Shown piece by piece: positions 1-64,000 of a DNA stretch of 64,000 nucleotides. This DNA comes from Tateyamaria pelophila. GTDB lineage: Bacteria > Pseudomonadota > Alphaproteobacteria > Rhodobacterales > Rhodobacteraceae. The notes under the pieces were generated by a model. It was given only the letters and a program-made list of their open reading frames with translations, made no database searches and was not told where the DNA came from. Both the position numbers and the translations under genes were made by a program. The stretch is from assembly GCF_019966495.1 (NCBI RefSeq), contig NZ_JAIMIA010000004.1:1-64000 (forward strand), written 5' to 3'. Numbering within the stretch: the first letter of the stretch is position 1; every line of letters starts with the position of its first letter.

Positions 1-46
1 AGACGATGTCATCAAGCAGTACCTGGAATTACATTCCGACAAATGA
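1..46 (+). CDS. C-terminal end of an unidentified protein (partial)
   Basis: An open frame enters at the left edge and ends in TGA at 44-46, giving the tail DDVIKQYLELHSDK. Its charged, helix-like composition fits a real C-terminus, and a strong hairpin terminator follows about 95 bases later. Too little is visible to name a family. The reading rests only on the open frame and the terminator. Confidence 0.35.
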   Translation, partial: DDVIKQYLELHSDK

Positions 47-138
47 TGCCTCCGGCGTCAGCCGGTGGTCCTTCACTTGCAGGGGCTGAAACCCGAACAG
101 GTCGTTCCATCGCAGTACCTGTCTTGCACGATGCACAA

Positions 139-170
139 AAAAACGCGCCCTGTCACTGGGCGCGTTTTGT
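139..170. terminator. bidirectional Rho-independent terminator
   Basis: Arms AAAACGCGCCC (140-150) and GGGCGCGTTTT (158-168) enclose a 7-base loop. The plus strand ends in TTTTGT, and the run of seven A at 137-143 gives a T-tract on the minus strand. It can end the plus-strand gene entering from the left and the minus-strand SYLF gene stopping at 196. Confidence 0.8.
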
Positions 171-195
171 CGTTTTCAACGGGGTATGCCTGTGA

Positions 196-762
196 TCAGG
201 GAATGATCCGCGTATACTTCGTGCCTTCCAGCGTCGCGCCGACCCGCAGTCCCGCGCGGGCAAAGATGACGGCGATAATTGGAGCAAGCGCCGTTGTGGT
301 TTCAGCGGCGAGGCCATCACCCTGATTTGAGATGACGTATTCGACGTCACCGCCCGCCGCCCAACCGGGCGACCGGCGGAAATCAGCAAGCGCATCTTCG
401 GTCATGAAGAACAGCACATGCGCAGATTGCTGCGCACCGATTTGCAGGCCACCGGAACCCTTGACCATCGAGTAATAATCAACGGTCACATTGTCGATGA
501 TGAGGGCGCCACGTCCATATCCGGCACCAAAACCAAAGCCTGCTTCCGTGACCAGAGGCATGACCAGCATGCCATTGGCCTTTTGAGCGAGGTCCGCCGT
601 ATTGGGATAGCTGCGATACATCTCGGCCAGAGTGGCACTGACCCGCGCGTCTATCGTTGCGGCACCCGAGCTGCCGACACCGTTGCCACATGCCGCGACC
701 ACACCGGTGCTGGCCAATGCGCCCGCAGCGAACACGCGCCGCGAAATCCTGAAATCTGTCAT
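196..762 (-). CDS. SYLF (Ysc84-type) domain lipoprotein
   Basis: A 188-aa exported protein. The N-terminus has a twin-arginine-like SRRVF stretch, a short hydrophobic segment and a lipobox ending VVAAC, so the mature protein is probably a lipoprotein. The rest matches the SYLF/Ysc84 lipid-binding fold: a predicted helix, then GFGFGAGYGRGALI, then a KGSGGLQIGAQ segment and a C-terminal beta region. Bacterial members are envelope proteins of uncertain role that probably bind phosphoinositide-like lipids. The gene is single, with its terminator about 25 bases past the stop. Confidence 0.85.
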   Translation of the reverse strand: MTDFRISRRVFAAGALASTGVVAACGNGVGSSGAATIDARVSATLAEMYRSYPNTADLAQKANGMLVMPLVTEAGFGFGAGYGRGALIIDNVTVDYYSMVKGSGGLQIGAQQSAHVLFFMTEDALADFRRSPGWAAGGDVEYVISNQGDGLAAETTTALAPIIAVIFARAGLRVGATLEGTKYTRIIP

Positions 763-904
763 TGTGAACCGCCTGTATAGTTCATTTAAATGCGCGGTTT
801 ACCCACGCTTACGCGCAATTATACGCCTAACAATACAAGTTGTCACCCATTTGAGCCGGAATGGCGAATTTATGCCGGAGTGCGGATGGCGCACCAAGGG
901 TGCG

Positions 905-1027
905 CCTTACGGGCCAATGGCTCGGCCATTGCGCTTGGGGTAGGCGTCTGGCACCCGACAAAAGCATTCGCAAATGCAACGCTCGCTCATACTGTTGCGC
1001 ACGACACGTGCCCATTGCCCGTAAGGC
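905..1027. repeat. imperfect inverted repeat in the gap between hemB and the SYLF gene
   Basis: The gap 763-1054 has no credible gene. CCTTACGGGCCAATGG (905-920) is matched by the reverse complement of 1013-1027, with a one-base bulge. Between the arms lie smaller hairpins: CAATGGC/GCCATTG (916-932 region) and GCATT/AATGC (965-978). Read on the minus strand it begins about 28 bases after the hemB stop, so it may be a structured 3' end or a decayed mobile repeat. There is no T-tract. Confidence 0.45.
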
Positions 1028-1054
1028 GGAGGCACATCCTCCGCCCCGTGCAGA

Positions 1055-6229
<5,175 letters not shown>

Positions 6230-6264
6230 GGCGTGCGGCAGAAAGCGCGCGACGCCCACAAGGC

Positions 6265-7515
6265 TCAGGCGACTTCGCGTTGCTCTTCGAGCCGCATCAA
6301 TTGCATCAAACCACCGCCCACCATGCAGCCGACAAGTACGGTTCCGGCCAGGGCCAAGGGCGTCGGGTCGAAAATCATGCTGACCAACGATGCAATGCAA
6401 GCGCCCATCACAGTAGAAACCGAGCCGATCACCGATGCCGCCATCCCCGCGATATGGCCCATCGGCTCCATCGCGATGGCATTGAGGTTGGCGATGGTCA
6501 GCCCGCTTTGAAACATGACGCCGAATTGCCAGAGGATGTAGAAGGCAAAGACGCCGTGCATGTCGGTAAACAAGAACAGCACAAATGTTAAAGAAATCAG
6601 CACCTGCACACTCAACGCCCAGGTGATCAGCTTGCGCATCCCGTACCGTCCGACGATCTTGGCGTTCAGCAGGCTGGCCACACCTGATATGGCCGCGATG
6701 GCACCAAACCAGTAGGGGAAGCTCTCGGCGCGATCAAACGCCAGTTCAAAGATCGGCTGCACCATGGTCAGGATCGTGAAAAGGATCATCATCGTGATCG
6801 TCTGCACAAGGATCGACAGACGCACGGTTGGGTGTACCAGCATTTGCCGAATCGCATCGACCATAAGCGCCCATTTCATCGGGCGTCGATCTTCGACGGG
6901 CAGGGATTCACGCATCCGCGTGCCAAACCAGATCAACAGGATCACACCGAACAGCAAGAACGCGCCGAAAATCATCCGCCAGCCAAAGGCCTTCGTGATC
7001 ATCATGCCGATCAACGGGGCCACCCCCGGCACCAGCAGGAACACCATCATGGTCAGCGACAGAATGCTGGCCATCGCACGTCCCGAATACAGATCCCGGA
7101 TGATCGCCGCAGAGACGACACGCGGACCTGCGGCGCCCAGCCCTTGCAGGACCCGAGCCGCCAACATCAACTCCAATGTCGGGGCGATCCAGCTGAGCAC
7201 GGCCCCAAGCGCATAGATCGCAAGGCCCAGATATAATACGGGCTTGCGTCCGTATGCGTCTGACAAAGGGCCCATAAAAAACGTGCCGACACCCATGCCG
7301 ATGACGAAGAAAGTCAGGATCAATGCAACCTGCGACGGCACGTCTGGTGAGATATCAGCAGCGATGGCGGGCAAGGCCGGCAACATGGCATCAATCGAAA
7401 ATGCTATGGTCGCAAACATCATCGCCATCAGAGCGATAAATTCTACCTTTCCAAGGCTTTGCACTGATTTAACGTTCTTGGACAATGTATGGCTAAACCT
7501 TGGGTTGCGGCCCAT
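6265..7515 (-). CDS. Bcr/CflA-type MFS drug exporter
   Basis: A 416-aa inner-membrane transporter with about 12 hydrophobic segments. The MFS loop 2-3 signature appears as MGPLSDAYGRKPVL, and the motif RVLQGLGAAGPRVVSAAIIRDL is typical of the Bcr/CflA drug:proton antiporter subfamily. The ATG at 7515 gives the normal short N-terminus. An in-frame TTG at 7551 would add 12 residues and has a poorer ribosome site. The natural substrate cannot be read from sequence. It is a single gene, convergent with mfd. Confidence 0.88.
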   Translation of the reverse strand: MGRNPRFSHTLSKNVKSVQSLGKVEFIALMAMMFATIAFSIDAMLPALPAIAADISPDVPSQVALILTFFVIGMGVGTFFMGPLSDAYGRKPVLYLGLAIYALGAVLSWIAPTLELMLAARVLQGLGAAGPRVVSAAIIRDLYSGRAMASILSLTMMVFLLVPGVAPLIGMMITKAFGWRMIFGAFLLFGVILLIWFGTRMRESLPVEDRRPMKWALMVDAIRQMLVHPTVRLSILVQTITMMILFTILTMVQPIFELAFDRAESFPYWFGAIAAISGVASLLNAKIVGRYGMRKLITWALSVQVLISLTFVLFLFTDMHGVFAFYILWQFGVMFQSGLTIANLNAIAMEPMGHIAGMAASVIGSVSTVMGACIASLVSMIFDPTPLALAGTVLVGCMVGGGLMQLMRLEEQREVA

Positions 7516-7604
7516 TCGCCTAATACTGGCGGGAAATTTGAGGATTGGCAACGACCTTTGGTTGCAAATCTACCGTCTGCAACCCTTTTTTTCACCGAGT
7601 GAAA

Positions 7605-8249
7605 TTAATTGGCCTGGGTGGTCAGGTCTTCTATGACCTTTGTCCATAATTCAGGAGGTTGTGCACCGGGAACCGCGTGTTTTCCGTCGACGATAAATGT
7701 CGGGACAGAATTGATCCCCATTTTGCGCGAATGGGCGTCGCGGGCGGCGATGTCATCGCGATCGGCGTCAGATGCCAGCAACCGCCGGACAACCGCCGCA
7801 TCCATGCCGATCCCATCCGCGATATCGGCCAGTACGTCATGATCACCAATGTCGCGCGCCTCAACAAAATAAGCGCGAAAGAGGGAAGAGACGGCTGCGG
7901 TCTGCCTGCCCTCGATCCCGGCCCAGTGGATCAGGCGGTGCGCATCCATTGTGTTTGGCGTGCGCTGCATCCCCTCGAAATCGATCTTGAGCCCGGCCTG
8001 TTCGGCCTGTTCGACGACAGGGGCGTAGGCCCGTACAGCACCTTCCTTGCCACCGAATTTGGCCTCGAGATAGGCGCGGCGCCCCATGCCTTCGCGTGGC
8101 ATGTCGGGGTTCAACTGGAAGGGATGCCACTCGATCACAAATGGGTGATCGGGGTGCGCGCCGAGCGCGCGATCCAGATGAGCCTTGCCGATATAGCACC
8201 ACGGACAGATCGGGTCAGACATGATGTCGAGCTTGATTGGGTTTGGCAT
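7605..8249 (-). CDS. FrnE-like DsbA-family oxidoreductase
   Basis: A 214-aa cytosolic thioredoxin-fold protein of the DsbA/FrnE type. The CPWC redox motif lies at about residues 15-18 (MSDPICPWCYIG). The helical insertion and the cis-proline loop INSVPTFIV fit 2-hydroxychromene-2-carboxylate isomerase or FrnE relatives. No signal peptide is seen. It starts 11 bases after the upstream acyl-CoA ligase ends, on the same strand, so the two are probably co-transcribed. The substrate is unknown. Confidence 0.87.
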   Translation of the reverse strand: MPNPIKLDIMSDPICPWCYIGKAHLDRALGAHPDHPFVIEWHPFQLNPDMPREGMGRRAYLEAKFGGKEGAVRAYAPVVEQAEQAGLKIDFEGMQRTPNTMDAHRLIHWAGIEGRQTAAVSSLFRAYFVEARDIGDHDVLADIADGIGMDAAVVRRLLASDADRDDIAARDAHSRKMGINSVPTFIVDGKHAVPGAQPPELWTKVIEDLTTQAN

Positions 8250-8260
8250 GAGAACACCCT

Positions 8261-9781
8261 TTATGCGGCAGGCCAGAACGCAGGCAAGCGTCGGCGCAGG
8301 AGTTTTCCGTTCGCGCCGGTTGGCAGTGACGGGATATGAAGATAGGCGCGAGGACGTTTGTACTGTGCCAACTTTGGTTCGGCATACGCGCGCAAGGCGG
8401 CTTCGTCCAGTGGGTCGGCGGCGGTGTAAAAGGCGACGATGATAAACGTTCCGGGTTTGACCTCGACCTGTGCCGCCCCGATACCGGTCATGCCGGGGGC
8501 GTGGGCAAGGGCGGCTTCTACCTCGACCGGGGAAACACGGTAGCCTCCGGCATTCATCATATCGTCATTGCGGCCAAGATATGTGATCTGGCCGTCCACA
8601 CCCATTTCACCGATATCGCCCGTCATGAACCACGCGTCCTGAAACTTGGCTTCCGTCTCCTCGGGGTGGCCGACATATCCGCGCATCAGGCCCGGATCGT
8701 CGCGGTGCACGGCAATCACGCCGGGGCTGCCCCGTTCGACGGGCCCGTCGGGCCCGATGATCGCAACGCGGCGACCCGGTTGCGGGCGGCCCAGCGTGCC
8801 GGGATCGCCGGGCATGTCGGGACAGGCCGAAATGAAAGTCGAGCACTCGGACATGCCGTAAGCCTCGAACAAGGGCGTGCCCGTGGCGGCGGACCACGCA
8901 GCGTGCGTGGGCGGGGGCAGCTTTTCTCCCGCGCTCAGCCCGTGCCTGAGGGCCGGTGCCGTCGGCATTTCGCCCTGCGCGAGCATCTGGCGATAGACGC
9001 CGGGGGCCGCCGCGAAAATTGTGGCCTTTTCCCGCGCGATCAGTCCACCCAGCGCCTGCGCCGCTGTTCCGGGGGCGGGGATCAGGGCGGTTGCCCCGAT
9101 GGTCCATGGGTCCATCAGGCCAGTGCCGAGCGTATAGGTCCAGTTGAACGCCCCGGCATGCATCATCACGTCATCCTGATGCAGACCGTACCAGCCCTGA
9201 TGCATCATCCCGCGCGCCCAGATGGCGCGATGGGCGTGGGCCACGCCGCGCGGGCTGCCGGATGTGCCGGAGGTGTAAATGATGTAGCCAAGCCGGTCCG
9301 GATCGCCCATATGCCACTCGGCCGGTGGACATGTGCGCAAGCGACGCAATGCGGCGAGAAGCATCTCGGGCGCACCGGGGGCCGAGGCGACCTCCGGATC
9401 GCGCAGGATCAGGCGCGGCGAAAGGTCGGCAACGATGCGCGCCACTTCCGGTTCCGTCAAAGCCGCCGAGGTTGGCACCGGCACAAGCCCGACAGCCAAA
9501 GCTGCCAAATAAGCGATCGGAAAATCCGGCGTGTTTCCGAGGCGCATCAAAACGATGTCGCCGGGTTGCAACCCGGCCTGCAAGAGGCCTGTTCCCGTCC
9601 CCAGCACAGCAGCCTTCAGATCCGCATAGGACAGGGTGGGCAAGATGTCCTCTGCGCTGTCCGTGACCAGACGCAAGGCCGGTTTCCCGGCCAGGGTATC
9701 GCTATGCTGCAAGACATGCGCCGCCATGTTGAACGGTGCGGGGCAGGGCGGCCATGGCGCGCTATCTGAAAGGCTAAGCAT
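8261..9781 (-). CDS. acyl-CoA synthetase (class I adenylate-forming, benzoate-CoA ligase-like)
   Basis: The 506-aa product should activate a carboxylic acid with ATP and ligate it to CoA. Visible motifs are the P-loop-like YTSGTSGSPRGV, the A5 segment FEAYGMSE, the A7 segment WFMTGDIG, the hinge LGRNDDMMNAGGYRVSP and the catalytic lysine near the end (GANGKLLRR). The overall pattern is closest to benzoate/aromatic acid CoA ligases, but the substrate is not certain. A divergent XRE-cupin regulator 65 bases away probably controls it. Confidence 0.88.
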   Translation of the reverse strand: MLSLSDSAPWPPCPAPFNMAAHVLQHSDTLAGKPALRLVTDSAEDILPTLSYADLKAAVLGTGTGLLQAGLQPGDIVLMRLGNTPDFPIAYLAALAVGLVPVPTSAALTEPEVARIVADLSPRLILRDPEVASAPGAPEMLLAALRRLRTCPPAEWHMGDPDRLGYIIYTSGTSGSPRGVAHAHRAIWARGMMHQGWYGLHQDDVMMHAGAFNWTYTLGTGLMDPWTIGATALIPAPGTAAQALGGLIAREKATIFAAAPGVYRQMLAQGEMPTAPALRHGLSAGEKLPPPTHAAWSAATGTPLFEAYGMSECSTFISACPDMPGDPGTLGRPQPGRRVAIIGPDGPVERGSPGVIAVHRDDPGLMRGYVGHPEETEAKFQDAWFMTGDIGEMGVDGQITYLGRNDDMMNAGGYRVSPVEVEAALAHAPGMTGIGAAQVEVKPGTFIIVAFYTAADPLDEAALRAYAEPKLAQYKRPRAYLHIPSLPTGANGKLLRRRLPAFWPAA

Positions 9782-9846
9782 AGTTTGTCGCTAACCTTCT
9801 GCGCGCAGCGTTGCAAGCCTCGCAGAGGCGGCCTATACACGCCCTC

Positions 9847-10470
9847 ATGCAAGGAAAAGACCCCAAATCCCTGATCCAGATCGCCCGTTCGGGTGGACAC
9901 CAGGATGTCGGCGAACCGCTGGATCTGGGCGCACGGGTGCGTCAATTGCGCAAGGCGCGCGACTGGACATTGGAGCAGGCGGCGGGACAGGCCGGTCTGG
10001 CGCGCTCGACCTTGTCCAAGATCGAAAACGGTCAGATGTCGCCAACCTATGAAGCGCTGAAAAAGCTGGCGACCGGGCTGGAAATCTCTGTGCCGCAATT
10101 GTTCACGCCGCCGGAAAAAGGGCAGGTGAACGGGCGGATCGCGGTCACGAAATCCGGCGAGGGCAACGCGCAGGCAACGGTCACCTACGAGCACGAATTG
10201 CTGGCTGAAACGCTGACGAAGAAGAACATGTTGCCCTATCGTGCGCGTATCCGGGCCAGATCAATGGACGAGTTTGACGGGTGGGTGCGCCACGATGGCG
10301 AAGAATTCTTGTATGTGCTGACCGGGGTCGTCTGTCTCTACACGGAGTTTTACGAACCGATCGAAATGCGCCGCGGCGACAGTGCCTATTACGACGCGAC
10401 CATGGGCCATAATGTTGTGTCGGTCAGCAGCGAGGATGCGCTGATTTTATGGGTCACATCCCTCATCTGA
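9847..10470 (+). CDS. XRE-family regulator with C-terminal cupin domain
   Basis: A 207-aa transcription factor. An N-terminal helix-turn-helix (about residues 25-80, with TLEQAAGQAGLARSTLSKIE) is joined to a cupin sensor domain (about 130-205, with GEEFLYVLTGVVCLY). This architecture usually senses a small metabolite. The gene diverges from the acyl-CoA ligase, and the 65-base gap must hold both promoters; it contains the palindrome CTGCGCGCAG. An in-frame TTG at 9811 is possible, but the ATG at 9847 is preferred. Confidence 0.88.
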   Translation: MQGKDPKSLIQIARSGGHQDVGEPLDLGARVRQLRKARDWTLEQAAGQAGLARSTLSKIENGQMSPTYEALKKLATGLEISVPQLFTPPEKGQVNGRIAVTKSGEGNAQATVTYEHELLAETLTKKNMLPYRARIRARSMDEFDGWVRHDGEEFLYVLTGVVCLYTEFYEPIEMRRGDSAYYDATMGHNVVSVSSEDALILWVTSLI

Positions 10471-10481
10471 GATGAAAGCCA

Positions 10482-10700
10482 TCAGGCCGATTGAAGGATC
10501 AGCGGACTGTCTTGTAGAAACGCCTCAAGGGCTTCTCGGGCTTCTTGCAACGTCATGTCATGCGTTGCGGCCAGGTAGCCTTCGAAACGCTCCTGATCGC
10601 CCTTCAGAAACGGCATTGCGCTTTGCTCAAGATTTGGAAAAGCGCAGCACAACGCGGTGTACCCTTCAAGCCAGTTTTGATTCAGGTCTGTCCAGTTCAT
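10482..10700 (-). CDS. small conserved hypothetical protein
   Basis: A 72-aa acidic soluble protein beginning MNWTDLNQNWLEGYTALCCAFP. The ATG at 10700 has a clear GAGGA site seven bases upstream (GAGGAATGAT), which decides the start. It looks helical, with a segment LQEAREALEAFLQ near the C-terminus. I do not recognise a named family. It converges on the XRE-cupin gene with an 11-base gap. Confidence 0.6.
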   Translation of the reverse strand: MNWTDLNQNWLEGYTALCCAFPNLEQSAMPFLKGDQERFEGYLAATHDMTLQEAREALEAFLQDSPLILQSA

Positions 10701-11153
10701 ATCATTCCTCGTCGGTTTGATCTGTTTACAACCCGTCCAGCGTTTTGCTGCCAAATGCGCATGGAGGAAGTTAACTTCCGTTAAGAGTTTAAGCGAGTTC
10801 CGTAGCAAATCAAGGGTTTTTCTGCGATGCAGCATTTCACATTTCGTCTTCAAAACAGGCATATGCGCCTTCCGACGATGATTTTCTGATGCCCAATCCG
10901 AACTAAGCGTACGTAAAGGTTTCATAAAATTGTCAGCGCTTACAGAGCGCCCGGTGTTGGAGAAGTTTCGCTTTGATTCGACATTTCAACGTCCGATTGT
11001 GGTCGAATGCCCGTTGGGCGGGTGACAACTTGGATTTCTTTGCCCTTAATGAGTGTGTTGGTTGCGGGAACCGCCCGCGGGACGAACCGACTCCATGGTT
11101 TATCCCGCGATTTCACGTGGCTGAAACGTGGGTCAGTTCGGTCTTGAAGCGGT
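10701..11153. other. intergenic stretch without a convincing gene
   Basis: This 453-base gap upstream of the small gene and downstream of the peptide-binding protein gene has only short, unlikely frames. A small hairpin GCGCT-N5-AGCGC lies near 10937-10951. The promoter of the gene starting at 10700 must lie in its left part. Nothing else is supported. Confidence 0.4.
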
Positions 11154-12983
11154 CTATTCTTCCCACCACCAGAACTGCGGCATGTATTCCGGGCCATCCC
11201 CATAGATTGGAATCATCTCCGGATGCTTCATCTGCGCCACGTGCGCGATCCGCCCTGCGGTGAATTGCCAGAACGGCACCACATAGCGACCTGCCGTCAG
11301 CAAGCGATCCAAAGCGCGGGTTGCCGCAATCGATTCCTCTTGCGTTGTCGCCGTCAGCATCGCGGTCACCATTGCGTCGATGGCCGGGTCCTTGGCGCCC
11401 ATCAGGTTCGGCGTTCCTTGCAGATCAGCCGCCTCAGACCCCCAATAGAACTTCTGCTCATTGCCGGGGCTCAGCGACAGGGCGCGCCGATGGTAGGTCA
11501 TATCAAAATCATAGCTGGCCGTGCGTGCGGTGAACTGTGCCCCATCGACCAGATCAACCTTCACGTCGATCCCCAACTGGGTGAGCGACTGGATATAAAG
11601 GTCCGCAATCGCGCGATTTTGCGTGCTGCTCTGGTCCAGCAGGATCGTGAAGGCCATCGCATCGCCATTCGCATTGCGCAACTGACCGTCTTGCGGCGTC
11701 CACCCGGCCTCTTCCAACAGCTTCAAGGCGCGGCGCAAGCCACGCCGGTTGCGCAAAGTGCCGTCCGAGGTTGGCAAGTCATACCCGTCCATGACACCGG
11801 GCAGCATCTTGCCATTGAAGGGGGCCAATAATTCGGCAACCCGGCCCTTGGCGGGTCCATGTTCCATTGCCAGCGGGGAGTTGGAGAAATAGGACGTGAT
11901 ACGCGGTTGCGCACCGCCGGTCAGCGTGTCGTTGATATATTCGAAATTGAAGGCCGTGATCAGAGCCTCGCGCACGCGCCAATCGTCAAAGGGGGCGCGG
12001 CGGGTGTTCATCACGAACCCGGTGATGCCGGATGGCTTCTGATGCTTGATCTCCGTTTTGACGACCGCACCGCTTTGCGTGCCCGGAAAGTCGTATCTGC
12101 TGGCCCAGGTTTCGGCGTTGAATTCGCGCACCGCAGACACTTCACCGGCTTTGAACGCCTCAAGCACGACGTCACCATCACCGTAGAAATCGATGGTTAT
12201 TTCGTCGAAATTGAAGGTGCCTTGGCGAAAATTCAGATCATTGCCCCAATAGTCGGGGTTGCGGGTCAGAACGACATGGCGCGCAGCCTCATAGTCGGTC
12301 ACGACATAAGGGCCGGTTCCAATGGGCACATCGGCCAGCCTTGCATTGTCAAAATCGACATCCTGCCATTGTGCCTTTTGCAAGATCGGGCGCATACCGG
12401 CCAACAGGGCCAGTTCGCGGTTCTCGGCGTTGAAGCTGATCCTGAGACTGCGCGGGCCGGTCTGTTCAATATTGTCGATCTGCCCCCAAAGGCTGGCATA
12501 ACGGCCATGACCTTGGGTGCCCAATGTCTCGTAGGACCAAATCACATCTTCGACCGTCACCGGGCTGCCATCGGAGAACCGGGCCTCTGGTCGCAAGGTG
12601 AAAGCGACCCAGGAGCGGTCCTCCGGAACCTCGATTGATTCGGCCAGCAGACCATAAAGCGCAAACGGTTCGTCATGATTGCGCCCCATCAGGCTTTCAT
12701 GGGTCAGAAAGCGTAGCTGCCAGGGCACGTTGCCTCTCTGGATATAGGGGTTGAGCGAATCAAAGCTGCCCGTATTGGCCAAAGTGATGGCGCCGCCCTT
12801 GGGCGCCGCCGGATTCGCATAAGGAAGAGACACAAAATCCAGTGGCAACTGGGGTGCGCCATACATAGCTATGCCATGGGTTGGCTCTGCTAGTGGTGCT
12901 CCGGCAGCAAACACAGACCCGCATAGAATCGCGACGAGGGTGATGGTTTTGCCCCTCACTTTTTGGAAATAATCCCGCTCCAT
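11154..12983 (-). CDS. ABC transporter periplasmic peptide-binding protein (family 5, YejA-like)
   Basis: A 609-aa exported solute-binding protein. It starts with a basic segment and hydrophobic signal (about residues 12-30, ending near APLAEP). It then has the family 5 fold of Dpp/Opp/Yej proteins: the N-terminal GIAMYGAPQLPLDF, the SFDSLNPYI segment and LRPEARFSDGSPVTVEDVIWS. Its length and the LPYANPAAPKGG stretch fit the YejA/microcin C-type branch. No permease or ATPase genes lie in the window next to it, so partners must be elsewhere or on the far side of the strand switch. Confidence 0.9.
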   Translation of the reverse strand: MERDYFQKVRGKTITLVAILCGSVFAAGAPLAEPTHGIAMYGAPQLPLDFVSLPYANPAAPKGGAITLANTGSFDSLNPYIQRGNVPWQLRFLTHESLMGRNHDEPFALYGLLAESIEVPEDRSWVAFTLRPEARFSDGSPVTVEDVIWSYETLGTQGHGRYASLWGQIDNIEQTGPRSLRISFNAENRELALLAGMRPILQKAQWQDVDFDNARLADVPIGTGPYVVTDYEAARHVVLTRNPDYWGNDLNFRQGTFNFDEITIDFYGDGDVVLEAFKAGEVSAVREFNAETWASRYDFPGTQSGAVVKTEIKHQKPSGITGFVMNTRRAPFDDWRVREALITAFNFEYINDTLTGGAQPRITSYFSNSPLAMEHGPAKGRVAELLAPFNGKMLPGVMDGYDLPTSDGTLRNRRGLRRALKLLEEAGWTPQDGQLRNANGDAMAFTILLDQSSTQNRAIADLYIQSLTQLGIDVKVDLVDGAQFTARTASYDFDMTYHRRALSLSPGNEQKFYWGSEAADLQGTPNLMGAKDPAIDAMVTAMLTATTQEESIAATRALDRLLTAGRYVVPFWQFTAGRIAHVAQMKHPEMIPIYGDGPEYMPQFWWWEE

Positions 12984-13062
12984 ATTGGCAACAATCCTCG
13001 TTAACCCTTATTTTCTTAAGCATAGCCGCCTTGGGACATTTACGCATTATCAAACTTTTAGC

Positions 13063-13092
13063 TTGGACTCTTCGCGCGGAATTGCGTATAAA
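13063..13092 (+). promoter_or_regulatory. sigma-70-type promoter of the candidate small RNA
   Basis: TTGGAC (13063-13068) and TATAAA (13087-13092) are separated by 18 bases, close to the -35/-10 consensus. A start near A13099 would give an RNA of about 75 bases ending in the terminator at 13146-13174. No open reading frame follows. Confidence 0.55.
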
Positions 13093-13098
13093 GATCTC

Positions 13099-13174
13099 AC
13101 TGCTCGATAGGTTTCTTGCCTGTATGAAACCTGCCTCAATAACTTAACGCCAGCTTCGTGCTGGCGTTTTTTTT
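13099..13174 (+). ncRNA. candidate small RNA of about 75 nt
   Basis: The segment lies between a good promoter and a textbook terminator with no coding frame. It folds into two hairpins. One has stem AGGTTTC/GAAACCT (13109-13115 with 13126-13132) and a 10-base loop TTGCCTGTAT. The other is the terminator, AACGCCAGC/GCTGGCGTT, followed by a T-tract. The free loop and the short linker are possible target-pairing sites. I know no named family it matches. An alternative is a leftover attenuator ahead of bdhA, but that gene begins 100 bases after the terminator. Confidence 0.5.
13146..13174 (+). terminator. Rho-independent terminator of the small RNA candidate
   Basis: Nine-base-pair stem AACGCCAGC (13146-13154) and GCTGGCGTT (13160-13168), loop TTCGT, followed by an eight-T run (13167-13174). 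It lies upstream of bdhA and downstream of the divergently oriented binding-protein gene, so it must end a short transcript arising within this gap. Confidence 0.85.
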
Positions 13175-13215
13175 GGCCTCATCCCGGAATGGCAACCATC
13201 TTGGGCCATTTCTTT

Positions 13216-13225
13216 TGCACGTGCA
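13216..13225. promoter_or_regulatory. palindrome TGCACGTGCA upstream of bdhA
   Basis: A perfect 10-base palindrome about 50 bases ahead of the bdhA start. TGC/GCA-rich sites are bound by PhaR-type regulators of polyhydroxybutyrate genes in relatives such as Paracoccus. Since bdhA acts in polyhydroxybutyrate breakdown, a PhaR-like site is conceivable. The palindrome is seen; the regulator is a guess. Confidence 0.25.
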
Positions 13226-13274
13226 GCATGACAAGGTGTCCAAAATTTCATGACATCGCGACAGGAGCATAGCA

Positions 13275-14060
13275 ATGACGTTTGAAATCTCTCTTTCCGG
13301 CAAGACAGCCGTGATCACCGGCTCGAATTCGGGCATCGGTCTGGGCATGGCCTGGGAGCTGGCACGCGCCGGCGCTGATGTTGTTCTCAATTCGTTTTCG
13401 GACAACGAGGACGATCATGCCCTTGCCAAACAGATTGCGGACGACACCGGCACCAACGCCCGATACATCCAGGCGGATATGAGCAAGGGCGACCAGTGTC
13501 GTGCCCTGATCGAAAAGGCGGGCAGCTGCGATATCCTGATCAACAACGCGGGCATTCAGCACGTGGCTGCGCTTCCCGAATTCCCAATTGAGAAGTGGGA
13601 TGCGATCATCGCGATCAACCTCAGTTCGGCCTTTCACACCACGGCCATGGCCCTGCCGATGATGCGGGATGCGGGCTGGGGTCGCGTCATTAACATTTCT
13701 TCGGCGCACGGACTGACAGCGTCCCCCTACAAGGCGGCCTATGTCGCAGCAAAACACGGGATCGTCGGCCTGACCAAGACAACCGCGCTTGAAACCGCGC
13801 AGGAGCCCATCACCGCCAACGCCATCTGTCCGGGCTATGTGCTGACGCCTATCGTGGAAAAACAAATTCCCGACACGATGAAGGAATATGACATGAGCCG
13901 CGAAGAGGTGATCCAGAATGTCATGCTCACACGCCAGCCGTCCAAGGAATTTGCGACCACTGAGCAGCTTGGCGGAACTGCCGTCTTCCTGTGTTCCCCT
14001 GCGGCGGACCAGATTACCGGCACCACGATCAGTGTGGATGGTGGTTGGACGGCTCTCTGA
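13275..14060 (+). CDS. bdhA: D-3-hydroxybutyrate dehydrogenase (SDR family)
   Basis: A 261-aa short-chain dehydrogenase that oxidises D-3-hydroxybutyrate to acetoacetate with NAD, in polyhydroxybutyrate and ketone-body use. The cofactor motif TGSNSGIGLG (about residues 15-24), NNAG, and the catalytic Ser and Tyr-x3-Lys (INISSAHG and YVAAKHG) are all present. HGLTASPYKAAYVAAKHG and the C-terminal TGTTISVDGGWTAL are characteristic of this enzyme. AGGAG lies about eight bases before the ATG. Confidence 0.94.
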   Translation: MTFEISLSGKTAVITGSNSGIGLGMAWELARAGADVVLNSFSDNEDDHALAKQIADDTGTNARYIQADMSKGDQCRALIEKAGSCDILINNAGIQHVAALPEFPIEKWDAIIAINLSSAFHTTAMALPMMRDAGWGRVINISSAHGLTASPYKAAYVAAKHGIVGLTKTTALETAQEPITANAICPGYVLTPIVEKQIPDTMKEYDMSREEVIQNVMLTRQPSKEFATTEQLGGTAVFLCSPAADQITGTTISVDGGWTAL

Positions 14061-14147
14061 TCCCGGCTTCATCTTGCAAGATAAACTCCCGCCGGAGGCT
14101 CCCTGCGCCAGCCACAGACACCAGCGCACGATCTCAAAAGCGCTATT

Positions 14148-14168
14148 GACCACCCAAAACGGGTGGTC
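14148..14168. terminator. hairpin between convergent bdhA and DUF502 genes
   Basis: GACCACCC (14148-14155) and GGGTGGTC (14161-14168) form an eight-base-pair stem around loop AAAAC. There is no T-tract on either side, so it is a weak or non-classical terminator. Its place between two converging genes supports that role. Confidence 0.45.
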
Positions 14169-14179
14169 GCTTCGTCAGG

Positions 14180-14887
14180 TCACTGCGTGGGGCGTGTCGG
14201 ATTCTTGCCGTTTGGGTAAACGAGACCGGCCGAGATCACCAGTTTCGCGGAGTCCTCGACGGTCATATCCAGTTCAATGACATCTTCGGCGGGCAGGAAC
14301 AGCAAGAACCCCGACGTGGGGTTTGGCGTTGTGGGCACAAAAATACTCAACAATGTGCCCGTATTGCCTGCGCGGTCACTGATTTCGCCTTTGGCAGTGG
14401 TCGAAATGAACCCGATGGCCCAGATGCCCTTGCGGGGGTACTCGATCAAACACGCCTTCTCGAAAGACCGTTCGCTCTGGGCAAAGACTGTCTCTGAAAT
14501 CTGTTTGATGCCGGAATAGATCGAGCGCACCACCGGTGTCCGTTCGACCAGCGTTTCGGCATAGCGGATCATCGAACGTCCGATCAGCCCTTTGGCCAAC
14601 CATCCGATGACGGTCGTGAACACGAGGAATATGACCACACCAATGCCGCGCACATTGATCTGAACCGATGGATCGAGTCCCAGATAGGTCTGGATCAGTT
14701 TGTCGGGTTGGTATTGCCAGGGAACGAATGGCAGGACGAACCCATCGATCCAGCCGACCACGGACCAGATCAACCAGATCGTAAGTCCAACGGGTGCTAT
14801 CACCACCAGGCCTGTCAGGAATGACGCACGAAGCCGGGCAAACAGCCCGGGGCCACGTGGCTTTTCTGGGTCGAAAGGCGTATTCAT
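14180..14887 (-). CDS. DUF502 family membrane protein
   Basis: A 235-aa inner-membrane protein with two hydrophobic segments near residues 22-48 and 75-100, then a soluble domain. The segment VVRSIYSGIKQISETVF and the later FVPTTPNPTSGFLLFLPAEDV are the hallmarks of DUF502. The molecular role is not known; plant relatives (COV/LCV) affect development. It is a single gene, convergent with bdhA. Confidence 0.9.
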   Translation of the reverse strand: MNTPFDPEKPRGPGLFARLRASFLTGLVVIAPVGLTIWLIWSVVGWIDGFVLPFVPWQYQPDKLIQTYLGLDPSVQINVRGIGVVIFLVFTTVIGWLAKGLIGRSMIRYAETLVERTPVVRSIYSGIKQISETVFAQSERSFEKACLIEYPRKGIWAIGFISTTAKGEISDRAGNTGTLLSIFVPTTPNPTSGFLLFLPAEDVIELDMTVEDSAKLVISAGLVYPNGKNPTRPTQ

Positions 14888-14961
14888 GTACTGTCCGAAA
14901 GGAGGAGTTCTGCTGTAGTTAGGGGATGGCGCGGCTCAGTACAATGGTTTGCGCTCGGGAG

Positions 14962-15882
14962 TTATGCTCCAACGGCTGCTTTGCTCAAGGCAGTGGCAAT
15001 TTCGGCGGCAAGCCGAGCATTGTTTTGCACCAGTCCGATATTCGCCGTCAGGGACCGGCCTTCGGTCAACTCATAGATTCGCTGCAACAGGTACGGTGTG
15101 ACGTCCTTGCCCGTAATATTGTGATCGCCGGCATCTTGCTGCGCGCGGGCGATGATCGGACCCATGGTGGCGCGGTCGATTTCGTGTGCTTGCGGAATCG
15201 GATTGGCCACCAGTTGCCCACCGGGCAGGCCAAGGGCTGCGCGCATCCGGTGAGCGGCTGCAATCTGTGCTGCACTGTCCATACGCAAGGGGGCGGGCAG
15301 GCCGGAGCTGCGCGACCAGAATGCAGGCATGTCCCGTTGGCCAAACGCGATGACTGGCACCCCCTGGGTTTCCAGCACTTCCAGCGTCTTGGGGATATCG
15401 AGGATGGCCTTGGCTCCTGCCGCAACCACGGTCACAGGTGTCTGCGCCAGTTCCAGCAGATCCGCAGACACGTCAAAACTATGTTCGGCCCCCTTGTGCA
15501 CGCCGCCAATGCCACCAGTGGCAAAGACATCGATTCCGGCCAGCCGCGCGGCAATCATCGTGGCCGCCACCGTCGTGGCCCCCGTACCGCCAGAGGCCAT
15601 GCAGGCCGCCATGTCGGCCCGGCTCAGCTTGGCGACGCCCTTGGACTGGGCAAGCGTTTCAAGCTGTGCGTCGGTCAGACCCACATGGAGCGTGCCCTCG
15701 ATGACAACCATCGTCGCTGGAACGGCGCCATATCCCCGAATGTCGCTTTCAACGGCGCGCGCGACCTCAAGGTTTTGCGGATAAGGCATGCCGTGCGTGA
15801 TGATCGTGCTTTCGAGCGCGACAACGGGTTTGCCGGTGGCCAGCGCATCGGCCACTTCCGGGGAGGGTTTGAAAATGGTCAT
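14962..15882 (-). CDS. psuG: pseudouridine-5'-phosphate glycosidase
   Basis: PsuG splits pseudouridine 5'-phosphate to uracil and ribose 5-phosphate, the second step of pseudouridine salvage. The 306-aa product shows the family pattern ALESTIITHGMPYPQNLE near the N-terminus, SGGTGATTVAATMIAA, ATGGIGGVHKGAE and the NPIPQAHEID segment. Its ATG overlaps the stop of the upstream PfkB kinase by four bases (ATGA), so kinase and glycosidase are translated from one message. Confidence 0.95.
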   Translation of the reverse strand: MTIFKPSPEVADALATGKPVVALESTIITHGMPYPQNLEVARAVESDIRGYGAVPATMVVIEGTLHVGLTDAQLETLAQSKGVAKLSRADMAACMASGGTGATTVAATMIAARLAGIDVFATGGIGGVHKGAEHSFDVSADLLELAQTPVTVVAAGAKAILDIPKTLEVLETQGVPVIAFGQRDMPAFWSRSSGLPAPLRMDSAAQIAAAHRMRAALGLPGGQLVANPIPQAHEIDRATMGPIIARAQQDAGDHNITGKDVTPYLLQRIYELTEGRSLTANIGLVQNNARLAAEIATALSKAAVGA

Positions 15883-16772
15883 TGTGGGGTCTTTCCTGAA
15901 ACATAGGTGGCGGCGGCTTCCAACGCGCGCGACAGAGCATCGGTCCGGTCCGCACCGCGCGCTTCTGCGGCGATATGGGCGGCCATGAATGTGTCACCTG
16001 CACCCGTGACGCGTGTGACCAGAACCTGCGGCGGGGTTTGACTGATCAGCCCAGCCTCTGATCCTTCGGTGGCGGTCTCCCCGCCATTGGTCACAAGCAC
16101 GCGCGCCGCGCCGCGATCGATCAGACCGAGCGCCGCGTCGGAGGTGGTGTCAAAATTGCACTGGCACAGCAATCCGGCCTCTTCGAGGTTCACGTATAAC
16201 GTCCCACGGCTGTGCGTCAGAAACGGACCAAGGCGCTCGGCCTTGCCCGGCGAGGCGGGGGCGACCCGCAAATCGGCCTGCGCCAAAAGCGGGCTTGTGG
16301 TGATTTCACTGAGCAGGTCGATGGTGAGGTTGCCGTCAAGCGCCACAAGCCCGTCAAACGGCGCATTTCCCGTCGCCAGCGTGCCGTCGGTCAGAGGGCG
16401 CAGGATCTTGGCCCCGGCGGCCTCCAGCGAATGTGCGTCCGCGATGGCGGCGATCAGCCCATTCGCGCCTTCGACAGCCATATAGCGATCCGTTGGCAAA
16501 TCGTCGGAGCGATAAACCGTATCGGTGATCATTCCGCGCGCGGCACAGGCGGCGATCAACTCGTCGCCCTCCGCGTCCCGACCAATGGCGGTCAACAAAG
16601 CGGGTGTCAGCCCAAAGCGGGCCAGCGTCATTGCAATGTTCATCGCAACGCCGCCGGGCAGGCGGGTGATGCGCCCGGGCACGTCGGACCCCTGACGCAT
16701 TGCGAGGGGGGCACGCCCGATCACGTCCCAAAGGACGGAACCGATGCACAGGATATCAGGCTTTGATGTCAT
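15879..16772 (-). CDS. psuK: PfkB-family kinase, probable pseudouridine kinase
   Basis: A 297-aa sugar/nucleoside kinase of the PfkB (ribokinase) family. The N-terminal signature GSVLWDVIGRAPL and GGVAMNIAMTLARFG and the C-terminal anion-hole motif TGAGDTFMAAH (catalytic Asp) are clear. Translational coupling to psuG makes pseudouridine the likely substrate: it would phosphorylate pseudouridine at the 5'-OH. I start at the ATG at 16772 (MTSKPDILCIG); an ATG ten codons earlier is possible. Confidence 0.88.
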   Translation of the reverse strand: MTSKPDILCIGSVLWDVIGRAPLAMRQGSDVPGRITRLPGGVAMNIAMTLARFGLTPALLTAIGRDAEGDELIAACAARGMITDTVYRSDDLPTDRYMAVEGANGLIAAIADAHSLEAAGAKILRPLTDGTLATGNAPFDGLVALDGNLTIDLLSEITTSPLLAQADLRVAPASPGKAERLGPFLTHSRGTLYVNLEEAGLLCQCNFDTTSDAALGLIDRGAARVLVTNGGETATEGSEAGLISQTPPQVLVTRVTGAGDTFMAAHIAAEARGADRTDALSRALEAAATYVSGKTPQ

Positions 16773-16823
16773 AGGCGTCTTGTGCCGCGCCGCGCGGAAC
16801 AAGGCAAGACCGGCAACCCGGGG

Positions 16824-17627
16824 TCAGCGTGATGGCACACCAAAGGTGAGGGCGGCCCAAAACGTATCCCAGACGGCCTCCTCGCTGTCATCCGCCGTCG
16901 CCAGTACCACGCCATCGAACAGATAATCATGACCCGGCGTGACTTGGATGGCGGCAATCCCGTCGGCATCCGTCCGGTGCAAGGTAATCGTCACGGCCCC
17001 ATCCGGCGCACGATCGAAGACTTCGACCTGGGCATCGACGCGCGGCGCACCCTGATACAGCAGTTGAACGCGCATCGTGCCGTCAAACCCAGGCGCGTAA
17101 GGGTTGGTGAGCGCCACGAACTCGGTTTTCAAACCCATTGCCCGGTCCGCGCCCGCGCCATCGCCTACCGCGACGAGCGCCTTGGCATGCCGCGTGTAAC
17201 GTTCCTTGAACGGCACGGGACCAAAACCGTTGGCCTCATGGCGCGCATAGATATCGGCAAAATCCTTGTGCCCGGCAAAGGCCGCGAATTTCTCCCACTC
17301 CTTGTATGTCACAAAGGACGGCGTGGTTTCGTGCACGACAACCACCAGCCCGGTCTCAGAGGCCGGAATATCGAGGGCCGGGCTGTCGCCCATCCGTCCG
17401 TCAACCGACGTCACCACGTCTCCCATCACCACGTCAAAACGGGCGATGTTTCGGTCGAAGTATGACAGGGACATGCCTTCGAATTTCTGGCCGTTTTTCA
17501 ACTGCGCGGTGATTTGATCCCCAGGTGCGACTTGAAATGCCCCCGGTTCGAGCCAGAATTCATGAGCGGTTGCAACGCTGGCGCAAATCGCGCACCAAAA
17601 GGCAAGAAAAATGCGGACGGGGATCAT
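16824..17627 (-). CDS. DUF4198 periplasmic protein
   Basis: A 267-aa exported protein. The signal peptide ends ASVATA before HEFWLEPG, the typical mature N-terminus of DUF4198, a beta-sandwich family often found beside nickel/cobalt or other metal uptake genes. Its start codon overlaps the start of the divergent HupE-like permease, which points to a joint role in metal handling. psuK follows on the same strand after 51 bases, so read-through into psuK is possible, although the functions look unrelated. Confidence 0.85.
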   Translation of the reverse strand: MIPVRIFLAFWCAICASVATAHEFWLEPGAFQVAPGDQITAQLKNGQKFEGMSLSYFDRNIARFDVVMGDVVTSVDGRMGDSPALDIPASETGLVVVVHETTPSFVTYKEWEKFAAFAGHKDFADIYARHEANGFGPVPFKERYTRHAKALVAVGDGAGADRAMGLKTEFVALTNPYAPGFDGTMRVQLLYQGAPRVDAQVEVFDRAPDGAVTITLHRTDADGIAAIQVTPGHDYLFDGVVLATADDSEEAVWDTFWAALTFGVPSR

Positions 17628-18819
17628 GATGGGTACTTTCTACGGGTTCAATTCAAAGCTGAGGCTTTGGGCGGTGTTGTCAAGCGTTTGGCTGGTCTTT
17701 TGGGCTGGTTTGGCTTCGGCTCACGAAGTTGTTCCGACAATTGCAGACCTGACCACGCCTGAGGGCCGTGTGATCCTGGAGATGCGCATCAACCTTGAGG
17801 CGCAACTGTCCGGCATTGATCTTGACGCGGTCGAGGACACGGACGCGGCGGAAAACGTTGCAGACTACGATGCGTTGCGCGCCCAGTCCGCAAACGAAAT
17901 CGCCACGCGGGCGCAGGAGTTGATTGCATCCTGGAATGACAGCCAATTGGTGACGGCGGGCGGCGCAGCCGTTGCACTCAGGCTCGACAGTGTGATCGTA
18001 CCTGAGGTTCTCGATGATGAGCTGCCGCGGATTTCCAACCTGATCGTGTCAGGCGATTTGGACGCCGGGGCAGAAACCTTGCAAGTGGCCTGGCCGCGCG
18101 GTGCCGGCGATCTGGTGTTGCGCCAGCAAGGCGTGGATGAACCCTTTACCGGATTGATCAGCGGTGGATCGGACAGCGGCCCGATCTCGATCATCGGCGG
18201 GGATGCCGCCACCGGATGGCAGACATTCACGGCCTATATCCCTGTCGGATTCGATCACATCCTGCCAAAGGGTCTTGACCACATTCTTTTTGTGCTCGGT
18301 CTGTTTTTCCTGTCGACCAAACTGGCTCCGCTGTTGTGGCAGATCAGTGCCTTTACGCTGGCCCACACCGTGACGCTGGCGCTGGGGGCCTTAGGTCTCG
18401 TGTCGGTGCCCGGCAGCATCGTCGAGCCGCTGATTGCAGCCTCGATCGTTTATGTCGCCGTGGAAAACATCTTTTCGCGCGGGTTGACCCGATGGCGACC
18501 GATCGTGGTGTTTGGATTCGGCCTGTTGCACGGGCTTGGATTTGCCTCGGTGCTGGGCGAGTTCGGATTGCCGGAGGCGCAGTTCGTGCCTGCTCTGATC
18601 GGGTTCAACGTGGGGGTCGAGTTTGGCCAGTTGACGGTGATCGCCTTTGCGGCCATCGCGTTGTGGCTCGGCTGCCGTGCAGCGTCCGTCGCTCGGCTTG
18701 ACGGGGTCGAAGAGCTTGTCTCGGAATACCCGGTGATGTTTCGCGCGTGGTCTATGACCGGATCGCTGATCATCGCCGGGATCGCCACCTATTGGGTGAT
18801 CGAGCGCACGCTGCTGTAA
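17626..18819 (+). CDS. HupE/UreJ-like membrane protein
   Basis: A 397-aa protein with a signal peptide (ending GLASA before HEVVP), an extracytoplasmic domain to about residue 195, and six or so membrane segments. The HupE/UreJ metal-binding pattern is present at the first helix: PVGFDHILPKGLDHILFVLGLF, with two HxxxxxxxH-like histidines. Later come FTLAHTVTLALG and GFGLLHGLGFAS. HupE proteins are linked to nickel uptake, but this fused form may carry another metal. Start could be the ATG at 17611, 17626 or 17629. Confidence 0.87.
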   Translation: MMGTFYGFNSKLRLWAVLSSVWLVFWAGLASAHEVVPTIADLTTPEGRVILEMRINLEAQLSGIDLDAVEDTDAAENVADYDALRAQSANEIATRAQELIASWNDSQLVTAGGAAVALRLDSVIVPEVLDDELPRISNLIVSGDLDAGAETLQVAWPRGAGDLVLRQQGVDEPFTGLISGGSDSGPISIIGGDAATGWQTFTAYIPVGFDHILPKGLDHILFVLGLFFLSTKLAPLLWQISAFTLAHTVTLALGALGLVSVPGSIVEPLIAASIVYVAVENIFSRGLTRWRPIVVFGFGLLHGLGFASVLGEFGLPEAQFVPALIGFNVGVEFGQLTVIAFAAIALWLGCRAASVARLDGVEELVSEYPVMFRAWSMTGSLIIAGIATYWVIERTLL

Positions 18820-18828
18820 CGCGGGGTG

Positions 18829-19443
18829 TCAGCGCAGCGCGGCGGTCAGGGTCTTGAGCGCCGCGACTGGATCATCCGAGGCCCAGATCTCTTCGCCGAT
18901 GCCGAAAAAATCGGTGTAGGGCGCAAGATGGGCTACCAGATCGGATGTGAGACCACCTTCGGCCACGACGGGAACCTCGATCATTTCGGACCACCATTGA
19001 AACAGGTCCGTCGGTGCAGAGGTTTCATCGCCGACAGCGCGGACCGGGCCGAAGGCGACATAGTCCGCGCCCGCTTCGCCCGCGCTTAACCCGTCATGAC
19101 GCAAGGTGTCGCAGAAACTGCCGACAATCGCGTCAGGACCAAGCGCCTTGCGCGCGTCGCGCACGGATTTGGACGCATCGCTGAGGTGCACGCCGTCAAG
19201 CCCCAGACGTTCCGCCAGGCTGGTGTGATCATTGACCACGATGGCCACGTCGCGGGCATGGGCCACTTCGCGGCAGGCATCTGCGGCCCGCGCGATTGTG
19301 CTTTCGTCCCCGGTCGCGAGCGCCAACCTGATGCAGGCAACGGCATGGGCGTCGAGCAATGCCGCCAATTGATCAGGGAACACGTCGATATCCACCACGG
19401 GCGGCGTGAGAAGGTAAAGCTGCGGTTGCTCAGGTGTGCTCAT
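18829..19443 (-). CDS. thiE: thiamine phosphate synthase family protein
   Basis: A 204-aa TIM-barrel protein of the ThiE/TenI family. ThiE couples the thiazole and pyrimidine phosphates to thiamine monophosphate. Recognisable parts are VNDHTSLAERLGLDGVHLS, GSFCDTL (where ThiE has a GxSxH strand), GADYVAFGPV and the C-terminal VPVVAEGGL. The absent GxSxH serine/histidine pair and the lone position away from other thi genes leave room for a TenI-like role. It converges on the HupE-like gene with a nine-base gap. Confidence 0.75.
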   Translation of the reverse strand: MSTPEQPQLYLLTPPVVDIDVFPDQLAALLDAHAVACIRLALATGDESTIARAADACREVAHARDVAIVVNDHTSLAERLGLDGVHLSDASKSVRDARKALGPDAIVGSFCDTLRHDGLSAGEAGADYVAFGPVRAVGDETSAPTDLFQWWSEMIEVPVVAEGGLTSDLVAHLAPYTDFFGIGEEIWASDDPVAALKTLTAALR

Positions 19444-19577
19444 TCGGATCGTCCTTGTGCTTCGACCGCAGGCGTAACGGATGTGACAGGGAAAGAAAAC
19501 TTCTATGCTTCCAGTGGGAGGGTTTGAGGCACAATCAAGTCATTGTGGGCCGCGTTGCGCTGGGATAAAGCCCCGAC

Positions 19578-20306
19578 ATGACACCGACTTTTGTACTCAC
19601 GCGGCCCCAGATGGGCGAAAATATCGGGGCTGCGGCCCGGGCGATGCTGAATTTCGGCGTGGATCGGATGCGGATTGTGGACCCGCGTGATGGGTGGCCG
19701 AACCCTGCGGCAGCCGCTCTGGCCAGTGGGGCCGGGCGCGTTCTGGATGCCGTGCGGATCTATGACGATGTCGCGGGTGCCTTGGCCGATTGCACCTTTG
19801 TCTATGCAACCACGGCACGCCAGCGCGATCTGACCAAACCTGTGCTCAGCCCGGAAGCCGCGATGCGCGATGCCGCCACCCGCATTGCGGCAGGGGGCCA
19901 TGTGGCCGTCATGTATGGCCCAGAGAGGTCGGGACTTGAGAACGAGGATCTGGCGCAGGCCAATGCGTTGATCTCTGTCCCGGTGAACCCGGAATACCCG
20001 TCACTGAACCTTGCACAATGTGTCTTGCTGATCGGCTATGAGTGGATGCGCGCGGCAGGTAACGTGACCGACGCCTATACCGAGATGGCAGGCACGGAAT
20101 GGGCGACAGGTCAGGAGGTCGACCATCTGGCCCGTCATTTCGAAGAGCGTCTGGACACGGCTGGTTTCTTTTTCCCCGAGCACAAATCCGACAGCATGCG
20201 TCTGAACCTGCGCAACATGTGGAGCCGGATGCCGCTGACACGCGCCGATGTTCAGACCCTGCACGGGATGCTGCGTCAGATGGTCCGCTGGGCCGGGCAC
20301 CGCTGA
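19578..20306 (+). CDS. trmJ: tRNA (cytidine/uridine-2'-O-)-methyltransferase TrmJ
   Basis: A 242-aa SPOUT-fold methyltransferase of the TrmJ type, which methylates the ribose at position 32 of several tRNAs using SAM. The N-terminus FVLTRPQMGENIGAAARAMLNFG is the family signature. The knot motifs MYGPERSGLENEDL and VPVNPEYPSLNLAQCVLLIGYE follow. The C-terminal extension with the RNA-binding helix is present, so it is complete. ctaA begins 59 bases downstream on the same strand. Confidence 0.93.
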   Translation: MTPTFVLTRPQMGENIGAAARAMLNFGVDRMRIVDPRDGWPNPAAAALASGAGRVLDAVRIYDDVAGALADCTFVYATTARQRDLTKPVLSPEAAMRDAATRIAAGGHVAVMYGPERSGLENEDLAQANALISVPVNPEYPSLNLAQCVLLIGYEWMRAAGNVTDAYTEMAGTEWATGQEVDHLARHFEERLDTAGFFFPEHKSDSMRLNLRNMWSRMPLTRADVQTLHGMLRQMVRWAGHR

Positions 20307-20365
20307 TGCTGGACCTCGGACAGAGACGGACCTAGGTTGCCCGACACGTAAGGCGAGAGGCTGGA

Positions 20366-21514
20366 ATGGCAAAGAACCGCAGCATATTCGAAGAGGTGGG
20401 CACCACCGAAAAGCAAACCGTGCAAACCGGGGTCATTGACAAGGGACGCGGGGGCGCACGCGGTGCGATCCGGGTCTGGTTGATGCTGCTGTTTGCGTTG
20501 GTCGTTGTGATGATCGCGGTGGGCGGGCTGACGCGCCTGACCGACAGCGGATTGTCGATCACGGAATGGCGTCCCTTTACCGGTGCGATACCACCGATGA
20601 CCGCCGCCGACTGGGAGGCCGAGTTTGCCAAATACCAGGCGATCGATGAGTTTCAAATTCAGAACCAGTGGATGCAACTGTCTGATTTCAAGATCATTTA
20701 TTGGTGGGAATGGGGTCACCGGCAATTGGGCCGGGTGATTGGTGTGGTCTGGGCGATCGGGTTTTTCTGGTTCCTGCTGCGTCGGCAGATCCCGACAGGT
20801 TGGACACCGAGGTTGCTGGGTCTTGGGGCGCTTGGCGGTCTGCAAGGGGCCATTGGCTGGTGGATGGTGGCCAGTGGCGTGACATCGGGTGAAGGCATGG
20901 TGGATGTGGCGAGCTACCGTCTTGCCACTCATCTGGGGCTGGCCTTTGTCATTCTGGGCTTCATTGCGTGGTATATCTTACATCTTGGTCGGCCTGAGCG
21001 GGACTTGATGCAGGCCCGGCGCGACAAGGAGGCGAAGCTCTTTGGCCTCTCGACCGGGTTGATGCATTTTGCCTTCCTGCAAATTCTGATCGGCGCTCTG
21101 GTCGCGGGCATTGATGCGGGCCGCAGCTATACCGATTGGCCGTTGATGGGGGGGCAGGTGCTGCCTCCATCCGCCTTTATCCTTGAACCTGTTTGGCGGA
21201 ACTTCTTCGAAAGCCCGGGGCTGGTGCAGTTCATTCACCGGGTAACGGGATACCTGCTGCTGGCGTTTGCTGTGGTGGTATGGTTGCGGGCGCGGAAATC
21301 GTCGCACGCCAACACCCGCTTTGCCTTCAACGCCGTGTTGGCCGCCATGAGCCTGCAAATCGTGCTGGGCATTGTTACCGTGCTTTATGGAGCGCCTTGG
21401 CAGGTTGCCATTTTGCACCAATTCCTTGCTGTCATTCTCTGGGCGCTGATCTTGCGTGCCCGGTTCCTGACCGCGTATCCCATTGCAACATCGATCCGGG
21501 GAAAAACCAGATGA
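20366..21514 (+). CDS. ctaA: heme A synthase (COX15/CtaA)
   Basis: CtaA oxidises the C8 methyl of heme O to make heme A for the aa3-type cytochrome oxidase in the inner membrane. The 382-aa length and about eight membrane segments fit the alphaproteobacterial (COX15-like) type. Seen are GGLTRLTDSGLSITEWRPFTG, the WEWGHRQLGRVIG segment with a heme-ligand histidine, the second histidine at LATHLGLAF, then FIHRVTGYLL and ILHQFLAVILW. The ribosome site GAGAGG lies ten bases before the ATG. Its stop overlaps the next start (ATGA). Confidence 0.95.
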   Translation: MAKNRSIFEEVGTTEKQTVQTGVIDKGRGGARGAIRVWLMLLFALVVVMIAVGGLTRLTDSGLSITEWRPFTGAIPPMTAADWEAEFAKYQAIDEFQIQNQWMQLSDFKIIYWWEWGHRQLGRVIGVVWAIGFFWFLLRRQIPTGWTPRLLGLGALGGLQGAIGWWMVASGVTSGEGMVDVASYRLATHLGLAFVILGFIAWYILHLGRPERDLMQARRDKEAKLFGLSTGLMHFAFLQILIGALVAGIDAGRSYTDWPLMGGQVLPPSAFILEPVWRNFFESPGLVQFIHRVTGYLLLAFAVVVWLRARKSSHANTRFAFNAVLAAMSLQIVLGIVTVLYGAPWQVAILHQFLAVILWALILRARFLTAYPIATSIRGKTR

Positions 21515-22986
21515 ACGCCTATGAAGAGTTAATGGCTTATGAGCATGAAACGCAGGCCCTGGGTCAGATCGCCGGGCGTTTGGGCTGGGATCAGGAAACG
21601 ATGATGCCGCGCGGTGCTGCAACGCAACGCGGCGAAGAGATGGCGGCCATCGAAGCGGTTCTGCATGCGCGGCGCACGGATCCGCGCGTGGGCGACTGGT
21701 TGGCGGCGATTGACGCGTCGTCGTTGGATGCTGTGGGGTTGGCGCAGGTGCGCGAAATCACCCGCAGTTTTGAGCGTGCGTCCAAGATCCCGGCAGCGCT
21801 GGCCAAGGCTCTTGCCCGCCTGACCTCGACCGCGCAGGGCAAATGGGCGGCCGCCCGCGCGGCGGATGATTTTGCGAGCTTTGCGCCGGTTCTTGGCGAG
21901 GTGATCGCGCTGAAGCGCGAGGAGGGCGCGGCGCTTGCCGGGTCCGGTGATGTCTATGATGCGATGTTGGCGGATTACGAGCCGGGCACGACCGGTGCCG
22001 ATCTGGAGGCGATGTTCAGCGCGATGCGCCCGGAACTGGTCGCCTTGCGTGCCGCGATCCTCGACCGGCCCAAGCCCAAGACTTTGAGTGGGGAGTTTCC
22101 CGAGGCGGCGCAACTGAGGGTGAGCGAGAAACTGGCGCTGGCCTTTGGCTATGACACCGCGCATGGTCGTATCGATAAGGCCGTGCATCCGTTTTCGAGC
22201 GGTTCCGGGCATGATGTGCGGATCACCACGCGGACCAACCCGACCGATCCCTTCAACTGCTTTTATTCGACAATTCATGAGGTTGGCCATGCCACCTATG
22301 AGCAGAATATCGATGATGCCTATCTGCTGACCGCGTTGGGGCGCGGCGTATCGATGGGGGTTCACGAAAGCCAAAGCCGGATTTACGAGAACCAGCTGGG
22401 GCGCAGCCGTGCCTTCACCGGCTGGCTTTATGGTCAGATGCGCGATGCATTTGGGGATATCGGGGTCGGTGACGAAGACGCGTTTTATGCCGCTGTCAAC
22501 CGGGTCTCCGATGGCTATATCCGGACAGAAGCCGATGAGGTGCAATACAATCTGCACGTGCTGCTGCGCTTTGATCTGGAGCGCGCGTTGATGTCTGGAG
22601 ATCTGGCGATGGGTGATCTGGAAGCCGCGTGGAATGACCGGTTCGCGGCAGATTTCGGCTATGCGGTGGACAAGGCGTCAAACGGGGTTTTGCAGGATGT
22701 GCACTGGTCGGTGGGCCTGTTTGGGTACTTCCCGACCTATTCGCTGGGCAATGTCTATGCCGGCTGTCTGAATGAAGCGTTGCGCGTTGCTGTGCCGGGT
22801 CTGGAATCCGATCTGGCACGGGGCGATACCAGTGCGGCGACGACCTGGCTGCGCGAGAACCTGCAACAGCATGGTGGGCTGTATGAACCGCGCGATGTGA
22901 TTGCGCGGGCGAGTGGAATGGAGCCGTCGGAGGCACCATTGATCGCCTACCTCAAGGCCAAATTCAGCGATATCTACAAGCTGTGA
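21511..22986 (+). CDS. carboxypeptidase M32 (Taq-type metallocarboxypeptidase)
   Basis: A 491-aa zinc carboxypeptidase of peptidase family M32, cytosolic, removing C-terminal residues from peptides. The zinc motif HEVGH appears in STIHEVGHATYEQ, with the downstream glutamate in MGVHESQSRIYENQ. WDQETMMPRGA near the N-terminus is a family mark. The frame is open far upstream, but ATG 21511 is the right start because it overlaps the ctaA stop by four bases and gives the normal length. Confidence 0.95.
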   Translation: MNAYEELMAYEHETQALGQIAGRLGWDQETMMPRGAATQRGEEMAAIEAVLHARRTDPRVGDWLAAIDASSLDAVGLAQVREITRSFERASKIPAALAKALARLTSTAQGKWAAARAADDFASFAPVLGEVIALKREEGAALAGSGDVYDAMLADYEPGTTGADLEAMFSAMRPELVALRAAILDRPKPKTLSGEFPEAAQLRVSEKLALAFGYDTAHGRIDKAVHPFSSGSGHDVRITTRTNPTDPFNCFYSTIHEVGHATYEQNIDDAYLLTALGRGVSMGVHESQSRIYENQLGRSRAFTGWLYGQMRDAFGDIGVGDEDAFYAAVNRVSDGYIRTEADEVQYNLHVLLRFDLERALMSGDLAMGDLEAAWNDRFAADFGYAVDKASNGVLQDVHWSVGLFGYFPTYSLGNVYAGCLNEALRVAVPGLESDLARGDTSAATTWLRENLQQHGGLYEPRDVIARASGMEPSEAPLIAYLKAKFSDIYKL

Positions 22987-22997
22987 TCAAACGGAAT

Positions 22998-23020
22998 GGG
23001 CCGCCCCCGAGGGGCGGCCC
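22998..23020. terminator. hairpin between convergent M32 peptidase and gyrA
   Basis: A perfect ten-base-pair stem GGGCCGCCCC (22998-23007) and GGGGCGGCCC (23011-23020) around a three-base loop, 11 bases after the peptidase stop. It lacks a T-tract but is very stable and lies between converging genes. Confidence 0.65.
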
Positions 23021-23076
23021 ATATCACATTCTGATTTGGCGCGAGCCGAGAGTGAAGTCTTTTTAAGGCTGCGGCA

Positions 23077-25821
23077 TTACTCTTCGACGGGTTTGTCTTC
23101 GTCGCCCTGGTCCGCGATCCACGCGACGCTCACCACTTCTTCGCCCTTGCCTGTGTCGAACACCTTGACGCCACCGGCACTGCGCGACCGGAAGCTGATG
23201 CCCTCGATCGGTACGCGGATCGACTGGCCCTTGGATGTGGCCAGCATGATCTGATCATCCATTTCCACCGGGAAGGACGCAACGATCTCGCCACCGCGCA
23301 TCGCCTTGTCCATGGCCGTGACACCCAAACCACCACGCCCGCGCACGGGGTAATCGTGGCTGCTGGAAAGTTTGCCCGAGCCCTTGCTGGTGATCGTCAA
23401 CAGCAGGTTTTCCGAGGCGGACATCTCTGCATAGCGGTCAGGGCTGATTGTGGCGTTGGCGTTGGCCTCTTCGTCATCGACCGCGTCGACATCGTCGGCC
23501 AGGCCTGCGACAGCCCTGCGCATTTTCAGGTAGGCCGAGCGTTCATCGCTGGTTGCGTCGAAATGGCGGATGATGGACATCGAGACCACCTTGTCGGACC
23601 CGCTGAGCCTGATGCCACGCACACCGACGGAGGCCCGCGAGTTGAACACCCGCACATCCGTCGCCGGGAACCGGATGGCCCGGCCTGAATTCGTCACCAG
23701 CATCACGTCATCGTCGTTCGAAGCGATACGTGCGTTGATCAAGGTCGTCTCGGCATGCTCGTCCTCGAATTTCATCGCGATCTTACCGTTGCGCATGACA
23801 TTGGTGAAATCCGACAGCTTGTTGCGGCGCACAGTCCCTGCGGAAGTGGCAAAGACAACCTGGAGGTCGTCCCAGTCCTTTTCGTCTCTGTCCACGGGCA
23901 TGATCGCGGCGATGCTGACGCCCACGGGGATGGGCAGGATATTGACGATCGCCTTGCCCTTGGACGTGCGGCCCCCTTGCGGCAAGCGCCAGGTCTTGAG
24001 CTTGTAGACCATGCCATCGGTCGTGAAGAACAGCAATTGGGTATGGGTGTTGGCCACGAAGAGGGTGGTGATCACGTCCTCTTCCTTGGTCTGCATGCCG
24101 GCAACACCTTTGCCGCCGCGCCGCTGGCTGCGGAAATCGGCGAGCGGTGTGCGTTTTATATAGCCGCCCGAGGTGACGGTGACGACCATGTCTTCGCGCT
24201 CGATCAGGTCTTCGTCTTCCATGTCGCCGGACCAGTCGACAATCTCGGTGCGGCGTGGCACGGCGAACAGCTCTTTCGTCTCGCGCAACTCGTCGGCGAT
24301 GATGCCCATGATCCGTTCGCGGCTGCCCAGAATTTCCAGGTATTCCTTGATCTTACCAGCCAGAAGTTCAAGCTCGTCCGTGACTTCCTTGACGCCGATC
24401 TGTGTCAAACGCTGAAGGCGCAATTCGAGGATCGCGCGCGCCTGCGCTTCGGACAGGTTATAGGTGCCGTCGTCGTTTGCCGTGTGGGTCGGATCATCGA
24501 TCAACGCGATGTAGGGCAGGATGTCGCGGGCGGGCCAGCGGCGTGTCATCAGCTTTTCGCGCGCTTCTGCAGCATCTGCGGATTGGCGGATGGTCGCGAC
24601 GATCTCGTCGATATTTGTGACGGCGACGGCAAGGCCGCACAAGATGTGGCTGCGTTCGCGTGCCTTGCGCAATTCGAATGCGGTGCGGCGCGCCACCACT
24701 TCTTCGCGGAACTCGATGAAGCAGGTCAAAAAGCGGCGCAGGGTCAGTTGTTCGGGGCGGCCGCCGTTGAGGGCGAGCATATTGCAGCCGAAATAGACCT
24801 GCATCGGGGTAAAGCGGAACAGCTGGTTCAGCACGACTTCCGCCGTTGCGTCGCGTTTCAGTTCGACCACGACGCGAACACCGTTGCGGTCGGATTCGTC
24901 CTGAACGTGGGCGATGCCTTCGATCTTCTTGTCGCGCGCTGCTTCGGCGATGCGCTCGATCATCGTGGCCTTGTTCACCTGATAGGGGATTTCGTCGATG
25001 ATGATGGCAAAGCGGTCTTTGCGGATCTCCTCGACGCGGGTCCTGGAACGGACGATGACCGAGCCGCGGCCTTCCAGATACGCTTTGCGCGCACCGCTGC
25101 GGCCCAGCATTATGCCACCGGTTGGGAAATCTGGGCCGGGTACGTATTCGATCAACTGTTCACTGGACAGGTCTGGCTCGGCGATCAATGCGAGGCAGGC
25201 GTCAACCACTTCGCCCAAATTGTGAGGCGGGATGTTGGTGGCCATACCGACGGCGATACCGCCGGCACCATTGACCAGCATGTTCGGGAAACGCGCGGGC
25301 AGGACGGTGGGCTCGCGGTCCTTGCCGTCATAGTTGTCCTGAAAATCGACGGTTTCCTTGTCGATATCGGCCAGCAGGTAACTGGCAGGCTTGTCCATGC
25401 GCACTTCGGTATAGCGCATGGCGGCCGCGTTATCGCCGTCCATGGAGCCAAAGTTGCCCTGACCGTCAAGCAGCGGCAGTGACATCGAAAAATCCTGCGC
25501 CATCCGCACAAGTGCATCATAGATCGCAGAGTCGCCATGCGGGTGATATTTACCCATGACATCGCCCACGGGCCGGGCAGATTTGCGATAGGACTTGTCA
25601 TGCGTGTTCCCGGTTTCCGACATCGCATAGAGAATGCGGCGGTGAACCGGTTTCAGACCATCCCGCAGATCGGGAATGGCGCGGCTGACGATGACCGACA
25701 TGGCATAGTCCAGATAGGACGTCCGCATTTCGTGCTCGATCGTGACCGTAGGACCATCGTAAGCAGGTCTCTGCGGTGGAATTTCGTCATCGTTTTCAGG
25801 GGTTTCTGGCGTGTCGTTCAC
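23077..25821 (-). CDS. gyrA: DNA gyrase subunit A
   Basis: GyrA is the DNA-breaking subunit of gyrase and supercoils DNA with GyrB. The 914-aa product has the winged-helix/tower domain and the C-terminal beta-pinwheel with the GyrA-box-like QRRGGKGV. The active-site tyrosine is Tyr137 (AAAMRYTEV). In the quinolone region [11 protein letters not shown] the residues matching E. coli Ser83 and Asp87 are Ser98 and Asp102, so no classical resistance change is seen. The gene stands alone. Confidence 0.98.
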
Positions 25822-26025
25822 GTTGTACTGCCCGTTCTTTGCCTGGGTCTATATCTTGCGATGGACCCTATCAGAAAGGGCATATGAGGTGCAATGCCTG
25901 ATGGGGCGCTCGAAGAGTGAGCTTGTTGGCAGCAGGTCCGATAGGCTGCCAATCAACTGTTTTTATTGTATTTTTACAATTTGCTGCGAATGATGAGAGC
26001 AGAGTCGAGAAGGAGAAGGACAAAA

Positions 26026-26295
26026 ATGACCCAAAGCGAGACCGAACTCATGCTCCGAGGATATGGGCTGACCACTGCGGAATTCTATTACCGGATGCCG
26101 GATTATCCGAACGTTCTGAACACGTTTATCTGGCAGGAATACGATCTGGCGCCGGACCACGATGCGCTTTTGAAATTCGTGGATTTCTGGAAGGCGGAGA
26201 TCGAGGGCGCGTTGCATTCCGTCCGATTTACCCATCGCAAGTTGATCCGGGCCGGTGAGTGGCGCAACGTGACGGGCGAATTCACGCTGCACTGA
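26026..26295 (+). CDS. usg: Usg family protein
   Basis: An 89-aa protein matching the small alphaproteobacterial Usg family, known from its place near tryptophan genes in relatives. LMLRGYGLTTAEFYYRMPDY and ALHSVRFTHRKLI are the recognisable parts. The ATG at 26026 follows AAGGAGAAGG, a strong ribosome site, which excludes the in-frame ATG 20 codons upstream. No biochemical function is established, and no trp gene is nearby here. Confidence 0.87.
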   Translation: MTQSETELMLRGYGLTTAEFYYRMPDYPNVLNTFIWQEYDLAPDHDALLKFVDFWKAEIEGALHSVRFTHRKLIRAGEWRNVTGEFTLH

Positions 26296-26397
26296 CGGTT
26301 GCGCCGCGGCGACGGAGAACATGTGCCTGTAGTCACGCGAAGGTATGCATGACGGTGGATGGCGTGCGTGACCAGGCGGTGTTTCGGGTGTCGCGGA

Positions 26398-27345
26398 TCA
26401 AGCGGAACAGCTTGCGCCGCCCAGCACACAGAACTTGGCGCAATGCGGATGGTTGAGAGAGACGTCGCGTTCTGCCTGTTGCAGCGTCGTCCCCAATTCG
26501 AACTCTGGGTCATAAGGCAACAGGGTGCAGGCCAGAACGGCCGGTTTTGACGCCCCTTTGCGTTTGACGACCATCCGTGACGTGGCGCACATGACGGCAT
26601 CGGGGCTTTTGTTGAGGATGGACCAGCAGGCGGTTGTAATCTCCGGCACCTCCGCGCTTTCATCCATCTCGGGAAAAAGGACGGTCACGCCCGGATTGAA
26701 GGCATCGATCTCCCATCCATGCGCGGCAAAGAGGGCGGCATATCCCGCGCGCGCCTCTGCCTCGCTTTCGGCCATCTCAACGCGCCCGGCCACGGCCAGT
26801 CGCGCATTTATGGATGAAAGCCAGTTCACCCCGCGCAGCGTTTTATCAAATGCACCCTTGCCACGTTCTGCATCGTGAATGTCGGCCCGGTGGTGATCGA
26901 CGCTGATCCGCAGCGTGAGCTTGGCGCCATACCGCGCCACCAGATCCTTCAGCCCGGATTTGACCTTCGGCCGCATCATCGGAGCCATGGCGTTGGTCAG
27001 GACCAACACATCGTAGCCGCGCGCCAGCGACAGATGCAGCATGTCGAGCATCTGCGGGTTCATGAAGGGTTCGCCGCCGGTAAAGGCAATCTCGCGCACG
27101 CCCCAATTGCGATCTTCGAGTTGGTCCAGATAGGGGACGATGTCAGCCGCATCCAGATAGACCAGCGCATCATTTGTGGGCGAGCTTTCAATATAACAAT
27201 TGGCGCATTCGATATTGCACAGGGTACCGGTATTGAACCAAAGCGTCTCTGGGCGGGTCAGCGAAACCTTGGCTCGCGCTTCGCCATTGGCGGTCCTTTC
27301 CGCGTCCTGAAACTTTCCCGAATTGGCGAGGGCGAGATCTTTCAT
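26398..27345 (-). CDS. radical SAM protein with C-terminal cysteine cluster
   Basis: A 315-aa radical SAM enzyme. The 4Fe-4S/SAM motif CxxxCxxC occurs as CNIECANC (about residues 43-50), followed by the SAM-binding GGEP motif in AFTGGEPFMNP. The C-terminal third carries more cysteines, ending in HCAKFC and ASC, which may hold an auxiliary cluster as in SPASM-like proteins. The substrate is unknown, and no obvious peptide substrate or partner is adjacent. It diverges from zwf; the 210-base gap holds both promoters. Confidence 0.82.
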   Translation of the reverse strand: MKDLALANSGKFQDAERTANGEARAKVSLTRPETLWFNTGTLCNIECANCYIESSPTNDALVYLDAADIVPYLDQLEDRNWGVREIAFTGGEPFMNPQMLDMLHLSLARGYDVLVLTNAMAPMMRPKVKSGLKDLVARYGAKLTLRISVDHHRADIHDAERGKGAFDKTLRGVNWLSSINARLAVAGRVEMAESEAEARAGYAALFAAHGWEIDAFNPGVTVLFPEMDESAEVPEITTACWSILNKSPDAVMCATSRMVVKRKGASKPAVLACTLLPYDPEFELGTTLQQAERDVSLNHPHCAKFCVLGGASCSA

Positions 27346-27495
27346 GCAGGTATCCGTATTGGCTTTGAATGCAACGCCAAGGTCTAAGCCGGAGTTCCGC
27401 AAGTGAAAAGCCGCCGATGACGGGCTGACGTGTTTGTGATAGAGCCGTGCCTGAAACGCGTTGACGGCGCGCTCGGGCAAAGCTCGTTTGTGCTG

Positions 27496-27536
27496 TTGTA
27501 CCCGGGCGTACCTGTGGTAATGTTTGCGCAAACATT
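27496..27536 (+). promoter_or_regulatory. zwf promoter with an 18-bp palindromic operator
   Basis: A perfect palindrome AATGTTTGCGCAAACATT (27519-27536) lies 19 bases before the zwf ATG. It overlaps the -10 element TAATGT (27518-27523) of a promoter with -35 TTGTAC (27496-27501) and a 16-base spacer. A repressor bound there would block the promoter. The central CG and the shape suit a LacI-family sugar regulator; no such gene lies in the window. The palindrome is seen; the binding protein is inferred. Confidence 0.65.
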
Positions 27537-27555
27537 TTTGACAAGGAGCAGACAT

Positions 27556-29007
27556 ATGGTGTCGCGTGTCATACCGGTAGACGTTTTTGATCTGGTCATT
27601 TTCGGCGGCACGGGTGACTTGGCCCGCCGCAAGATCCTGCCGGGGCTGTTCCGGCGTTTCTGCGCAGGTCAGATGCAGCCCGAGGCCCAGATTATCGGTG
27701 CCGCGCGCGCCGAGATGGACAGTGCGGAATACCGGGAGATGGTGGCGGACGCGGTGCGGGAATTCAGCGCCGAAGGGTCCGTCGGTGATGAAGACCTCGC
27801 GCAATTTGTCGAACGGCTACACTATGTTCCTATCGACGCGCGTGGCGAGTCGGGCTGGAGTGATCTGGTCAGCCATATGCGTCCCGGCGTTGTGCATGCC
27901 TTCTATTTCTCGGTTGCACCGAGCCTTTTCGGGGATCTCGCGGAACGTTTGAACATCCACGGGCTGACCAACGATGCCAGCCGGATCGTCGTCGAAAAAC
28001 CCTTTGGTCGCGACCTCGAGAGCGCACGCGCTCTGAACCGCGACCTCGCTGCATATTTCGACGAGAGCCAGATATACCGGATCGACCATTATCTGGGCAA
28101 GGAGACGGTGCAGAACCTGATGGCCGTCCGCTTTGGCAATATGCTGTTCGAGCCGCTGTGGAACAGCCAATACGTGGATCACATCCAGATCACCGTGGCG
28201 GAAACGGTCGGTGTCGGAGGACGTGGCGACTATTATGACAAATCGGGCGCGATGCGGGACATGGTGCAAAACCACCTGATGCAGTTGCTGTGCCTGATCG
28301 CGATGGAGCCGCCGTCGAAATTCGACCCTGACGCGGTTCGCGATGAAAAACTGAAGGTGATCCGCGCGTTGGACAAGATGGATCCGCATCATATTGTGCG
28401 GGGCCAGTATGAGGCGAGCGACGATGGCCCAAGCTACCGCGAGGCGGTCGGTGATCCGCGTTCGCGCACGGAAAGCTATGTGGCGATGAAGGTGGGTGTT
28501 TCGAACTGGCGATGGGCCGGCACGCCGTTCTATTTGCGGACAGGCAAGCGCCTCAAGGCGCGATCGAGCGAGATTACCGTTGTTTTCAAAGAGCTTAACC
28601 ACTCAATCTTTGGCGAGCAGGAAGACCATCACAACGTGTTGTCGATCCGCTTGCAGCCGAACGAAGGCATCACTCTCGGTGTGACCATCAAAGAGCCCGG
28701 ACCGGGCGGTATGCGTCTGATCGATGTGCCGCTGGATATGTCGTTTGCGCAGGCATTGGGCGACGATGCGGACGCGCCGCCGGATGCCTATGAGCGTCTG
28801 ATCATGGACGTGATCCGTGGCAATCAGACCCTGTTCATGCGCGGCGACGAGGTCGAGGCCGCCTGGGCCTGGACCGATCCGATCATCAAGGGGTGGGAAG
28901 AGCGCGGCGATGTGCCCAAGCTCTATGAAAGCGGCAGCGACGGGCCGGTAGATGCCGTGCAGATGCTGGCCCGCGACACCCGCGTCTGGCGAAAGGTAAG
29001 TCCATGA
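27556..29007 (+). CDS. zwf: glucose-6-phosphate 1-dehydrogenase
   Basis: Zwf oxidises glucose 6-phosphate to 6-phosphogluconolactone with NADP, the entry to the Entner-Doudoroff route used by roseobacters. The 483-aa product has the nucleotide fold IFGGTGDLARRKILPG and the active-site RIDHYLGKETVQN. The frame is open further upstream, but ATG 27556 follows AAGGAG at the right distance and gives the standard length. The stop overlaps the pgl start by four bases, so zwf-pgl-pgi form one operon. Confidence 0.97.
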   Translation: MVSRVIPVDVFDLVIFGGTGDLARRKILPGLFRRFCAGQMQPEAQIIGAARAEMDSAEYREMVADAVREFSAEGSVGDEDLAQFVERLHYVPIDARGESGWSDLVSHMRPGVVHAFYFSVAPSLFGDLAERLNIHGLTNDASRIVVEKPFGRDLESARALNRDLAAYFDESQIYRIDHYLGKETVQNLMAVRFGNMLFEPLWNSQYVDHIQITVAETVGVGGRGDYYDKSGAMRDMVQNHLMQLLCLIAMEPPSKFDPDAVRDEKLKVIRALDKMDPHHIVRGQYEASDDGPSYREAVGDPRSRTESYVAMKVGVSNWRWAGTPFYLRTGKRLKARSSEITVVFKELNHSIFGEQEDHHNVLSIRLQPNEGITLGVTIKEPGPGGMRLIDVPLDMSFAQALGDDADAPPDAYERLIMDVIRGNQTLFMRGDEVEAAWAWTDPIIKGWEERGDVPKLYESGSDGPVDAVQMLARDTRVWRKVSP

Positions 29008-29672
29008 AACTGAACGAATATGCGGATCGCGAAATGCTCGCGATCGATCTGGCTAATGAGCTGGCCGGAGATTTGAAGAACTGCCTGCTGGTCCATTCGC
29101 ATGCGTCTTTTGTCGTGCCGGGGGGGACCACGCCCGGGCCGATTTTCGATGTCCTGTGTGCGGCCGATGTGGAATGGGACCGGGTACATGTGATGCTGAG
29201 CGACGAACGCTGGGTGCCGGAGGACCACGAACGCTCCAATGCGCGTCTGCTCAAGGAACGCCTTTTCGTAGACCGGGCCGCAGCGGCGCAGTTCGTGCCC
29301 TTTCATGTGCCGGGTGAAACGCCCGACAGTGCCGCCCCGGTATTGTCTGAAAAACTGGCGGACGAGATGCCGATCTCGTTGTTGTTGCTGGGCATGGGGG
29401 CAGACATGCACACCGCATCCCTGTTTCCCGGAGCCGAGGGTCTGGCGGACATGCTGGCAGATGATGCGCCCCTGGTCGTGCCTGTATCAGTGGCGGGGCA
29501 GGAGCCTCGGATTTCTTTCAGCGGGCCTGCACTGGCCGGAGCGATGGCCAAACATCTTGTGATTTTTGGACCCGAGAAGCGCGACGCATTGGAGCGTGCA
29601 CGGGGACTTGACCCACAGGAGGCACCGATCGCTGCGGTGCTGGACGGATTAACGGTACATTGGGCGGAGTGA
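29004..29672 (+). CDS. pgl: 6-phosphogluconolactonase
   Basis: A 222-aa Pgl of the DevB/SOL type, hydrolysing 6-phosphogluconolactone to 6-phosphogluconate. The motifs [31 protein letters not shown] and [20 protein letters not shown] are characteristic. It sits between zwf (four-base overlap) and pgi (five-base gap), so it completes the oxidative step straight after Zwf. Confidence 0.96.
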
Positions 29673-29677
29673 TAGCC

Positions 29678-31255
29678 ATGTGGAATGACCTGAAGGCACA
29701 GCATGCGGCCGTAAAAAACCGCGCGATTCTGGATTTGTTCGATGCGGATCGGGCAGCTGATTTTTCCGTTGAAACGCAGCACATGCGGTTTGACTACTCC
29801 AAAACCAATATCGATGCAGCGACCCGCGACATGCTGATTGCTCTGGCAGACAATGCAGATGTCGCAGCGCGCCGTGACGCGATGTTTGCCGGCGCCGAGA
29901 TCAACGAGACGGAAGGGCGCGCGGTTCTGCACACCGCCTTGCGTAATCTGGATGGCGGTCCCGTTCTAGTAGATGGTGTCGATGTCATGCCGGAGGTCCT
30001 CTCCACGCTCGACCGGATGGCTGCGTATGCGGATGATGTGCGCGCCAGCGCCATCACCGATGTGGTGAATATCGGCATTGGCGGCTCTGACCTGGGGCCT
30101 GCGATGGCCGTACAGGCGCTGAGCGCCTACCAGGATGGTCCGCGCTGCCATTTCGTGTCGAACGTGGACGGGGCGCATATTGCCGATGTTCTGCGCGGGC
30201 TGGATGCGAAAACCACGCTTGTCATCGTGGCCTCGAAAACCTTTACCACCATAGAGACCATGACCAATGCCCGCACGGCGCGGGCGTGGATGGCGGATCA
30301 TGGCGGTGATCCCGGGGCGCAGTTTGCCGCCCTGTCCACGAGCCTCGAAAAGACAGCCGCTTTCGGCATACCGGCCGAGCGCGTCTTTGGCTTCGAGGAC
30401 TGGGTTGGCGGACGATACTCCATGTGGGGGCCCATTGGTCTGAGCCTGATGATTGCCATCGGGCCGGAGGGCTTTCGCGCTTTCCTGCGCGGCGGACAGG
30501 ACATGGATCGCCACTTCTGCGCTGCTGAGGGGACAGAAAACATGCCCCTGATGCTGGCGCTTGTCGGCATGTGGCACCGTCAGGTCTGCGGCTATGCCAG
30601 CCGCGCGGTGCTGCCCTACGACCAGCGTTTGGGACAATTGCCTGCCTATTTGCAGCAGTTGGAGATGGAATCAAATGGCAAGTCCGTCGCCATGGACGGC
30701 AGCGCACTGACGATCGAGAGCGGACCGGTGGTCTGGGGCGCGCCCGGCACCAACGGGCAGCACGCGTTTTACCAGTTGATCCATCAGGGCACGTCGGTGA
30801 TCCCGTGCGAGTTCATGGTCGCAGCGACGGGTCACGAACCGGAATTGGCCCATCACCATGATCTGCTGATGGCCAATTGTCTGGCGCAGTCGGAAGCCTT
30901 GATGCGGGGCCGGTCGCTGGATGAGGCCCGGGCAAAGGTCGCGGACAAATTCAGTGGCGCGGAACTGGAGCGTCAGGCCGCCCACCGGGTGTTTGCGGGG
31001 AACCGCCCGTCTACCACTTTGGTCTATCCCAAGCTGGATCCGTTCACGTTGGGCCAGATCGTGGCGCTTTATGAACACCGTGTTTTTGTGGAGGGCGTGA
31101 TTCTGGGCATCAATTCCTATGATCAGTGGGGCGTTGAATTGGGCAAGGAATTGGCAACAGCCTTGCAGCCGATCATCGAAGGCACGCAGCCAGCCACATC
31201 CAAAGATGCGTCCACCCAAAGCCTTGTCGCCTATCTGCATCATCATCGCGGCTAG
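29678..31255 (+). CDS. pgi: glucose-6-phosphate isomerase
   Basis: A 525-aa Pgi interconverting glucose 6-phosphate and fructose 6-phosphate. The signatures [43 protein letters not shown] and the C-terminal [12 protein letters not shown] are clear. In this operon it can recycle fructose 6-phosphate into the Entner-Doudoroff route. I take ATG 29678 (MWNDLKAQH), not the TTG six codons earlier. A terminator hairpin follows. Confidence 0.96.
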
Positions 31256-31296
31256 AAGGCTTTGAAACGGAGCGCCTTGCGGCGCACACGAAGATT

Positions 31297-31321
31297 GCAT
31301 CCGCCCTCGGCGGATGCGTTT
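31297..31321 (+). terminator. hairpin after the zwf-pgl-pgi operon
   Basis: GCATCCGCC (31297-31305) and GGCGGATGC (31309-31317) form a nine-base-pair stem with loop CTC, followed by GTTTGTCT. A smaller hairpin GCGCC/GGCGC lies just before it (31272-31285). The place, 40 bases past the pgi stop, fits operon termination. Confidence 0.7.
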
Positions 31322-31397
31322 GTCTCACCCCCAGACAGACGTTTGCGCCGGTCGTCCGGCCTTGGGGATTGAGTTTATTTGGCAAGATGAAGGTGGA

Positions 31398-31874
31398 TCA
31401 CTCCGGCGGGGTCGCCCCATCTTTGATCAGCGCGGTTTTGATGGGCGCGGGAATCGCGCTGCGCGTTGATCCGTCCTGCTTGAGCAGGACCATGACGCAG
31501 GTAAGGCTGGCGCGCAGAGTGCCGTTTGACCAGATGTCCTGCTGTAAAGTCATGGACGTGTTGCGGAACGCGGTGCAGTGGCAGGTCGTCACATAAACCT
31601 CGCCGCGCAGCATTTCGGCGTGATAGCGAATCTCGGCTGACCTGATGACGATCCGAGGACCGTTTGGGTCGTTGATGGTGCCGATGCCGTAGTGCTCCAT
31701 GAAGGCGATCCGGAGCCGTTCGAACCACACTATGTAGCGCACATTGTTGACGTGCATCAGCGCATCCAGTTCATCGTGGTGTACCCGGTCGGCAACCGCG
31801 AGAGCGACAGGGGCAGGCAGTCCGGCGCGGCGTTGATCGGACGGGCCGAGGGGAGAATGAAACGGTAATTGCAT
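31398..31874 (-). CDS. hotdog-fold acyl-CoA thioesterase family protein
   Basis: A 158-aa protein of the 4-hydroxybenzoyl-CoA thioesterase/YbgC type. HHDELDALMHVNNVRYIVWFERLR has the Asp and the 'HVNN' pattern of the family, and the central helix and beta strands follow. It probably hydrolyses an acyl-CoA. It diverges from a DmdB-like acyl-CoA ligase, which suggests linked acyl-CoA metabolism. The substrate cannot be assigned. Confidence 0.82.
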   Translation of the reverse strand: MQLPFHSPLGPSDQRRAGLPAPVALAVADRVHHDELDALMHVNNVRYIVWFERLRIAFMEHYGIGTINDPNGPRIVIRSAEIRYHAEMLRGEVYVTTCHCTAFRNTSMTLQQDIWSNGTLRASLTCVMVLLKQDGSTRSAIPAPIKTALIKDGATPPE

Positions 31875-32009
31875 GTTTGATGGCTACGATGCTCTGTGCA
31901 GGCTTGCAAGGACCGGACCGCATCGGCAGATTGATTCAAGGGAGGACGTATGCATCTGGGAGGGTGCGCTGACAAGCCGTGCCTCCGAGATAACTTTAGG
32001 AGGCACCCG

Positions 32010-33629
32010 ATGCTTGGCCAAATGATGAATTTCCCGCTGACGATCGGATCTTTGGTGGATCACGCGGCCCGGTTCCACCGGGAGACCGAGATCGTATCGG
32101 TCAATACCGGTGGTGGCGTTGAAAACGTGACCTGGGGCTCGGTTGCGGCGAATGCGCATCGTCTGGGCGACGCTTTGAAAAAGCTGGGTCTGCGGCCACA
32201 GGCGCGTTGTGCCACCATTGCGTGGAACAATCGACGCCATCTGGAGATCTATTTCGGGGCACCGGGAGCTGGTTTTGTCTGTCACACCATCAACCCGCGC
32301 CTCTTTCCCGAACAGTTGGTCTATATCATCAATCATGCCGAGGATGAGGTGTTGTTCATCGATCACACATTCATCCCGCTGGTGAAGGCGATTCGGAGCA
32401 AGTTGCCGGGTGTGAAACACATTGTTCTGATGGGCGCACGGGATGCCGATGCCGCAGCCGAGATCGAGGGTTTGGAATTCTATGACGAACTGATCGAGAC
32501 CGGTGATCCGGACGCGCCATGGCCCGAATTTGACGAAAATACGGCCTCGTCGCTGTGCTATACGTCCGGGACGACGGGCAACCCCAAAGGTGTGCTGTAT
32601 TCGCATCGTTCGACCGTTTTGCACTCTTATGCGTCCAACACCCGCGACTGTATCGGCTATTCGGCGCGCGACATCGTGTTGCCCGTGGTGCCGATGTTCC
32701 ATGTGAACGCATGGGGCACGCCCTATGCCTGCGCCATGGTCGGCGCGCGTCTGGTAATGCCGGGCCCGGGCCTTGATGGACCGTCGTTGGTCGGGTTGAT
32801 CGATACGTACCGCGTCAACATTGCGCTGGGTGTGCCGACCATCTGGCAAGGGTTGTTGGGCGAGGCCGCTAAATCCAGCTCGATGCTGGAAAGTCTTGAG
32901 CGCACCGTTGTCGGCGGGTCGGCTTGCCCGCCATCCATGATGACCACGTTCCGCGAGCAATACGGCGTTGAAGTGATCCATGCCTGGGGCATGACGGAAA
33001 TGTCGCCCTTGGGATCGTCCAACCAGCCGCTGGCCAAACATTTCGACTTGCCGATCGAGGAACAGCACGCAAAGCGCGAAAACCAGGGGCGCCCGCCATG
33101 GGGTGTCGAGTTGAAGATTGTAGATCCGGACGGTGCCGAACTGCCGCGCGATGGGATTGCCCAAGGGGATCTGATGGTGCGCGGGCATTGGATACTCGAC
33201 AGTTACTTCCACAAGACCCGCGAAGAAACCCTGACCGACGGGTGGTTTCACACGGGCGATGTGGCGACACTGGACGCTGACGGGTATCTGTCGATCAAGG
33301 ACCGGTCCAAGGATATTATCAAATCGGGCGGTGAGTGGATTTCGTCAGTGGATCTTGAAAACATCGCCGTTGCGCACCCGGCCCTGGCCGATGCAGCCGT
33401 GATTGGCGCGCGGCACGAAAAATGGGACGAACGGCCCGTGTTGGTGGCAGTCGCCGCAGAGGGGCAGTCGCCGAGCGAGCAAGAGGTTTTGTCGATCTTT
33501 GAGGGCAAAATCGCCAAATGGCAGATTCCGGATCGCGTGGTGTTCATGGATGTGCTGCCACGAAACGCGACGGGCAAGGTGCTGAAGCGCAATCTGCGTG
33601 AAAAATTCGGCGAGGTCCTGATCGGGTAG
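32010..33629 (+). CDS. acyl-CoA ligase, DmdB-like (3-methylmercaptopropionate-CoA ligase candidate)
   Basis: A 539-aa adenylate-forming ligase. It has YTSGTTGNPKGVLYSHRS, HAWGMTEMSP, WFHTGDVATLD, KDRSKDIIKSGGEWIS and the C-terminal lysine in RNATGKVLKR. The N-terminus MLGQMMNFPLTIGSLVDHAAR and the length match roseobacter DmdB proteins, which charge 3-methylmercaptopropionate (from DMSP demethylation) with CoA. Related medium/long-chain ligases look the same, so the substrate is open. Start 32010 follows TAGGAGG; a second in-frame ATG at 31950 also has a strong site. Confidence 0.85.
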   Translation: MLGQMMNFPLTIGSLVDHAARFHRETEIVSVNTGGGVENVTWGSVAANAHRLGDALKKLGLRPQARCATIAWNNRRHLEIYFGAPGAGFVCHTINPRLFPEQLVYIINHAEDEVLFIDHTFIPLVKAIRSKLPGVKHIVLMGARDADAAAEIEGLEFYDELIETGDPDAPWPEFDENTASSLCYTSGTTGNPKGVLYSHRSTVLHSYASNTRDCIGYSARDIVLPVVPMFHVNAWGTPYACAMVGARLVMPGPGLDGPSLVGLIDTYRVNIALGVPTIWQGLLGEAAKSSSMLESLERTVVGGSACPPSMMTTFREQYGVEVIHAWGMTEMSPLGSSNQPLAKHFDLPIEEQHAKRENQGRPPWGVELKIVDPDGAELPRDGIAQGDLMVRGHWILDSYFHKTREETLTDGWFHTGDVATLDADGYLSIKDRSKDIIKSGGEWISSVDLENIAVAHPALADAAVIGARHEKWDERPVLVAVAAEGQSPSEQEVLSIFEGKIAKWQIPDRVVFMDVLPRNATGKVLKRNLREKFGEVLIG

Positions 33630-33673
33630 GGCGGTCGTTCGGGGCGAACGCCTGCCCCCTGAACCAAGAAGCA

Positions 33674-33695
33674 CCAACCGGAGATGTCCGGTTGG
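33674..33695. terminator. hairpin between convergent DmdB-like ligase and DUF465 genes
   Basis: CCAACCGGA (33674-33682) and TCCGGTTGG (33687-33695) form a nine-base-pair stem with loop GATG, 45 bases past the ligase stop and 16 bases past the DUF465 stop. No T-tract follows, so it is a moderate candidate. Confidence 0.5.
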
Positions 33696-33710
33696 CGCGC
33701 CTGTTTGGCG

Positions 33711-33947
33711 TTACGCGGTCAAAAGACCGTAAATCTCATCCTTGAGGGCGATCCGCTTGCGCCGCATCTCGGTGAGGTGATCGTCTGATGTAGGCTCGAC
33801 GTCCGTTTCGGCGCGGTGCACCTCGCGGTTGATCGTGTGATACTCATCAACAAGCCGTGCAAAGTGTGCGTCACTTTGGCGGCGTTTGCTGATCTCGTCG
33901 GCATGTTCGGGAAAATCGCTGGCGAGTTCGTGTGGCGTATGGCTCAT
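33711..33947 (-). CDS. DUF465 (YdcH-like) small protein
   Basis: A 78-aa charged helical protein: HARLVDEYHTINREVHRAE, then HLTEMRRKRIALKDEIYGLL. This is the DUF465/YdcH pattern of two coiled-coil-like helices. The ATG at 33947 follows AAGGA. It begins 16 bases after the ppk2 stop and is probably co-transcribed with it. The function of the family is not established. Confidence 0.87.
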   Translation of the reverse strand: MSHTPHELASDFPEHADEISKRRQSDAHFARLVDEYHTINREVHRAETDVEPTSDDHLTEMRRKRIALKDEIYGLLTA

Positions 33948-33963
33948 GCTGGGTGTCCTTTTT

Positions 33964-34854
33964 TCAGCTGCGTCTTGATTTTGGGTGCAGCGAAGCCGCA
34001 AGAATGTGGTCCGCACTGTGAACCACGTGATCGGCCTGATGCACGATGTTCGGGTCAGCCGGTGTTGCGACGCTCAAGTCCTTATCCGGATAGTCCAAAG
34101 TGGACAGAAAGTGTCGCATGCAATTGAGCCGGGCACGTTTTTTATCATCCGACCGGATGACCGTCCAAGGTGCGTCGGCGGTGTTGGTGTAAAAGAACAT
34201 CGCCTCTTTGGCTTCGGTGTAATCGTCCCATTTGTCGAGGCTTGCGCGATCAATCGGCGACAGTTTCCACTGTTTCAGCGGGTCGGTCTTGCGGGCCTCA
34301 AAGCGGCGCGACTGTTCATCGCGGGTGACCGAAAACCAGTACTTGAAGAGTTTTATCCCACTGCGCACCAGCATCCGTTCGAACTCGGGGGTCTGGCGCA
34401 TGAATTCGAGATATTCACCGGGCTCGCAAAAATCCATGACCCGCTCAACGCCGGCACGGTTATACCATGACCGGTCATAAAGCACGATCTCCCCTGCCGT
34501 CGGCAAATGTTTGACGTAGCGTTGGAAAAACCACTGCCCGCGTTCTTCGTCTGTGGGTTTGTTCAGGGCCACGACGCGCGCTTCGCGCGGGTTCAGGTGC
34601 TCTGTAAACCGCTTGATCGTGCCACCTTTGCCGGCCGCGTCACGGCCTTCAAATAGCAAGACGAATTTCTGATCTGTATCATTCGCCCACTGCTGAACCT
34701 TCAAAAGCTCAACTTGCAGCGCCGCCTTTTCCTTTTCGTATTCGGACCGGCTCAACCGGTTTGCATAGGGATACTGACCTTGCTCAAAGGCCATAATATT
34801 GCAGGTGGTTTCTTCTGCGACGGGGGGTGTTTTCGTCTCGGCGGTGCTTTGCAT
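33964..34854 (-). CDS. ppk2: polyphosphate kinase 2
   Basis: A 296-aa PPK2 of the one-domain type, which uses polyphosphate to phosphorylate nucleoside diphosphates (or the reverse). Walker A is GRDAAGKGGT (about residues 70-79). Walker B/lid elements are VLYDRSWYNRAGVERVM and the arginine-rich SVTRDEQSRRFEAR. I start at ATG 34854 because GGAGG lies seven bases upstream; the frame stays open further. An FNR-type box lies 58 bases upstream, suggesting control by oxygen or a Crp/Fnr regulator. Confidence 0.94.
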   Translation of the reverse strand: MQSTAETKTPPVAEETTCNIMAFEQGQYPYANRLSRSEYEKEKAALQVELLKVQQWANDTDQKFVLLFEGRDAAGKGGTIKRFTEHLNPREARVVALNKPTDEERGQWFFQRYVKHLPTAGEIVLYDRSWYNRAGVERVMDFCEPGEYLEFMRQTPEFERMLVRSGIKLFKYWFSVTRDEQSRRFEARKTDPLKQWKLSPIDRASLDKWDDYTEAKEAMFFYTNTADAPWTVIRSDDKKRARLNCMRHFLSTLDYPDKDLSVATPADPNIVHQADHVVHSADHILAASLHPKSRRS

Positions 34855-34905
34855 GGTGCCTCCAATTTGCTTGAGACATTGTGTCACGATCGAGAACTGC
34901 TTTCT

Positions 34906-34919
34906 TTGACTTGTATCAA
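34906..34919 (-). promoter_or_regulatory. FNR/FnrL-type box upstream of ppk2
   Basis: TTGACTTGTATCAA differs at one base from TTGAT-N4-ATCAA and fits the TTGAY form known for FnrL in Rhodobacter. Its centre is about 58 bases before the ppk2 ATG, so a start point about 41 bases downstream would leave a leader that still holds the GGAGG site. This is the usual class II activation geometry. Binding is not shown. Confidence 0.5.
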
Positions 34920-36200
34920 GGCTTTGCGCAGATGTGGTCAGTCTTTGTGCTTCAGGTAGTTTTACCATGTCGCATCGCAATATTTGCGGGTCGATTGCGC
35001 GTTGACTTTGGAGCCGCCTTTCAGGAAGGCCAAAGCGCCCTTTCGGATGGACGCGCTTTCGCATGGCTGCCCGGCCTCGTCGGTTTGGTGACCCGTTGCG
35101 ACATGCGTAGACGCCACTGATTAAGATGCCTGGTGAACCGGGTCAATATCTGCCTGATGAGTGCCCCCCAGGGCGGATCAATCCGCTCTTCTGGATTGGT
35201 TTGCAGATCGCACAGCATCGCGCGCAGGCCAGGGGCATCCCAGTGCATCAGCTTTACTGCAACAGATCGGACTGAAAAATCAATTCGGAGATAACATAGT
35301 GGCGCCAAACGGGCGTTTCCTCGTTTAGCCACGGCACGAGGCTGCATCTCTCGACGATATGATCCGGCATAAAGCGACTGGCGGCTTCGATGAATGTTGC
35401 TGCGAGATCAATGGAGACCAACAGTGCGTTACAAACCGTGTCCCGGTTGCTATCCGCATCCGTATGGTGATCAAACAGGTTCATCGACACTTTGGCGAGG
35501 GGGTCATGGAACAGGTGTTTTCGCTCGGTCAGTGGTCGCCCAGAGAAACCCCATGATTCTGAAATGCGCGACCGACCGGGCTATTCTTGAATGCATCAAA
35601 CACCTGATGCGCGACTTGACGCTCTGCACTCGAACGGTTGGGAGGTCGGACCGCCAAACATGAAGGCGTAAGGGCGTGACACAATATACGGCAGTGCGGT
35701 TTGATGCAACTTGAACGTGCACATCATGGGCCAGCCGTCTTGTTTGTGAACTCGATCGCCTCAGTGGTCAGCAAAGGCGTTTGTTGTCTTCCTCACGCAT
35801 ATTTGCGCAGGCTGCTATTGTCGAATATCCAGCCCGACGCGATTTGGTTGTCCCTCATGCCTGCATTGGCATCATCCGCCCAAGGGGTCGCTTCGTCATA
35901 GCCTTTGGACGTGAGATATTCGCTTTAAAAGCTTCTTCTCTCATCGTTAGGGGCGTCCGGCCCTTCGGCCCACAACCCGTCATCGCGGATCCAGGGATCA
36001 AAGGCGTATTCAGACTGTCGGTCGCCGATGATTCTGGCGGGATGCAGCACAAGGCGCGCAGTGCACTCTACATCCGCCTTCAAGACGTTTTGCCGATCAG
36101 ATGGCAGGACATGCCAATGGCTCGCACAGCTGAGGTGATTACACGGGAACTGATCATGCATCACAAAGAGGATCTTAACGGTTCAGGCGTCCTCGAGGGT
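34920..36200. other. gene-poor accessory stretch
   Basis: About 1.3 kb without a confident gene. Several minus-strand fragments look protein-like but have no start signals and change frame. One is 35254-35484 (76 aa, with NALLVSIDLAATFIEAASRF). Another lies at 35925-36070 (HPARIIGDRQSEYAFDPWIR). These may be remnants of decayed genes. No IS ends, long inverted repeats or tRNA were seen. Confidence 0.4.
35254..35484 (-). pseudogene. possible small or remnant coding region
   Basis: A 76-aa frame starting MNLFDHHTDADSN, with ordinary amino-acid usage and a hydrophobic helix-like centre. No good ribosome site precedes the ATG, and neighbouring frames continue with plausible residues. It may be a fragment of a longer decayed gene rather than an intact one. 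The family is not recognised. Confidence 0.25.
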
Positions 36201-36431
36201 TTACATCCGATCGCGTACGGCCATGACCGACGAATAGGTAGAAACCGCGTAAGGCACAAGAAAGGTGAGGAGGCACTTCAACCAGGCTGCTGCATCCATC
36301 GTGCCCTGCACCATCCGGTCGCCGTGATTGATGATCGCAATGACGGTCCCGACGATCAGCGCAATCCTGATCGCGCGTTTTATGACGCTTGCTTCTGTGG
36401 CGACACGCCAGAATGAGTATGTATTGGGCAT
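36201..36431 (-). CDS. nrtS: NrtS family small membrane protein (nitrate/nitrite transporter)
   Basis: A 76-aa protein with two hydrophobic helices (about residues 20-38 and 48-66). The start MPNTYSFWRVATEASVIKRA, the INHGD turn and the end VPYAVSTYSSV match NrtS, described as a small nitrate/nitrite transporter in cyanobacteria and found widely in marine bacteria. It is a lone gene in an otherwise gene-poor area, with no nitrate reductase genes in the window. Confidence 0.8.
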   Translation of the reverse strand: MPNTYSFWRVATEASVIKRAIRIALIVGTVIAIINHGDRMVQGTMDAAAWLKCLLTFLVPYAVSTYSSVMAVRDRM

Positions 36432-36524
36432 TAGATGGTCCTTGTTGCCAGGACCGTGCTGCGTCGGCTGTGTGATTGCAAGCAGGTTCTCGGCCGTGCA
36501 GGAAAGCGTGGCATGCAGGCATAT

Positions 36525-37427
36525 TCATCTGTTCGACGCGACCACAGCCAGACCGTGCTCTGCGGCAAGAGCGCACTCAGTGGCATCGCACGGGCGATAG
36601 GACACGAATTCACTTGCGGCGCAGGCGGGCAGCCCGAGTGCGGCAATCAACGGCGCGTCGTAATGACCAGACAGCAGCAATACGCCTTCGCGGGCCAGAT
36701 GATCGCGGGTGCCGCGCCCATTGTCCGACCGGATACGCCGCATGAAGTCACGTTGCTGGGCCACAGCCTCGACAACGTCGCGGGTGATGGCGACGCCTTG
36801 TATTTCGCGAAACAATGCGGCCATGCGCGCATTACCCGTCTTGCCCGCGAAAATGCGCTGGGTCACGTCTGCGGGAACGGTGCGCCAGAAATTCGGCGGA
36901 TAGGGATGGTCCCGCAACAGCCAGAGGATGTTTTCAAAGCCCTGCGCTGAAACGGTTTTTTTCGCATCCTTGTTCTGGCCTTGGGTCAGGTAGGCGGGCC
37001 GCGCGACGATCAGGCCCAGATAGCATTTTGCCCGCACTTCATCCGCCGCAACCAGGATGCAAGGCTGGTCGACCGCTTCGGTCGGGATCATCCAGTTGCT
37101 GCCCATGGTGTTCTTGATATCGACGTCATGACCCTTGATCACGGTGTCCAGCTTGCCTTTGGGCAGACTCAACAGCGCCCGCAGTTCAATCTCGACGCGC
37201 GTGCCGATATAGGTCTTTTCCGTCTTTTCCAGCTCATCATAAGATCGCCGCCCGGTCTTGGGCGTCATGATCACATCATCGATGCAGTGCCGCAGAATAT
37301 GCGCAAATTCAATTGCAAGCGACGCGGCACCGCCTGCACGTTTGTGGATGTCAGATGCGATTTCGCTCAACAGGGTGTGGTCCGGGTGACCCGGTCCGAC
37401 ACGGCTGTCCGGAACAGAGGCTTTCAT
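36525..37427 (-). CDS. NaeI-type type II restriction endonuclease
   Basis: A 300-aa endonuclease of the NaeI (type IIE) family. The PD-(D/E)xK core reads VEIELRALLSLPKGKLDTV then GHDVDIKNT, so Asp94, Asp103 and Lys105 line up with NaeI Asp86, Asp95 and Lys97. The C-terminal part (AVAQQRDFMRRIR, EGVLLLSGHYDAPLIAALGLP) matches the NaeI topoisomerase-like effector domain. NaeI cuts GCCGGC after binding a second site; the site of this enzyme is not proven. It starts 18 bases after the methyltransferase stop. Confidence 0.85.
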   Translation of the reverse strand: MKASVPDSRVGPGHPDHTLLSEIASDIHKRAGGAASLAIEFAHILRHCIDDVIMTPKTGRRSYDELEKTEKTYIGTRVEIELRALLSLPKGKLDTVIKGHDVDIKNTMGSNWMIPTEAVDQPCILVAADEVRAKCYLGLIVARPAYLTQGQNKDAKKTVSAQGFENILWLLRDHPYPPNFWRTVPADVTQRIFAGKTGNARMAALFREIQGVAITRDVVEAVAQQRDFMRRIRSDNGRGTRDHLAREGVLLLSGHYDAPLIAALGLPACAASEFVSYRPCDATECALAAEHGLAVVASNR

Positions 37428-37445
37428 CTGCGCCTCAGACCTGCA

Positions 37446-38405
37446 TCATCCACTGACGGCGCGCAGCACCCGTTTGCGCAAAACCTTGGCGATCTGCGTC
37501 GAAACGGCCTGTGCCACAGGTGGCGGAAACGCGTTGCCCACCTGCCGATAGGCGTTGGTTTTGGCACCGGTAAAATGCCAGTCATCGGGAAAGCCTTGAA
37601 TGCGTGCAACCATCGGCACGGTCAGTCGGGGCATGCCCTGGTGGAACGGATCCGGTGGTTCTGGCGCAACGGTGCGCCCCTCAACGCCGAGCGTGGCCCA
37701 TGCCGCGCGGGCGCGGGTGGGGCCCAGATCGGGGCCGCCATGCTTTTTGGAGCCGCCCACGATGGTCGGGGCAATCTCGTCCGCCTTGTCAGCCCAGGAT
37801 CGCGCGCCGGGCCATCCGCCCGCGGCCATCAGATCATGCAGTGTTTCACCAACCGTCGGCGGGTTGTGGGGATTTGGTTCGGGCCAGTCAAAATGCTCCG
37901 CACGGCGATGCTCAACCGCCACGATGACCACGCGGGGGCGCAACTGTGGCACGCCAAAATCAGAGGCGTTCAGCAAACGCCAATCCGTTTTGTAGCCGAG
38001 CTTGTCCAGTTGGGTTTTCAGCCGCTCGCGATAATCGTGAAAGACAGCGCCCAAGAATCCACGGACATTTTCGATCATAACCGCGCGTGGGCGCGCAGCG
38101 TCTATGATATCAATTGCGTCGTTAAACAGGTTGCGCTCGTCCTTTTCGCCCAATTGTTTTCCGGCAATCGAGAAGGGCGGGCAGGGGAGTCCGCCGGCCA
38201 ACAGATCCATGCCGCGATAAGCCGCCGCATCGTCCTTGAACAGGCGCAGATCCTGTTCAATCACGTTCCAGTTCGGACGGTTGTGGCGCAGCGTATTGCA
38301 GCAATGCTTGTCGATTTCGACAAGTGCCGTATGGGCAAAGCCCGCATGCTCCAGCCCTAGCGCCTGACCACCGGCACCGGCGCAAAGTTCAACGGATGTC
38401 AGCAT
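37446..38405 (-). CDS. C5-cytosine DNA methyltransferase, partner of the NaeI-type enzyme
   Basis: A 319-aa modification enzyme. Motif I is ELCAGAGGQALGLEHAG, motif IV with the catalytic cysteine GGLPCPPFS, motif VI MIENVRG, motif VIII PQLRPRVVIVA, motif IX RIQGFPDDW, and motif X QVGNAFPPPVAQAV. All motifs are intact. It is transcribed ahead of the endonuclease, an order that lets methylation precede cutting. No controller protein or vsr gene is seen. Confidence 0.94.
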   Translation of the reverse strand: MLTSVELCAGAGGQALGLEHAGFAHTALVEIDKHCCNTLRHNRPNWNVIEQDLRLFKDDAAAYRGMDLLAGGLPCPPFSIAGKQLGEKDERNLFNDAIDIIDAARPRAVMIENVRGFLGAVFHDYRERLKTQLDKLGYKTDWRLLNASDFGVPQLRPRVVIVAVEHRRAEHFDWPEPNPHNPPTVGETLHDLMAAGGWPGARSWADKADEIAPTIVGGSKKHGGPDLGPTRARAAWATLGVEGRTVAPEPPDPFHQGMPRLTVPMVARIQGFPDDWHFTGAKTNAYRQVGNAFPPPVAQAVSTQIAKVLRKRVLRAVSG

Positions 38406-38560
38406 TCAGCCTGCCCTTGTGCCCTGTATCGCCTCTGGGACCGGCCAACCCGGCTCCGGCCTGTTACAGCGTTTTTTGTTCTTTGTCTGTTCTAGCGGGT
38501 GGTCACGTGTCGGGCAAGACAAAAGCGGGGGTTTTGAAACGCAGAGAATCGTGGCCCGGT

Positions 38561-38596
38561 CAAAAAACAAAGCCACCCGGTTTGACGCGGGTGGCT
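38561..38596 (-). terminator. Rho-independent terminator after the repeat protein gene
   Basis: AGCCACCCG (38571-38579) and CGGGTGGCT (38588-38596) form a nine-base-pair stem with an eight-base loop. On the minus strand the stem is followed by TTTGTTTTTTG, a strong T-tract. It ends the gene stopping at 38630 and isolates the restriction-modification operon beyond it. Confidence 0.85.
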
Positions 38597-38629
38597 TTGT
38601 CGGTATTCGTGCAACTGTACCGAGGATGA

Positions 38630-39745
38630 TTAGCGCCGAATGGTTGTCGGCCATCCCATCATTTTCGAGAACGAGAACGTTGAAGTGCTGGTGCTTCCTT
38701 CCTCGCTATATTTTGCTATTCCCAACGCCTTGGAGAGCGAGAATTCCGAAGGCTCCGTGTTGGGATCGAGACCGTGCTTGATCACCAGCGGCAATCCGAA
38801 ATCTGCCATGTGCCCGTGCTTCGGCACGATGGACTTGGTGTAGGGTTTGCGGCTGCTCAGCAAGGGAATTGGGGAATTGGCCATGCGGGCATGCCGCGGG
38901 AAGGCAAATTTGTCCGCAGGCTCGCGTTTGCTGATCAAGGGGATCGGAAAATTGGCCATGCGTGGCCCGCCGGGGATCAGGGAATTGTCTGTTTTGCCGT
39001 TGATCAACAAGGGGAAAGGCACGGTTGCCATGCGCGCGTGACGCGGGATGATGGACTTGGTGTAAGGCTTGCGCTTGCTGAGCAACGGGATCGGGAAATT
39101 TGCCATTCGTGCGTGCCGTGGGAAGGCAAACTTGTCCTTGGGCTTGCGACGGCTGATCAGCGGGATCGGGAAATTTGCCATCCGGGCATGGCGCGGAAAG
39201 GCGAAATTATCCTTGGGCTTGCGACGGCTGATCAGCGGAAGGATCATGTCTGCCATGCGCGCATGCGGATCGAACAGCATTTCGTTGAAAGGCTTGCGGC
39301 GACTGATCAGTGGAATCGGCCAGTCGGCCATGTGGTAGTTCGTAGAATGAGGGTCACGCTGCCGTGTCAGGATAAGCGGCGCTCCCTCCAGAACACTGAG
39401 CGACCGGGACGGGACAGGGGGATCCGCCACTTCGACCTCTTCTACGAGATCGCCAAGGTCCTTTGCGCCCATGTCAGCCGTGACTTCACGGGTTGTCCCG
39501 GCGACGCCCAAGGGTTTGTACCCCGCCTTGACCAGCAGTACGGCACCGCCGCTCGCCATATGTTTCTCATAGGCTTTCGCTGTGTCGGGATGGACATGCG
39601 CGGCGGTGAGTGTTTCTGTCAGCCCGTCCGCAGTTTCAAACAAGTCTATGATTTTGCGGGAAAATCGTCTTTGGCGCACAAGCTCTTGTACGACCATACG
39701 TGCTTGTTTGGCGCTATCGAAATACCGCGTAATTACCTTTGTCAT
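38630..39745 (-). CDS. stress-type domain protein with 25-residue tandem repeats
   Basis: A 371-aa protein of unknown function. Residues 1-110 resemble general stress protein 17M-like domains: RYFDSAKQARMVVQELV, later AYEKHMASGGAVLLVKAG. From about residue 138 it carries seven 25-residue repeats plus a part of an eighth, consensus RMANFPIPLISRRKP-xxKFAFPRHA, and a serine/threonine-rich end. No signal peptide or membrane helix is seen; each unit joins a short hydrophobic core to a basic cluster. The start follows GGTGGAGG. A terminator follows the stop, so it is monocistronic. Confidence 0.75.
   Translation of the reverse strand: MTKVITRYFDSAKQARMVVQELVRQRRFSRKIIDLFETADGLTETLTAAHVHPDTAKAYEKHMASGGAVLLVKAGYKPLGVAGTTREVTADMGAKDLGDLVEEVEVADPPVPSRSLSVLEGAPLILTRQRDPHSTNYHMADWPIPLISRRKPFNEMLFDPHARMADMILPLISRRKPKDNFAFPRHARMANFPIPLISRRKPKDKFAFPRHARMANFPIPLLSKRKPYTKSIIPRHARMATVPFPLLINGKTDNSLIPGGPRMANFPIPLISKREPADKFAFPRHARMANSPIPLLSSRKPYTKSIVPKHGHMADFGLPLVIKHGLDPNTEPSEFSLSKALGIAKYSEEGSTSTSTFSFSKMMGWPTTIRR
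38750..39334 (-). repeat. tandem 75-bp coding repeats
   Basis: Units begin at about 39334, 39259, 39184, 39109, 39034, 38962, 38887 and 38812 (minus strand). Six are 75 bases, the fifth is 72, and the last is partial. Units two, three and six share long identical stretches such as the coding for KFAFPRHARMAN, while units four and seven share a KPYTKSI variant. This points to duplication of two alternating unit types. Confidence 0.85.
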
Positions 39746-40502
39746 GGTGCCTCCACCGAAGTTAAGTTGCCGGACCGCCGTAAAAGGCGACGTGCCGTTT
39801 TGACCGCGGAAATCCGCAGCCTGTATGGCCAAGGCGGGTAATTATCCCGCGACTCCACATCCGCGCACATTGCAGACTCAACCTTGGTATCAGAATGTCA
39901 ATTTTGCATTACGGTATCAAGTGTTAAGTATTGATACGGGGTTACCGCAGAGCATTTCACATCCCATTGAATTGTTAAATGAGGTAGCGCGACCAGTCGG
40001 AGTTGCCATAGTCGGCCATGGAAAAACGATGATGGAGACGTCCATGTGGTCGGATATGCGATCCGCGCACGACATTATCGCGCAATCTTTATCGTCTGTC
40101 GCCAGGCCGAAAATGGCAGATGGGTCCAATTCCATGCTATTTGTGCGCTGCGACGGACACGGAACGTTGCGCTTGATGTCTGGTGGCATGACAGGTTTGA
40201 TGCCGTGGCCATAGAAGTTCGGGACATTGGTTGCCAGAAGGACGCGCGAAACGGGGTCTGTCGGTGCGACGAAAATTCAAACGCGCTTTGTGAAAACATG
40301 GTTCATTCCGCATGCCCTACGGGGAGAATTACGGTAACTTGTTTTGGCGCGCTTGTGCCGCGTGGGTGAAGGATGAGATCATGCGAGAAACGAAAGATAC
40401 CGCCAAAGCACGGATGCCGCGCATCTTCGGCCGTGCAGGCCGTATAGTGGCGGAGTTTGAGGCCATCCCAAGGTCCGCCGATATCGCAACGGTCACGTCG
40501 TC
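39746..40502. other. intergenic stretch, possible decayed gene, with an inverted repeat
   Basis: A 757-base gap between two divergently read genes. A minus-strand fragment at about 39917-40135 (SAIFGLATDDKDCAIMSCAD) faintly resembles a universal stress protein start but is not intact. The inverted repeat at 39914-39937 is listed separately. The promoters of both flanking genes should lie here. Confidence 0.35.
39914..39937. promoter_or_regulatory. inverted repeat GTATCAA-N10-TTGATAC
   Basis: Seven-base perfect arms (39914-39920 and 39931-39937) separated by ten bases, about 170 bases upstream of the repeat protein gene in an A+T-rich patch. The arms contain FNR-like half-sites in outward order, so it is not a normal FNR box. 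It could be an operator for either flanking gene. Confidence 0.3.
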
Positions 40503-41480
40503 ATGATGCGCATCGACAATCTGCAATATGCAAACTGGTCTGAGAAGATCTTTCGCCAGATGCGTGAGGGTGGCGTCGATGCGGTGCATGTGACAATCGC
40601 CTATCATGAGAATTTCCGCGAAACGGTACTGAATTTCGAGCGGTGGAACCGTTGGTTCGAGGAGTACCCAGACTTGATCATGAAGGGCCAATGGGCCGAC
40701 GATGTGAATATCGCGCGCGAAACCGGCCGAACGGCGATTTTCTTCGGGTTTCAGAACCCCAGCCCCATCGAAGACGACATCGGGCTGGTGGAGATCGTGC
40801 ATACGCTGGGCGCGCGGTTCATGCAGCTGACCTATAACAACCAGTCATTGCTGGCGACGGGCTGCTACGAGGCCGAAGATACCGGCATCACCCGGATGGG
40901 GCGTCAGGTGATCAAGGAAATGAACCGCGTTGGATTGGTGATCGACATGAGCCATTCGGCGGATCGTTCGACGATCGAGGCGGCGGACATTTCCGAACGC
41001 CCCATCGCGATCACCCATGCCAACCCCTATGAATGGTCACCGGCGCTGCGCAACAAGAAAGACGACGTCATTCGCGCGGTGACGGAAAACGGTGGCATGC
41101 TGGGTTTTTCTGTCTATCCCCATCATCTCAGGGATAAATCCGACTGCACGCTGCAAAGCTTTTGCGAGATGATTGCTCGCACGGTCGAGAAATTCGGTGC
41201 CCGCCATTTCGGGATCGGAACGGACCTGTGCCAGGATCAGCCCGACAGCGTGGTCGAATGGATGCGGGTGGGACGTTGGAGCAAAGAGATTGATTATGGT
41301 GAAGGGTCGGCCTCTGCGCCGGGCTTTCCGCCGATGCCGTCCTGGTTCAACGACAATCGCGACTTTGACTCCATTGAGGCGGGCTTGCGCGCAACGGGAT
41401 TGAGCGACGCGGAGGTCGCGGGCATTATGGGCGACAACTGGCACCGGTTCTACGCGAAAGGTTTCACGCCAGGTTCATAG
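40503..41480 (+). CDS. membrane dipeptidase (peptidase family M19)
   Basis: A 325-aa amidohydrolase-fold protein of the renal-dipeptidase family. It shows VDAVHVTIAYHENF near the N-terminus, FFGFQNPSPIEDDI, MQLTYNNQSLLATGCYE, the metal-site VIDMSHSADRSTIEA with its histidine, AITHANPYEWSPALRNK, and the terminal GIMGDNWHRFY. Such enzymes split dipeptides or related small amides. Either of two adjacent ATG codons may start it. A GntR regulator follows on the same strand after about 200 bases. Confidence 0.9.
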   Translation: MMRIDNLQYANWSEKIFRQMREGGVDAVHVTIAYHENFRETVLNFERWNRWFEEYPDLIMKGQWADDVNIARETGRTAIFFGFQNPSPIEDDIGLVEIVHTLGARFMQLTYNNQSLLATGCYEAEDTGITRMGRQVIKEMNRVGLVIDMSHSADRSTIEAADISERPIAITHANPYEWSPALRNKKDDVIRAVTENGGMLGFSVYPHHLRDKSDCTLQSFCEMIARTVEKFGARHFGIGTDLCQDQPDSVVEWMRVGRWSKEIDYGEGSASAPGFPPMPSWFNDNRDFDSIEAGLRATGLSDAEVAGIMGDNWHRFYAKGFTPGS

Positions 41481-41678
41481 TGCGAGAGACACGCCAAGGA
41501 ACCCGAGAGGTCGGTCCTGAATGGGGTATGATTGCTGTGCCGCACGTTGAAGTATCGGCAAGTGCCTGATGATCTGACGAGGTTGGCACCGCTGTGCGCC
41601 CTGTCGACGAAATGCTACAGGCTGGCTCATTCCCATGCGAATGGATATGAACTGATCGAAGCGATGCAGGGGAGCAAT

Positions 41679-42329
41679 ATGGCAGGAGAGCCAGACGCAG
41701 TTGTCGATTATATCATCGCGCAAATTGATGCGGGAGACGCACTTCCCGGCCGCGCGATCGACGAAAAGGAAATGATGCAGGTGTGCGGCGTGTCGCAGAC
41801 ACAGGTGCACGACGCGTTGATACGCCTCGAAGCGGACGGGCTCGTGCAGCGAGACCCGCGCAAAGGCGCTGTCATTTTTCAGCCGACCGTCGCCGAGTTT
41901 CTGACGATCCTTGAGGTGCACGCCAATCTCGAAAGCTTTGCCGCCGGATTGGCAGCGCAACGGATAACGGACACGTTAAAGGCCGAATTGCTGTCCGTGG
42001 TTGGTGCGTGCGGCACACATGCGGCAGAGTATGGTAACACGGATCCGGCTGGGTATTATCAGCTGAACACGCGGTTTCACGAAACCATCGCACAGGCCGC
42101 GCGCAACGATCTGCTGATGCAGATGATCAAGACCAATGCCCGCAAGCTGACGGCCTATTACCGCATGCGCTACCGCCATCCCGGAGCCTCGCAATCATCC
42201 GCCAAGGATCACGTGGCAATTGCCGATCTCATCATCGGATCCAAGCCCGAAGCAGCGGCGGCGGCTATGCAGGAACACTTCAATTATGACCGTGAAACCG
42301 TGATGGATCTGATCGCGTCAGCCGACTGA
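41679..42329 (+). CDS. GntR-family (FCD) transcriptional regulator
   Basis: A 216-aa regulator with an N-terminal winged helix (about residues 5-70: VVDYIIAQIDAGDALPGRAIDEKEM, then VHDALIRLEADGLVQRDPRKGA) and a C-terminal all-helical FCD ligand domain (AEFLTILEVHANLESFAAGLAA). FCD domains bind small organic acids, often through a metal. The ATG at 41679 follows GGGGAG and is preferred over more distant upstream codons. It may control the preceding dipeptidase. Confidence 0.88.
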   Translation: MAGEPDAVVDYIIAQIDAGDALPGRAIDEKEMMQVCGVSQTQVHDALIRLEADGLVQRDPRKGAVIFQPTVAEFLTILEVHANLESFAAGLAAQRITDTLKAELLSVVGACGTHAAEYGNTDPAGYYQLNTRFHETIAQAARNDLLMQMIKTNARKLTAYYRMRYRHPGASQSSAKDHVAIADLIIGSKPEAAAAAMQEHFNYDRETVMDLIASAD

Positions 42330-42837
42330 TCGTATCTCCAAAAACCGCGCAATTGTCGCGGCCCGGTCCGCGCCCCGATGCCCGTGTGCGGCTTGGCCCA
42401 TCAGCCGTAGATCAAGCCGCCGTCATCTCCGGGTGGCTTTATAGGGTCGCAACATAATCCCCGATCCGGTGATCGGTGACCGCGCTGGTGTCGCAGAAGG
42501 CGACAACCCGAGCGCCCTTGCGCAGGCGCGTCATCGCCACACTATGAGCGCCACATTCGGCACGTGTCTCGGCGAGGTCTTGCATTGATGGGGCAGGGGC
42601 AATGGCTCCGGATACCGTTTTGCCAAACACCCTTCCTGTTGGATTGACCCCTTTGTTCATTTCCTTCGAGCGGCTGAGACGGAATGACCCGCCGCGCTGG
42701 ACGGAGTGAGGCAGCGCCCATCGCAGTGAGGCGGTCACGCACCAGGCCGATATTCTGGGGGAACGCTGCGCAATTTCCATAACAAGATATCTGTGTGGCG
42801 TGCTGGGCTGACATCCGTAATGCCGTGATGATCAGCG
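42330..42837. other. intergenic stretch without a convincing gene
   Basis: About 500 bases. Minus-strand frames exist, for example 42439-42585 starting MQDLAETRAECGAHS, but none has a ribosome site or a recognised family. They may be remnants of a decayed gene. Nothing further is supported. Confidence 0.35.
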
Positions 42838-42869
42838 CAAAAAAGCCTCCCATAACAAGATGAGAGGCT
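42838..42869 (-). terminator. Rho-independent terminator after the DUF3300-DUF2950 operon
   Basis: On the minus strand AGCCTC (42869-42864) and GAGGCT (42849-42844) form a stem with a 14-base loop, followed directly by TTTTTT (42843-42838). It lies about 70 bases beyond the DUF2950 stop. Confidence 0.75.
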
Positions 42870-42941
42870 CTTTCTTACTCTTCGTAGCGAACCGGTTTGC
42901 CCTTGCTGTCCTTACGCGGATAAAGGCCACATCGGTGTTGT

Positions 42942-43859
42942 CTAAAACGGAACCCAGCCCTCGCCAGGATCGAAGCTTTCCATATCGTAACTGAGTTCGA
43001 GACCGTCCTCGCCAAGATCCTTTTCGAGGATGATACCGTTTTCGGAGACCATGAAGCTCATGATGCCGGTTACGCCATATTCCGCCGGAACGGCAAGCGC
43101 GGCATGGCCGGCGATTTGATGGCCATTGACGAAGTAATCCATCGCGCCACCGGGGGCTGCATCAGTTTGGCTGGAAAACATGCGATAGATATAGCCTTCG
43201 TAGGGTTCTGGACCTTGCTCTTCGCCATCCGCCACGTAGCCATTGGCTGATGCACGGGCGAACAATTCTCCCGCGGGGCTGTCGTCTCCGGGCCAGTACA
43301 ACCCGTTCTTTTGACCCTCGTCAGAGATCACGGCGGTGGCGAATTCAAGCACGCCATCGCCGTCCCAATCGGTACGCTTGTACTCCGCCTGAGCCGCGAC
43401 ATAGCTTTTGAGAACTTCGACCGTTTCAAGCTCATTGCGCCCGATTGCGCGATGTACCATCTCTTGCAGGCCTTCTTCGACGTCAAAGATCCACAACCCG
43501 TCTTCGCCGCGTATCATCGGCATCGGAAAGGCCCAATTGTCCTCTCCGATCAGCAAAACACCGTATTGACCATAGATTTCCTGAACGAAATGCTCTTGGT
43601 CGAAGGCATCGATAAAGCTTTGCAGGATCAGGCGCTCTTCGAAGGTCTCCCCTGATGGCATGATCTCAACAGCCTCAGACCCGAACAGAGATTCCATCTG
43701 TTCGGCGGATTGCGTCCGGATCGCAGAGGCCAACGCATTGGCCAGCGCTTCAGTTGTTGCATATCCGGTCTGTTGACCATCGACATTCGCAAAGGCCGCG
43801 TTTCCGACGACGAGAAGACCAGCGAGTGTGATCGCTTTCATTTTCTTAACAACCATCAT
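42942..43859 (-). CDS. DUF2950 exported protein
   Basis: A 305-aa protein with an N-terminal signal (AITLAGLLVVGNAAFA). The rest matches DUF2950: GRNELETVEVLKSYVAAQAEY, FASTING-like domain parts such as PYEGYIYRMFSSQ, the PAEYGVTGIMSFMV segment, and the usual end SFDPGEGWVPF. DUF2950 genes commonly follow DUF3300 genes, as here with a four-base ATGA overlap, so the two products probably act together in the envelope. The function is unknown. Confidence 0.88.
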   Translation of the reverse strand: MMVVKKMKAITLAGLLVVGNAAFANVDGQQTGYATTEALANALASAIRTQSAEQMESLFGSEAVEIMPSGETFEERLILQSFIDAFDQEHFVQEIYGQYGVLLIGEDNWAFPMPMIRGEDGLWIFDVEEGLQEMVHRAIGRNELETVEVLKSYVAAQAEYKRTDWDGDGVLEFATAVISDEGQKNGLYWPGDDSPAGELFARASANGYVADGEEQGPEPYEGYIYRMFSSQTDAAPGGAMDYFVNGHQIAGHAALAVPAEYGVTGIMSFMVSENGIILEKDLGEDGLELSYDMESFDPGEGWVPF

Positions 43860-45202
43860 CTGCTTCCTCTTCCGCCGCCTTTTGCTCTGTGGTTGCCCCC
43901 TCTGGAGGCTGATTTCCTGGCACCATGGCCGCTTTGATTGCGTTTCACGGCAGAATGCTGAACCTGCTTGCGTTGTTTTGGTGCAGCCGCCCGCTGCTTT
44001 ACAGCCGGTTTCGCTTTTGCGGGTGCAATCGCTTTCTTTTTGGTGGCTGCGGGGCGTTTTGCGACGCCCGCATTCTGGGGCCGATCGCGGGCAACGTCGC
44101 GCGTTTGAGGGCGATCACGGGCGATGTCTCGGGTTTGAGGGCGATCCCGCGAGATTTGCTGGGCTGCCGCCCGGTTTTCGGGGCGGCTGATGTCGCGGGC
44201 ACCTGTTTGCGCGCCAAGATCACGCCGCATCTGATCGCCGCGCGATGGATTTCTGTCAGTCAGAGCGGGCATTGTACTGGGCCGATTGCCTGTACGGTTG
44301 TTCAAGCCGCCGCGGTCCTTATGATCACGAATTTGATCCTTGCCCCGATCACGGCGCACATTGTTCGGCTTCCATTGATTGCCGATATTTACGCTATTGC
44401 CGATGTTAACGTTGCCATTGATGTCGATGTCGCCGCCCCGGTAGTGGACCGGACGACCATTCCAGCCGCCGCAGTTTCTGCATCCCCAGTAGCCGCCCCA
44501 ATAATCGTTGTTGTTGTTGTCGACGATGGCCGCGATCAGGATCGCCGAGCCGAAGAACAGCAATGCATCGTTGTTGTTGTTGGTGTCGGGATTGCTGACA
44601 TAGACGGTTTCGGTGTTGTATTGCGGAACATAGATGACTTCCGGGTCCGCGGGCAGGATCGTCACAGCTTCGGTTTCATCGCGCGCGACGACCTGTTCGG
44701 GGGTGTCCTGAAGGCTACCGACTTCGATCGCGGTTTCGCGCATGCGCTGGACAGAGGCCATCACGTCTTCGGATTGCACCAACATGGCCGAGCCTGCAAG
44801 CTCGGTCCAGTCGAGGTTGTCCGCCATGCGGGTCAGAACGTCCGGAAACGCTTCCGTCAGGATCTGAACACTGGGGTCCCAGTCTTCGGCGGCGACGGCT
44901 GCGGAAATCTCGTCCTGGCTCAACCCTTCGTTGTCTTCGAGCCACTGCTGGGCCTTGACGACGTCGAGAGGATAGGTCGCTGCAACCAATACCTGGATCA
45001 AAAGAGTGTCCGGAAACAGCGCAACCGGAGCGACCAGCTCGTCCAGTTCGTCGTTTGTCAGAAGGGTGTCTTCGGCCGTTTCCGTTTCAGCGTCCGCTGT
45101 GGTCTCGGCACTTGCACTGTCGGCCTGCTGTGCAATCGCCGGGGTCAGCGGAAAGGTTGCAATGGCAAGCATCAATGCAGCGGATGTCCATGGATTGTTC
45201 AA
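43856..45202 (-). CDS. DUF3300 exported protein with basic repeat-rich tail
   Basis: A 448-aa protein. A signal peptide (to about residue 24, TPAIAQ) and an acidic linker precede the DUF3300 domain (about 45-230: ELVAPVALFPDTLLIQVLVAATYPLDVV and ADPEVIYVPQYNTETVYV). After a short hydrophobic, Asn/Gly-rich segment comes a long arginine/lysine-rich tail with three RDRPQ units (about residues 345-375), probably disordered. It may bind nucleic acid or anionic polymers; that is inference. First gene of the DUF3300-DUF2950 operon. Confidence 0.88.
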   Translation of the reverse strand: MNNPWTSAALMLAIATFPLTPAIAQQADSASAETTADAETETAEDTLLTNDELDELVAPVALFPDTLLIQVLVAATYPLDVVKAQQWLEDNEGLSQDEISAAVAAEDWDPSVQILTEAFPDVLTRMADNLDWTELAGSAMLVQSEDVMASVQRMRETAIEVGSLQDTPEQVVARDETEAVTILPADPEVIYVPQYNTETVYVSNPDTNNNNDALLFFGSAILIAAIVDNNNNDYWGGYWGCRNCGGWNGRPVHYRGGDIDINGNVNIGNSVNIGNQWKPNNVRRDRGKDQIRDHKDRGGLNNRTGNRPSTMPALTDRNPSRGDQMRRDLGAQTGARDISRPENRAAAQQISRDRPQTRDIARDRPQTRDVARDRPQNAGVAKRPAATKKKAIAPAKAKPAVKQRAAAPKQRKQVQHSAVKRNQSGHGARKSASRGGNHRAKGGGRGSR

Positions 45203-45488
45203 TTGTCAGCTCCCTGCTTTGTACGCAAAGTGTATTATGCCCATGGAAGGATGCAACAGGTAAGTTCCATGAATGACTTCCAGAGTTCACTGACCGTGTG
45301 CCCATGAATGACCGATTTTCCGTATTGCAGAGTGCAACCGTTTCAAAGGGAACGGCGCGCGCAGATGCCAATCCTGCTCTGCAATCAGAGGTGGCAGTTC
45401 ACGCGCTGTGTGTGGCGTTTACAATTTTTTCTGACTGTGCGATGTTTCGTTGATCGCGCCCCAATTCCTTTTTCAGAGCATTGTTTGT

Positions 45489-46262
45489 ATGAGCCAGACA
45501 ACAACCGCCGCGCCGCGTAAAAAGCCAGTAAATTCATGGTTTGTGCGTTTTGGCAAACGCCAACGCAAATGGATCAATCCGTATATCAAACGCCACTCCA
45601 AGGTTGGTGACGCCGCAGTGTTCGACCGGTCAAACTTTGAATGGATCGATGCTCTGGAGGCCAATTGGGAAGCCATTCGGGACGAGGCACTGGCGGTGTT
45701 GAAAAACCGCGAAGGGATCCCGCCACTGGCGCAGATATCTCCGGATCACAAAGGCTTGGATGATCAGAATAAATGGCGGTCTTTCTTTCTGTGGGGTTAC
45801 GGATTTCGCGTTGATCAGAACTGCGCGCGCTGCCCGCAGACGACAGCGGCCCTGAAAAATGTGCCCGGACTGCGCACCGCGATGTTTTCCATTCATGCAC
45901 CGGGCATGGCCATTCCTCCGCACAAGGGCGTGACCGCGGGCATGTGCGTGTTTCACCTCGGCTTGAAAGTACCGAAGGATACCGCAAATTGCGCCATCCG
46001 CGTCGAAAACGAGATCGTACATTGGCAAGATGGTGAAGGCTTTGTGTTTGATGACACCAAGCAACACGAGACCTGGAACCGGACAGACGATGAGCGGGTC
46101 ATCCTGTTGGTTCAGTTTGACAGGCCTCTACGGTTTCCCGGCAACGTCGTGGCATCGTTGTTTTTCCAGGCCATCCGACGCACGTCCTTTGTTGGGAATG
46201 CGCGGCGTCAGTTGGGCGATTGGGAAGACACATTCCGGAAATTTGAAAAAGCCGACGAGTGA
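45489..46262 (+). CDS. aspartyl/asparaginyl beta-hydroxylase family (LpxO-like)
   Basis: A 257-aa Fe(II)/2-oxoglutarate-dependent dioxygenase of the AspH/LpxO type. The metal histidine lies in IHAPGMAIPPHKG, the distal histidine and binding arginine in FDDTKQHETWNRTDDERVILL. LpxO relatives 2-hydroxylate acyl chains of lipid A or other lipids. ATG 45489 is taken. It converges on an LpxL-like acyltransferase, and the neighbourhood is rich in lipid genes, so a lipid acyl chain is the likely target. Confidence 0.85.
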   Translation: MSQTTTAAPRKKPVNSWFVRFGKRQRKWINPYIKRHSKVGDAAVFDRSNFEWIDALEANWEAIRDEALAVLKNREGIPPLAQISPDHKGLDDQNKWRSFFLWGYGFRVDQNCARCPQTTAALKNVPGLRTAMFSIHAPGMAIPPHKGVTAGMCVFHLGLKVPKDTANCAIRVENEIVHWQDGEGFVFDDTKQHETWNRTDDERVILLVQFDRPLRFPGNVVASLFFQAIRRTSFVGNARRQLGDWEDTFRKFEKADE

Positions 46263-46352
46263 AGTCTCGTGCCATGACCGAAGCTGGCCGCGTGCCTGTG
46301 GACCAAAGGAGCCTGCTTGCCGGTCGCAAGACCGGTGACACGCGGATCGCGA

Positions 46353-47297
46353 CTACAATTCGTCTTGTGACAAAGGCTTCAGTGTCGGCTTGACTGTCGC
46401 GTTTTCCAGCGCCTGAAGCTTCATCCTTTCACGGTCGGCCCGCTTCCATCTGAGTTTACTACAGAACCAATGGCTGGCGTTTCGCGTGATGGAGCCTTCG
46501 ATCGCGTTGGCAATTTTCTGTGTCAGGTCAAACTCGGCTTCCTTGCCTTTTCTGCCTTCCGGCAAAATCGGCTCTTGAAAAGTCACGCGCAGGTGTCCGG
46601 GTGCGACCCGTATGATCTCGAAGGGGACAATGGGGCAATTGAAACCTGTCGCCAATCGGGCCGGCAGTCGCGTGATCGCCGTGGTACGCCCAAAGAAATC
46701 AACTTCAATGCCTGCATTGACCCGTTGATCCACCAGCAAGGCGATACACTCCGAGCGGTCAAGCGCCTGAAAACAGGGGCGCAGGGCTTTGAATTTCTCC
46801 ACGTAGATTGCACCGGTTTCAGCGCGATGCGCCGCCAGCAAGTTCTCGATAATCGGGTTTTTGTTTTGCGAATAGATTACCGTCAATGGTTGTTTCAGCT
46901 GATGGAAAAGCAACGGGCTCAGTTCCCAACTCCCCACATGCGCGCCGACATAAATCACCGGCCCTTTACCGTCGAAGGTGGAACCATCGGAGGTGATCCA
47001 ATCGATTCGTGTCCCGTTCTTACCGTCTCTGAAATCCGGAATATGGGCGACCTCTGCGATGTGTCTTCCGAAATTGGCAAGCATCTCATTGGCAAGGGCA
47101 TCGGCTTTACCCTCTTCCAGTTCCGGAAAGGCTTCCTGGATATTCCGGCGCATATTCGTCGATTTTACAAAGGAACTTCCTGCCTTGGACAGTACAAAGG
47201 CCATCAGCGCGGTGGCCTGTTTTGCCGGAAGGCGACGGATCGCGAAGTGGAGGGCCGAAATCAAAGGGTTGAAACGCTTTGATATTTTCTTTGGCAT
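46353..47297 (-). CDS. LpxL/HtrB-family lipid acyltransferase
   Basis: A 314-aa protein of the lysophospholipid/lauroyl acyltransferase family. The catalytic HxxxxE motif is GAHVGSWE (about residues 117-124), followed by VIYSQNKNPIIENL and LLVDQRVNAGIEVDFFGR, the acceptor-site block of LpxL-type enzymes. It is the usual length. It could acylate lipid A or another envelope lipid; the canonical lpxL/lpxM genes are not next to it. Confidence 0.85.
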   Translation of the reverse strand: MPKKISKRFNPLISALHFAIRRLPAKQATALMAFVLSKAGSSFVKSTNMRRNIQEAFPELEEGKADALANEMLANFGRHIAEVAHIPDFRDGKNGTRIDWITSDGSTFDGKGPVIYVGAHVGSWELSPLLFHQLKQPLTVIYSQNKNPIIENLLAAHRAETGAIYVEKFKALRPCFQALDRSECIALLVDQRVNAGIEVDFFGRTTAITRLPARLATGFNCPIVPFEIIRVAPGHLRVTFQEPILPEGRKGKEAEFDLTQKIANAIEGSITRNASHWFCSKLRWKRADRERMKLQALENATVKPTLKPLSQDEL

Positions 47298-47598
47298 TGC
47301 CCCCTCCCTCGCTTGTTTTTGTTAAATACTGACCCGAAGTTGTTGCCGTTTCAATACGCCGCAAGCGCGTTTTTTGCATCGTCGTTAGGTCTTAATTTGA
47401 TGTTCGCGCCAGATCAAGAGCGGGTTTGGTCGCGGTCTTGGTCAGGTGGTTTCGGCTCTGCTCTGGTCAACCCGTATAAGACAACGATGTCGACCACGTC
47501 AGCAAAGCGGTCCGTTTCAAAACCGTGCGCGCTCATGTCGGGGACATCAATTCGACTGGCAAATAATCATGCAAGTTGATGAATAATTTGAGACCAGT
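47298..47598. other. intergenic stretch without a gene
   Basis: About 300 bases between two same-strand genes. It is locally A+T-richer near 47300-47400 and should contain the acyltransferase promoter. No hairpin with a T-tract and no credible frame was seen. Confidence 0.4.
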
Positions 47599-48540
47599 TC
47601 AGGACACGCCGAGTGGAGAGTGCATCCAGTGGGACAGATCTCTGCCAAAGGTCTTGCCCAGGATCGCGATATCTTTCCCGAAGCCAAGGCGCAGTTCATC
47701 CGCAAAGCCTGGATCCAATGGAGGTGAACTGGCCTCGACAGCGTTGAAACGTTTGACCTTTTTGCGCAGCTTTCGGAACGCTCGTTGAAACTGTGCCGCC
47801 CGCACAGGGTTGTTGAGCAACTGCCCGGCTACCGGTCGCATCAGGCGGCCCGTATATAGACTTTGAAGCAGACCTATTTTATAACTGCTGGCCGGGTTGG
47901 TCCGCTTGAATTCAACGCGCCCATCATAGGGGACATCCAAAAACTCAAGCGTGCTCTTGTACGTCGAAAGCGTGTCGGTCAGGAAATCCTCAAAAAAGAT
48001 AGGCATGCAGTTCTCGCGGCCGACCAACGCGATCAACTGAGCGGAATACTCCCCGATGCGGGCGATTTCGCTGTATTTCAAAACCCGTGGATCCTGACAG
48101 TTGCGCGGAATGTGCTTTCCCTGCGCGCGCGCCTCCTGAAGCGCCCAGGCTTTGGCCAGATCCGCTTCGTCTTCCTGCCGCAAGTGCAGAAGACGCGCAT
48201 GATAGGATCGGATCAATTCGACTGGATCACGCAGCATGACAATGAATTTGGGTGCCTCGAAACTTCGCAATATCCGTTCGACGGCGTCTGGCGAATACAG
48301 TGTCGAAACAGCACCTTCACCGATCATCATGGTGTCGTCTTTCAGGGTCGGAAAATACGCCGTCAGAAATTCCTTCCGCATGGCCACGGGATCGGCCGAC
48401 TTGCGCGTGAATGAGAAATAGTGCGTTTCCTTGGGTTTCGAAAAGCAGATCTTGGGATGTTTTCCGAGATAGCGTGCCATCGCAGTGGTTCCGCAACGCG
48501 GAGCGCCGACGATAAAAAATGCCCCAAGGTTACGGCTCAT
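47599..48540 (-). CDS. PAPS-dependent sulfotransferase family protein
   Basis: A 313-aa cytosolic sulfotransferase. The 5'-phosphosulfate loop is GAPRCGTTAMARYLGKHP near the N-terminus, and the 3'-phosphate motif is VMLRDPVELIRSYH. The rest fits family Sulfotransfer_1/3. It would transfer sulfate from PAPS to a hydroxyl acceptor, perhaps a lipid or glycan. ATG 48540 is taken as the start, because it places the PAPS loop 12 residues in. It lies next to lipid-modification genes. Confidence 0.86.
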   Translation of the reverse strand: MSRNLGAFFIVGAPRCGTTAMARYLGKHPKICFSKPKETHYFSFTRKSADPVAMRKEFLTAYFPTLKDDTMMIGEGAVSTLYSPDAVERILRSFEAPKFIVMLRDPVELIRSYHARLLHLRQEDEADLAKAWALQEARAQGKHIPRNCQDPRVLKYSEIARIGEYSAQLIALVGRENCMPIFFEDFLTDTLSTYKSTLEFLDVPYDGRVEFKRTNPASSYKIGLLQSLYTGRLMRPVAGQLLNNPVRAAQFQRAFRKLRKKVKRFNAVEASSPPLDPGFADELRLGFGKDIAILGKTFGRDLSHWMHSPLGVS

Positions 48541-48867
48541 GACGTACTCACTCAAAGGTTCTGGCTCCACGATGCGCAAAGCAGAAATTGTGTCATTTGC
48601 GTGTTGCTCCGCATCGCTTTGGCCTGAACGGAGCGTGCCGCATCGAAGACACCAGGTCGAGTAAAGTTTTATCGCACCCGTTGAGCGGTTGCCACCCCAC
48701 CTGATAGATAAGCGCGTCAATCTTTTGCGCGAAAGAGAGGCACCGCGCCGGCGCGCGGGGGGGGATCGCGGCCAATCGCTCGCGTGCGGGCGCGTCGGAG
48801 TGTTGGGCTTTCCCCAAGGCCACTCGAAGCTGTAACACTTTGAAACCTCACGGCTGCAGGGGACTTG
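48541..48867. other. intergenic stretch between divergent genes
   Basis: A 327-base gap that must hold the promoters of the sulfotransferase and the first nucleotidyltransferase. It includes the 12-base palindrome CGCGCCGGCGCG followed by a G-run near 48748-48767. No gene was recognised. Confidence 0.35.
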
Positions 48868-49668
48868 ATGTTTCGACTGAACAGGGGCAGAACGCGAGAA
48901 ACCTTAAAACACTGGAATAAAACGTTGAAAGCAGTCATTTTGAGCGCCGGTCAGGGAAGCAGATTGCTTCCTTTGACCCAGAACCAACCCAAATGCTTGC
49001 TGCCCATAAACGGGCGGTCGATCCTTGAATGGCAGCTGAGCGCGTTGGCCGCAAATGGCGTGAACGACGTGACGGTCGTCACCGGGTTTTATGCCGAAGA
49101 GGTCGACAACCTGATCGCATCCCAGGATTTTGGCGACCAGAAGGTGCGCACCGTTTATAATCCGTTTTACGCCGTCGCCGACAATGCCGGCAGCTGCTAT
49201 GTTGCCCGCGAGGCGATGACGGGCGAATTTATGGTGATCAACGGTGACACATTGTTCGAACCCGAACTGGCGGGCAGGGCGCTTGCACAGCGCAAGATGC
49301 CCATCACCGTGACCATCGACCGCAAAGACTCTTATGACGCGGATGACATGAAGGTCTGCCTTGAAGGCGATCGTCTGATCCGTATCGGCAAAGCCCTGCC
49401 GCTGGATGTGGTGGACGCCGAGTCCATCGGCCTGTTGATGTTCAACGAAGAGGGTGGCCAGCACTTCAAGGATGCCATCGTCAACCTGCTGCGCGGCGAA
49501 AACGGCCTCAAAAGCTGGTATCTGCGCGCCATCGATGCGCTGGCTGTGAGAAAGGTCGTCGGCACCGCGTCCATCGAAGGCTACACATGGCAGGAGGTCG
49601 ATTTCATGGAAGACCTGAGCCGCGCTGAAGCGCTGGGTGACAAATGGGCCGGTCGTTCGGCGGGATAA
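48868..49668 (+). CDS. sugar-phosphate/alcohol-phosphate nucleotidyltransferase
   Basis: A 266-aa NTP-transferase fold protein. The signature is LKAVILSAGQGSRLLPLTQNQPKCLLPI, then VINGDTLFEP (metal aspartate). It is close to the phosphocholine cytidylyltransferase-like branch, which activates a phosphorylated alcohol to an NDP-alcohol. ATG 48868 follows AGGGGA. With two CDP-alcohol phosphotransferases downstream it may supply a CDP-activated head group. It converges on another nucleotidyltransferase with a six-base gap. Confidence 0.85.
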   Translation: MFRLNRGRTRETLKHWNKTLKAVILSAGQGSRLLPLTQNQPKCLLPINGRSILEWQLSALAANGVNDVTVVTGFYAEEVDNLIASQDFGDQKVRTVYNPFYAVADNAGSCYVAREAMTGEFMVINGDTLFEPELAGRALAQRKMPITVTIDRKDSYDADDMKVCLEGDRLIRIGKALPLDVVDAESIGLLMFNEEGGQHFKDAIVNLLRGENGLKSWYLRAIDALAVRKVVGTASIEGYTWQEVDFMEDLSRAEALGDKWAGRSAG

Positions 49669-49674
49669 CCCGCC

Positions 49675-50469
49675 TTACCTGCTGTCACGTGCGATCAATA
49701 TCTTTTCCGCGAGATAGAAGTCTTCCGGGCTGTCGACATCAATCGCCGCTTCGGCAAAGGGCATATGCGTCACGGCCAGTTTGGTGTCTGTTCGCTTGCC
49801 CAGTTTTTCCACTGCCTGCGCCAGCGTCAGGGTGTTCGTGAGATAGCGCAGCGCCGTCATGACGCCCAACTGGCGCAGCATGGTGAGCGGGCTTTTGCGG
49901 TTTTCCTCGACCTGACGCCAGAAGCGGATGATTTTGCCTGCCTGTGGGGACTGAAAGGCAAACAAGTTGCACCCGCCTTGACCACCGTCCCGAAAACGCA
50001 TGCGGGTGCGGCGGGCCTCTGGGTAGGCCTGCAGGACCATGTCGGTTTTGGCCATGGCAGCGGTAACATCAGAGCCGACCGGGAGCGAACTGAGAAAATA
50101 CTCCAGTATCTCCGGCGTCAGCAGGCAATTGTCCGCCGTCGTGATCACGACAGGCCCCGATTGACCGCCCCCAAGCGCTTCAAAGCCATGCAGCGCGCTT
50201 TGCGCAGGCGAAGGTTTGGCCGTCAGCGTTTGCAAGTATCCGCTATCCATCAGGACGTTGAGGCTGTGCAGATCGCTTAGAACTTCGGGCGTCTCGATGA
50301 CCACCACGACTTTATCGATGGATTTGACCGCTGAAAGCGTTGCGATTACCCGTTCGATCATCGGTTTACCGGCTATCGGCAAGAGCGCCTTGTGCGACAC
50401 GCCGCCAAGGGCTGCCACCGTGCAGTCAGGGCCACGGCTGCCGGCCAGAACAAGCGCAGAATAGGTCAC
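49675..50469 (-). CDS. MobA-like NTP transferase
   Basis: A 264-aa protein with an NTP-transferase fold: ALVLAGSRGPDCTVA, then HKALLPIAGKPMIERVIATL and VVITTADNCLLTPEI. The loop is a MobA/IspD-like variant. The GTG start at 50469 overlaps the stop of the ceramide-synthase-like gene by four bases (GTGA), so the two are translationally coupled. The nucleotide and acceptor are unknown; an activated head group for a lipid is a reasonable guess. Confidence 0.82.
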   Translation of the reverse strand: MTYSALVLAGSRGPDCTVAALGGVSHKALLPIAGKPMIERVIATLSAVKSIDKVVVVIETPEVLSDLHSLNVLMDSGYLQTLTAKPSPAQSALHGFEALGGGQSGPVVITTADNCLLTPEILEYFLSSLPVGSDVTAAMAKTDMVLQAYPEARRTRMRFRDGGQGGCNLFAFQSPQAGKIIRFWRQVEENRKSPLTMLRQLGVMTALRYLTNTLTLAQAVEKLGKRTDTKLAVTHMPFAEAAIDVDSPEDFYLAEKILIARDSR

Positions 50470-51608
50470 GTCAGCGATTTTTGAAAAATTCGGTAGGTCT
50501 TGTAGTGGCGACCGCCCATCTGTTCGGCCAGTCGGTTCATCGCGGTATTGTCTTCCAGGACCCATGACATCTCAAGCGTTTCGATGCCGCGTTTTTCGAC
50601 TTCGCGGTACATTTTGGCCATGATGCTGCCGGTCATGAACGGGCCCAGCATGCTGTTGAGGTATTTCTTGCGCACACCCAGCAGGGGAACGCGGGCGGAT
50701 TTCAGGCCTTTTACCTTGAGGCGCCACAAGAGCCTGGCCCAGCCAAACGGCAAAAGCTTGCCGTTCAGGTCGGCGATGGCTTCGTTGATGTTGGGCAGGC
50801 AGACCAGAAAGGCGGCCGGATCGCCATCCATCTCGACAAACCAAACGAGGTCCGGGACGATCAGCGGTTTGAGCTGATTGGCCATATGCGCGACTTCGTC
50901 ATCGGCCATGGGAACAAAGCCCCAGTTTTCGGACCATGCATCGTTAAATATCTGGACGAGCCGGCCCACTTCAGCGCGGTAATCCTTCATATTGATCGGG
51001 CGCACCACCATGCCCTTGGTCGGCGCGCGTTTTTCAAAGGCCTTCAGCGTTGCAGGCAGTTCACCGCCGACATTCCACACATAGGCATTCAGATCGCGAC
51101 CCTTGTGATAGCCCAAGGCCTCCAGATGCCGGGCCACATACCCGTAGTCATGGCCCATCATCATCATCGGAACAGTGTCGCGCCCGTTGATCAGCAGGCC
51201 GGTCTCTTCGTTGATATTCAGGTTGAACGGGCCAAAAACCACAGTCGCGCCGTGATCGCGCAACCAAGCTTCAGCTGTTTCCGTCAGGGCCTTGAAAATG
51301 GCAGGGTCATCTTCGGCGGCGATCATACCGAAATGCCCCTCTTCGGCGCTACGCTGTTTTGCAACCAAAGGGTCCATTTGCGCACTGATGCGGCCCACGA
51401 CCGCATCGCCGCGTTTGGCGAGCCACAGCTTGACCGTGGCACGCTTGAGGTAGGGGTTCTTCTTGGGGTCCAGAACCTCCCGCCGCTCCAGAAAAAGCGG
51501 GGGGATCCATGTCGGATCGTCCTGATGCAGCCGGTATGGCAGCTTGATAAAGGCATCCATTTCCGCCGCTGTGTCGACCGGAACAATAACGAGCGGGGCT
51601 TCACTCAC
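50466..51608 (-). CDS. GNAT-family acyltransferase, bacterial ceramide synthase candidate
   Basis: A 380-aa protein with a GNAT-like fold; the N-terminal FIKLPYRLHQDDPTWIPPLFLERREVL and the block FGPFNLNINEETGLLI mark its family. I judge it homologous to Caulobacter bCerS, which N-acylates 3-ketosphinganine. The C-terminal domain around IETLEMSWVLEDNTAMNRLAEQMGG is the acetyl-CoA-type fold. GTG 51608 is the start. It lies between a fatty acid hydroxylase (27-base gap) and the MobA-like gene. A simple N-acetyltransferase is the alternative. Confidence 0.7.
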   Translation of the reverse strand: MSEAPLVIVPVDTAAEMDAFIKLPYRLHQDDPTWIPPLFLERREVLDPKKNPYLKRATVKLWLAKRGDAVVGRISAQMDPLVAKQRSAEEGHFGMIAAEDDPAIFKALTETAEAWLRDHGATVVFGPFNLNINEETGLLINGRDTVPMMMMGHDYGYVARHLEALGYHKGRDLNAYVWNVGGELPATLKAFEKRAPTKGMVVRPINMKDYRAEVGRLVQIFNDAWSENWGFVPMADDEVAHMANQLKPLIVPDLVWFVEMDGDPAAFLVCLPNINEAIADLNGKLLPFGWARLLWRLKVKGLKSARVPLLGVRKKYLNSMLGPFMTGSIMAKMYREVEKRGIETLEMSWVLEDNTAMNRLAEQMGGRHYKTYRIFQKSLT

Positions 51609-51635
51609 GGGCGGTATTCCAATTGTTGGGGCGCG

Positions 51636-52391
51636 TTACGCCTGTTGTCGCGCCGATGGGGGACGATCCCGTGGCATATGCCCGCTTTCTTCTGCCACCC
51701 AAGGGTATTTCTTGGCCTTTTCGACGTCGTAGCCAAGGTTGTAGACAGTAGGGCTGCGCGGACGGTCCTTGGCCTTGTCATAATACGTCCCCAGCGCCTT
51801 ATCCACGGCAAAGCTGGTGATCCCGTAATTGCCATCTTCGTGGTGGAAGTGGTGCAACAGGTGGTGCTCTTTCATGTATTTCAGGTATTTGTTCCTGGGT
51901 TTGAAGTTCAGGTGCTGGATGCAGTGCACAAATTCATAGACGCATGTTGTCAGAAGGCCCGCAGCCAGACCCGACGCCGCCCCGGCAGGGCCTGCGATCG
52001 CCCAACCGACAGGAATGGTCACAACGACGATGGTCGGCAAGGTCGTGTAAAGCGCGCCGAACAGAACGTCGAGGCGATGGGGGTCCTGGTGGTGATCGAA
52101 ATGAATACGCTTCCAGATCGCGGCGGTCGACTTCCAGCGATAAAGGTATGTGCTGTGCAAGACGAAGCGGTGCAAAAGGTACCAGACCACCGGGTAGAGC
52201 GCCACAACGGCAGCCGCCGCCACGAGCGGCCCAACCCAGCCAGAGCCAAAATAGAAGGCAGCGATGATCGAGATGATCGCGAGCCCGAAATACGCCTGAA
52301 TGGCGTAGAAGGTGCAATAGGCCTTCACGAGATCAGGCAGGGTCATTTTGCCCAGATCGAAACTGCGGCCTTTCCATGTGGCAACAAACAT
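51636..52391 (-). CDS. fatty acid hydroxylase/sterol desaturase family protein
   Basis: A 251-aa inner-membrane di-iron enzyme. The histidine boxes are HRFVLH, HFDHHQDPH, HCIQH and HHLLHHFHH, all present, with about four membrane segments. This family hydroxylates or desaturates lipids, including sphinganine C4 and carotenoids. Its place at the head of the ceramide-synthase-like operon makes hydroxylation of the sphingoid or acyl chain likely. The ATG at 52391 follows AAGGGA. Confidence 0.86.
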   Translation of the reverse strand: MFVATWKGRSFDLGKMTLPDLVKAYCTFYAIQAYFGLAIISIIAAFYFGSGWVGPLVAAAAVVALYPVVWYLLHRFVLHSTYLYRWKSTAAIWKRIHFDHHQDPHRLDVLFGALYTTLPTIVVVTIPVGWAIAGPAGAASGLAAGLLTTCVYEFVHCIQHLNFKPRNKYLKYMKEHHLLHHFHHEDGNYGITSFAVDKALGTYYDKAKDRPRSPTVYNLGYDVEKAKKYPWVAEESGHMPRDRPPSARQQA

Positions 52392-52540
52392 TGTCGCATC
52401 CCTTTCACTTGGAGCGTTTGGACTGGGTAGATAGTCCTCCGGTCCCTGCATGTCCAGTTCACGGATTGTCGCAGATTACGCAACAAAATAAGGGTGTTTC
52501 AATATGTTTCACCAATTGTTACCGGCAGGTTTTGCGCGGA

Positions 52541-53746
52541 TCAGGTGAGGAAGGGTTCGTGCCGAGCCCTGGGGTAAAGCCAAGCAGTGCGCGCGGCATG
52601 CCACACAAAGGTCAGCCCCTGCCAAGCCGTAATGAACAGGAATGCGGCGGATCCAAACCCGAGGGCGACCCCGAGGGTGAACACGACCAGATTGACGTTG
52701 CGTCGCGCGATCCAGGTGCGCACCGTGCCGTCCAATGGCGTCACCGCGTGCAGGCCCCGTTTGAACCGGGCCTTGGCGACCATCAATGCCAGACGGTCCG
52801 CGATATAAAACAGGGTCAACCAGAGGGTGGCCGCATAAAGCGGGGCCTCGGACCCGGCGGCAACGAGGCCCGCCGCCCATGCCCAATACCAGAACGGCGG
52901 ATGCACGATATCGAGCCCGTGATCCAGTATATTCCCGATGGGTGAATCCGTCAGCGTCAGACGCGCCAATTTGCCGTCAACGCTGTCCAGAATGGTCATG
53001 CTGTAGGCGGCGACAAAGCCTGCAAACCAATAACCGTAGGCAAACAAGGGAACGGCCAGAATGGTCAGGAAAATGCTGAACACCGTCACCATGTTCGGTG
53101 TGATGCGCCAGCGGATGCACAATCGGGTCAATTGCCACACGATCGGCGGATACACCCACTTCGTCATGAAGTCGGTCGAGCCCTTGTAGTTCAGATGGAA
53201 GAGGCGTTTCTCCAGTTCGGCACGGTGCTGATCGTCGGCCACGCGCTCCAGCAGGAACGGCACGTTGCGGCGCAGATTGCCAACAAAATCAGGCAACTCA
53301 TCTGGCGTGATTTCGCGAATGGTGCCCGCCGCGCGCAAATGCTCTGCTGCCGCGTGCAATGATGTCGTGTTTGTGGGCGGCGGTGTGCCCTTGGTAAGCC
53401 GAAGAACGGCGGTATCCTTGCTGGCCGGATGGCCCAGGAAACAGGCGGGATCGGTCTCCTGCATCAGCAGTGGCAACAGGCGCGCATCGATGACCGCGCC
53501 ACCATCCAGCGCCAATACCGGGCCGTCCACCTTATCCAGATAGGCCGAGAGACGTTCACCAACCGTGCCTGTATCGTCGAGAACCGTGTATCTCGCGTCC
53601 GCTTTAGTGTCTGCAACGCCCGAAATCACCACCTTGACCGATGGATCGCCCGCCTTTGCAATGGAGCGCAAAATGCGCTCCAGCGTTGTGAAGCCGAAAA
53701 GGCGCGGGGCGCCGGCCACCGGCTCTGCATCAATCCAGATATGCAT
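52541..53746 (-). CDS. CDP-alcohol phosphatidyltransferase with N-terminal degenerate NTP-transferase-like domain
   Basis: A 401-aa protein. Residues about 190-400 form a CDP-alcohol phosphotransferase with the canonical DGxxARx8Gx3Dx3D motif (Asp257, Gly258, Ala261, Arg262, Gly271, Asp275, Asp279) and six or so membrane helices. Residues 1-180 look like an NTP-transferase fold that has lost its GxGxR loop, a layout like the inositol-phosphate cytidylyltransferase/DIPP synthase fusions. It would join a CDP-activated lipid or alcohol to an acceptor. lptG lies 12 bases upstream in the same run. Confidence 0.85.
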   Translation of the reverse strand: MHIWIDAEPVAGAPRLFGFTTLERILRSIAKAGDPSVKVVISGVADTKADARYTVLDDTGTVGERLSAYLDKVDGPVLALDGGAVIDARLLPLLMQETDPACFLGHPASKDTAVLRLTKGTPPPTNTTSLHAAAEHLRAAGTIREITPDELPDFVGNLRRNVPFLLERVADDQHRAELEKRLFHLNYKGSTDFMTKWVYPPIVWQLTRLCIRWRITPNMVTVFSIFLTILAVPLFAYGYWFAGFVAAYSMTILDSVDGKLARLTLTDSPIGNILDHGLDIVHPPFWYWAWAAGLVAAGSEAPLYAATLWLTLFYIADRLALMVAKARFKRGLHAVTPLDGTVRTWIARRNVNLVVFTLGVALGFGSAAFLFITAWQGLTFVWHAARTAWLYPRARHEPFLT

Positions 53747-53758
53747 ATGAGGGGCCCA

Positions 53759-54811
53759 CTACCTTTCGAAACGGAACAGAAAAAATGCCGATATGCCGGT
53801 AAAGATGAAGAGCGGCGTCCAGGCGGCAAAGGTCGGGCCAAGCACGCCGGCCTTCCCGAGAGACGCGAACATGCCGTCGACGACCAGAAACGTCAAGCCG
53901 AGCACGAGAGCCAGTGCCGCGCCCAGTTGCGGCCCGCCGGACCGGCTCATGCCCCGAATGGTTGAGGCGGCAATGAGCATCATCACAAGCGATGTCAGCG
54001 GCCCGACGGACCGGCGCGCCAATTCGGTACTGTAAACCGACGGATCGGCGCTTGAACTCCAGTCGACAGACAGAACTTGGCCAAGCGTGCCTTTTGACAG
54101 TTGTTCGGGACGCGCGATCAGGTCCAGAATAACCTGTGGATCGGGTCCGCCGGGCCAAGGCTTTACCGCCGTTTTGATGGTTTCGGACGACGTCTGGGAG
54201 AGTATGGTTTCGGCGGCATCATAAAGCTGCCATTCCGACCCTTCGAATTTCGCCGTCGTCGCCGTGACGCGCGCGATCAGACGACCTGCTTCATCCCGCT
54301 CGAAAAAGCTCAGACCCATCAGCGTCTGGCCGTCGCGCGAAACTTCACTGATCCGCACAAGGTTATCCTCGCCGCGCAGCCATTGCGTCCCGCCCCGGTT
54401 CAGAAGCGGTTCCCACCACTCGATAAAGGCCTGTTGCGACGCAGGGGCCACCCTGTCGGCCAGAATGAAATGCCCCAGCACGACCATCAGACAGGCGGGA
54501 ATACCCAAGGCTGCAATCCGAAGTGGCGACATGCCGGTGGCGCGCAGTACGATCAATTCGCTGTGATTGGCCAGTGCGAGAATGCCCATGGTGCTGCCGA
54601 TCAGGACAGACAGCGGGATCAATCGCTCGACAATCGTGGGCACCCTGTATCCGGCAAACAGGACCACGTCGGCGACGCTGCCGCGCCGCTCGAGGATATC
54701 CTCGATGTTGTCGATCAGATCCATCAGCACCAAGAGCGCCGCGAAGGCCAGCAAGACCGACAGGATACGGACTCCGAGGACCCAACCGAAATAGCCAATG
54801 AGAACTCTCAC
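53759..54811 (-). CDS. lptG: LptG-family permease, probable sphingolipid-locus paralogue
   Basis: A 350-aa YjgP/YjgQ permease. Three membrane helices at the N-terminus (to about residue 110), a periplasmic beta-jellyroll and three C-terminal helices are seen. LptG with LptF and the ATPase LptB extracts lipopolysaccharide from the inner membrane. Here the pair lacks the usual lptD-surA-pdxA-ksgA neighbours and instead is embedded in the lipid locus, which suggests a second, dedicated pair. It overlaps lptF by four bases. Confidence 0.85.
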   Translation of the reverse strand: MRVLIGYFGWVLGVRILSVLLAFAALLVLMDLIDNIEDILERRGSVADVVLFAGYRVPTIVERLIPLSVLIGSTMGILALANHSELIVLRATGMSPLRIAALGIPACLMVVLGHFILADRVAPASQQAFIEWWEPLLNRGGTQWLRGEDNLVRISEVSRDGQTLMGLSFFERDEAGRLIARVTATTAKFEGSEWQLYDAAETILSQTSSETIKTAVKPWPGGPDPQVILDLIARPEQLSKGTLGQVLSVDWSSSADPSVYSTELARRSVGPLTSLVMMLIAASTIRGMSRSGGPQLGAALALVLGLTFLVVDGMFASLGKAGVLGPTFAAWTPLFIFTGISAFFLFRFER

Positions 54812-56016
54812 TCCGAGGGCTGCCTTTTTGGCCAGATCCGCTTTTTCATCGCCTGGAACACACTGTCGACGCGGTCAAAGAACTGTTCGAACTTGTTGGG
54901 GCGCAAACGTTGGTCGATTTGCCAGAACATATTGATACAAAACAGTGAAAACAGGCCAAAGGGAACCCAGAGCCCGACCAGCGGAGAGACAACGCCAAGC
55001 CCCACAAGCCCTTCGCCCACTTCCAGTGAATAGTGATAGAGAAGCAGCAGAATGGCAGCCGTGGCCACCGCCGGGCCGCGCCTGCGCCGTTTGGCGGCGA
55101 TCCCCATGGGCACCGCGAGGAAGGGCATGGTGGCCACGGAAATCGATCTGACAAGGCGACCGTTGACTTCGGCATTCAGCTTTGTCTGTTCAATCGCGTC
55201 TTTGGGGTCTGCGCCGGGTTGCGGTTGGGTGTTGCGTTTCCAAAGCTCGCCCAGCGTCAATTCACGCTGATCGTTTCCGCGCTCCCGAAACGGCGTTGGT
55301 TCAAATGGAAAGTCAGGCGTAAAAGTGAGCTTGCCCAGGTACAGGGTATACGGCGCTTGTCCGGGTTGCTCAATGATCTGAACGACGTTTTCCAGAACGA
55401 TCTTCGTCTCGCCGGTGTCTGGGCTCGTGGTCACCTGACCATTCGCCGCCGTTATCGTCATTTCCTGACCGTCATCGGAAATTTGGTGCACAAAGACGCC
55501 GCTCAGGCCGCGGTCATCCAGATCGATCTCGTTCGCAAGGATCGTCAGACCCTTGGCGGGGGCGAAGAAGGTTTGCGCCGAAATAGCCTCGGTCCAGACA
55601 GCGTGGGTCGCGGCATGCCGAATGGCGCGGTATCCGTAGCGGCTATAGGGTTGCAGATAACCCAGAAGCAACACGCTCAGGATCGACAGGATTACGCCCG
55701 CCACGATCACGGTGCGCGCCATCCGCCGCACGGATGCGCCTGATCCCAGAATGACGTCCAGTTCGTTATTGTCGCCCAGTTGCGCCATGAGCAGCAGAAT
55801 GCTGATGAAAAACGCGGCCGGAAGGGCTAGGCCCAGGTAATGTGGCAGCAGGTTGGCGGCCATTTGCAGAACCAGCCCGAAGGCCGCGTTATTGGCCGCG
55901 GCAAATTCGAACAACCGCAGGACCCGCTCCAGGATCAGCGTCAGCAGCACGATGCTGAGCGCGATCATCAGGCGGCGCATCGTCTGCGAAAGCACGTATT
56001 TGTCTAGGATGGTCAT
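54808..56016 (-). CDS. lptF: LptF-family permease, probable sphingolipid-locus paralogue
   Basis: A 402-aa partner of LptG with six membrane helices and a large periplasmic jellyroll. Seen are DKYVLSQTMRRLMIALSIVLLTLILERVLRL, then SILLLMAQLGDNNELDVILGSGASVRRM, typical of LptF, and the C-terminal helices from about 290. It follows the HIT gene by 21 bases and overlaps lptG. No lptB, lptA or lptC is visible in the window. Confidence 0.87.
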   Translation of the reverse strand: MTILDKYVLSQTMRRLMIALSIVLLTLILERVLRLFEFAAANNAAFGLVLQMAANLLPHYLGLALPAAFFISILLLMAQLGDNNELDVILGSGASVRRMARTVIVAGVILSILSVLLLGYLQPYSRYGYRAIRHAATHAVWTEAISAQTFFAPAKGLTILANEIDLDDRGLSGVFVHQISDDGQEMTITAANGQVTTSPDTGETKIVLENVVQIIEQPGQAPYTLYLGKLTFTPDFPFEPTPFRERGNDQRELTLGELWKRNTQPQPGADPKDAIEQTKLNAEVNGRLVRSISVATMPFLAVPMGIAAKRRRRGPAVATAAILLLLYHYSLEVGEGLVGLGVVSPLVGLWVPFGLFSLFCINMFWQIDQRLRPNKFEQFFDRVDSVFQAMKKRIWPKRQPSE

Positions 56017-56037
56017 ATGAACCTGTTGCGCCCCGGA

Positions 56038-56487
56038 TCAGAGGTCTGACCAGTGGTGTCGCAGCGCATCGACGAGGCGTTTCGTCGTTGCGTCATCCAT
56101 TGAAACCGCCTGCGCCAGCTGTGGGGGACCCGGCCATCCGGCATCATTGACGGTCATCTCCTCAAAGGTTCGGCTACCGTCATAGCGGGGGATCACGTGA
56201 AAATGCACATCATTGTCGACCATCATCAACATCAGGTAGTTGATCTTTTCATAGTGCACCATGTCGCGCAGCATATGCTCGATCTTGTCGATGACCGGCT
56301 TGAGGCCTGCAAACCCTTCGGCGCTCACATCGCCAAACGCACTGACCGGTTCACGGCTGATCAGAACAAGCGACCCCAGGGTGACCTGCTCGGGGCGCAA
56401 CAGCACAGTCCAATGCTCCGTTTCGCCGATCACAGTGGCGGGATGGCCAAACTTCGTCATTGTGCTGTTTGGGGGATTGTCATGCAT
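56038..56487 (-). CDS. HIT-family hydrolase
   Basis: A 149-aa HIT-fold protein. The active-site strand reads VDNDVHFHVIPRYDG, with two of the three histidines of HxHxH plus a variant first position. HIT proteins hydrolyse or transfer nucleoside monophosphates, for example in AP4A or adenylated/cytidylated intermediates. Its place ahead of lptF, among nucleotidyl- and CDP-alcohol transferases, hints at action on an NMP-linked lipid intermediate. Confidence 0.8.
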   Translation of the reverse strand: MHDNPPNSTMTKFGHPATVIGETEHWTVLLRPEQVTLGSLVLISREPVSAFGDVSAEGFAGLKPVIDKIEHMLRDMVHYEKINYLMLMMVDNDVHFHVIPRYDGSRTFEEMTVNDAGWPGPPQLAQAVSMDDATTKRLVDALRHHWSDL

Positions 56488-56629
56488 AATTGATCTCCGC
56501 TGCCATCGGAAAGGAGCACTGCTGCCATCCTTGGCTTTTCCATGTCACGGTTAACTGACAATTGCCGTTTACTCAAGAAGCAGGACTGTGCGACCGAAGC
56601 CACAGATGCGTCCACTATTTCCAGTTGGG

Positions 56630-57529
56630 TCAAGACAGTGGAACCTGCAAGGTCCAGCGGCCAAGGGTCTCGAACCCACGCGGCGTCAGACCACGGCCAT
56701 GCGTTGACAGACGCCAGCCAGCGTCTTCTCGGCGTACATTGATGAGGTTCCAGCGTGCTTCGTCATCCTTTTCGGAATTGAGCGCCATGGATGCGGAGGG
56801 CACGCCAAGCACCGGGATTTTGCCCTGCGGTCCGCTAATCAGGCCAAAGTGACTGTGATGCTGGTGGCCATGTAACACCAGTTCCGCACCCGTGCGCGCC
56901 AAGACCGCCCGAAACGCGGCCCGGTCGCGCAAGGCTTTGCGGCGCTTGGTCGGGTAATCCTCCGGCGGATGGTGCAGAACGACGACACGAAACACATCCT
57001 GTCCGCGCAGATCGTCCAGCACGGCCTCAAGCCGGTCCAGCTGCGCCTTGCCCAGCGTGCCCGAAGCGAACAGGGGCGGTGTCGGATTTGACGTGGACAA
57101 CATGACAAATGCGACCGGTCCGCGCTTGCGCACAAAGGGGAAGGTCACATCGGTCGCATCATCGCCCAGCATCCACGGGCTCCACAGGCCGATCCCTTCG
57201 GCGAAGGGCACGCGAACATAGGCATCGTGATTGCCCGGAATAACGGTTACGTCTTGAGGCGGACCAACCGTTTTCAACCAGTCACGCGCGGCCGCAAACT
57301 CATCGGGCAAGGCGATGTTGGTCAGATCGCCCGCCACGATTGTATGGTCCAAGTCCGCCGCCGCGATATCTTCCAGCATCGCCGTCAATACTTCAGGTCG
57401 GTGGCGCAGATGCCGTTTGCGATGCCATGACAAATATCCAAGCAGCCGTTTGTTCAGCACCTGCGTGGCCTTCACATTCGGCGTCAGGGGATTGTGCGGA
57501 TCTGACAGATGGGCGAAGGAAAGATGCAT
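56630..57529 (-). CDS. calcineurin-like metallophosphoesterase
   Basis: A 299-aa protein with all the metal motifs in order: HLSDPH near the N-terminus (D-x-H), AGDLTN, GNHDAY, VLHHPPED and GHQHHSHFG. It hydrolyses a phosphate mono- or diester. No signal peptide is seen, so it acts in the cytosol. A start at 57529 places HLSDPH seven residues in; an ATG at 57571 is possible. It may be a phosphatase of a lipid intermediate in the surrounding locus. Confidence 0.85.
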   Translation of the reverse strand: MHLSFAHLSDPHNPLTPNVKATQVLNKRLLGYLSWHRKRHLRHRPEVLTAMLEDIAAADLDHTIVAGDLTNIALPDEFAAARDWLKTVGPPQDVTVIPGNHDAYVRVPFAEGIGLWSPWMLGDDATDVTFPFVRKRGPVAFVMLSTSNPTPPLFASGTLGKAQLDRLEAVLDDLRGQDVFRVVVLHHPPEDYPTKRRKALRDRAAFRAVLARTGAELVLHGHQHHSHFGLISGPQGKIPVLGVPSASMALNSEKDDEARWNLINVRREDAGWRLSTHGRGLTPRGFETLGRWTLQVPLS

Positions 57530-57608
57530 GGCACTCGCGTTTTCGGATTGTTTCGGGTCATATATCCGCATAATCGCTACGCTGGTTTTAAGGAAAGCAA
57601 AATCCCCT

Positions 57609-58745
57609 ATGGCGACATCTGCGCACAAACAGGAAACCGCCATCGCTCCGGTCAAGCTGGTGGGCGAGGGTGTTTCGGTCTGGGGCATGACGTCCGCAGA
57701 GCGGCTGCGCCGGATGTTTGCCCGTCTGAAGGTGACGGATGTCTCCGCGTGGGACGGGGCCACACCCGCCGCCGAAGCCTGTTATGTGGTCAGCGCCGAT
57801 CACGCCTATGCCCAAGTGCTGTTGGCGGATTTGTCCAGAACGGTGGGCACGGTGCTGACTTCCAATGGCCGCCCCGTCGCCGCATATGTATCGGAGGACA
57901 GGGCCGCTAACATCGCGCAGGATATTGCCGACGGACAGCTGTCGCGCGCCGCCGATCTGACATCGTGCGAACCGGACCAGCTCAGCTCTGCTTATGACGA
58001 AACCCTGCGCAAGCGCGAAGTGCCTTATGTCATGGCGCTGACCCCCGAGACCGTGCGCGCGGTTGAACAGCGCACGTTCGATGGGTCGTACAAAGGTGTG
58101 ACGGATTTTGTCACGCTTTATTGCTGGCCCAAACCCGCCATCGCGGTCGTGCGGTGGTGTGCGACTGCGCGGATCACGCCCAACATGGTCACGACACTCA
58201 GTCTGGTGCTGGTGCTGGCGGCGATGTGGCTGTTCTGGAACGGGTTTTTCATCACGGGGATAATCGCCGCATGGTTGATGACCTTCCTCGATACGGTCGA
58301 TGGCAAGCTGGCGCGGGTCACCGTGACATCAACAAAATTCGGAAATGTCTTCGATCATGGGATCGATCTGGTGCACCCCCCGTTCTGGTACTGGGCGTGG
58401 GTCGTGGGTGTGGCCGCGACGGTGGACAACCCGCCGGATCTGACCACCGCCTTTTGGGTTACCGTGGTCGGCTATGTGGTGCAGCGACTTCAGGAAGGGA
58501 TCTTCATCAAGGCTTTCAACATGGAGATGCACATCTGGCGCCGGTTCGACAGCCTGTACCGCCTGGTCGTGGCCCGGCGCAATCCGAACCTCGCGCTTCT
58601 GACGGTCTTTGCACTCTTTGGTTATCCCGCCGAGGGTCTGATCGCGGTTGCGGTCTGGACGGCGGTTTCGCTTGTCGTACACAGCCTGCAGATCGCGCAA
58701 GCGCTGCGCGCCCCGCGTCCGCTGCAATCCTGGCTCGATCATTGA
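57609..58745 (+). CDS. CDP-alcohol phosphatidyltransferase (second copy)
   Basis: A 378-aa paralogue of the CDP-alcohol phosphotransferase at 52.5 kb. The C-terminal half has DGKLARVTVTSTKFGNVFDH with the full DGxxARx8Gx3Dx3D motif and about six membrane helices. The N-terminal 170 residues again lack a clear active NTP-transferase loop. It opens a plus-strand operon: its stop overlaps the start of the lipid kinase (TTGA), which overlaps the TAM41-like gene (ATGA). This suggests a stepwise phospholipid route. Confidence 0.86.
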   Translation: MATSAHKQETAIAPVKLVGEGVSVWGMTSAERLRRMFARLKVTDVSAWDGATPAAEACYVVSADHAYAQVLLADLSRTVGTVLTSNGRPVAAYVSEDRAANIAQDIADGQLSRAADLTSCEPDQLSSAYDETLRKREVPYVMALTPETVRAVEQRTFDGSYKGVTDFVTLYCWPKPAIAVVRWCATARITPNMVTTLSLVLVLAAMWLFWNGFFITGIIAAWLMTFLDTVDGKLARVTVTSTKFGNVFDHGIDLVHPPFWYWAWVVGVAATVDNPPDLTTAFWVTVVGYVVQRLQEGIFIKAFNMEMHIWRRFDSLYRLVVARRNPNLALLTVFALFGYPAEGLIAVAVWTAVSLVVHSLQIAQALRAPRPLQSWLDH

Positions 58746-59689
58746 AAATCGGTCTGATCAGCAATCCGCTCAGCCGTGCCAACCGCAAGAGCGGTGGGGT
58801 TGCCGCACGCGTCGCCCCAAGCGATGATATTTGCGTCGCCCAGCCGCGTGGCCATGATCAGCTTGTTGAAGATCTGATCCGCTTCGCCCGCGACGGTGTG
58901 GACGTGATCGCCATCGACGGGGGCGATGGAACGGTGCGCGATATCGTCAGCAATATTGATCAGGCATATGGCGATCACTGGCCCCTGATGGCTCTTCTGC
59001 CATCCGGCAAGACCAACGTCATTGCGGGGCAGGTGGGCCACTTCGGTACCGGACAGAAGGGATGGGAACGTTTGCTTGCCGTTCGGAAAACCGGCAAACT
59101 GGCCGACATGCAAACCCAATGCGCCGCGATCGAAATCTCATGGCCGGGCCGTGATGATCCGGTCCAGCGCGGCTTCCTGCTGGGCTTTGCGGCTTTTGCG
59201 GATGGTGTGCGGATGGCCAATCAATCGATCCATCCGATGGGCATCAACAAGGGGCTTGCCGTTGCCATGGCCATCGGCGGTGTCTTGCGCCGCAGCTTGC
59301 TGAGCGGTTCGAAAAACCGCGAAGCGTCGGGCGAAGCAGGTACGGTTCTTGTCGATGGCGCGCAGGTGAACGGCACGCGCCACTTCCTTGTTCTGGCCAG
59401 CACGCTGGACCGTCTGACGCTGGGTCTGCAACCGTTCTGGGATCAGGGCAGGGGAGCGATCAACTGGCTCGATATCTCGGCGCCACCCAAGCGCGCCGTT
59501 GTTGGCATCGTGTCGATGGCCCTGGGCAAGCGCAAAGCGTGGATGGAAGACAACGGTTATGCCAGCGGCCGCGCTGAAACGATGGAGGTCAAATTTGACC
59601 AACCCTTCGTTCTGGACGGTGAGCTTTATGAGCCCCATGGCCATATCCGGGTCGCCGCAACGCAACCTATCGGATTTGTCGGCGAATGA
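58742..59689 (+). CDS. diacylglycerol-kinase-family lipid kinase (ceramide kinase candidate)
   Basis: A 315-aa member of the DAGK/sphingosine kinase/NAD kinase superfamily. The ATP-binding segment is VIAIDGGDGTVRDIV, followed by LLPSGKTNVIAGQ. In Caulobacter a DAGK-family protein (CpgB) is the ceramide kinase of the sphingolipid locus, which makes ceramide the likely substrate here. The TTG start at 58742 overlaps the preceding stop by four bases. Confidence 0.82.
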   Translation: MKIGLISNPLSRANRKSGGVAARVAPSDDICVAQPRGHDQLVEDLIRFARDGVDVIAIDGGDGTVRDIVSNIDQAYGDHWPLMALLPSGKTNVIAGQVGHFGTGQKGWERLLAVRKTGKLADMQTQCAAIEISWPGRDDPVQRGFLLGFAAFADGVRMANQSIHPMGINKGLAVAMAIGGVLRRSLLSGSKNREASGEAGTVLVDGAQVNGTRHFLVLASTLDRLTLGLQPFWDQGRGAINWLDISAPPKRAVVGIVSMALGKRKAWMEDNGYASGRAETMEVKFDQPFVLDGELYEPHGHIRVAATQPIGFVGE

Positions 59690-60600
59690 GTGCCGCGCTG
59701 CCGGATCTTGTGCGTGCGGGCCTTGAGCGCCCTGTACCGGATGAAGCGCGCGCCTTGGCAAATGAACTTGCTTCGGAGAGTGGGACGGCGGTGGTGGCCG
59801 TGCTGTTTTATGGCTCATGCCTGCGCAATCAGACGGTCGAAGGGGTGCTGGATTTCTATATTCTTGTGGACACATACAGCAACTACCACGCAAGCTGGAT
59901 CGGTGCCGCTGCCAACGCGATTTTGCCGCCCACCGTGCGTTACCGACACGGAGAAGAAGCCCGCGCCAAGATCGCCGTGATCTCGGCCACTGCCTTCGCG
60001 CGCAAGATGCTCCCGGACAGCAATGACACGACAATGTGGGCGCGGTTCTGCCAACCCGCCGCGCTGCTCTATGCGCGCGACGGGCAGGCCGCCGCTACAA
60101 CGGTTGAGGCCGTTGCAGATGCCGTGGCGACCGGAGCGGTGTGGGCGCAACGCCTCGGGCCATCGGGCGGGACGTCCGCCGATCTGTGGACGGCATTGTT
60201 TCAAAACACATACGGGGCCGAGTTGCGTGTCGAAGATGGCGGGGATCGAGGCCAGACGATCTATCATCAGGCCGAACACTATTTTGACGCGATGCTGGCG
60301 CCCGCCCTTGCACATGCGACGGCCAGGCAAGGCAGCAGCGGGTGGCCAGACGCGCAGGGCAAAACGGCGCGGCAGTACATGTGTATGTGGCGACGCAAAA
60401 GCATTTATGGAAAAGTGCTGAACATCTCGCGGTTGGTCAAAGCAGCGTTCACCTTCGATCAGAAGGTCGAGTATATCCAGTGGAAGGTCGAGCGCCATAC
60501 CGGCAAACCACTGCACCTGACGGATTTCCAGAAGCGACACCCGCTGATTGCTGCACCCGGTGTTTTGTGGCGGCTGTGGCGGCAGGGTGCCGTGCGTTAG
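59686..60600 (+). CDS. TAM41-like nucleotidyltransferase (CDP-lipid synthase candidate)
   Basis: A 304-aa protein resembling the mitochondrial CDP-diacylglycerol synthase TAM41/Mmp37: FYGSCLRNQT, then GVLDFYILVDTYSNYHAS (metal acids), a LPPTVRYRH segment and RAKIAVISATAF, WARFCQPAALLY near 115. TAM41 uses CTP and phosphatidate. Coupled here to a lipid kinase and CDP-alcohol transferase, it may convert ceramide 1-phosphate to CDP-ceramide. It is the last gene of the plus-strand operon. The match is by pattern, so moderate. Confidence 0.68.
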   Translation: MSAALPDLVRAGLERPVPDEARALANELASESGTAVVAVLFYGSCLRNQTVEGVLDFYILVDTYSNYHASWIGAAANAILPPTVRYRHGEEARAKIAVISATAFARKMLPDSNDTTMWARFCQPAALLYARDGQAAATTVEAVADAVATGAVWAQRLGPSGGTSADLWTALFQNTYGAELRVEDGGDRGQTIYHQAEHYFDAMLAPALAHATARQGSSGWPDAQGKTARQYMCMWRRKSIYGKVLNISRLVKAAFTFDQKVEYIQWKVERHTGKPLHLTDFQKRHPLIAAPGVLWRLWRQGAVR

Positions 60601-60640
60601 CGTTTGCCCAAATCGGGGCGCAAACGCATCGCATAGCCAT

Positions 60641-60692
60641 CAAAAAAAATCCTCCGCGTTTGGATTGATTATCCAAAGCCGCGGAGGATTTT
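60641..60692. terminator. bidirectional terminator between TAM41-like and spt genes
   Basis: A long stem: outer arms AATCCTCCGCG (60648-60658) and CGCGGAGGATT (60680-60690), inner arms TTTGGAT (60659-60665) and ATCCAAA (60671-60677), with a two-base bulge. The minus strand is followed by eight T, the plus strand by TTGTTGTTT. It ends both converging transcripts. Confidence 0.9.
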
Positions 60693-60718
60693 GTTGTTTC
60701 AGGTGATATTTTCAGGCG

Positions 60719-61936
60719 TTAGCCAAAGCTTGCAATACGCTCGGGTTCGATCACGCCGAACGCAAGACCGATCTTGGTAAAGAGGGCAATGGCCTGATCG
60801 ATTTGCTCATGCGAATGCGCGGCACTCACACTGCTGCGCAACAGGCACATGTTTGCCGGCGTGGCCGGTGGCAACGCAAGGTTGACATAGAGACCTTCAT
60901 TCAGCAGCGCGTTCCAGAAGGCGATCGCCATTTCGGGCGATGGCAATTGAACCGCGACGACAGGGCTCGCATCCGGACCAACCGAAAAACCAGCTGCCGC
61001 CATGCCGTCGTAAAGACGACGCGCATTGCCCATCAGCTTTTCGCGCAGAAGTTCGCCGTTCTTGACTTTTTCCAGCGAGGTTACGACCGACGCCACGACC
61101 GACGAGGGCAGCGACGCCGTGAACATATAGGGGCGGCACGCCACTTTCAGCAGATCAAAGTCGTCGATGTTCGAAACACAGAACCCGCCGATGGCACCGA
61201 GGCTTTTGCTGAACGTGCCGACGATAAAGTCGACATCGTCCTCAACGCCACACTCCTCGGCCAATCCGCGACCGTGCTTGCCCAGAACGCCCATCGAGTG
61301 GGCTTCGTCCACGATCAGATACGCACCGAATTCCTTGGTCACTTCGACGATCTCTTTCAGCGGGGCCTTGTCGCCCAGCATGCTGAAGATGCCTTCGGTC
61401 ACCACGATCACGTTGCCGCCCTTGTTCTTGAGGCGGCGCAGACGTGTGCGCAGGTCGTCGGGATCGTTGTGCTTGAACCGCGTCACAGGGGCCGGTGTCA
61501 GCTTGCACGCGTCATAGATACAGGCGTGGGAGTCCGCGTCGATTACAAGGTGGTCGTCCCGACCTGCCAATGTTGCGATGATCCCCAGGTTGGCCTGATA
61601 GCCAGTGGTGAACATCATTGCATGCTTGCGGCCAAAGAATGCCGCCAGATCACGCTCAAGGCGGGCATGCCAGCCGTAAGAGCCATTGGCGATCCGCGAG
61701 CCTGTTGTGCCAGTGCCGTTTTCACGCAACGCCGTCACGGCGGTCTCGACGCTTTGCTTGTCAAAGGTCAGCCCGAGGTAGTTGTTGGTGCCCAGCAATA
61801 TGGTCTTCTTGCCAGCGACGATCCCCTCGGTCGGCGACAGGATTTTGTCAAAGCGAACGGAGAATGGATCGCTGCCCGCTGACTTAACATCGTCATAGGC
61901 GCTGCGCAGATCTTTGAATTTGTCCAGAATACCCAT
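60719..61936 (-). CDS. spt: serine palmitoyltransferase (sphingolipid type)
   Basis: A 405-aa soluble alpha-oxoamine synthase that condenses L-serine with a fatty acyl thioester to 3-ketosphinganine. The PLP lysine is Lys244 in GTFSKSLGAIGGF, with DEAHS at 210 and His137 stacking on the cofactor. GTGTTGSRIANG is the glycine-rich substrate segment typical of Spt and not of KBL or BioF alone. It is translationally linked to the acyl carrier protein gene (TAATG), as in Caulobacter. A KBL-type role is less likely in this context. Confidence 0.9.
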   Translation of the reverse strand: MGILDKFKDLRSAYDDVKSAGSDPFSVRFDKILSPTEGIVAGKKTILLGTNNYLGLTFDKQSVETAVTALRENGTGTTGSRIANGSYGWHARLERDLAAFFGRKHAMMFTTGYQANLGIIATLAGRDDHLVIDADSHACIYDACKLTPAPVTRFKHNDPDDLRTRLRRLKNKGGNVIVVTEGIFSMLGDKAPLKEIVEVTKEFGAYLIVDEAHSMGVLGKHGRGLAEECGVEDDVDFIVGTFSKSLGAIGGFCVSNIDDFDLLKVACRPYMFTASLPSSVVASVVTSLEKVKNGELLREKLMGNARRLYDGMAAAGFSVGPDASPVVAVQLPSPEMAIAFWNALLNEGLYVNLALPPATPANMCLLRSSVSAAHSHEQIDQAIALFTKIGLAFGVIEPERIASFG

Positions 61937-62187
61937 TATGCTTCTACCTCTGTTTGCAAGGACTGAACGACACCCGCCAATTGTGTGACGGTCTCAGTTT
62001 CGGCAATACGATCCAGCGGGATCGAAATGTCGAAGTGATCTTCGAGCGCCATCACCAGGTCCATCACAGCCAATGAGTCCAGGCTCAGGTCCCGAACAAT
62101 GTTTGTTTCGGCTGTGATACCGGCCGCGCCGTTGGTAATCGTCGTAAGTTCGGTGACGATCACCGTCTCGATCTCTGCGTTGTCCAT
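61936..62187 (-). CDS. dedicated acyl carrier protein
   Basis: An 83-aa acyl carrier protein with the phosphopantetheine site DLSLDSLAVMDL (Ser38). It lies directly before spt (stop and start share one base), and an acyl-AMP ligase lies upstream, so it probably carries the acyl chain used by Spt. The ATG at 62187 gives the standard length; a TTG at 62202 is possible. Confidence 0.9.
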   Translation of the reverse strand: MDNAEIETVIVTELTTITNGAAGITAETNIVRDLSLDSLAVMDLVMALEDHFDISIPLDRIAETETVTQLAGVVQSLQTEVEA

Positions 62188-62318
62188 ATCGTTTCTGTCC
62201 AATGTGCCTGCAGCGTTATCGTCGCAGTTTTTTTATGTGCCCTCCTTATCAAGTGTTAATGGGCCTTTTGAAAAGGTCTGGTGGCGCAAATGGGCGTCAC
62301 GTTTTCCTACTAAGTATT

Positions 62319-63272
62319 TCAGAGCCAATGCCGTGACTTGTACCATTTTGCGGTGTCTGAAAATCCGTCTTTCAGCGTGACCTGAGGACGCCAGATTTCG
62401 GGCGGGGGTTGGGCGCTGGCCGAGGAACTCCAGTCGCCATGCAGCATTTCACGCACTTTGCCTGCCGTCAGGATCGGAGTTTTTCCGATCAGGCGGGCGC
62501 TGATCCCGGAAATATGGCCGCCCGCCCTTAAAATAAAAGGTGGAATGCGTATAACGCTTGGCGATGTTCCGACAGATTGACCTGCAGCCCGAGCGATTTC
62601 ACCCCATGTGTAACCGTCCCGCACGTCGTCGGTCAGTTCGTAAATCGCGTCGTGATCGCCAGCTTTGGCCATTGCAACAACGGCGCTTGAAACATCGGTT
62701 GCATTAATCAGGCATATGCGGGACGAAGGCGCTTTAGGGGCGAAAACCCGTCCCTTGGACGCCATCTGAAACAATGGAAATGTTTCCCGATCCCATCGGC
62801 CATAAACTGCCGATGGGCGTAAAACTATGACCGATCCGGTCGCATTTTTGGTCACCGCATCCTCGCCCGCGCGCTTGCTGGCAGCGTAATCTGATAGCTC
62901 TGGCGCTCGCGCAGCCATCGATGAAACCACTAGAACAGGAGCTTTGGGGGCGACTTGGGCAGCGGCCCGCGCGAGGTTCGCACTGCCGTTTTCGTTCACG
63001 GAAAAGAAATGGTCGCGAGACCTTGCCTTGATCAGACCAGCGCCATGGATAACCACATCAGCGCCCGCACAGAGCCGTTCCAACGCGGATTGATCCGACA
63101 GGTCGCCCAGAACAATCTCGGCGTTCAGGTTGGGCACAAGCGGGTGCAGGGGTTCGCTGCGCACCAGCATCCGGATATTCCAGCCCGCCCGGATCAGATC
63201 TGCCAGAATGTAACGACCGACAAAGCCGGTTCCGCCTGTCACGACGGCCAGTGGCTTATGCGGCGAGGTCAA
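62319..63272 (-). CDS. NAD(P)-dependent epimerase/dehydratase (ceramide reductase CerR candidate)
   Basis: A 317-aa extended SDR. The cofactor loop is VVTGGTGFVGRYIL (about residues 10-23) and the catalytic Tyr-x3-Lys is YAASKRAGE. Caulobacter CerR, a protein of this family in the same gene company, reduces the 3-keto group of oxidised ceramide. The position between acyl-AMP ligase and ACP/spt supports that role, though other SDR reactions cannot be excluded. Confidence 0.85.
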   Translation of the reverse strand: MTSPHKPLAVVTGGTGFVGRYILADLIRAGWNIRMLVRSEPLHPLVPNLNAEIVLGDLSDQSALERLCAGADVVIHGAGLIKARSRDHFFSVNENGSANLARAAAQVAPKAPVLVVSSMAARAPELSDYAASKRAGEDAVTKNATGSVIVLRPSAVYGRWDRETFPLFQMASKGRVFAPKAPSSRICLINATDVSSAVVAMAKAGDHDAIYELTDDVRDGYTWGEIARAAGQSVGTSPSVIRIPPFILRAGGHISGISARLIGKTPILTAGKVREMLHGDWSSSASAQPPPEIWRPQVTLKDGFSDTAKWYKSRHWL

Positions 63273-63290
63273 GACACTGATCCCGGGGCG

Positions 63291-64000
63291 TCACGGTGTC
63301 TGTGGTGCAGGCAGTTCTGCAATAATACCATCAAGGTATTGCTGGCGGGATTTGGTGCGGCTCAGCTTGCCAGATGAAGTGTGTGGCAAACTGTTATGCG
63401 GTACGAGAACGACCTTGGAATGTACACCATGTGAGCCGCTCACGACATTCTCGACTTCAGCACGCAGGGCTTCTCGAGCCGCAGTATCCGTGGCGCGGCA
63501 TTGGACCAGAAGGACAATTACTTCTTCATTATCCTTCTGAAGCGAGAAGGCAGCCACGTCACCGGTGCGACACGCGCTGACTTCACGTTCCACGGACCAT
63601 TCCAGATCCTGAGGCCAGATATTGCGACCGTTGATGATGATCAGATCCTTGGCCCGGCCTGTAATCGCAATCTCACCGTCAGACAGATAGCCAAGATCGC
63701 CCGTATTCAACCAGCCATCTTCGGCAAGCACAGCGGCGGTTTCTTCGGGCAGGCCATCATAGCCTTGCATCATGCTGGGGCCGCGCAGGAAAAAACAGCC
63801 CACGCGCATATCTGGCAGAACATTGCCGTCGCCGTCGCGGACTTGCAATTCGTGTCCCGGCAGCACCTTGCCGCAGCGGACAAAAGAACGCACGCGGGCT
63901 GTACTTTCGGTTGCGGGCACCACATGCCCATCTTCTTCCAACCTGTCCAGGTCGACGGTGTCGACCACCAACCCTTTTCCAGGCTCATGAAAGCTGATGG
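63291..64000 (-). CDS. fatty-acyl-AMP/acyl-CoA ligase (C-terminal part, cut by the window)
   Basis: The visible 236 residues form the C-terminal part of an adenylate-forming ligase, whose start lies beyond 64000. Seen are CFFLRGPSMMQGYDGL, WLNTGDLGYL, the hinge TGRAKDLIIINGRNIWPQDLE typical of fatty-acyl-AMP ligases, and the C-terminal SSGKLSR lysine. It probably charges a fatty acid and loads the acyl carrier protein for Spt. It precedes the cerR-like gene by 18 bases. Confidence 0.87.
   Translation of the reverse strand, partial: ISFHEPGKGLVVDTVDLDRLEEDGHVVPATESTARVRSFVRCGKVLPGHELQVRDGDGNVLPDMRVGCFFLRGPSMMQGYDGLPEETAAVLAEDGWLNTGDLGYLSDGEIAITGRAKDLIIINGRNIWPQDLEWSVEREVSACRTGDVAAFSLQKDNEEVIVLLVQCRATDTAAREALRAEVENVVSGSHGVHSKVVLVPHNSLPHTSSGKLSRTKSRQQYLDGIIAELPAPQTP

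Follow-up and report, generated by a model that had tools for sequence, protein, structure and literature searches.

Among described systems, the nearest is the Caulobacter crescentus cluster for ceramide phosphoglycerate (CPG/CPG2; CC_1152-CC_1168, cpgA-D). CC_1160 (CpgB) and CC_1161 (CpgC, CCNA_01219) are required for CPG, and CC_1159 (CpgA), CC_1153, and CC_1152 are required for CPG2 (PMC11324152), a lipid that contributes to Caulobacter survival in the absence of lipopolysaccharide (PMC12275187). Ceramide kinase activity of CpgB has been demonstrated biochemically (PMC10331486), and CpgD has been shown to make CDP-glycerate in Caulobacter (PMC12275187). Mutants of CC_1161 lose CPG entirely, with ceramide raised only moderately, and an unactivated condensation was called energetically unfavorable (PMC11324152). 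The Conclusions of that paper suggested in 2024 that CC_1161/CpgC uses an NTP to activate ceramide-1-phosphate, giving an NDP-activated ceramide. The mechanism of CpgC is termed unidentified in PMC12275187, and no in vitro demonstration of ceramide activation by CpgC was found in our literature search. A second point of reference is Tam41/Mmp37, described from S. pombe and a Firmicutes bacterium. As described in PMC11646218 and PMC7018664, these enzymes make CDP-diacylglycerol (CDP-DAG); the former reports that Tam41 retains one of the three acidic residues of nucleotidyltransferases (NTases), and the latter that it has a C-terminal cationic helix.

The window is a 64,000-nucleotide stretch of Tateyamaria pelophila DNA in which genes for a CDP-alcohol phosphotransferase, a diacylglycerol kinase (DAGK)-type kinase, and a Tam41-like nucleotidyltransferase follow one another at 57609-60600. 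Their open frames (57609-58745, 378 aa, ATG start; 58742-59689, 315 aa, TTG start; 59686-60600, 304 aa, ATG start) overlap at TTGA (58742-58745) and ATGA (59686-59689), indicating translational coupling. Catalytic motifs are present in all three products (D228-x2-DG-x2-AR..G245-x3-D249-x3-D253 in the first, GGDGT at 60 in the second, and YGS..D56 in the third), and the genes, which are contiguous, adjoin a serine palmitoyltransferase gene (spt) and other ceramide genes. Because gene content and order fit the published Caulobacter CC_1152-CC_1165 locus, the trio is identified as predicted cpgA, cpgB, and cpgC of a CPG/CPG2 cluster and not as an orphan operon, an orthology drawn from order and content in which the Caulobacter side is the published description rather than the sequences. 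The cluster comprises the following genes.

48865..49668, plus strand: cpgD-like, predicted CTP:phosphoglycerate cytidylyltransferase, for CDP-glycerate (NTP_transferase 3.9e-14; LicC 1jyk 1.1e-17)
49675..50565, minus strand: CC_1153-type MobA-like NTP transferase (NTP_transf_3 3.5e-15; PDB relative 2dpw/TTHA0179 7.6e-15)
50466..51608, minus strand: cerS-type GNAT acyltransferase, ceramide synthesis (Acetyltransf_1 2.4e-4; adjoins the NTP transferase, compare CC_1154/CC_1153)
51636..52451, minus strand: member of the fatty acid hydroxylase family, probably tailoring ceramide (FA_hydroxylase 3e-18; in 25 of 80 named loci)
52541..53746, minus strand: second CDP-alcohol phosphotransferase, cpgA paralogue (PF01066 9.5e-9; in 9 of 80 named loci)
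53759..54811, minus strand: LptG-like export permease (LptF_LptG 2.1e-61)
54808..56016, minus strand: LptF-like export permease (LptF_LptG 3.8e-62)
56038..56487, minus strand: HIT-domain protein (HIT 5.4e-5)
56630..57529, minus strand: CC_1158-type metallophosphoesterase of 299 aa with its ATG at 57529, transcribed divergently from cpgA (the longer frame 56630-57763 gave Metallophos 2e-11)
57609..58745, plus strand: cpgA-like CDP-alcohol phosphotransferase with N-terminal alpha/beta domain, whose likeliest role is that of a CDP-glycerate:CPG phosphoglyceryltransferase in the CPG2 step (CDP-OH_P_transf, PF01066, 1.1e-10)
58742..59689, plus strand: cpgB-like, predicted ceramide kinase, TTG start (DAGK_cat 9.3e-9; GGDGT; position as CC_1160/CpgB)
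59686..60600, plus strand: cpgC-like Tam41-fold nucleotidyltransferase, proposed CTP:ceramide-1-phosphate cytidylyltransferase (AF2 model, Foldseek, D56)
60719..61936, minus strand: serine palmitoyltransferase, spt (NF047599 667 bits, cut-off 500)
61936..62202, minus strand: presumed acyl carrier protein, acpR-type, named by position (88 aa frame, LDSLAVMD motif)
62319..63272, minus strand: cerR-type epimerase/SDR oxidoreductase (Epimerase 8.9e-20)
63291..64000, minus strand: aasR-type acyl ligase, probably truncated where the window ends (frame 63291-63971; AMP-dom_DIP2-like 1.4e-6; a 578 aa ORF in this position in locus L037)

As far as the text of PMC11324152 gives it, the order CpgD, CerS, LptG/LptF, HIT-type gene, phosphoesterase, cpgA, cpgB, cpgC, spt, ACP, cerR, and acyl ligase is common to both organisms. 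Only the window carries two additional genes between cerS and lptG, for the fatty acid hydroxylase and the second CDP-alcohol phosphotransferase. The initial annotation had described three genes joined by four-base overlaps, and the frames, overlaps, and catalytic motifs agree with it on this and on the gene families. Its author also knew of no described CDP-ceramide pathway and took this one to be new, which is only half right: the literal word "CDP-ceramide" did not occur in the literature searched, but publications already covered the locus, most of the genes in it, and the suggestion of an NDP-activated ceramide. Neighbors that explain the operon, namely the cpgD-like gene, the second phosphotransferase, and the ceramide genes on both sides, were absent from that annotation.

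Conversion of ceramide to ceramide-1-phosphate by the DAGK-like gene, as the initial annotation proposed, is supported by the kinase activity demonstrated for the C. crescentus counterpart (PMC10331486). The window protein resembles CpgB in its DAGK_cat domain, GGDGT motif, and equivalent place in the cluster, as compared by description and not by sequence. Among 289 genomes of the class, relatives of cpgB and of cpgC were confined to one and the same set of 34, cpgC never occurring without cpgB, and in 70 of the 80 named loci cpgB immediately preceded cpgC, an association that exceeds chance. The ten loci in which cpgB did not adjoin cpgC were all from Burkholderiales, and spt was located elsewhere in the genome in all ten of these genomes. 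Three of the ten had a kinase 26-28% identical to CpgB approximately 9 kb downstream, and no kinase was seen in the locus DNA examined for the other seven. Loss of the kinase in Burkholderiales was considered and dropped.

The Tam41 likeness of the third gene is not visible by Pfam on the window protein, which had no match to any profile, including the Tam41 profile PF09139. This profile matched 3 of 64 CpgC relatives at E<=0.1 (best 7.8e-7), gave no match in a search of the organism's own genome, and gave one match, below the cut-off, in 150 genomes of the phylum. A PDB sequence search with a CpgC profile returned a single weak NTase match (E 0.025). The fold bears the likeness out. The AF2 model (pLDDT 92.2, pTM 0.91) has an NTase domain and a second domain in the Tam41 arrangement, and the structure search suggested in the initial annotation placed Tam41 (7ecd, 6ig4, 6ig2) in all of the top five of 247 Foldseek matches to the PDB. 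The best match, 7ecd, had an E-value of 2.4e-7 with moderate TM-scores (0.56/0.62), and the first match other than Tam41 was ANT(4'') at 7.1e-5. In an alignment of 64 of the available CpgC sequences, D56 was present in 64/64, Tyr58 replaced the second acidic residue in 62/64, there was no acidic consensus at 92-101 (strand 93-100), and the last 20 residues were net positive in every sequence. CpgC is therefore like Tam41/Mmp37 in its fold, its single NTase acidic residue, and its positive C-terminus, and unlike it in having a window sequence that falls below the Pfam model and, judging from its gene company, an expected lipid that would be ceramide-1-phosphate rather than phosphatidate. The NTase superfamily to which CpgC and Tam41 belong also holds enzymes with other acceptors.

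Modeled fold, single-Asp active site, and a distribution identical to that of the kinase strengthen the case for conversion of ceramide-1-phosphate to CDP-ceramide by CpgC, which is plausible. As the best explanation of the locus we favor, with somewhat better than even confidence, a CPG/CPG2 cluster in which CpgC makes CDP-ceramide and CpgD and CpgA form a CDP-glycerate branch leading to CPG2. CpgB would phosphorylate ceramide, as shown in Caulobacter, and CpgC would move CMP from CTP onto ceramide-1-phosphate to give CDP-ceramide and pyrophosphate. CDP-ceramide and glycerate or phosphoglycerate would then form CPG, by an enzyme outside the operon or by CpgC itself. In a separate branch, CpgD would make CDP-glycerate, as shown in Caulobacter, and CpgA would pass phosphoglycerate from it to CPG to give CPG2, a step with genetic support. 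The cluster would thus use CTP for activation twice, on the lipid and on the head group. Points that weigh against this reading are the missing Pfam match of the window's CpgC, the moderate TM-scores within a superfamily of varied acceptors, the lack of a candidate for the CDP-ceramide-using step in four cpgBC genomes, and the merely moderate rise of ceramide in CC_1161 mutants. The data would narrow the route from ceramide-1-phosphate to CPG to a single reaction, of CTP and ceramide-1-phosphate with a Tam41-fold enzyme. Ceramide activation would be set apart from the CDP-glycerate branch and its dedicated phosphotransferase, and the genes listed so far for the pathway lack the enzyme that would consume activated ceramide.

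In the pathway of the initial annotation, the head group would come from a reaction of CDP-ceramide with a polar alcohol, catalyzed by the operon's own phosphotransferase. The translational coupling of the three genes is in keeping with this, as is an intact CDP-alcohol phosphotransferase with a distant likeness to phosphatidylinositol-phosphate synthases (PIPS), which use a CDP-lipid. The PIPS fold match is no argument for a lipid donor, however, because several of the matched PIPS structures are fusions with an AF2299 part. The distribution is also against it, since cpgA was absent from 14 of the 34 cpgBC genomes and present in precisely the 20 that have a close cpgD, and neither cpgA nor the second phosphotransferase was found in 34 of the 70 cpgB-cpgC loci within the locus DNA examined, in which some contigs were short. 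(The search gave cpgA in 21/289 genomes before G155, a 138-residue match at 3.4e-11, was removed, and cpgD in 27/289 before removal of G007, G087, G138, G184, G196, G200, and G210, at only 29-33% identity.) Moreover, cpgA is dispensable for CPG in Caulobacter, where normal CPG formation is reported on deletion of CC_1159 and where supplying CC_1160 by itself is enough to bring CPG back in a mutant of CC_1159/CC_1160 (PMC11324152). CpgA as the user of CDP-ceramide was rejected on this distribution and published genetics, and we regard it as very improbable.

The likeliest role of CpgA is instead the formation of CPG2 with CDP-glycerate as donor. Its AF2 model (pLDDT 92.2) matched AF2299 (2.3e-11) and IPCT-DIPPS (5.2e-11) best in Foldseek over its whole length, but unlike these CDP-alcohol phosphotransferases it would be expected to take CDP-glycerate rather than CDP-inositol as donor and a sphingolipid as acceptor. 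All eight positions of the motif D-x2-DG-x2-AR-xn-G-x3-D-x3-D were invariant in 36/36 aligned sequences, comprising 30 of the 45 full-length cpgA relatives (from named loci or their like) and six second-phosphotransferase rows.

Two further alternatives concern CpgC itself. It could, as an earlier published proposal has it, join glycerate or phosphoglycerate to ceramide-1-phosphate directly, with no free CDP-ceramide, for example by making a nucleotide-activated intermediate and passing it on in one active site. Four complete cpgBC genomes (G026, G158, G167, and G264) speak for this, as only PgsA and PssA were over the cut-off as CDP-alcohol phosphotransferases there and no other candidate for a CDP-ceramide-using enzyme was found. 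Clustering of ORFs from the 80 named loci gave no recurrent candidate with a phosphotransferase motif in loci without cpgA. To our knowledge, no NTase-fold enzyme has such a second, joining step, which counts against direct joining. The unfavorable energetics of an unactivated condensation (PMC11324152) also weigh against it. In its favor, CpgC is the sole gene besides the kinase required for CPG in Caulobacter (PMC11324152). We consider direct joining unlikely. Alternatively, CpgC may be a second CDP-DAG synthase, in line with the activity of Tam41 enzymes (PMC11646218, PMC7018664), or may act on another lipid phosphate and support CPG formation indirectly. CdsA was present in 34/34 cpgBC genomes, therefore CDP-DAG is already supplied and a CpgC lipid other than phosphatidate is likelier. 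Together with the absence of cpgC without cpgB among the 289 genomes and the abolition of CPG by loss of CC_1161 (PMC11324152), this makes such a role improbable, more so than direct joining.

If CpgC makes CDP-ceramide, that compound might be the bacterial sphingolipids' own CDP-lipid branch point, an extension that we offer tentatively. Where cpgA and cpgD are lacking, as in Commensalibacter melissae, activated ceramide would go to the housekeeping enzymes PgsA or PssA (or to CpgC), so that ceramide phospholipids would differ between lineages. Further phosphoglycerate units would be added by the second phosphotransferase. In the window, the gene at 52541-53746 possibly adds one such further phosphoglycerate. 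Full-length or near full-length relatives of it were found in 7/289 genomes, all with cpgA; the raw search gave 22/289, the rest being cpgA cross-matches and two weak matches (G148, G065).

The neighboring NTP_transf_3 gene (49675-50565) was considered as CpgD and rejected in favor of the gene at 48865-49668, which has the NTP_transferase domain, the LicC match, and the active-site residues. The NTP_transf_3 gene had matches at E<=1e-10 in 32/289 genomes, all within the 34 cpgBC genomes, an untrimmed count in which orthology is uncertain for G244 and G264 (26-28% identical) and G039 and G167 (32-33%). The cpgD-like product has R33, K43, and D128 at spacings of 10 and 95, compared with R16, K26, and D112 at 10 and 96 in CpgD (PMC12275187), a likeness of residue spacing and not of alignment. 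Its translation probably begins a number of codons after the TTG given for the frame.

The operon at 57609-60600 encodes a CDP-alcohol phosphotransferase (CpgA), a DAGK-type kinase (CpgB) and a Tam41-like nucleotidyltransferase (CpgC). As initially annotated, the genes are coupled by four-base overlaps, the start of cpgB overlapping the stop of cpgA (TTGA) and that of cpgC the stop of cpgB (ATGA). These genes and two neighbors are as follows:

57609-58745, plus strand: cpgA-like, 378 residues, Pfam CDP-OH_P_transf
58742-59689, plus strand: cpgB-like, 315 residues, TTG start, Pfam DAGK_cat
59686-60600, plus strand: cpgC-like, 304 residues, ATG start, no Pfam match
52541-53746, minus strand: second CDP-alcohol phosphotransferase, a cpgA paralogue, between the hydroxylase gene and lptG
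49675-50565, minus strand: NTP_transf_3 protein, CC_1153-type

On one flank of the operon lies the gene for Spt, a 667-bit match to NF047599, with an ACP-like frame and genes for a cerR-type oxidoreductase and an acyl ligase beyond it. The other encodes a metallophosphoesterase, a HIT protein, two LptF/LptG permeases and the second phosphotransferase, followed by a fatty acid hydroxylase, a GNAT acyltransferase, the NTP_transf_3 protein and a LicC-like nucleotidyltransferase (cpgD-like). This order is that of Caulobacter crescentus CC_1152-CC_1165 as the text of PMC11324152 gives it: CC_1152 (CpgD), CC_1153 (nucleotidyltransferase), CC_1154 (ceramide gene), CC_1155/1156 (LptG2/LptF2), CC_1158 (phosphoesterase), CC_1159 (CpgA), CC_1160 (CpgB), CC_1161 (CpgC), CC_1162 (Spt) and CC_1163-1165 (ceramide genes). 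Orthology with these genes rests on content and order, and the locus is a new representative of the known cluster for the ceramide phosphoglycerate lipids CPG and CPG2, plus one extra phosphotransferase. The full arrangement, together with the window's two extra genes for the hydroxylase and the second phosphotransferase, recurs in L037, an uncultured Tateyamaria genome that is the closest named relative, with 70% (cpgA), 64% (cpgB) and 65% (cpgC) identity. Within the window's own family, three genomes (G022, G154 and G252) were searched for cpgA, cpgB, cpgC, cpgD and the NTP_transf_3 gene, and none of the five was found; the cluster is therefore patchy in the family, which hints at gain or loss within it.

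Adjoining the cpgD-like gene are genes for a sulfotransferase (47599-48720), an LpxL-type acyltransferase (46353-47297) and an Asp/Asn beta-hydroxylase (45450-46262), possibly involved in further lipid tailoring. Farther away, a 400 aa frame (38630-39832, minus strand) contains at least five near-regular copies of a block of about 25 residues (HARMANFPIPLISRRKP-type) and looks like a repetitive precursor-like protein.

In a single sample of 289 genomes from the window's class, cpgB (E <= 1e-10) and cpgC (E <= 1e-5) relatives were found in the identical 34 genomes, or 25 of 224 genera for cpgC, although the sampled genomes are kin and such co-occurrences are not independent events. cpgB lies directly upstream of cpgC in 70 of 80 named loci. 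Relatives of cpgA occur in 20 of the 34 (one weak partial match outside them is left out), and close CpgD relatives (>= 46% identity, leaving out seven genomes with 29-33% matches) in exactly those 20; none of the 60 named loci with full flanks has cpgD without cpgA. Six compact Robiginitomaculum loci contain spt, ceramide genes, lptFG and the phosphoesterase gene along with cpgB and cpgC; the sequenced stretch examined has neither a phosphotransferase gene nor one for a small nucleotidyltransferase. The kinase and CpgC are thus the core and CpgA and CpgD an add-on pair, which fits the Caulobacter mutants described in the text of PMC11324152, where CPG requires CC_1160 and CC_1161, and CPG2 requires CC_1159 and CC_1152. 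Distribution and mutants together leave the initial proposal that the operon's own phosphotransferase uses CDP-ceramide unsupported.

CpgD produces CDP-glycerate (PMC12275187), and its structures are described in PMC13228409. The CpgA model (pLDDT 92.2, pTM 0.88) has whole-length Foldseek matches to AF2299 (2.3e-11) and bifunctional IPCT-DIPPS (5.2e-11), and a weak one to the CTP:inositol-1-phosphate cytidylyltransferase 2xme (0.056). From these matches, which were listed without aligned ranges, we infer an N-terminal domain of the latter kind and a small polar CDP-alcohol as the probable donor; since the PIPS matches are partly fusions with an archaeal domain, they were not taken to favor a lipid donor. 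The second phosphotransferase could lengthen the head group; it was never found without cpgA, and occurs in 9 of 80 named loci and in 7 of 289 genomes, of which G037, G165 and G263 have two copies each.

The first two steps proposed were phosphorylation of ceramide and its activation to CDP-ceramide. The kinase step held up, as Caulobacter CpgB produces ceramide-1-phosphate in vitro according to the text of PMC10331486, and the window's product carries the DAGK_cat domain and motif. For the second step, the AlphaFold2 model of CpgC (pLDDT 92.2, pTM 0.91; built from an alignment of 30 relatives) upholds the proposed Tam41-like label, since the best five of 247 PDB matches (E <= 10) are all Tam41, led by 7ecd, the Firmicutes enzyme with CTP-Mg (2.4e-7, TM 0.56/0.62), with S. 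pombe Tam41 at 1.0e-6 to 8.1e-6 and an aminoglycoside nucleotidyltransferase sixth (7.1e-5). Across 64 aligned relatives D56, the nucleotidyltransferase aspartate, never varies, while the position that normally holds a second acidic residue is occupied by Tyr in 62, Cys in one and Phe in one. Strand 93-100 keeps a Lys in every sequence but shows no acidic consensus; Tam41 likewise retains one of three acidic residues, according to the review text of PMC11646218. The C-terminal 20 residues are net positive in 64/64, resembling the cationic C-terminal helix of Tam41 (review, text of PMC7018664). PF09139 matches 3 of the 64, and the window's CpgC matched nothing in Pfam, that profile included; sequence-level support for kinship with Tam41 is thin.

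Although the initial annotation knew of no described CDP-ceramide pathway, the idea of activated ceramide is not new, because the text of PMC11324152 already suggests that CC_1161 possibly forms NDP-activated ceramide. That of PMC12275187 (2025) still lists the CpgC mechanism as unidentified, and no demonstration was found in open-licence literature on CDP-ceramide, CpgC, bacterial Tam41 with ceramide, CDP-glycerate or activated ceramide. CdsA is present in all 34 cpgBC genomes, so CpgC is unnecessary for CDP-DAG. If CpgC makes CDP-ceramide, some enzyme must consume it. Of the cpgBC genomes, 14 lack cpgA, and six of these carry just two PF01066 genes. The pair consists of PgsA and PssA, above curated cut-offs, in G026, G158, G167 and G264; G256 has PgsA and a PssA-like protein under the cut-off (80 vs 107 bits), and G159 PgsA and a PgsA-like protein under it (99 vs 109.1). 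These genomes therefore have no dedicated PF01066 member for CDP-ceramide, and its user would be PgsA or PssA, a member of some other enzyme family, or CpgC itself, which would then catalyze the two steps in succession.

The NTP_transf_3 gene is at odds with this scheme. It was matched in 32 of 289 genomes (four weakly), all within the 34, and so tracks cpgB/cpgC and not cpgA/cpgD, contrary to the Caulobacter CC_1153 mutant, which by the text of PMC11324152 retains CPG, loses CPG2, has much raised ceramide and grows slowly.

In three Burkholderiales loci (L051, L081 and L097), cpgA is followed directly by cpgC with cpgB missing between them; some 9 kb further downstream, close to an ABC transporter-like ORF, these loci encode a diverged kinase with 26-28% identity and the motif AGDGT. 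A family of small proteins (median 180 aa) occurs in 19 of the 80 cpgBC loci, including L072, L090, L094, L101 and L116, often adjoining cpgB or cpgC.
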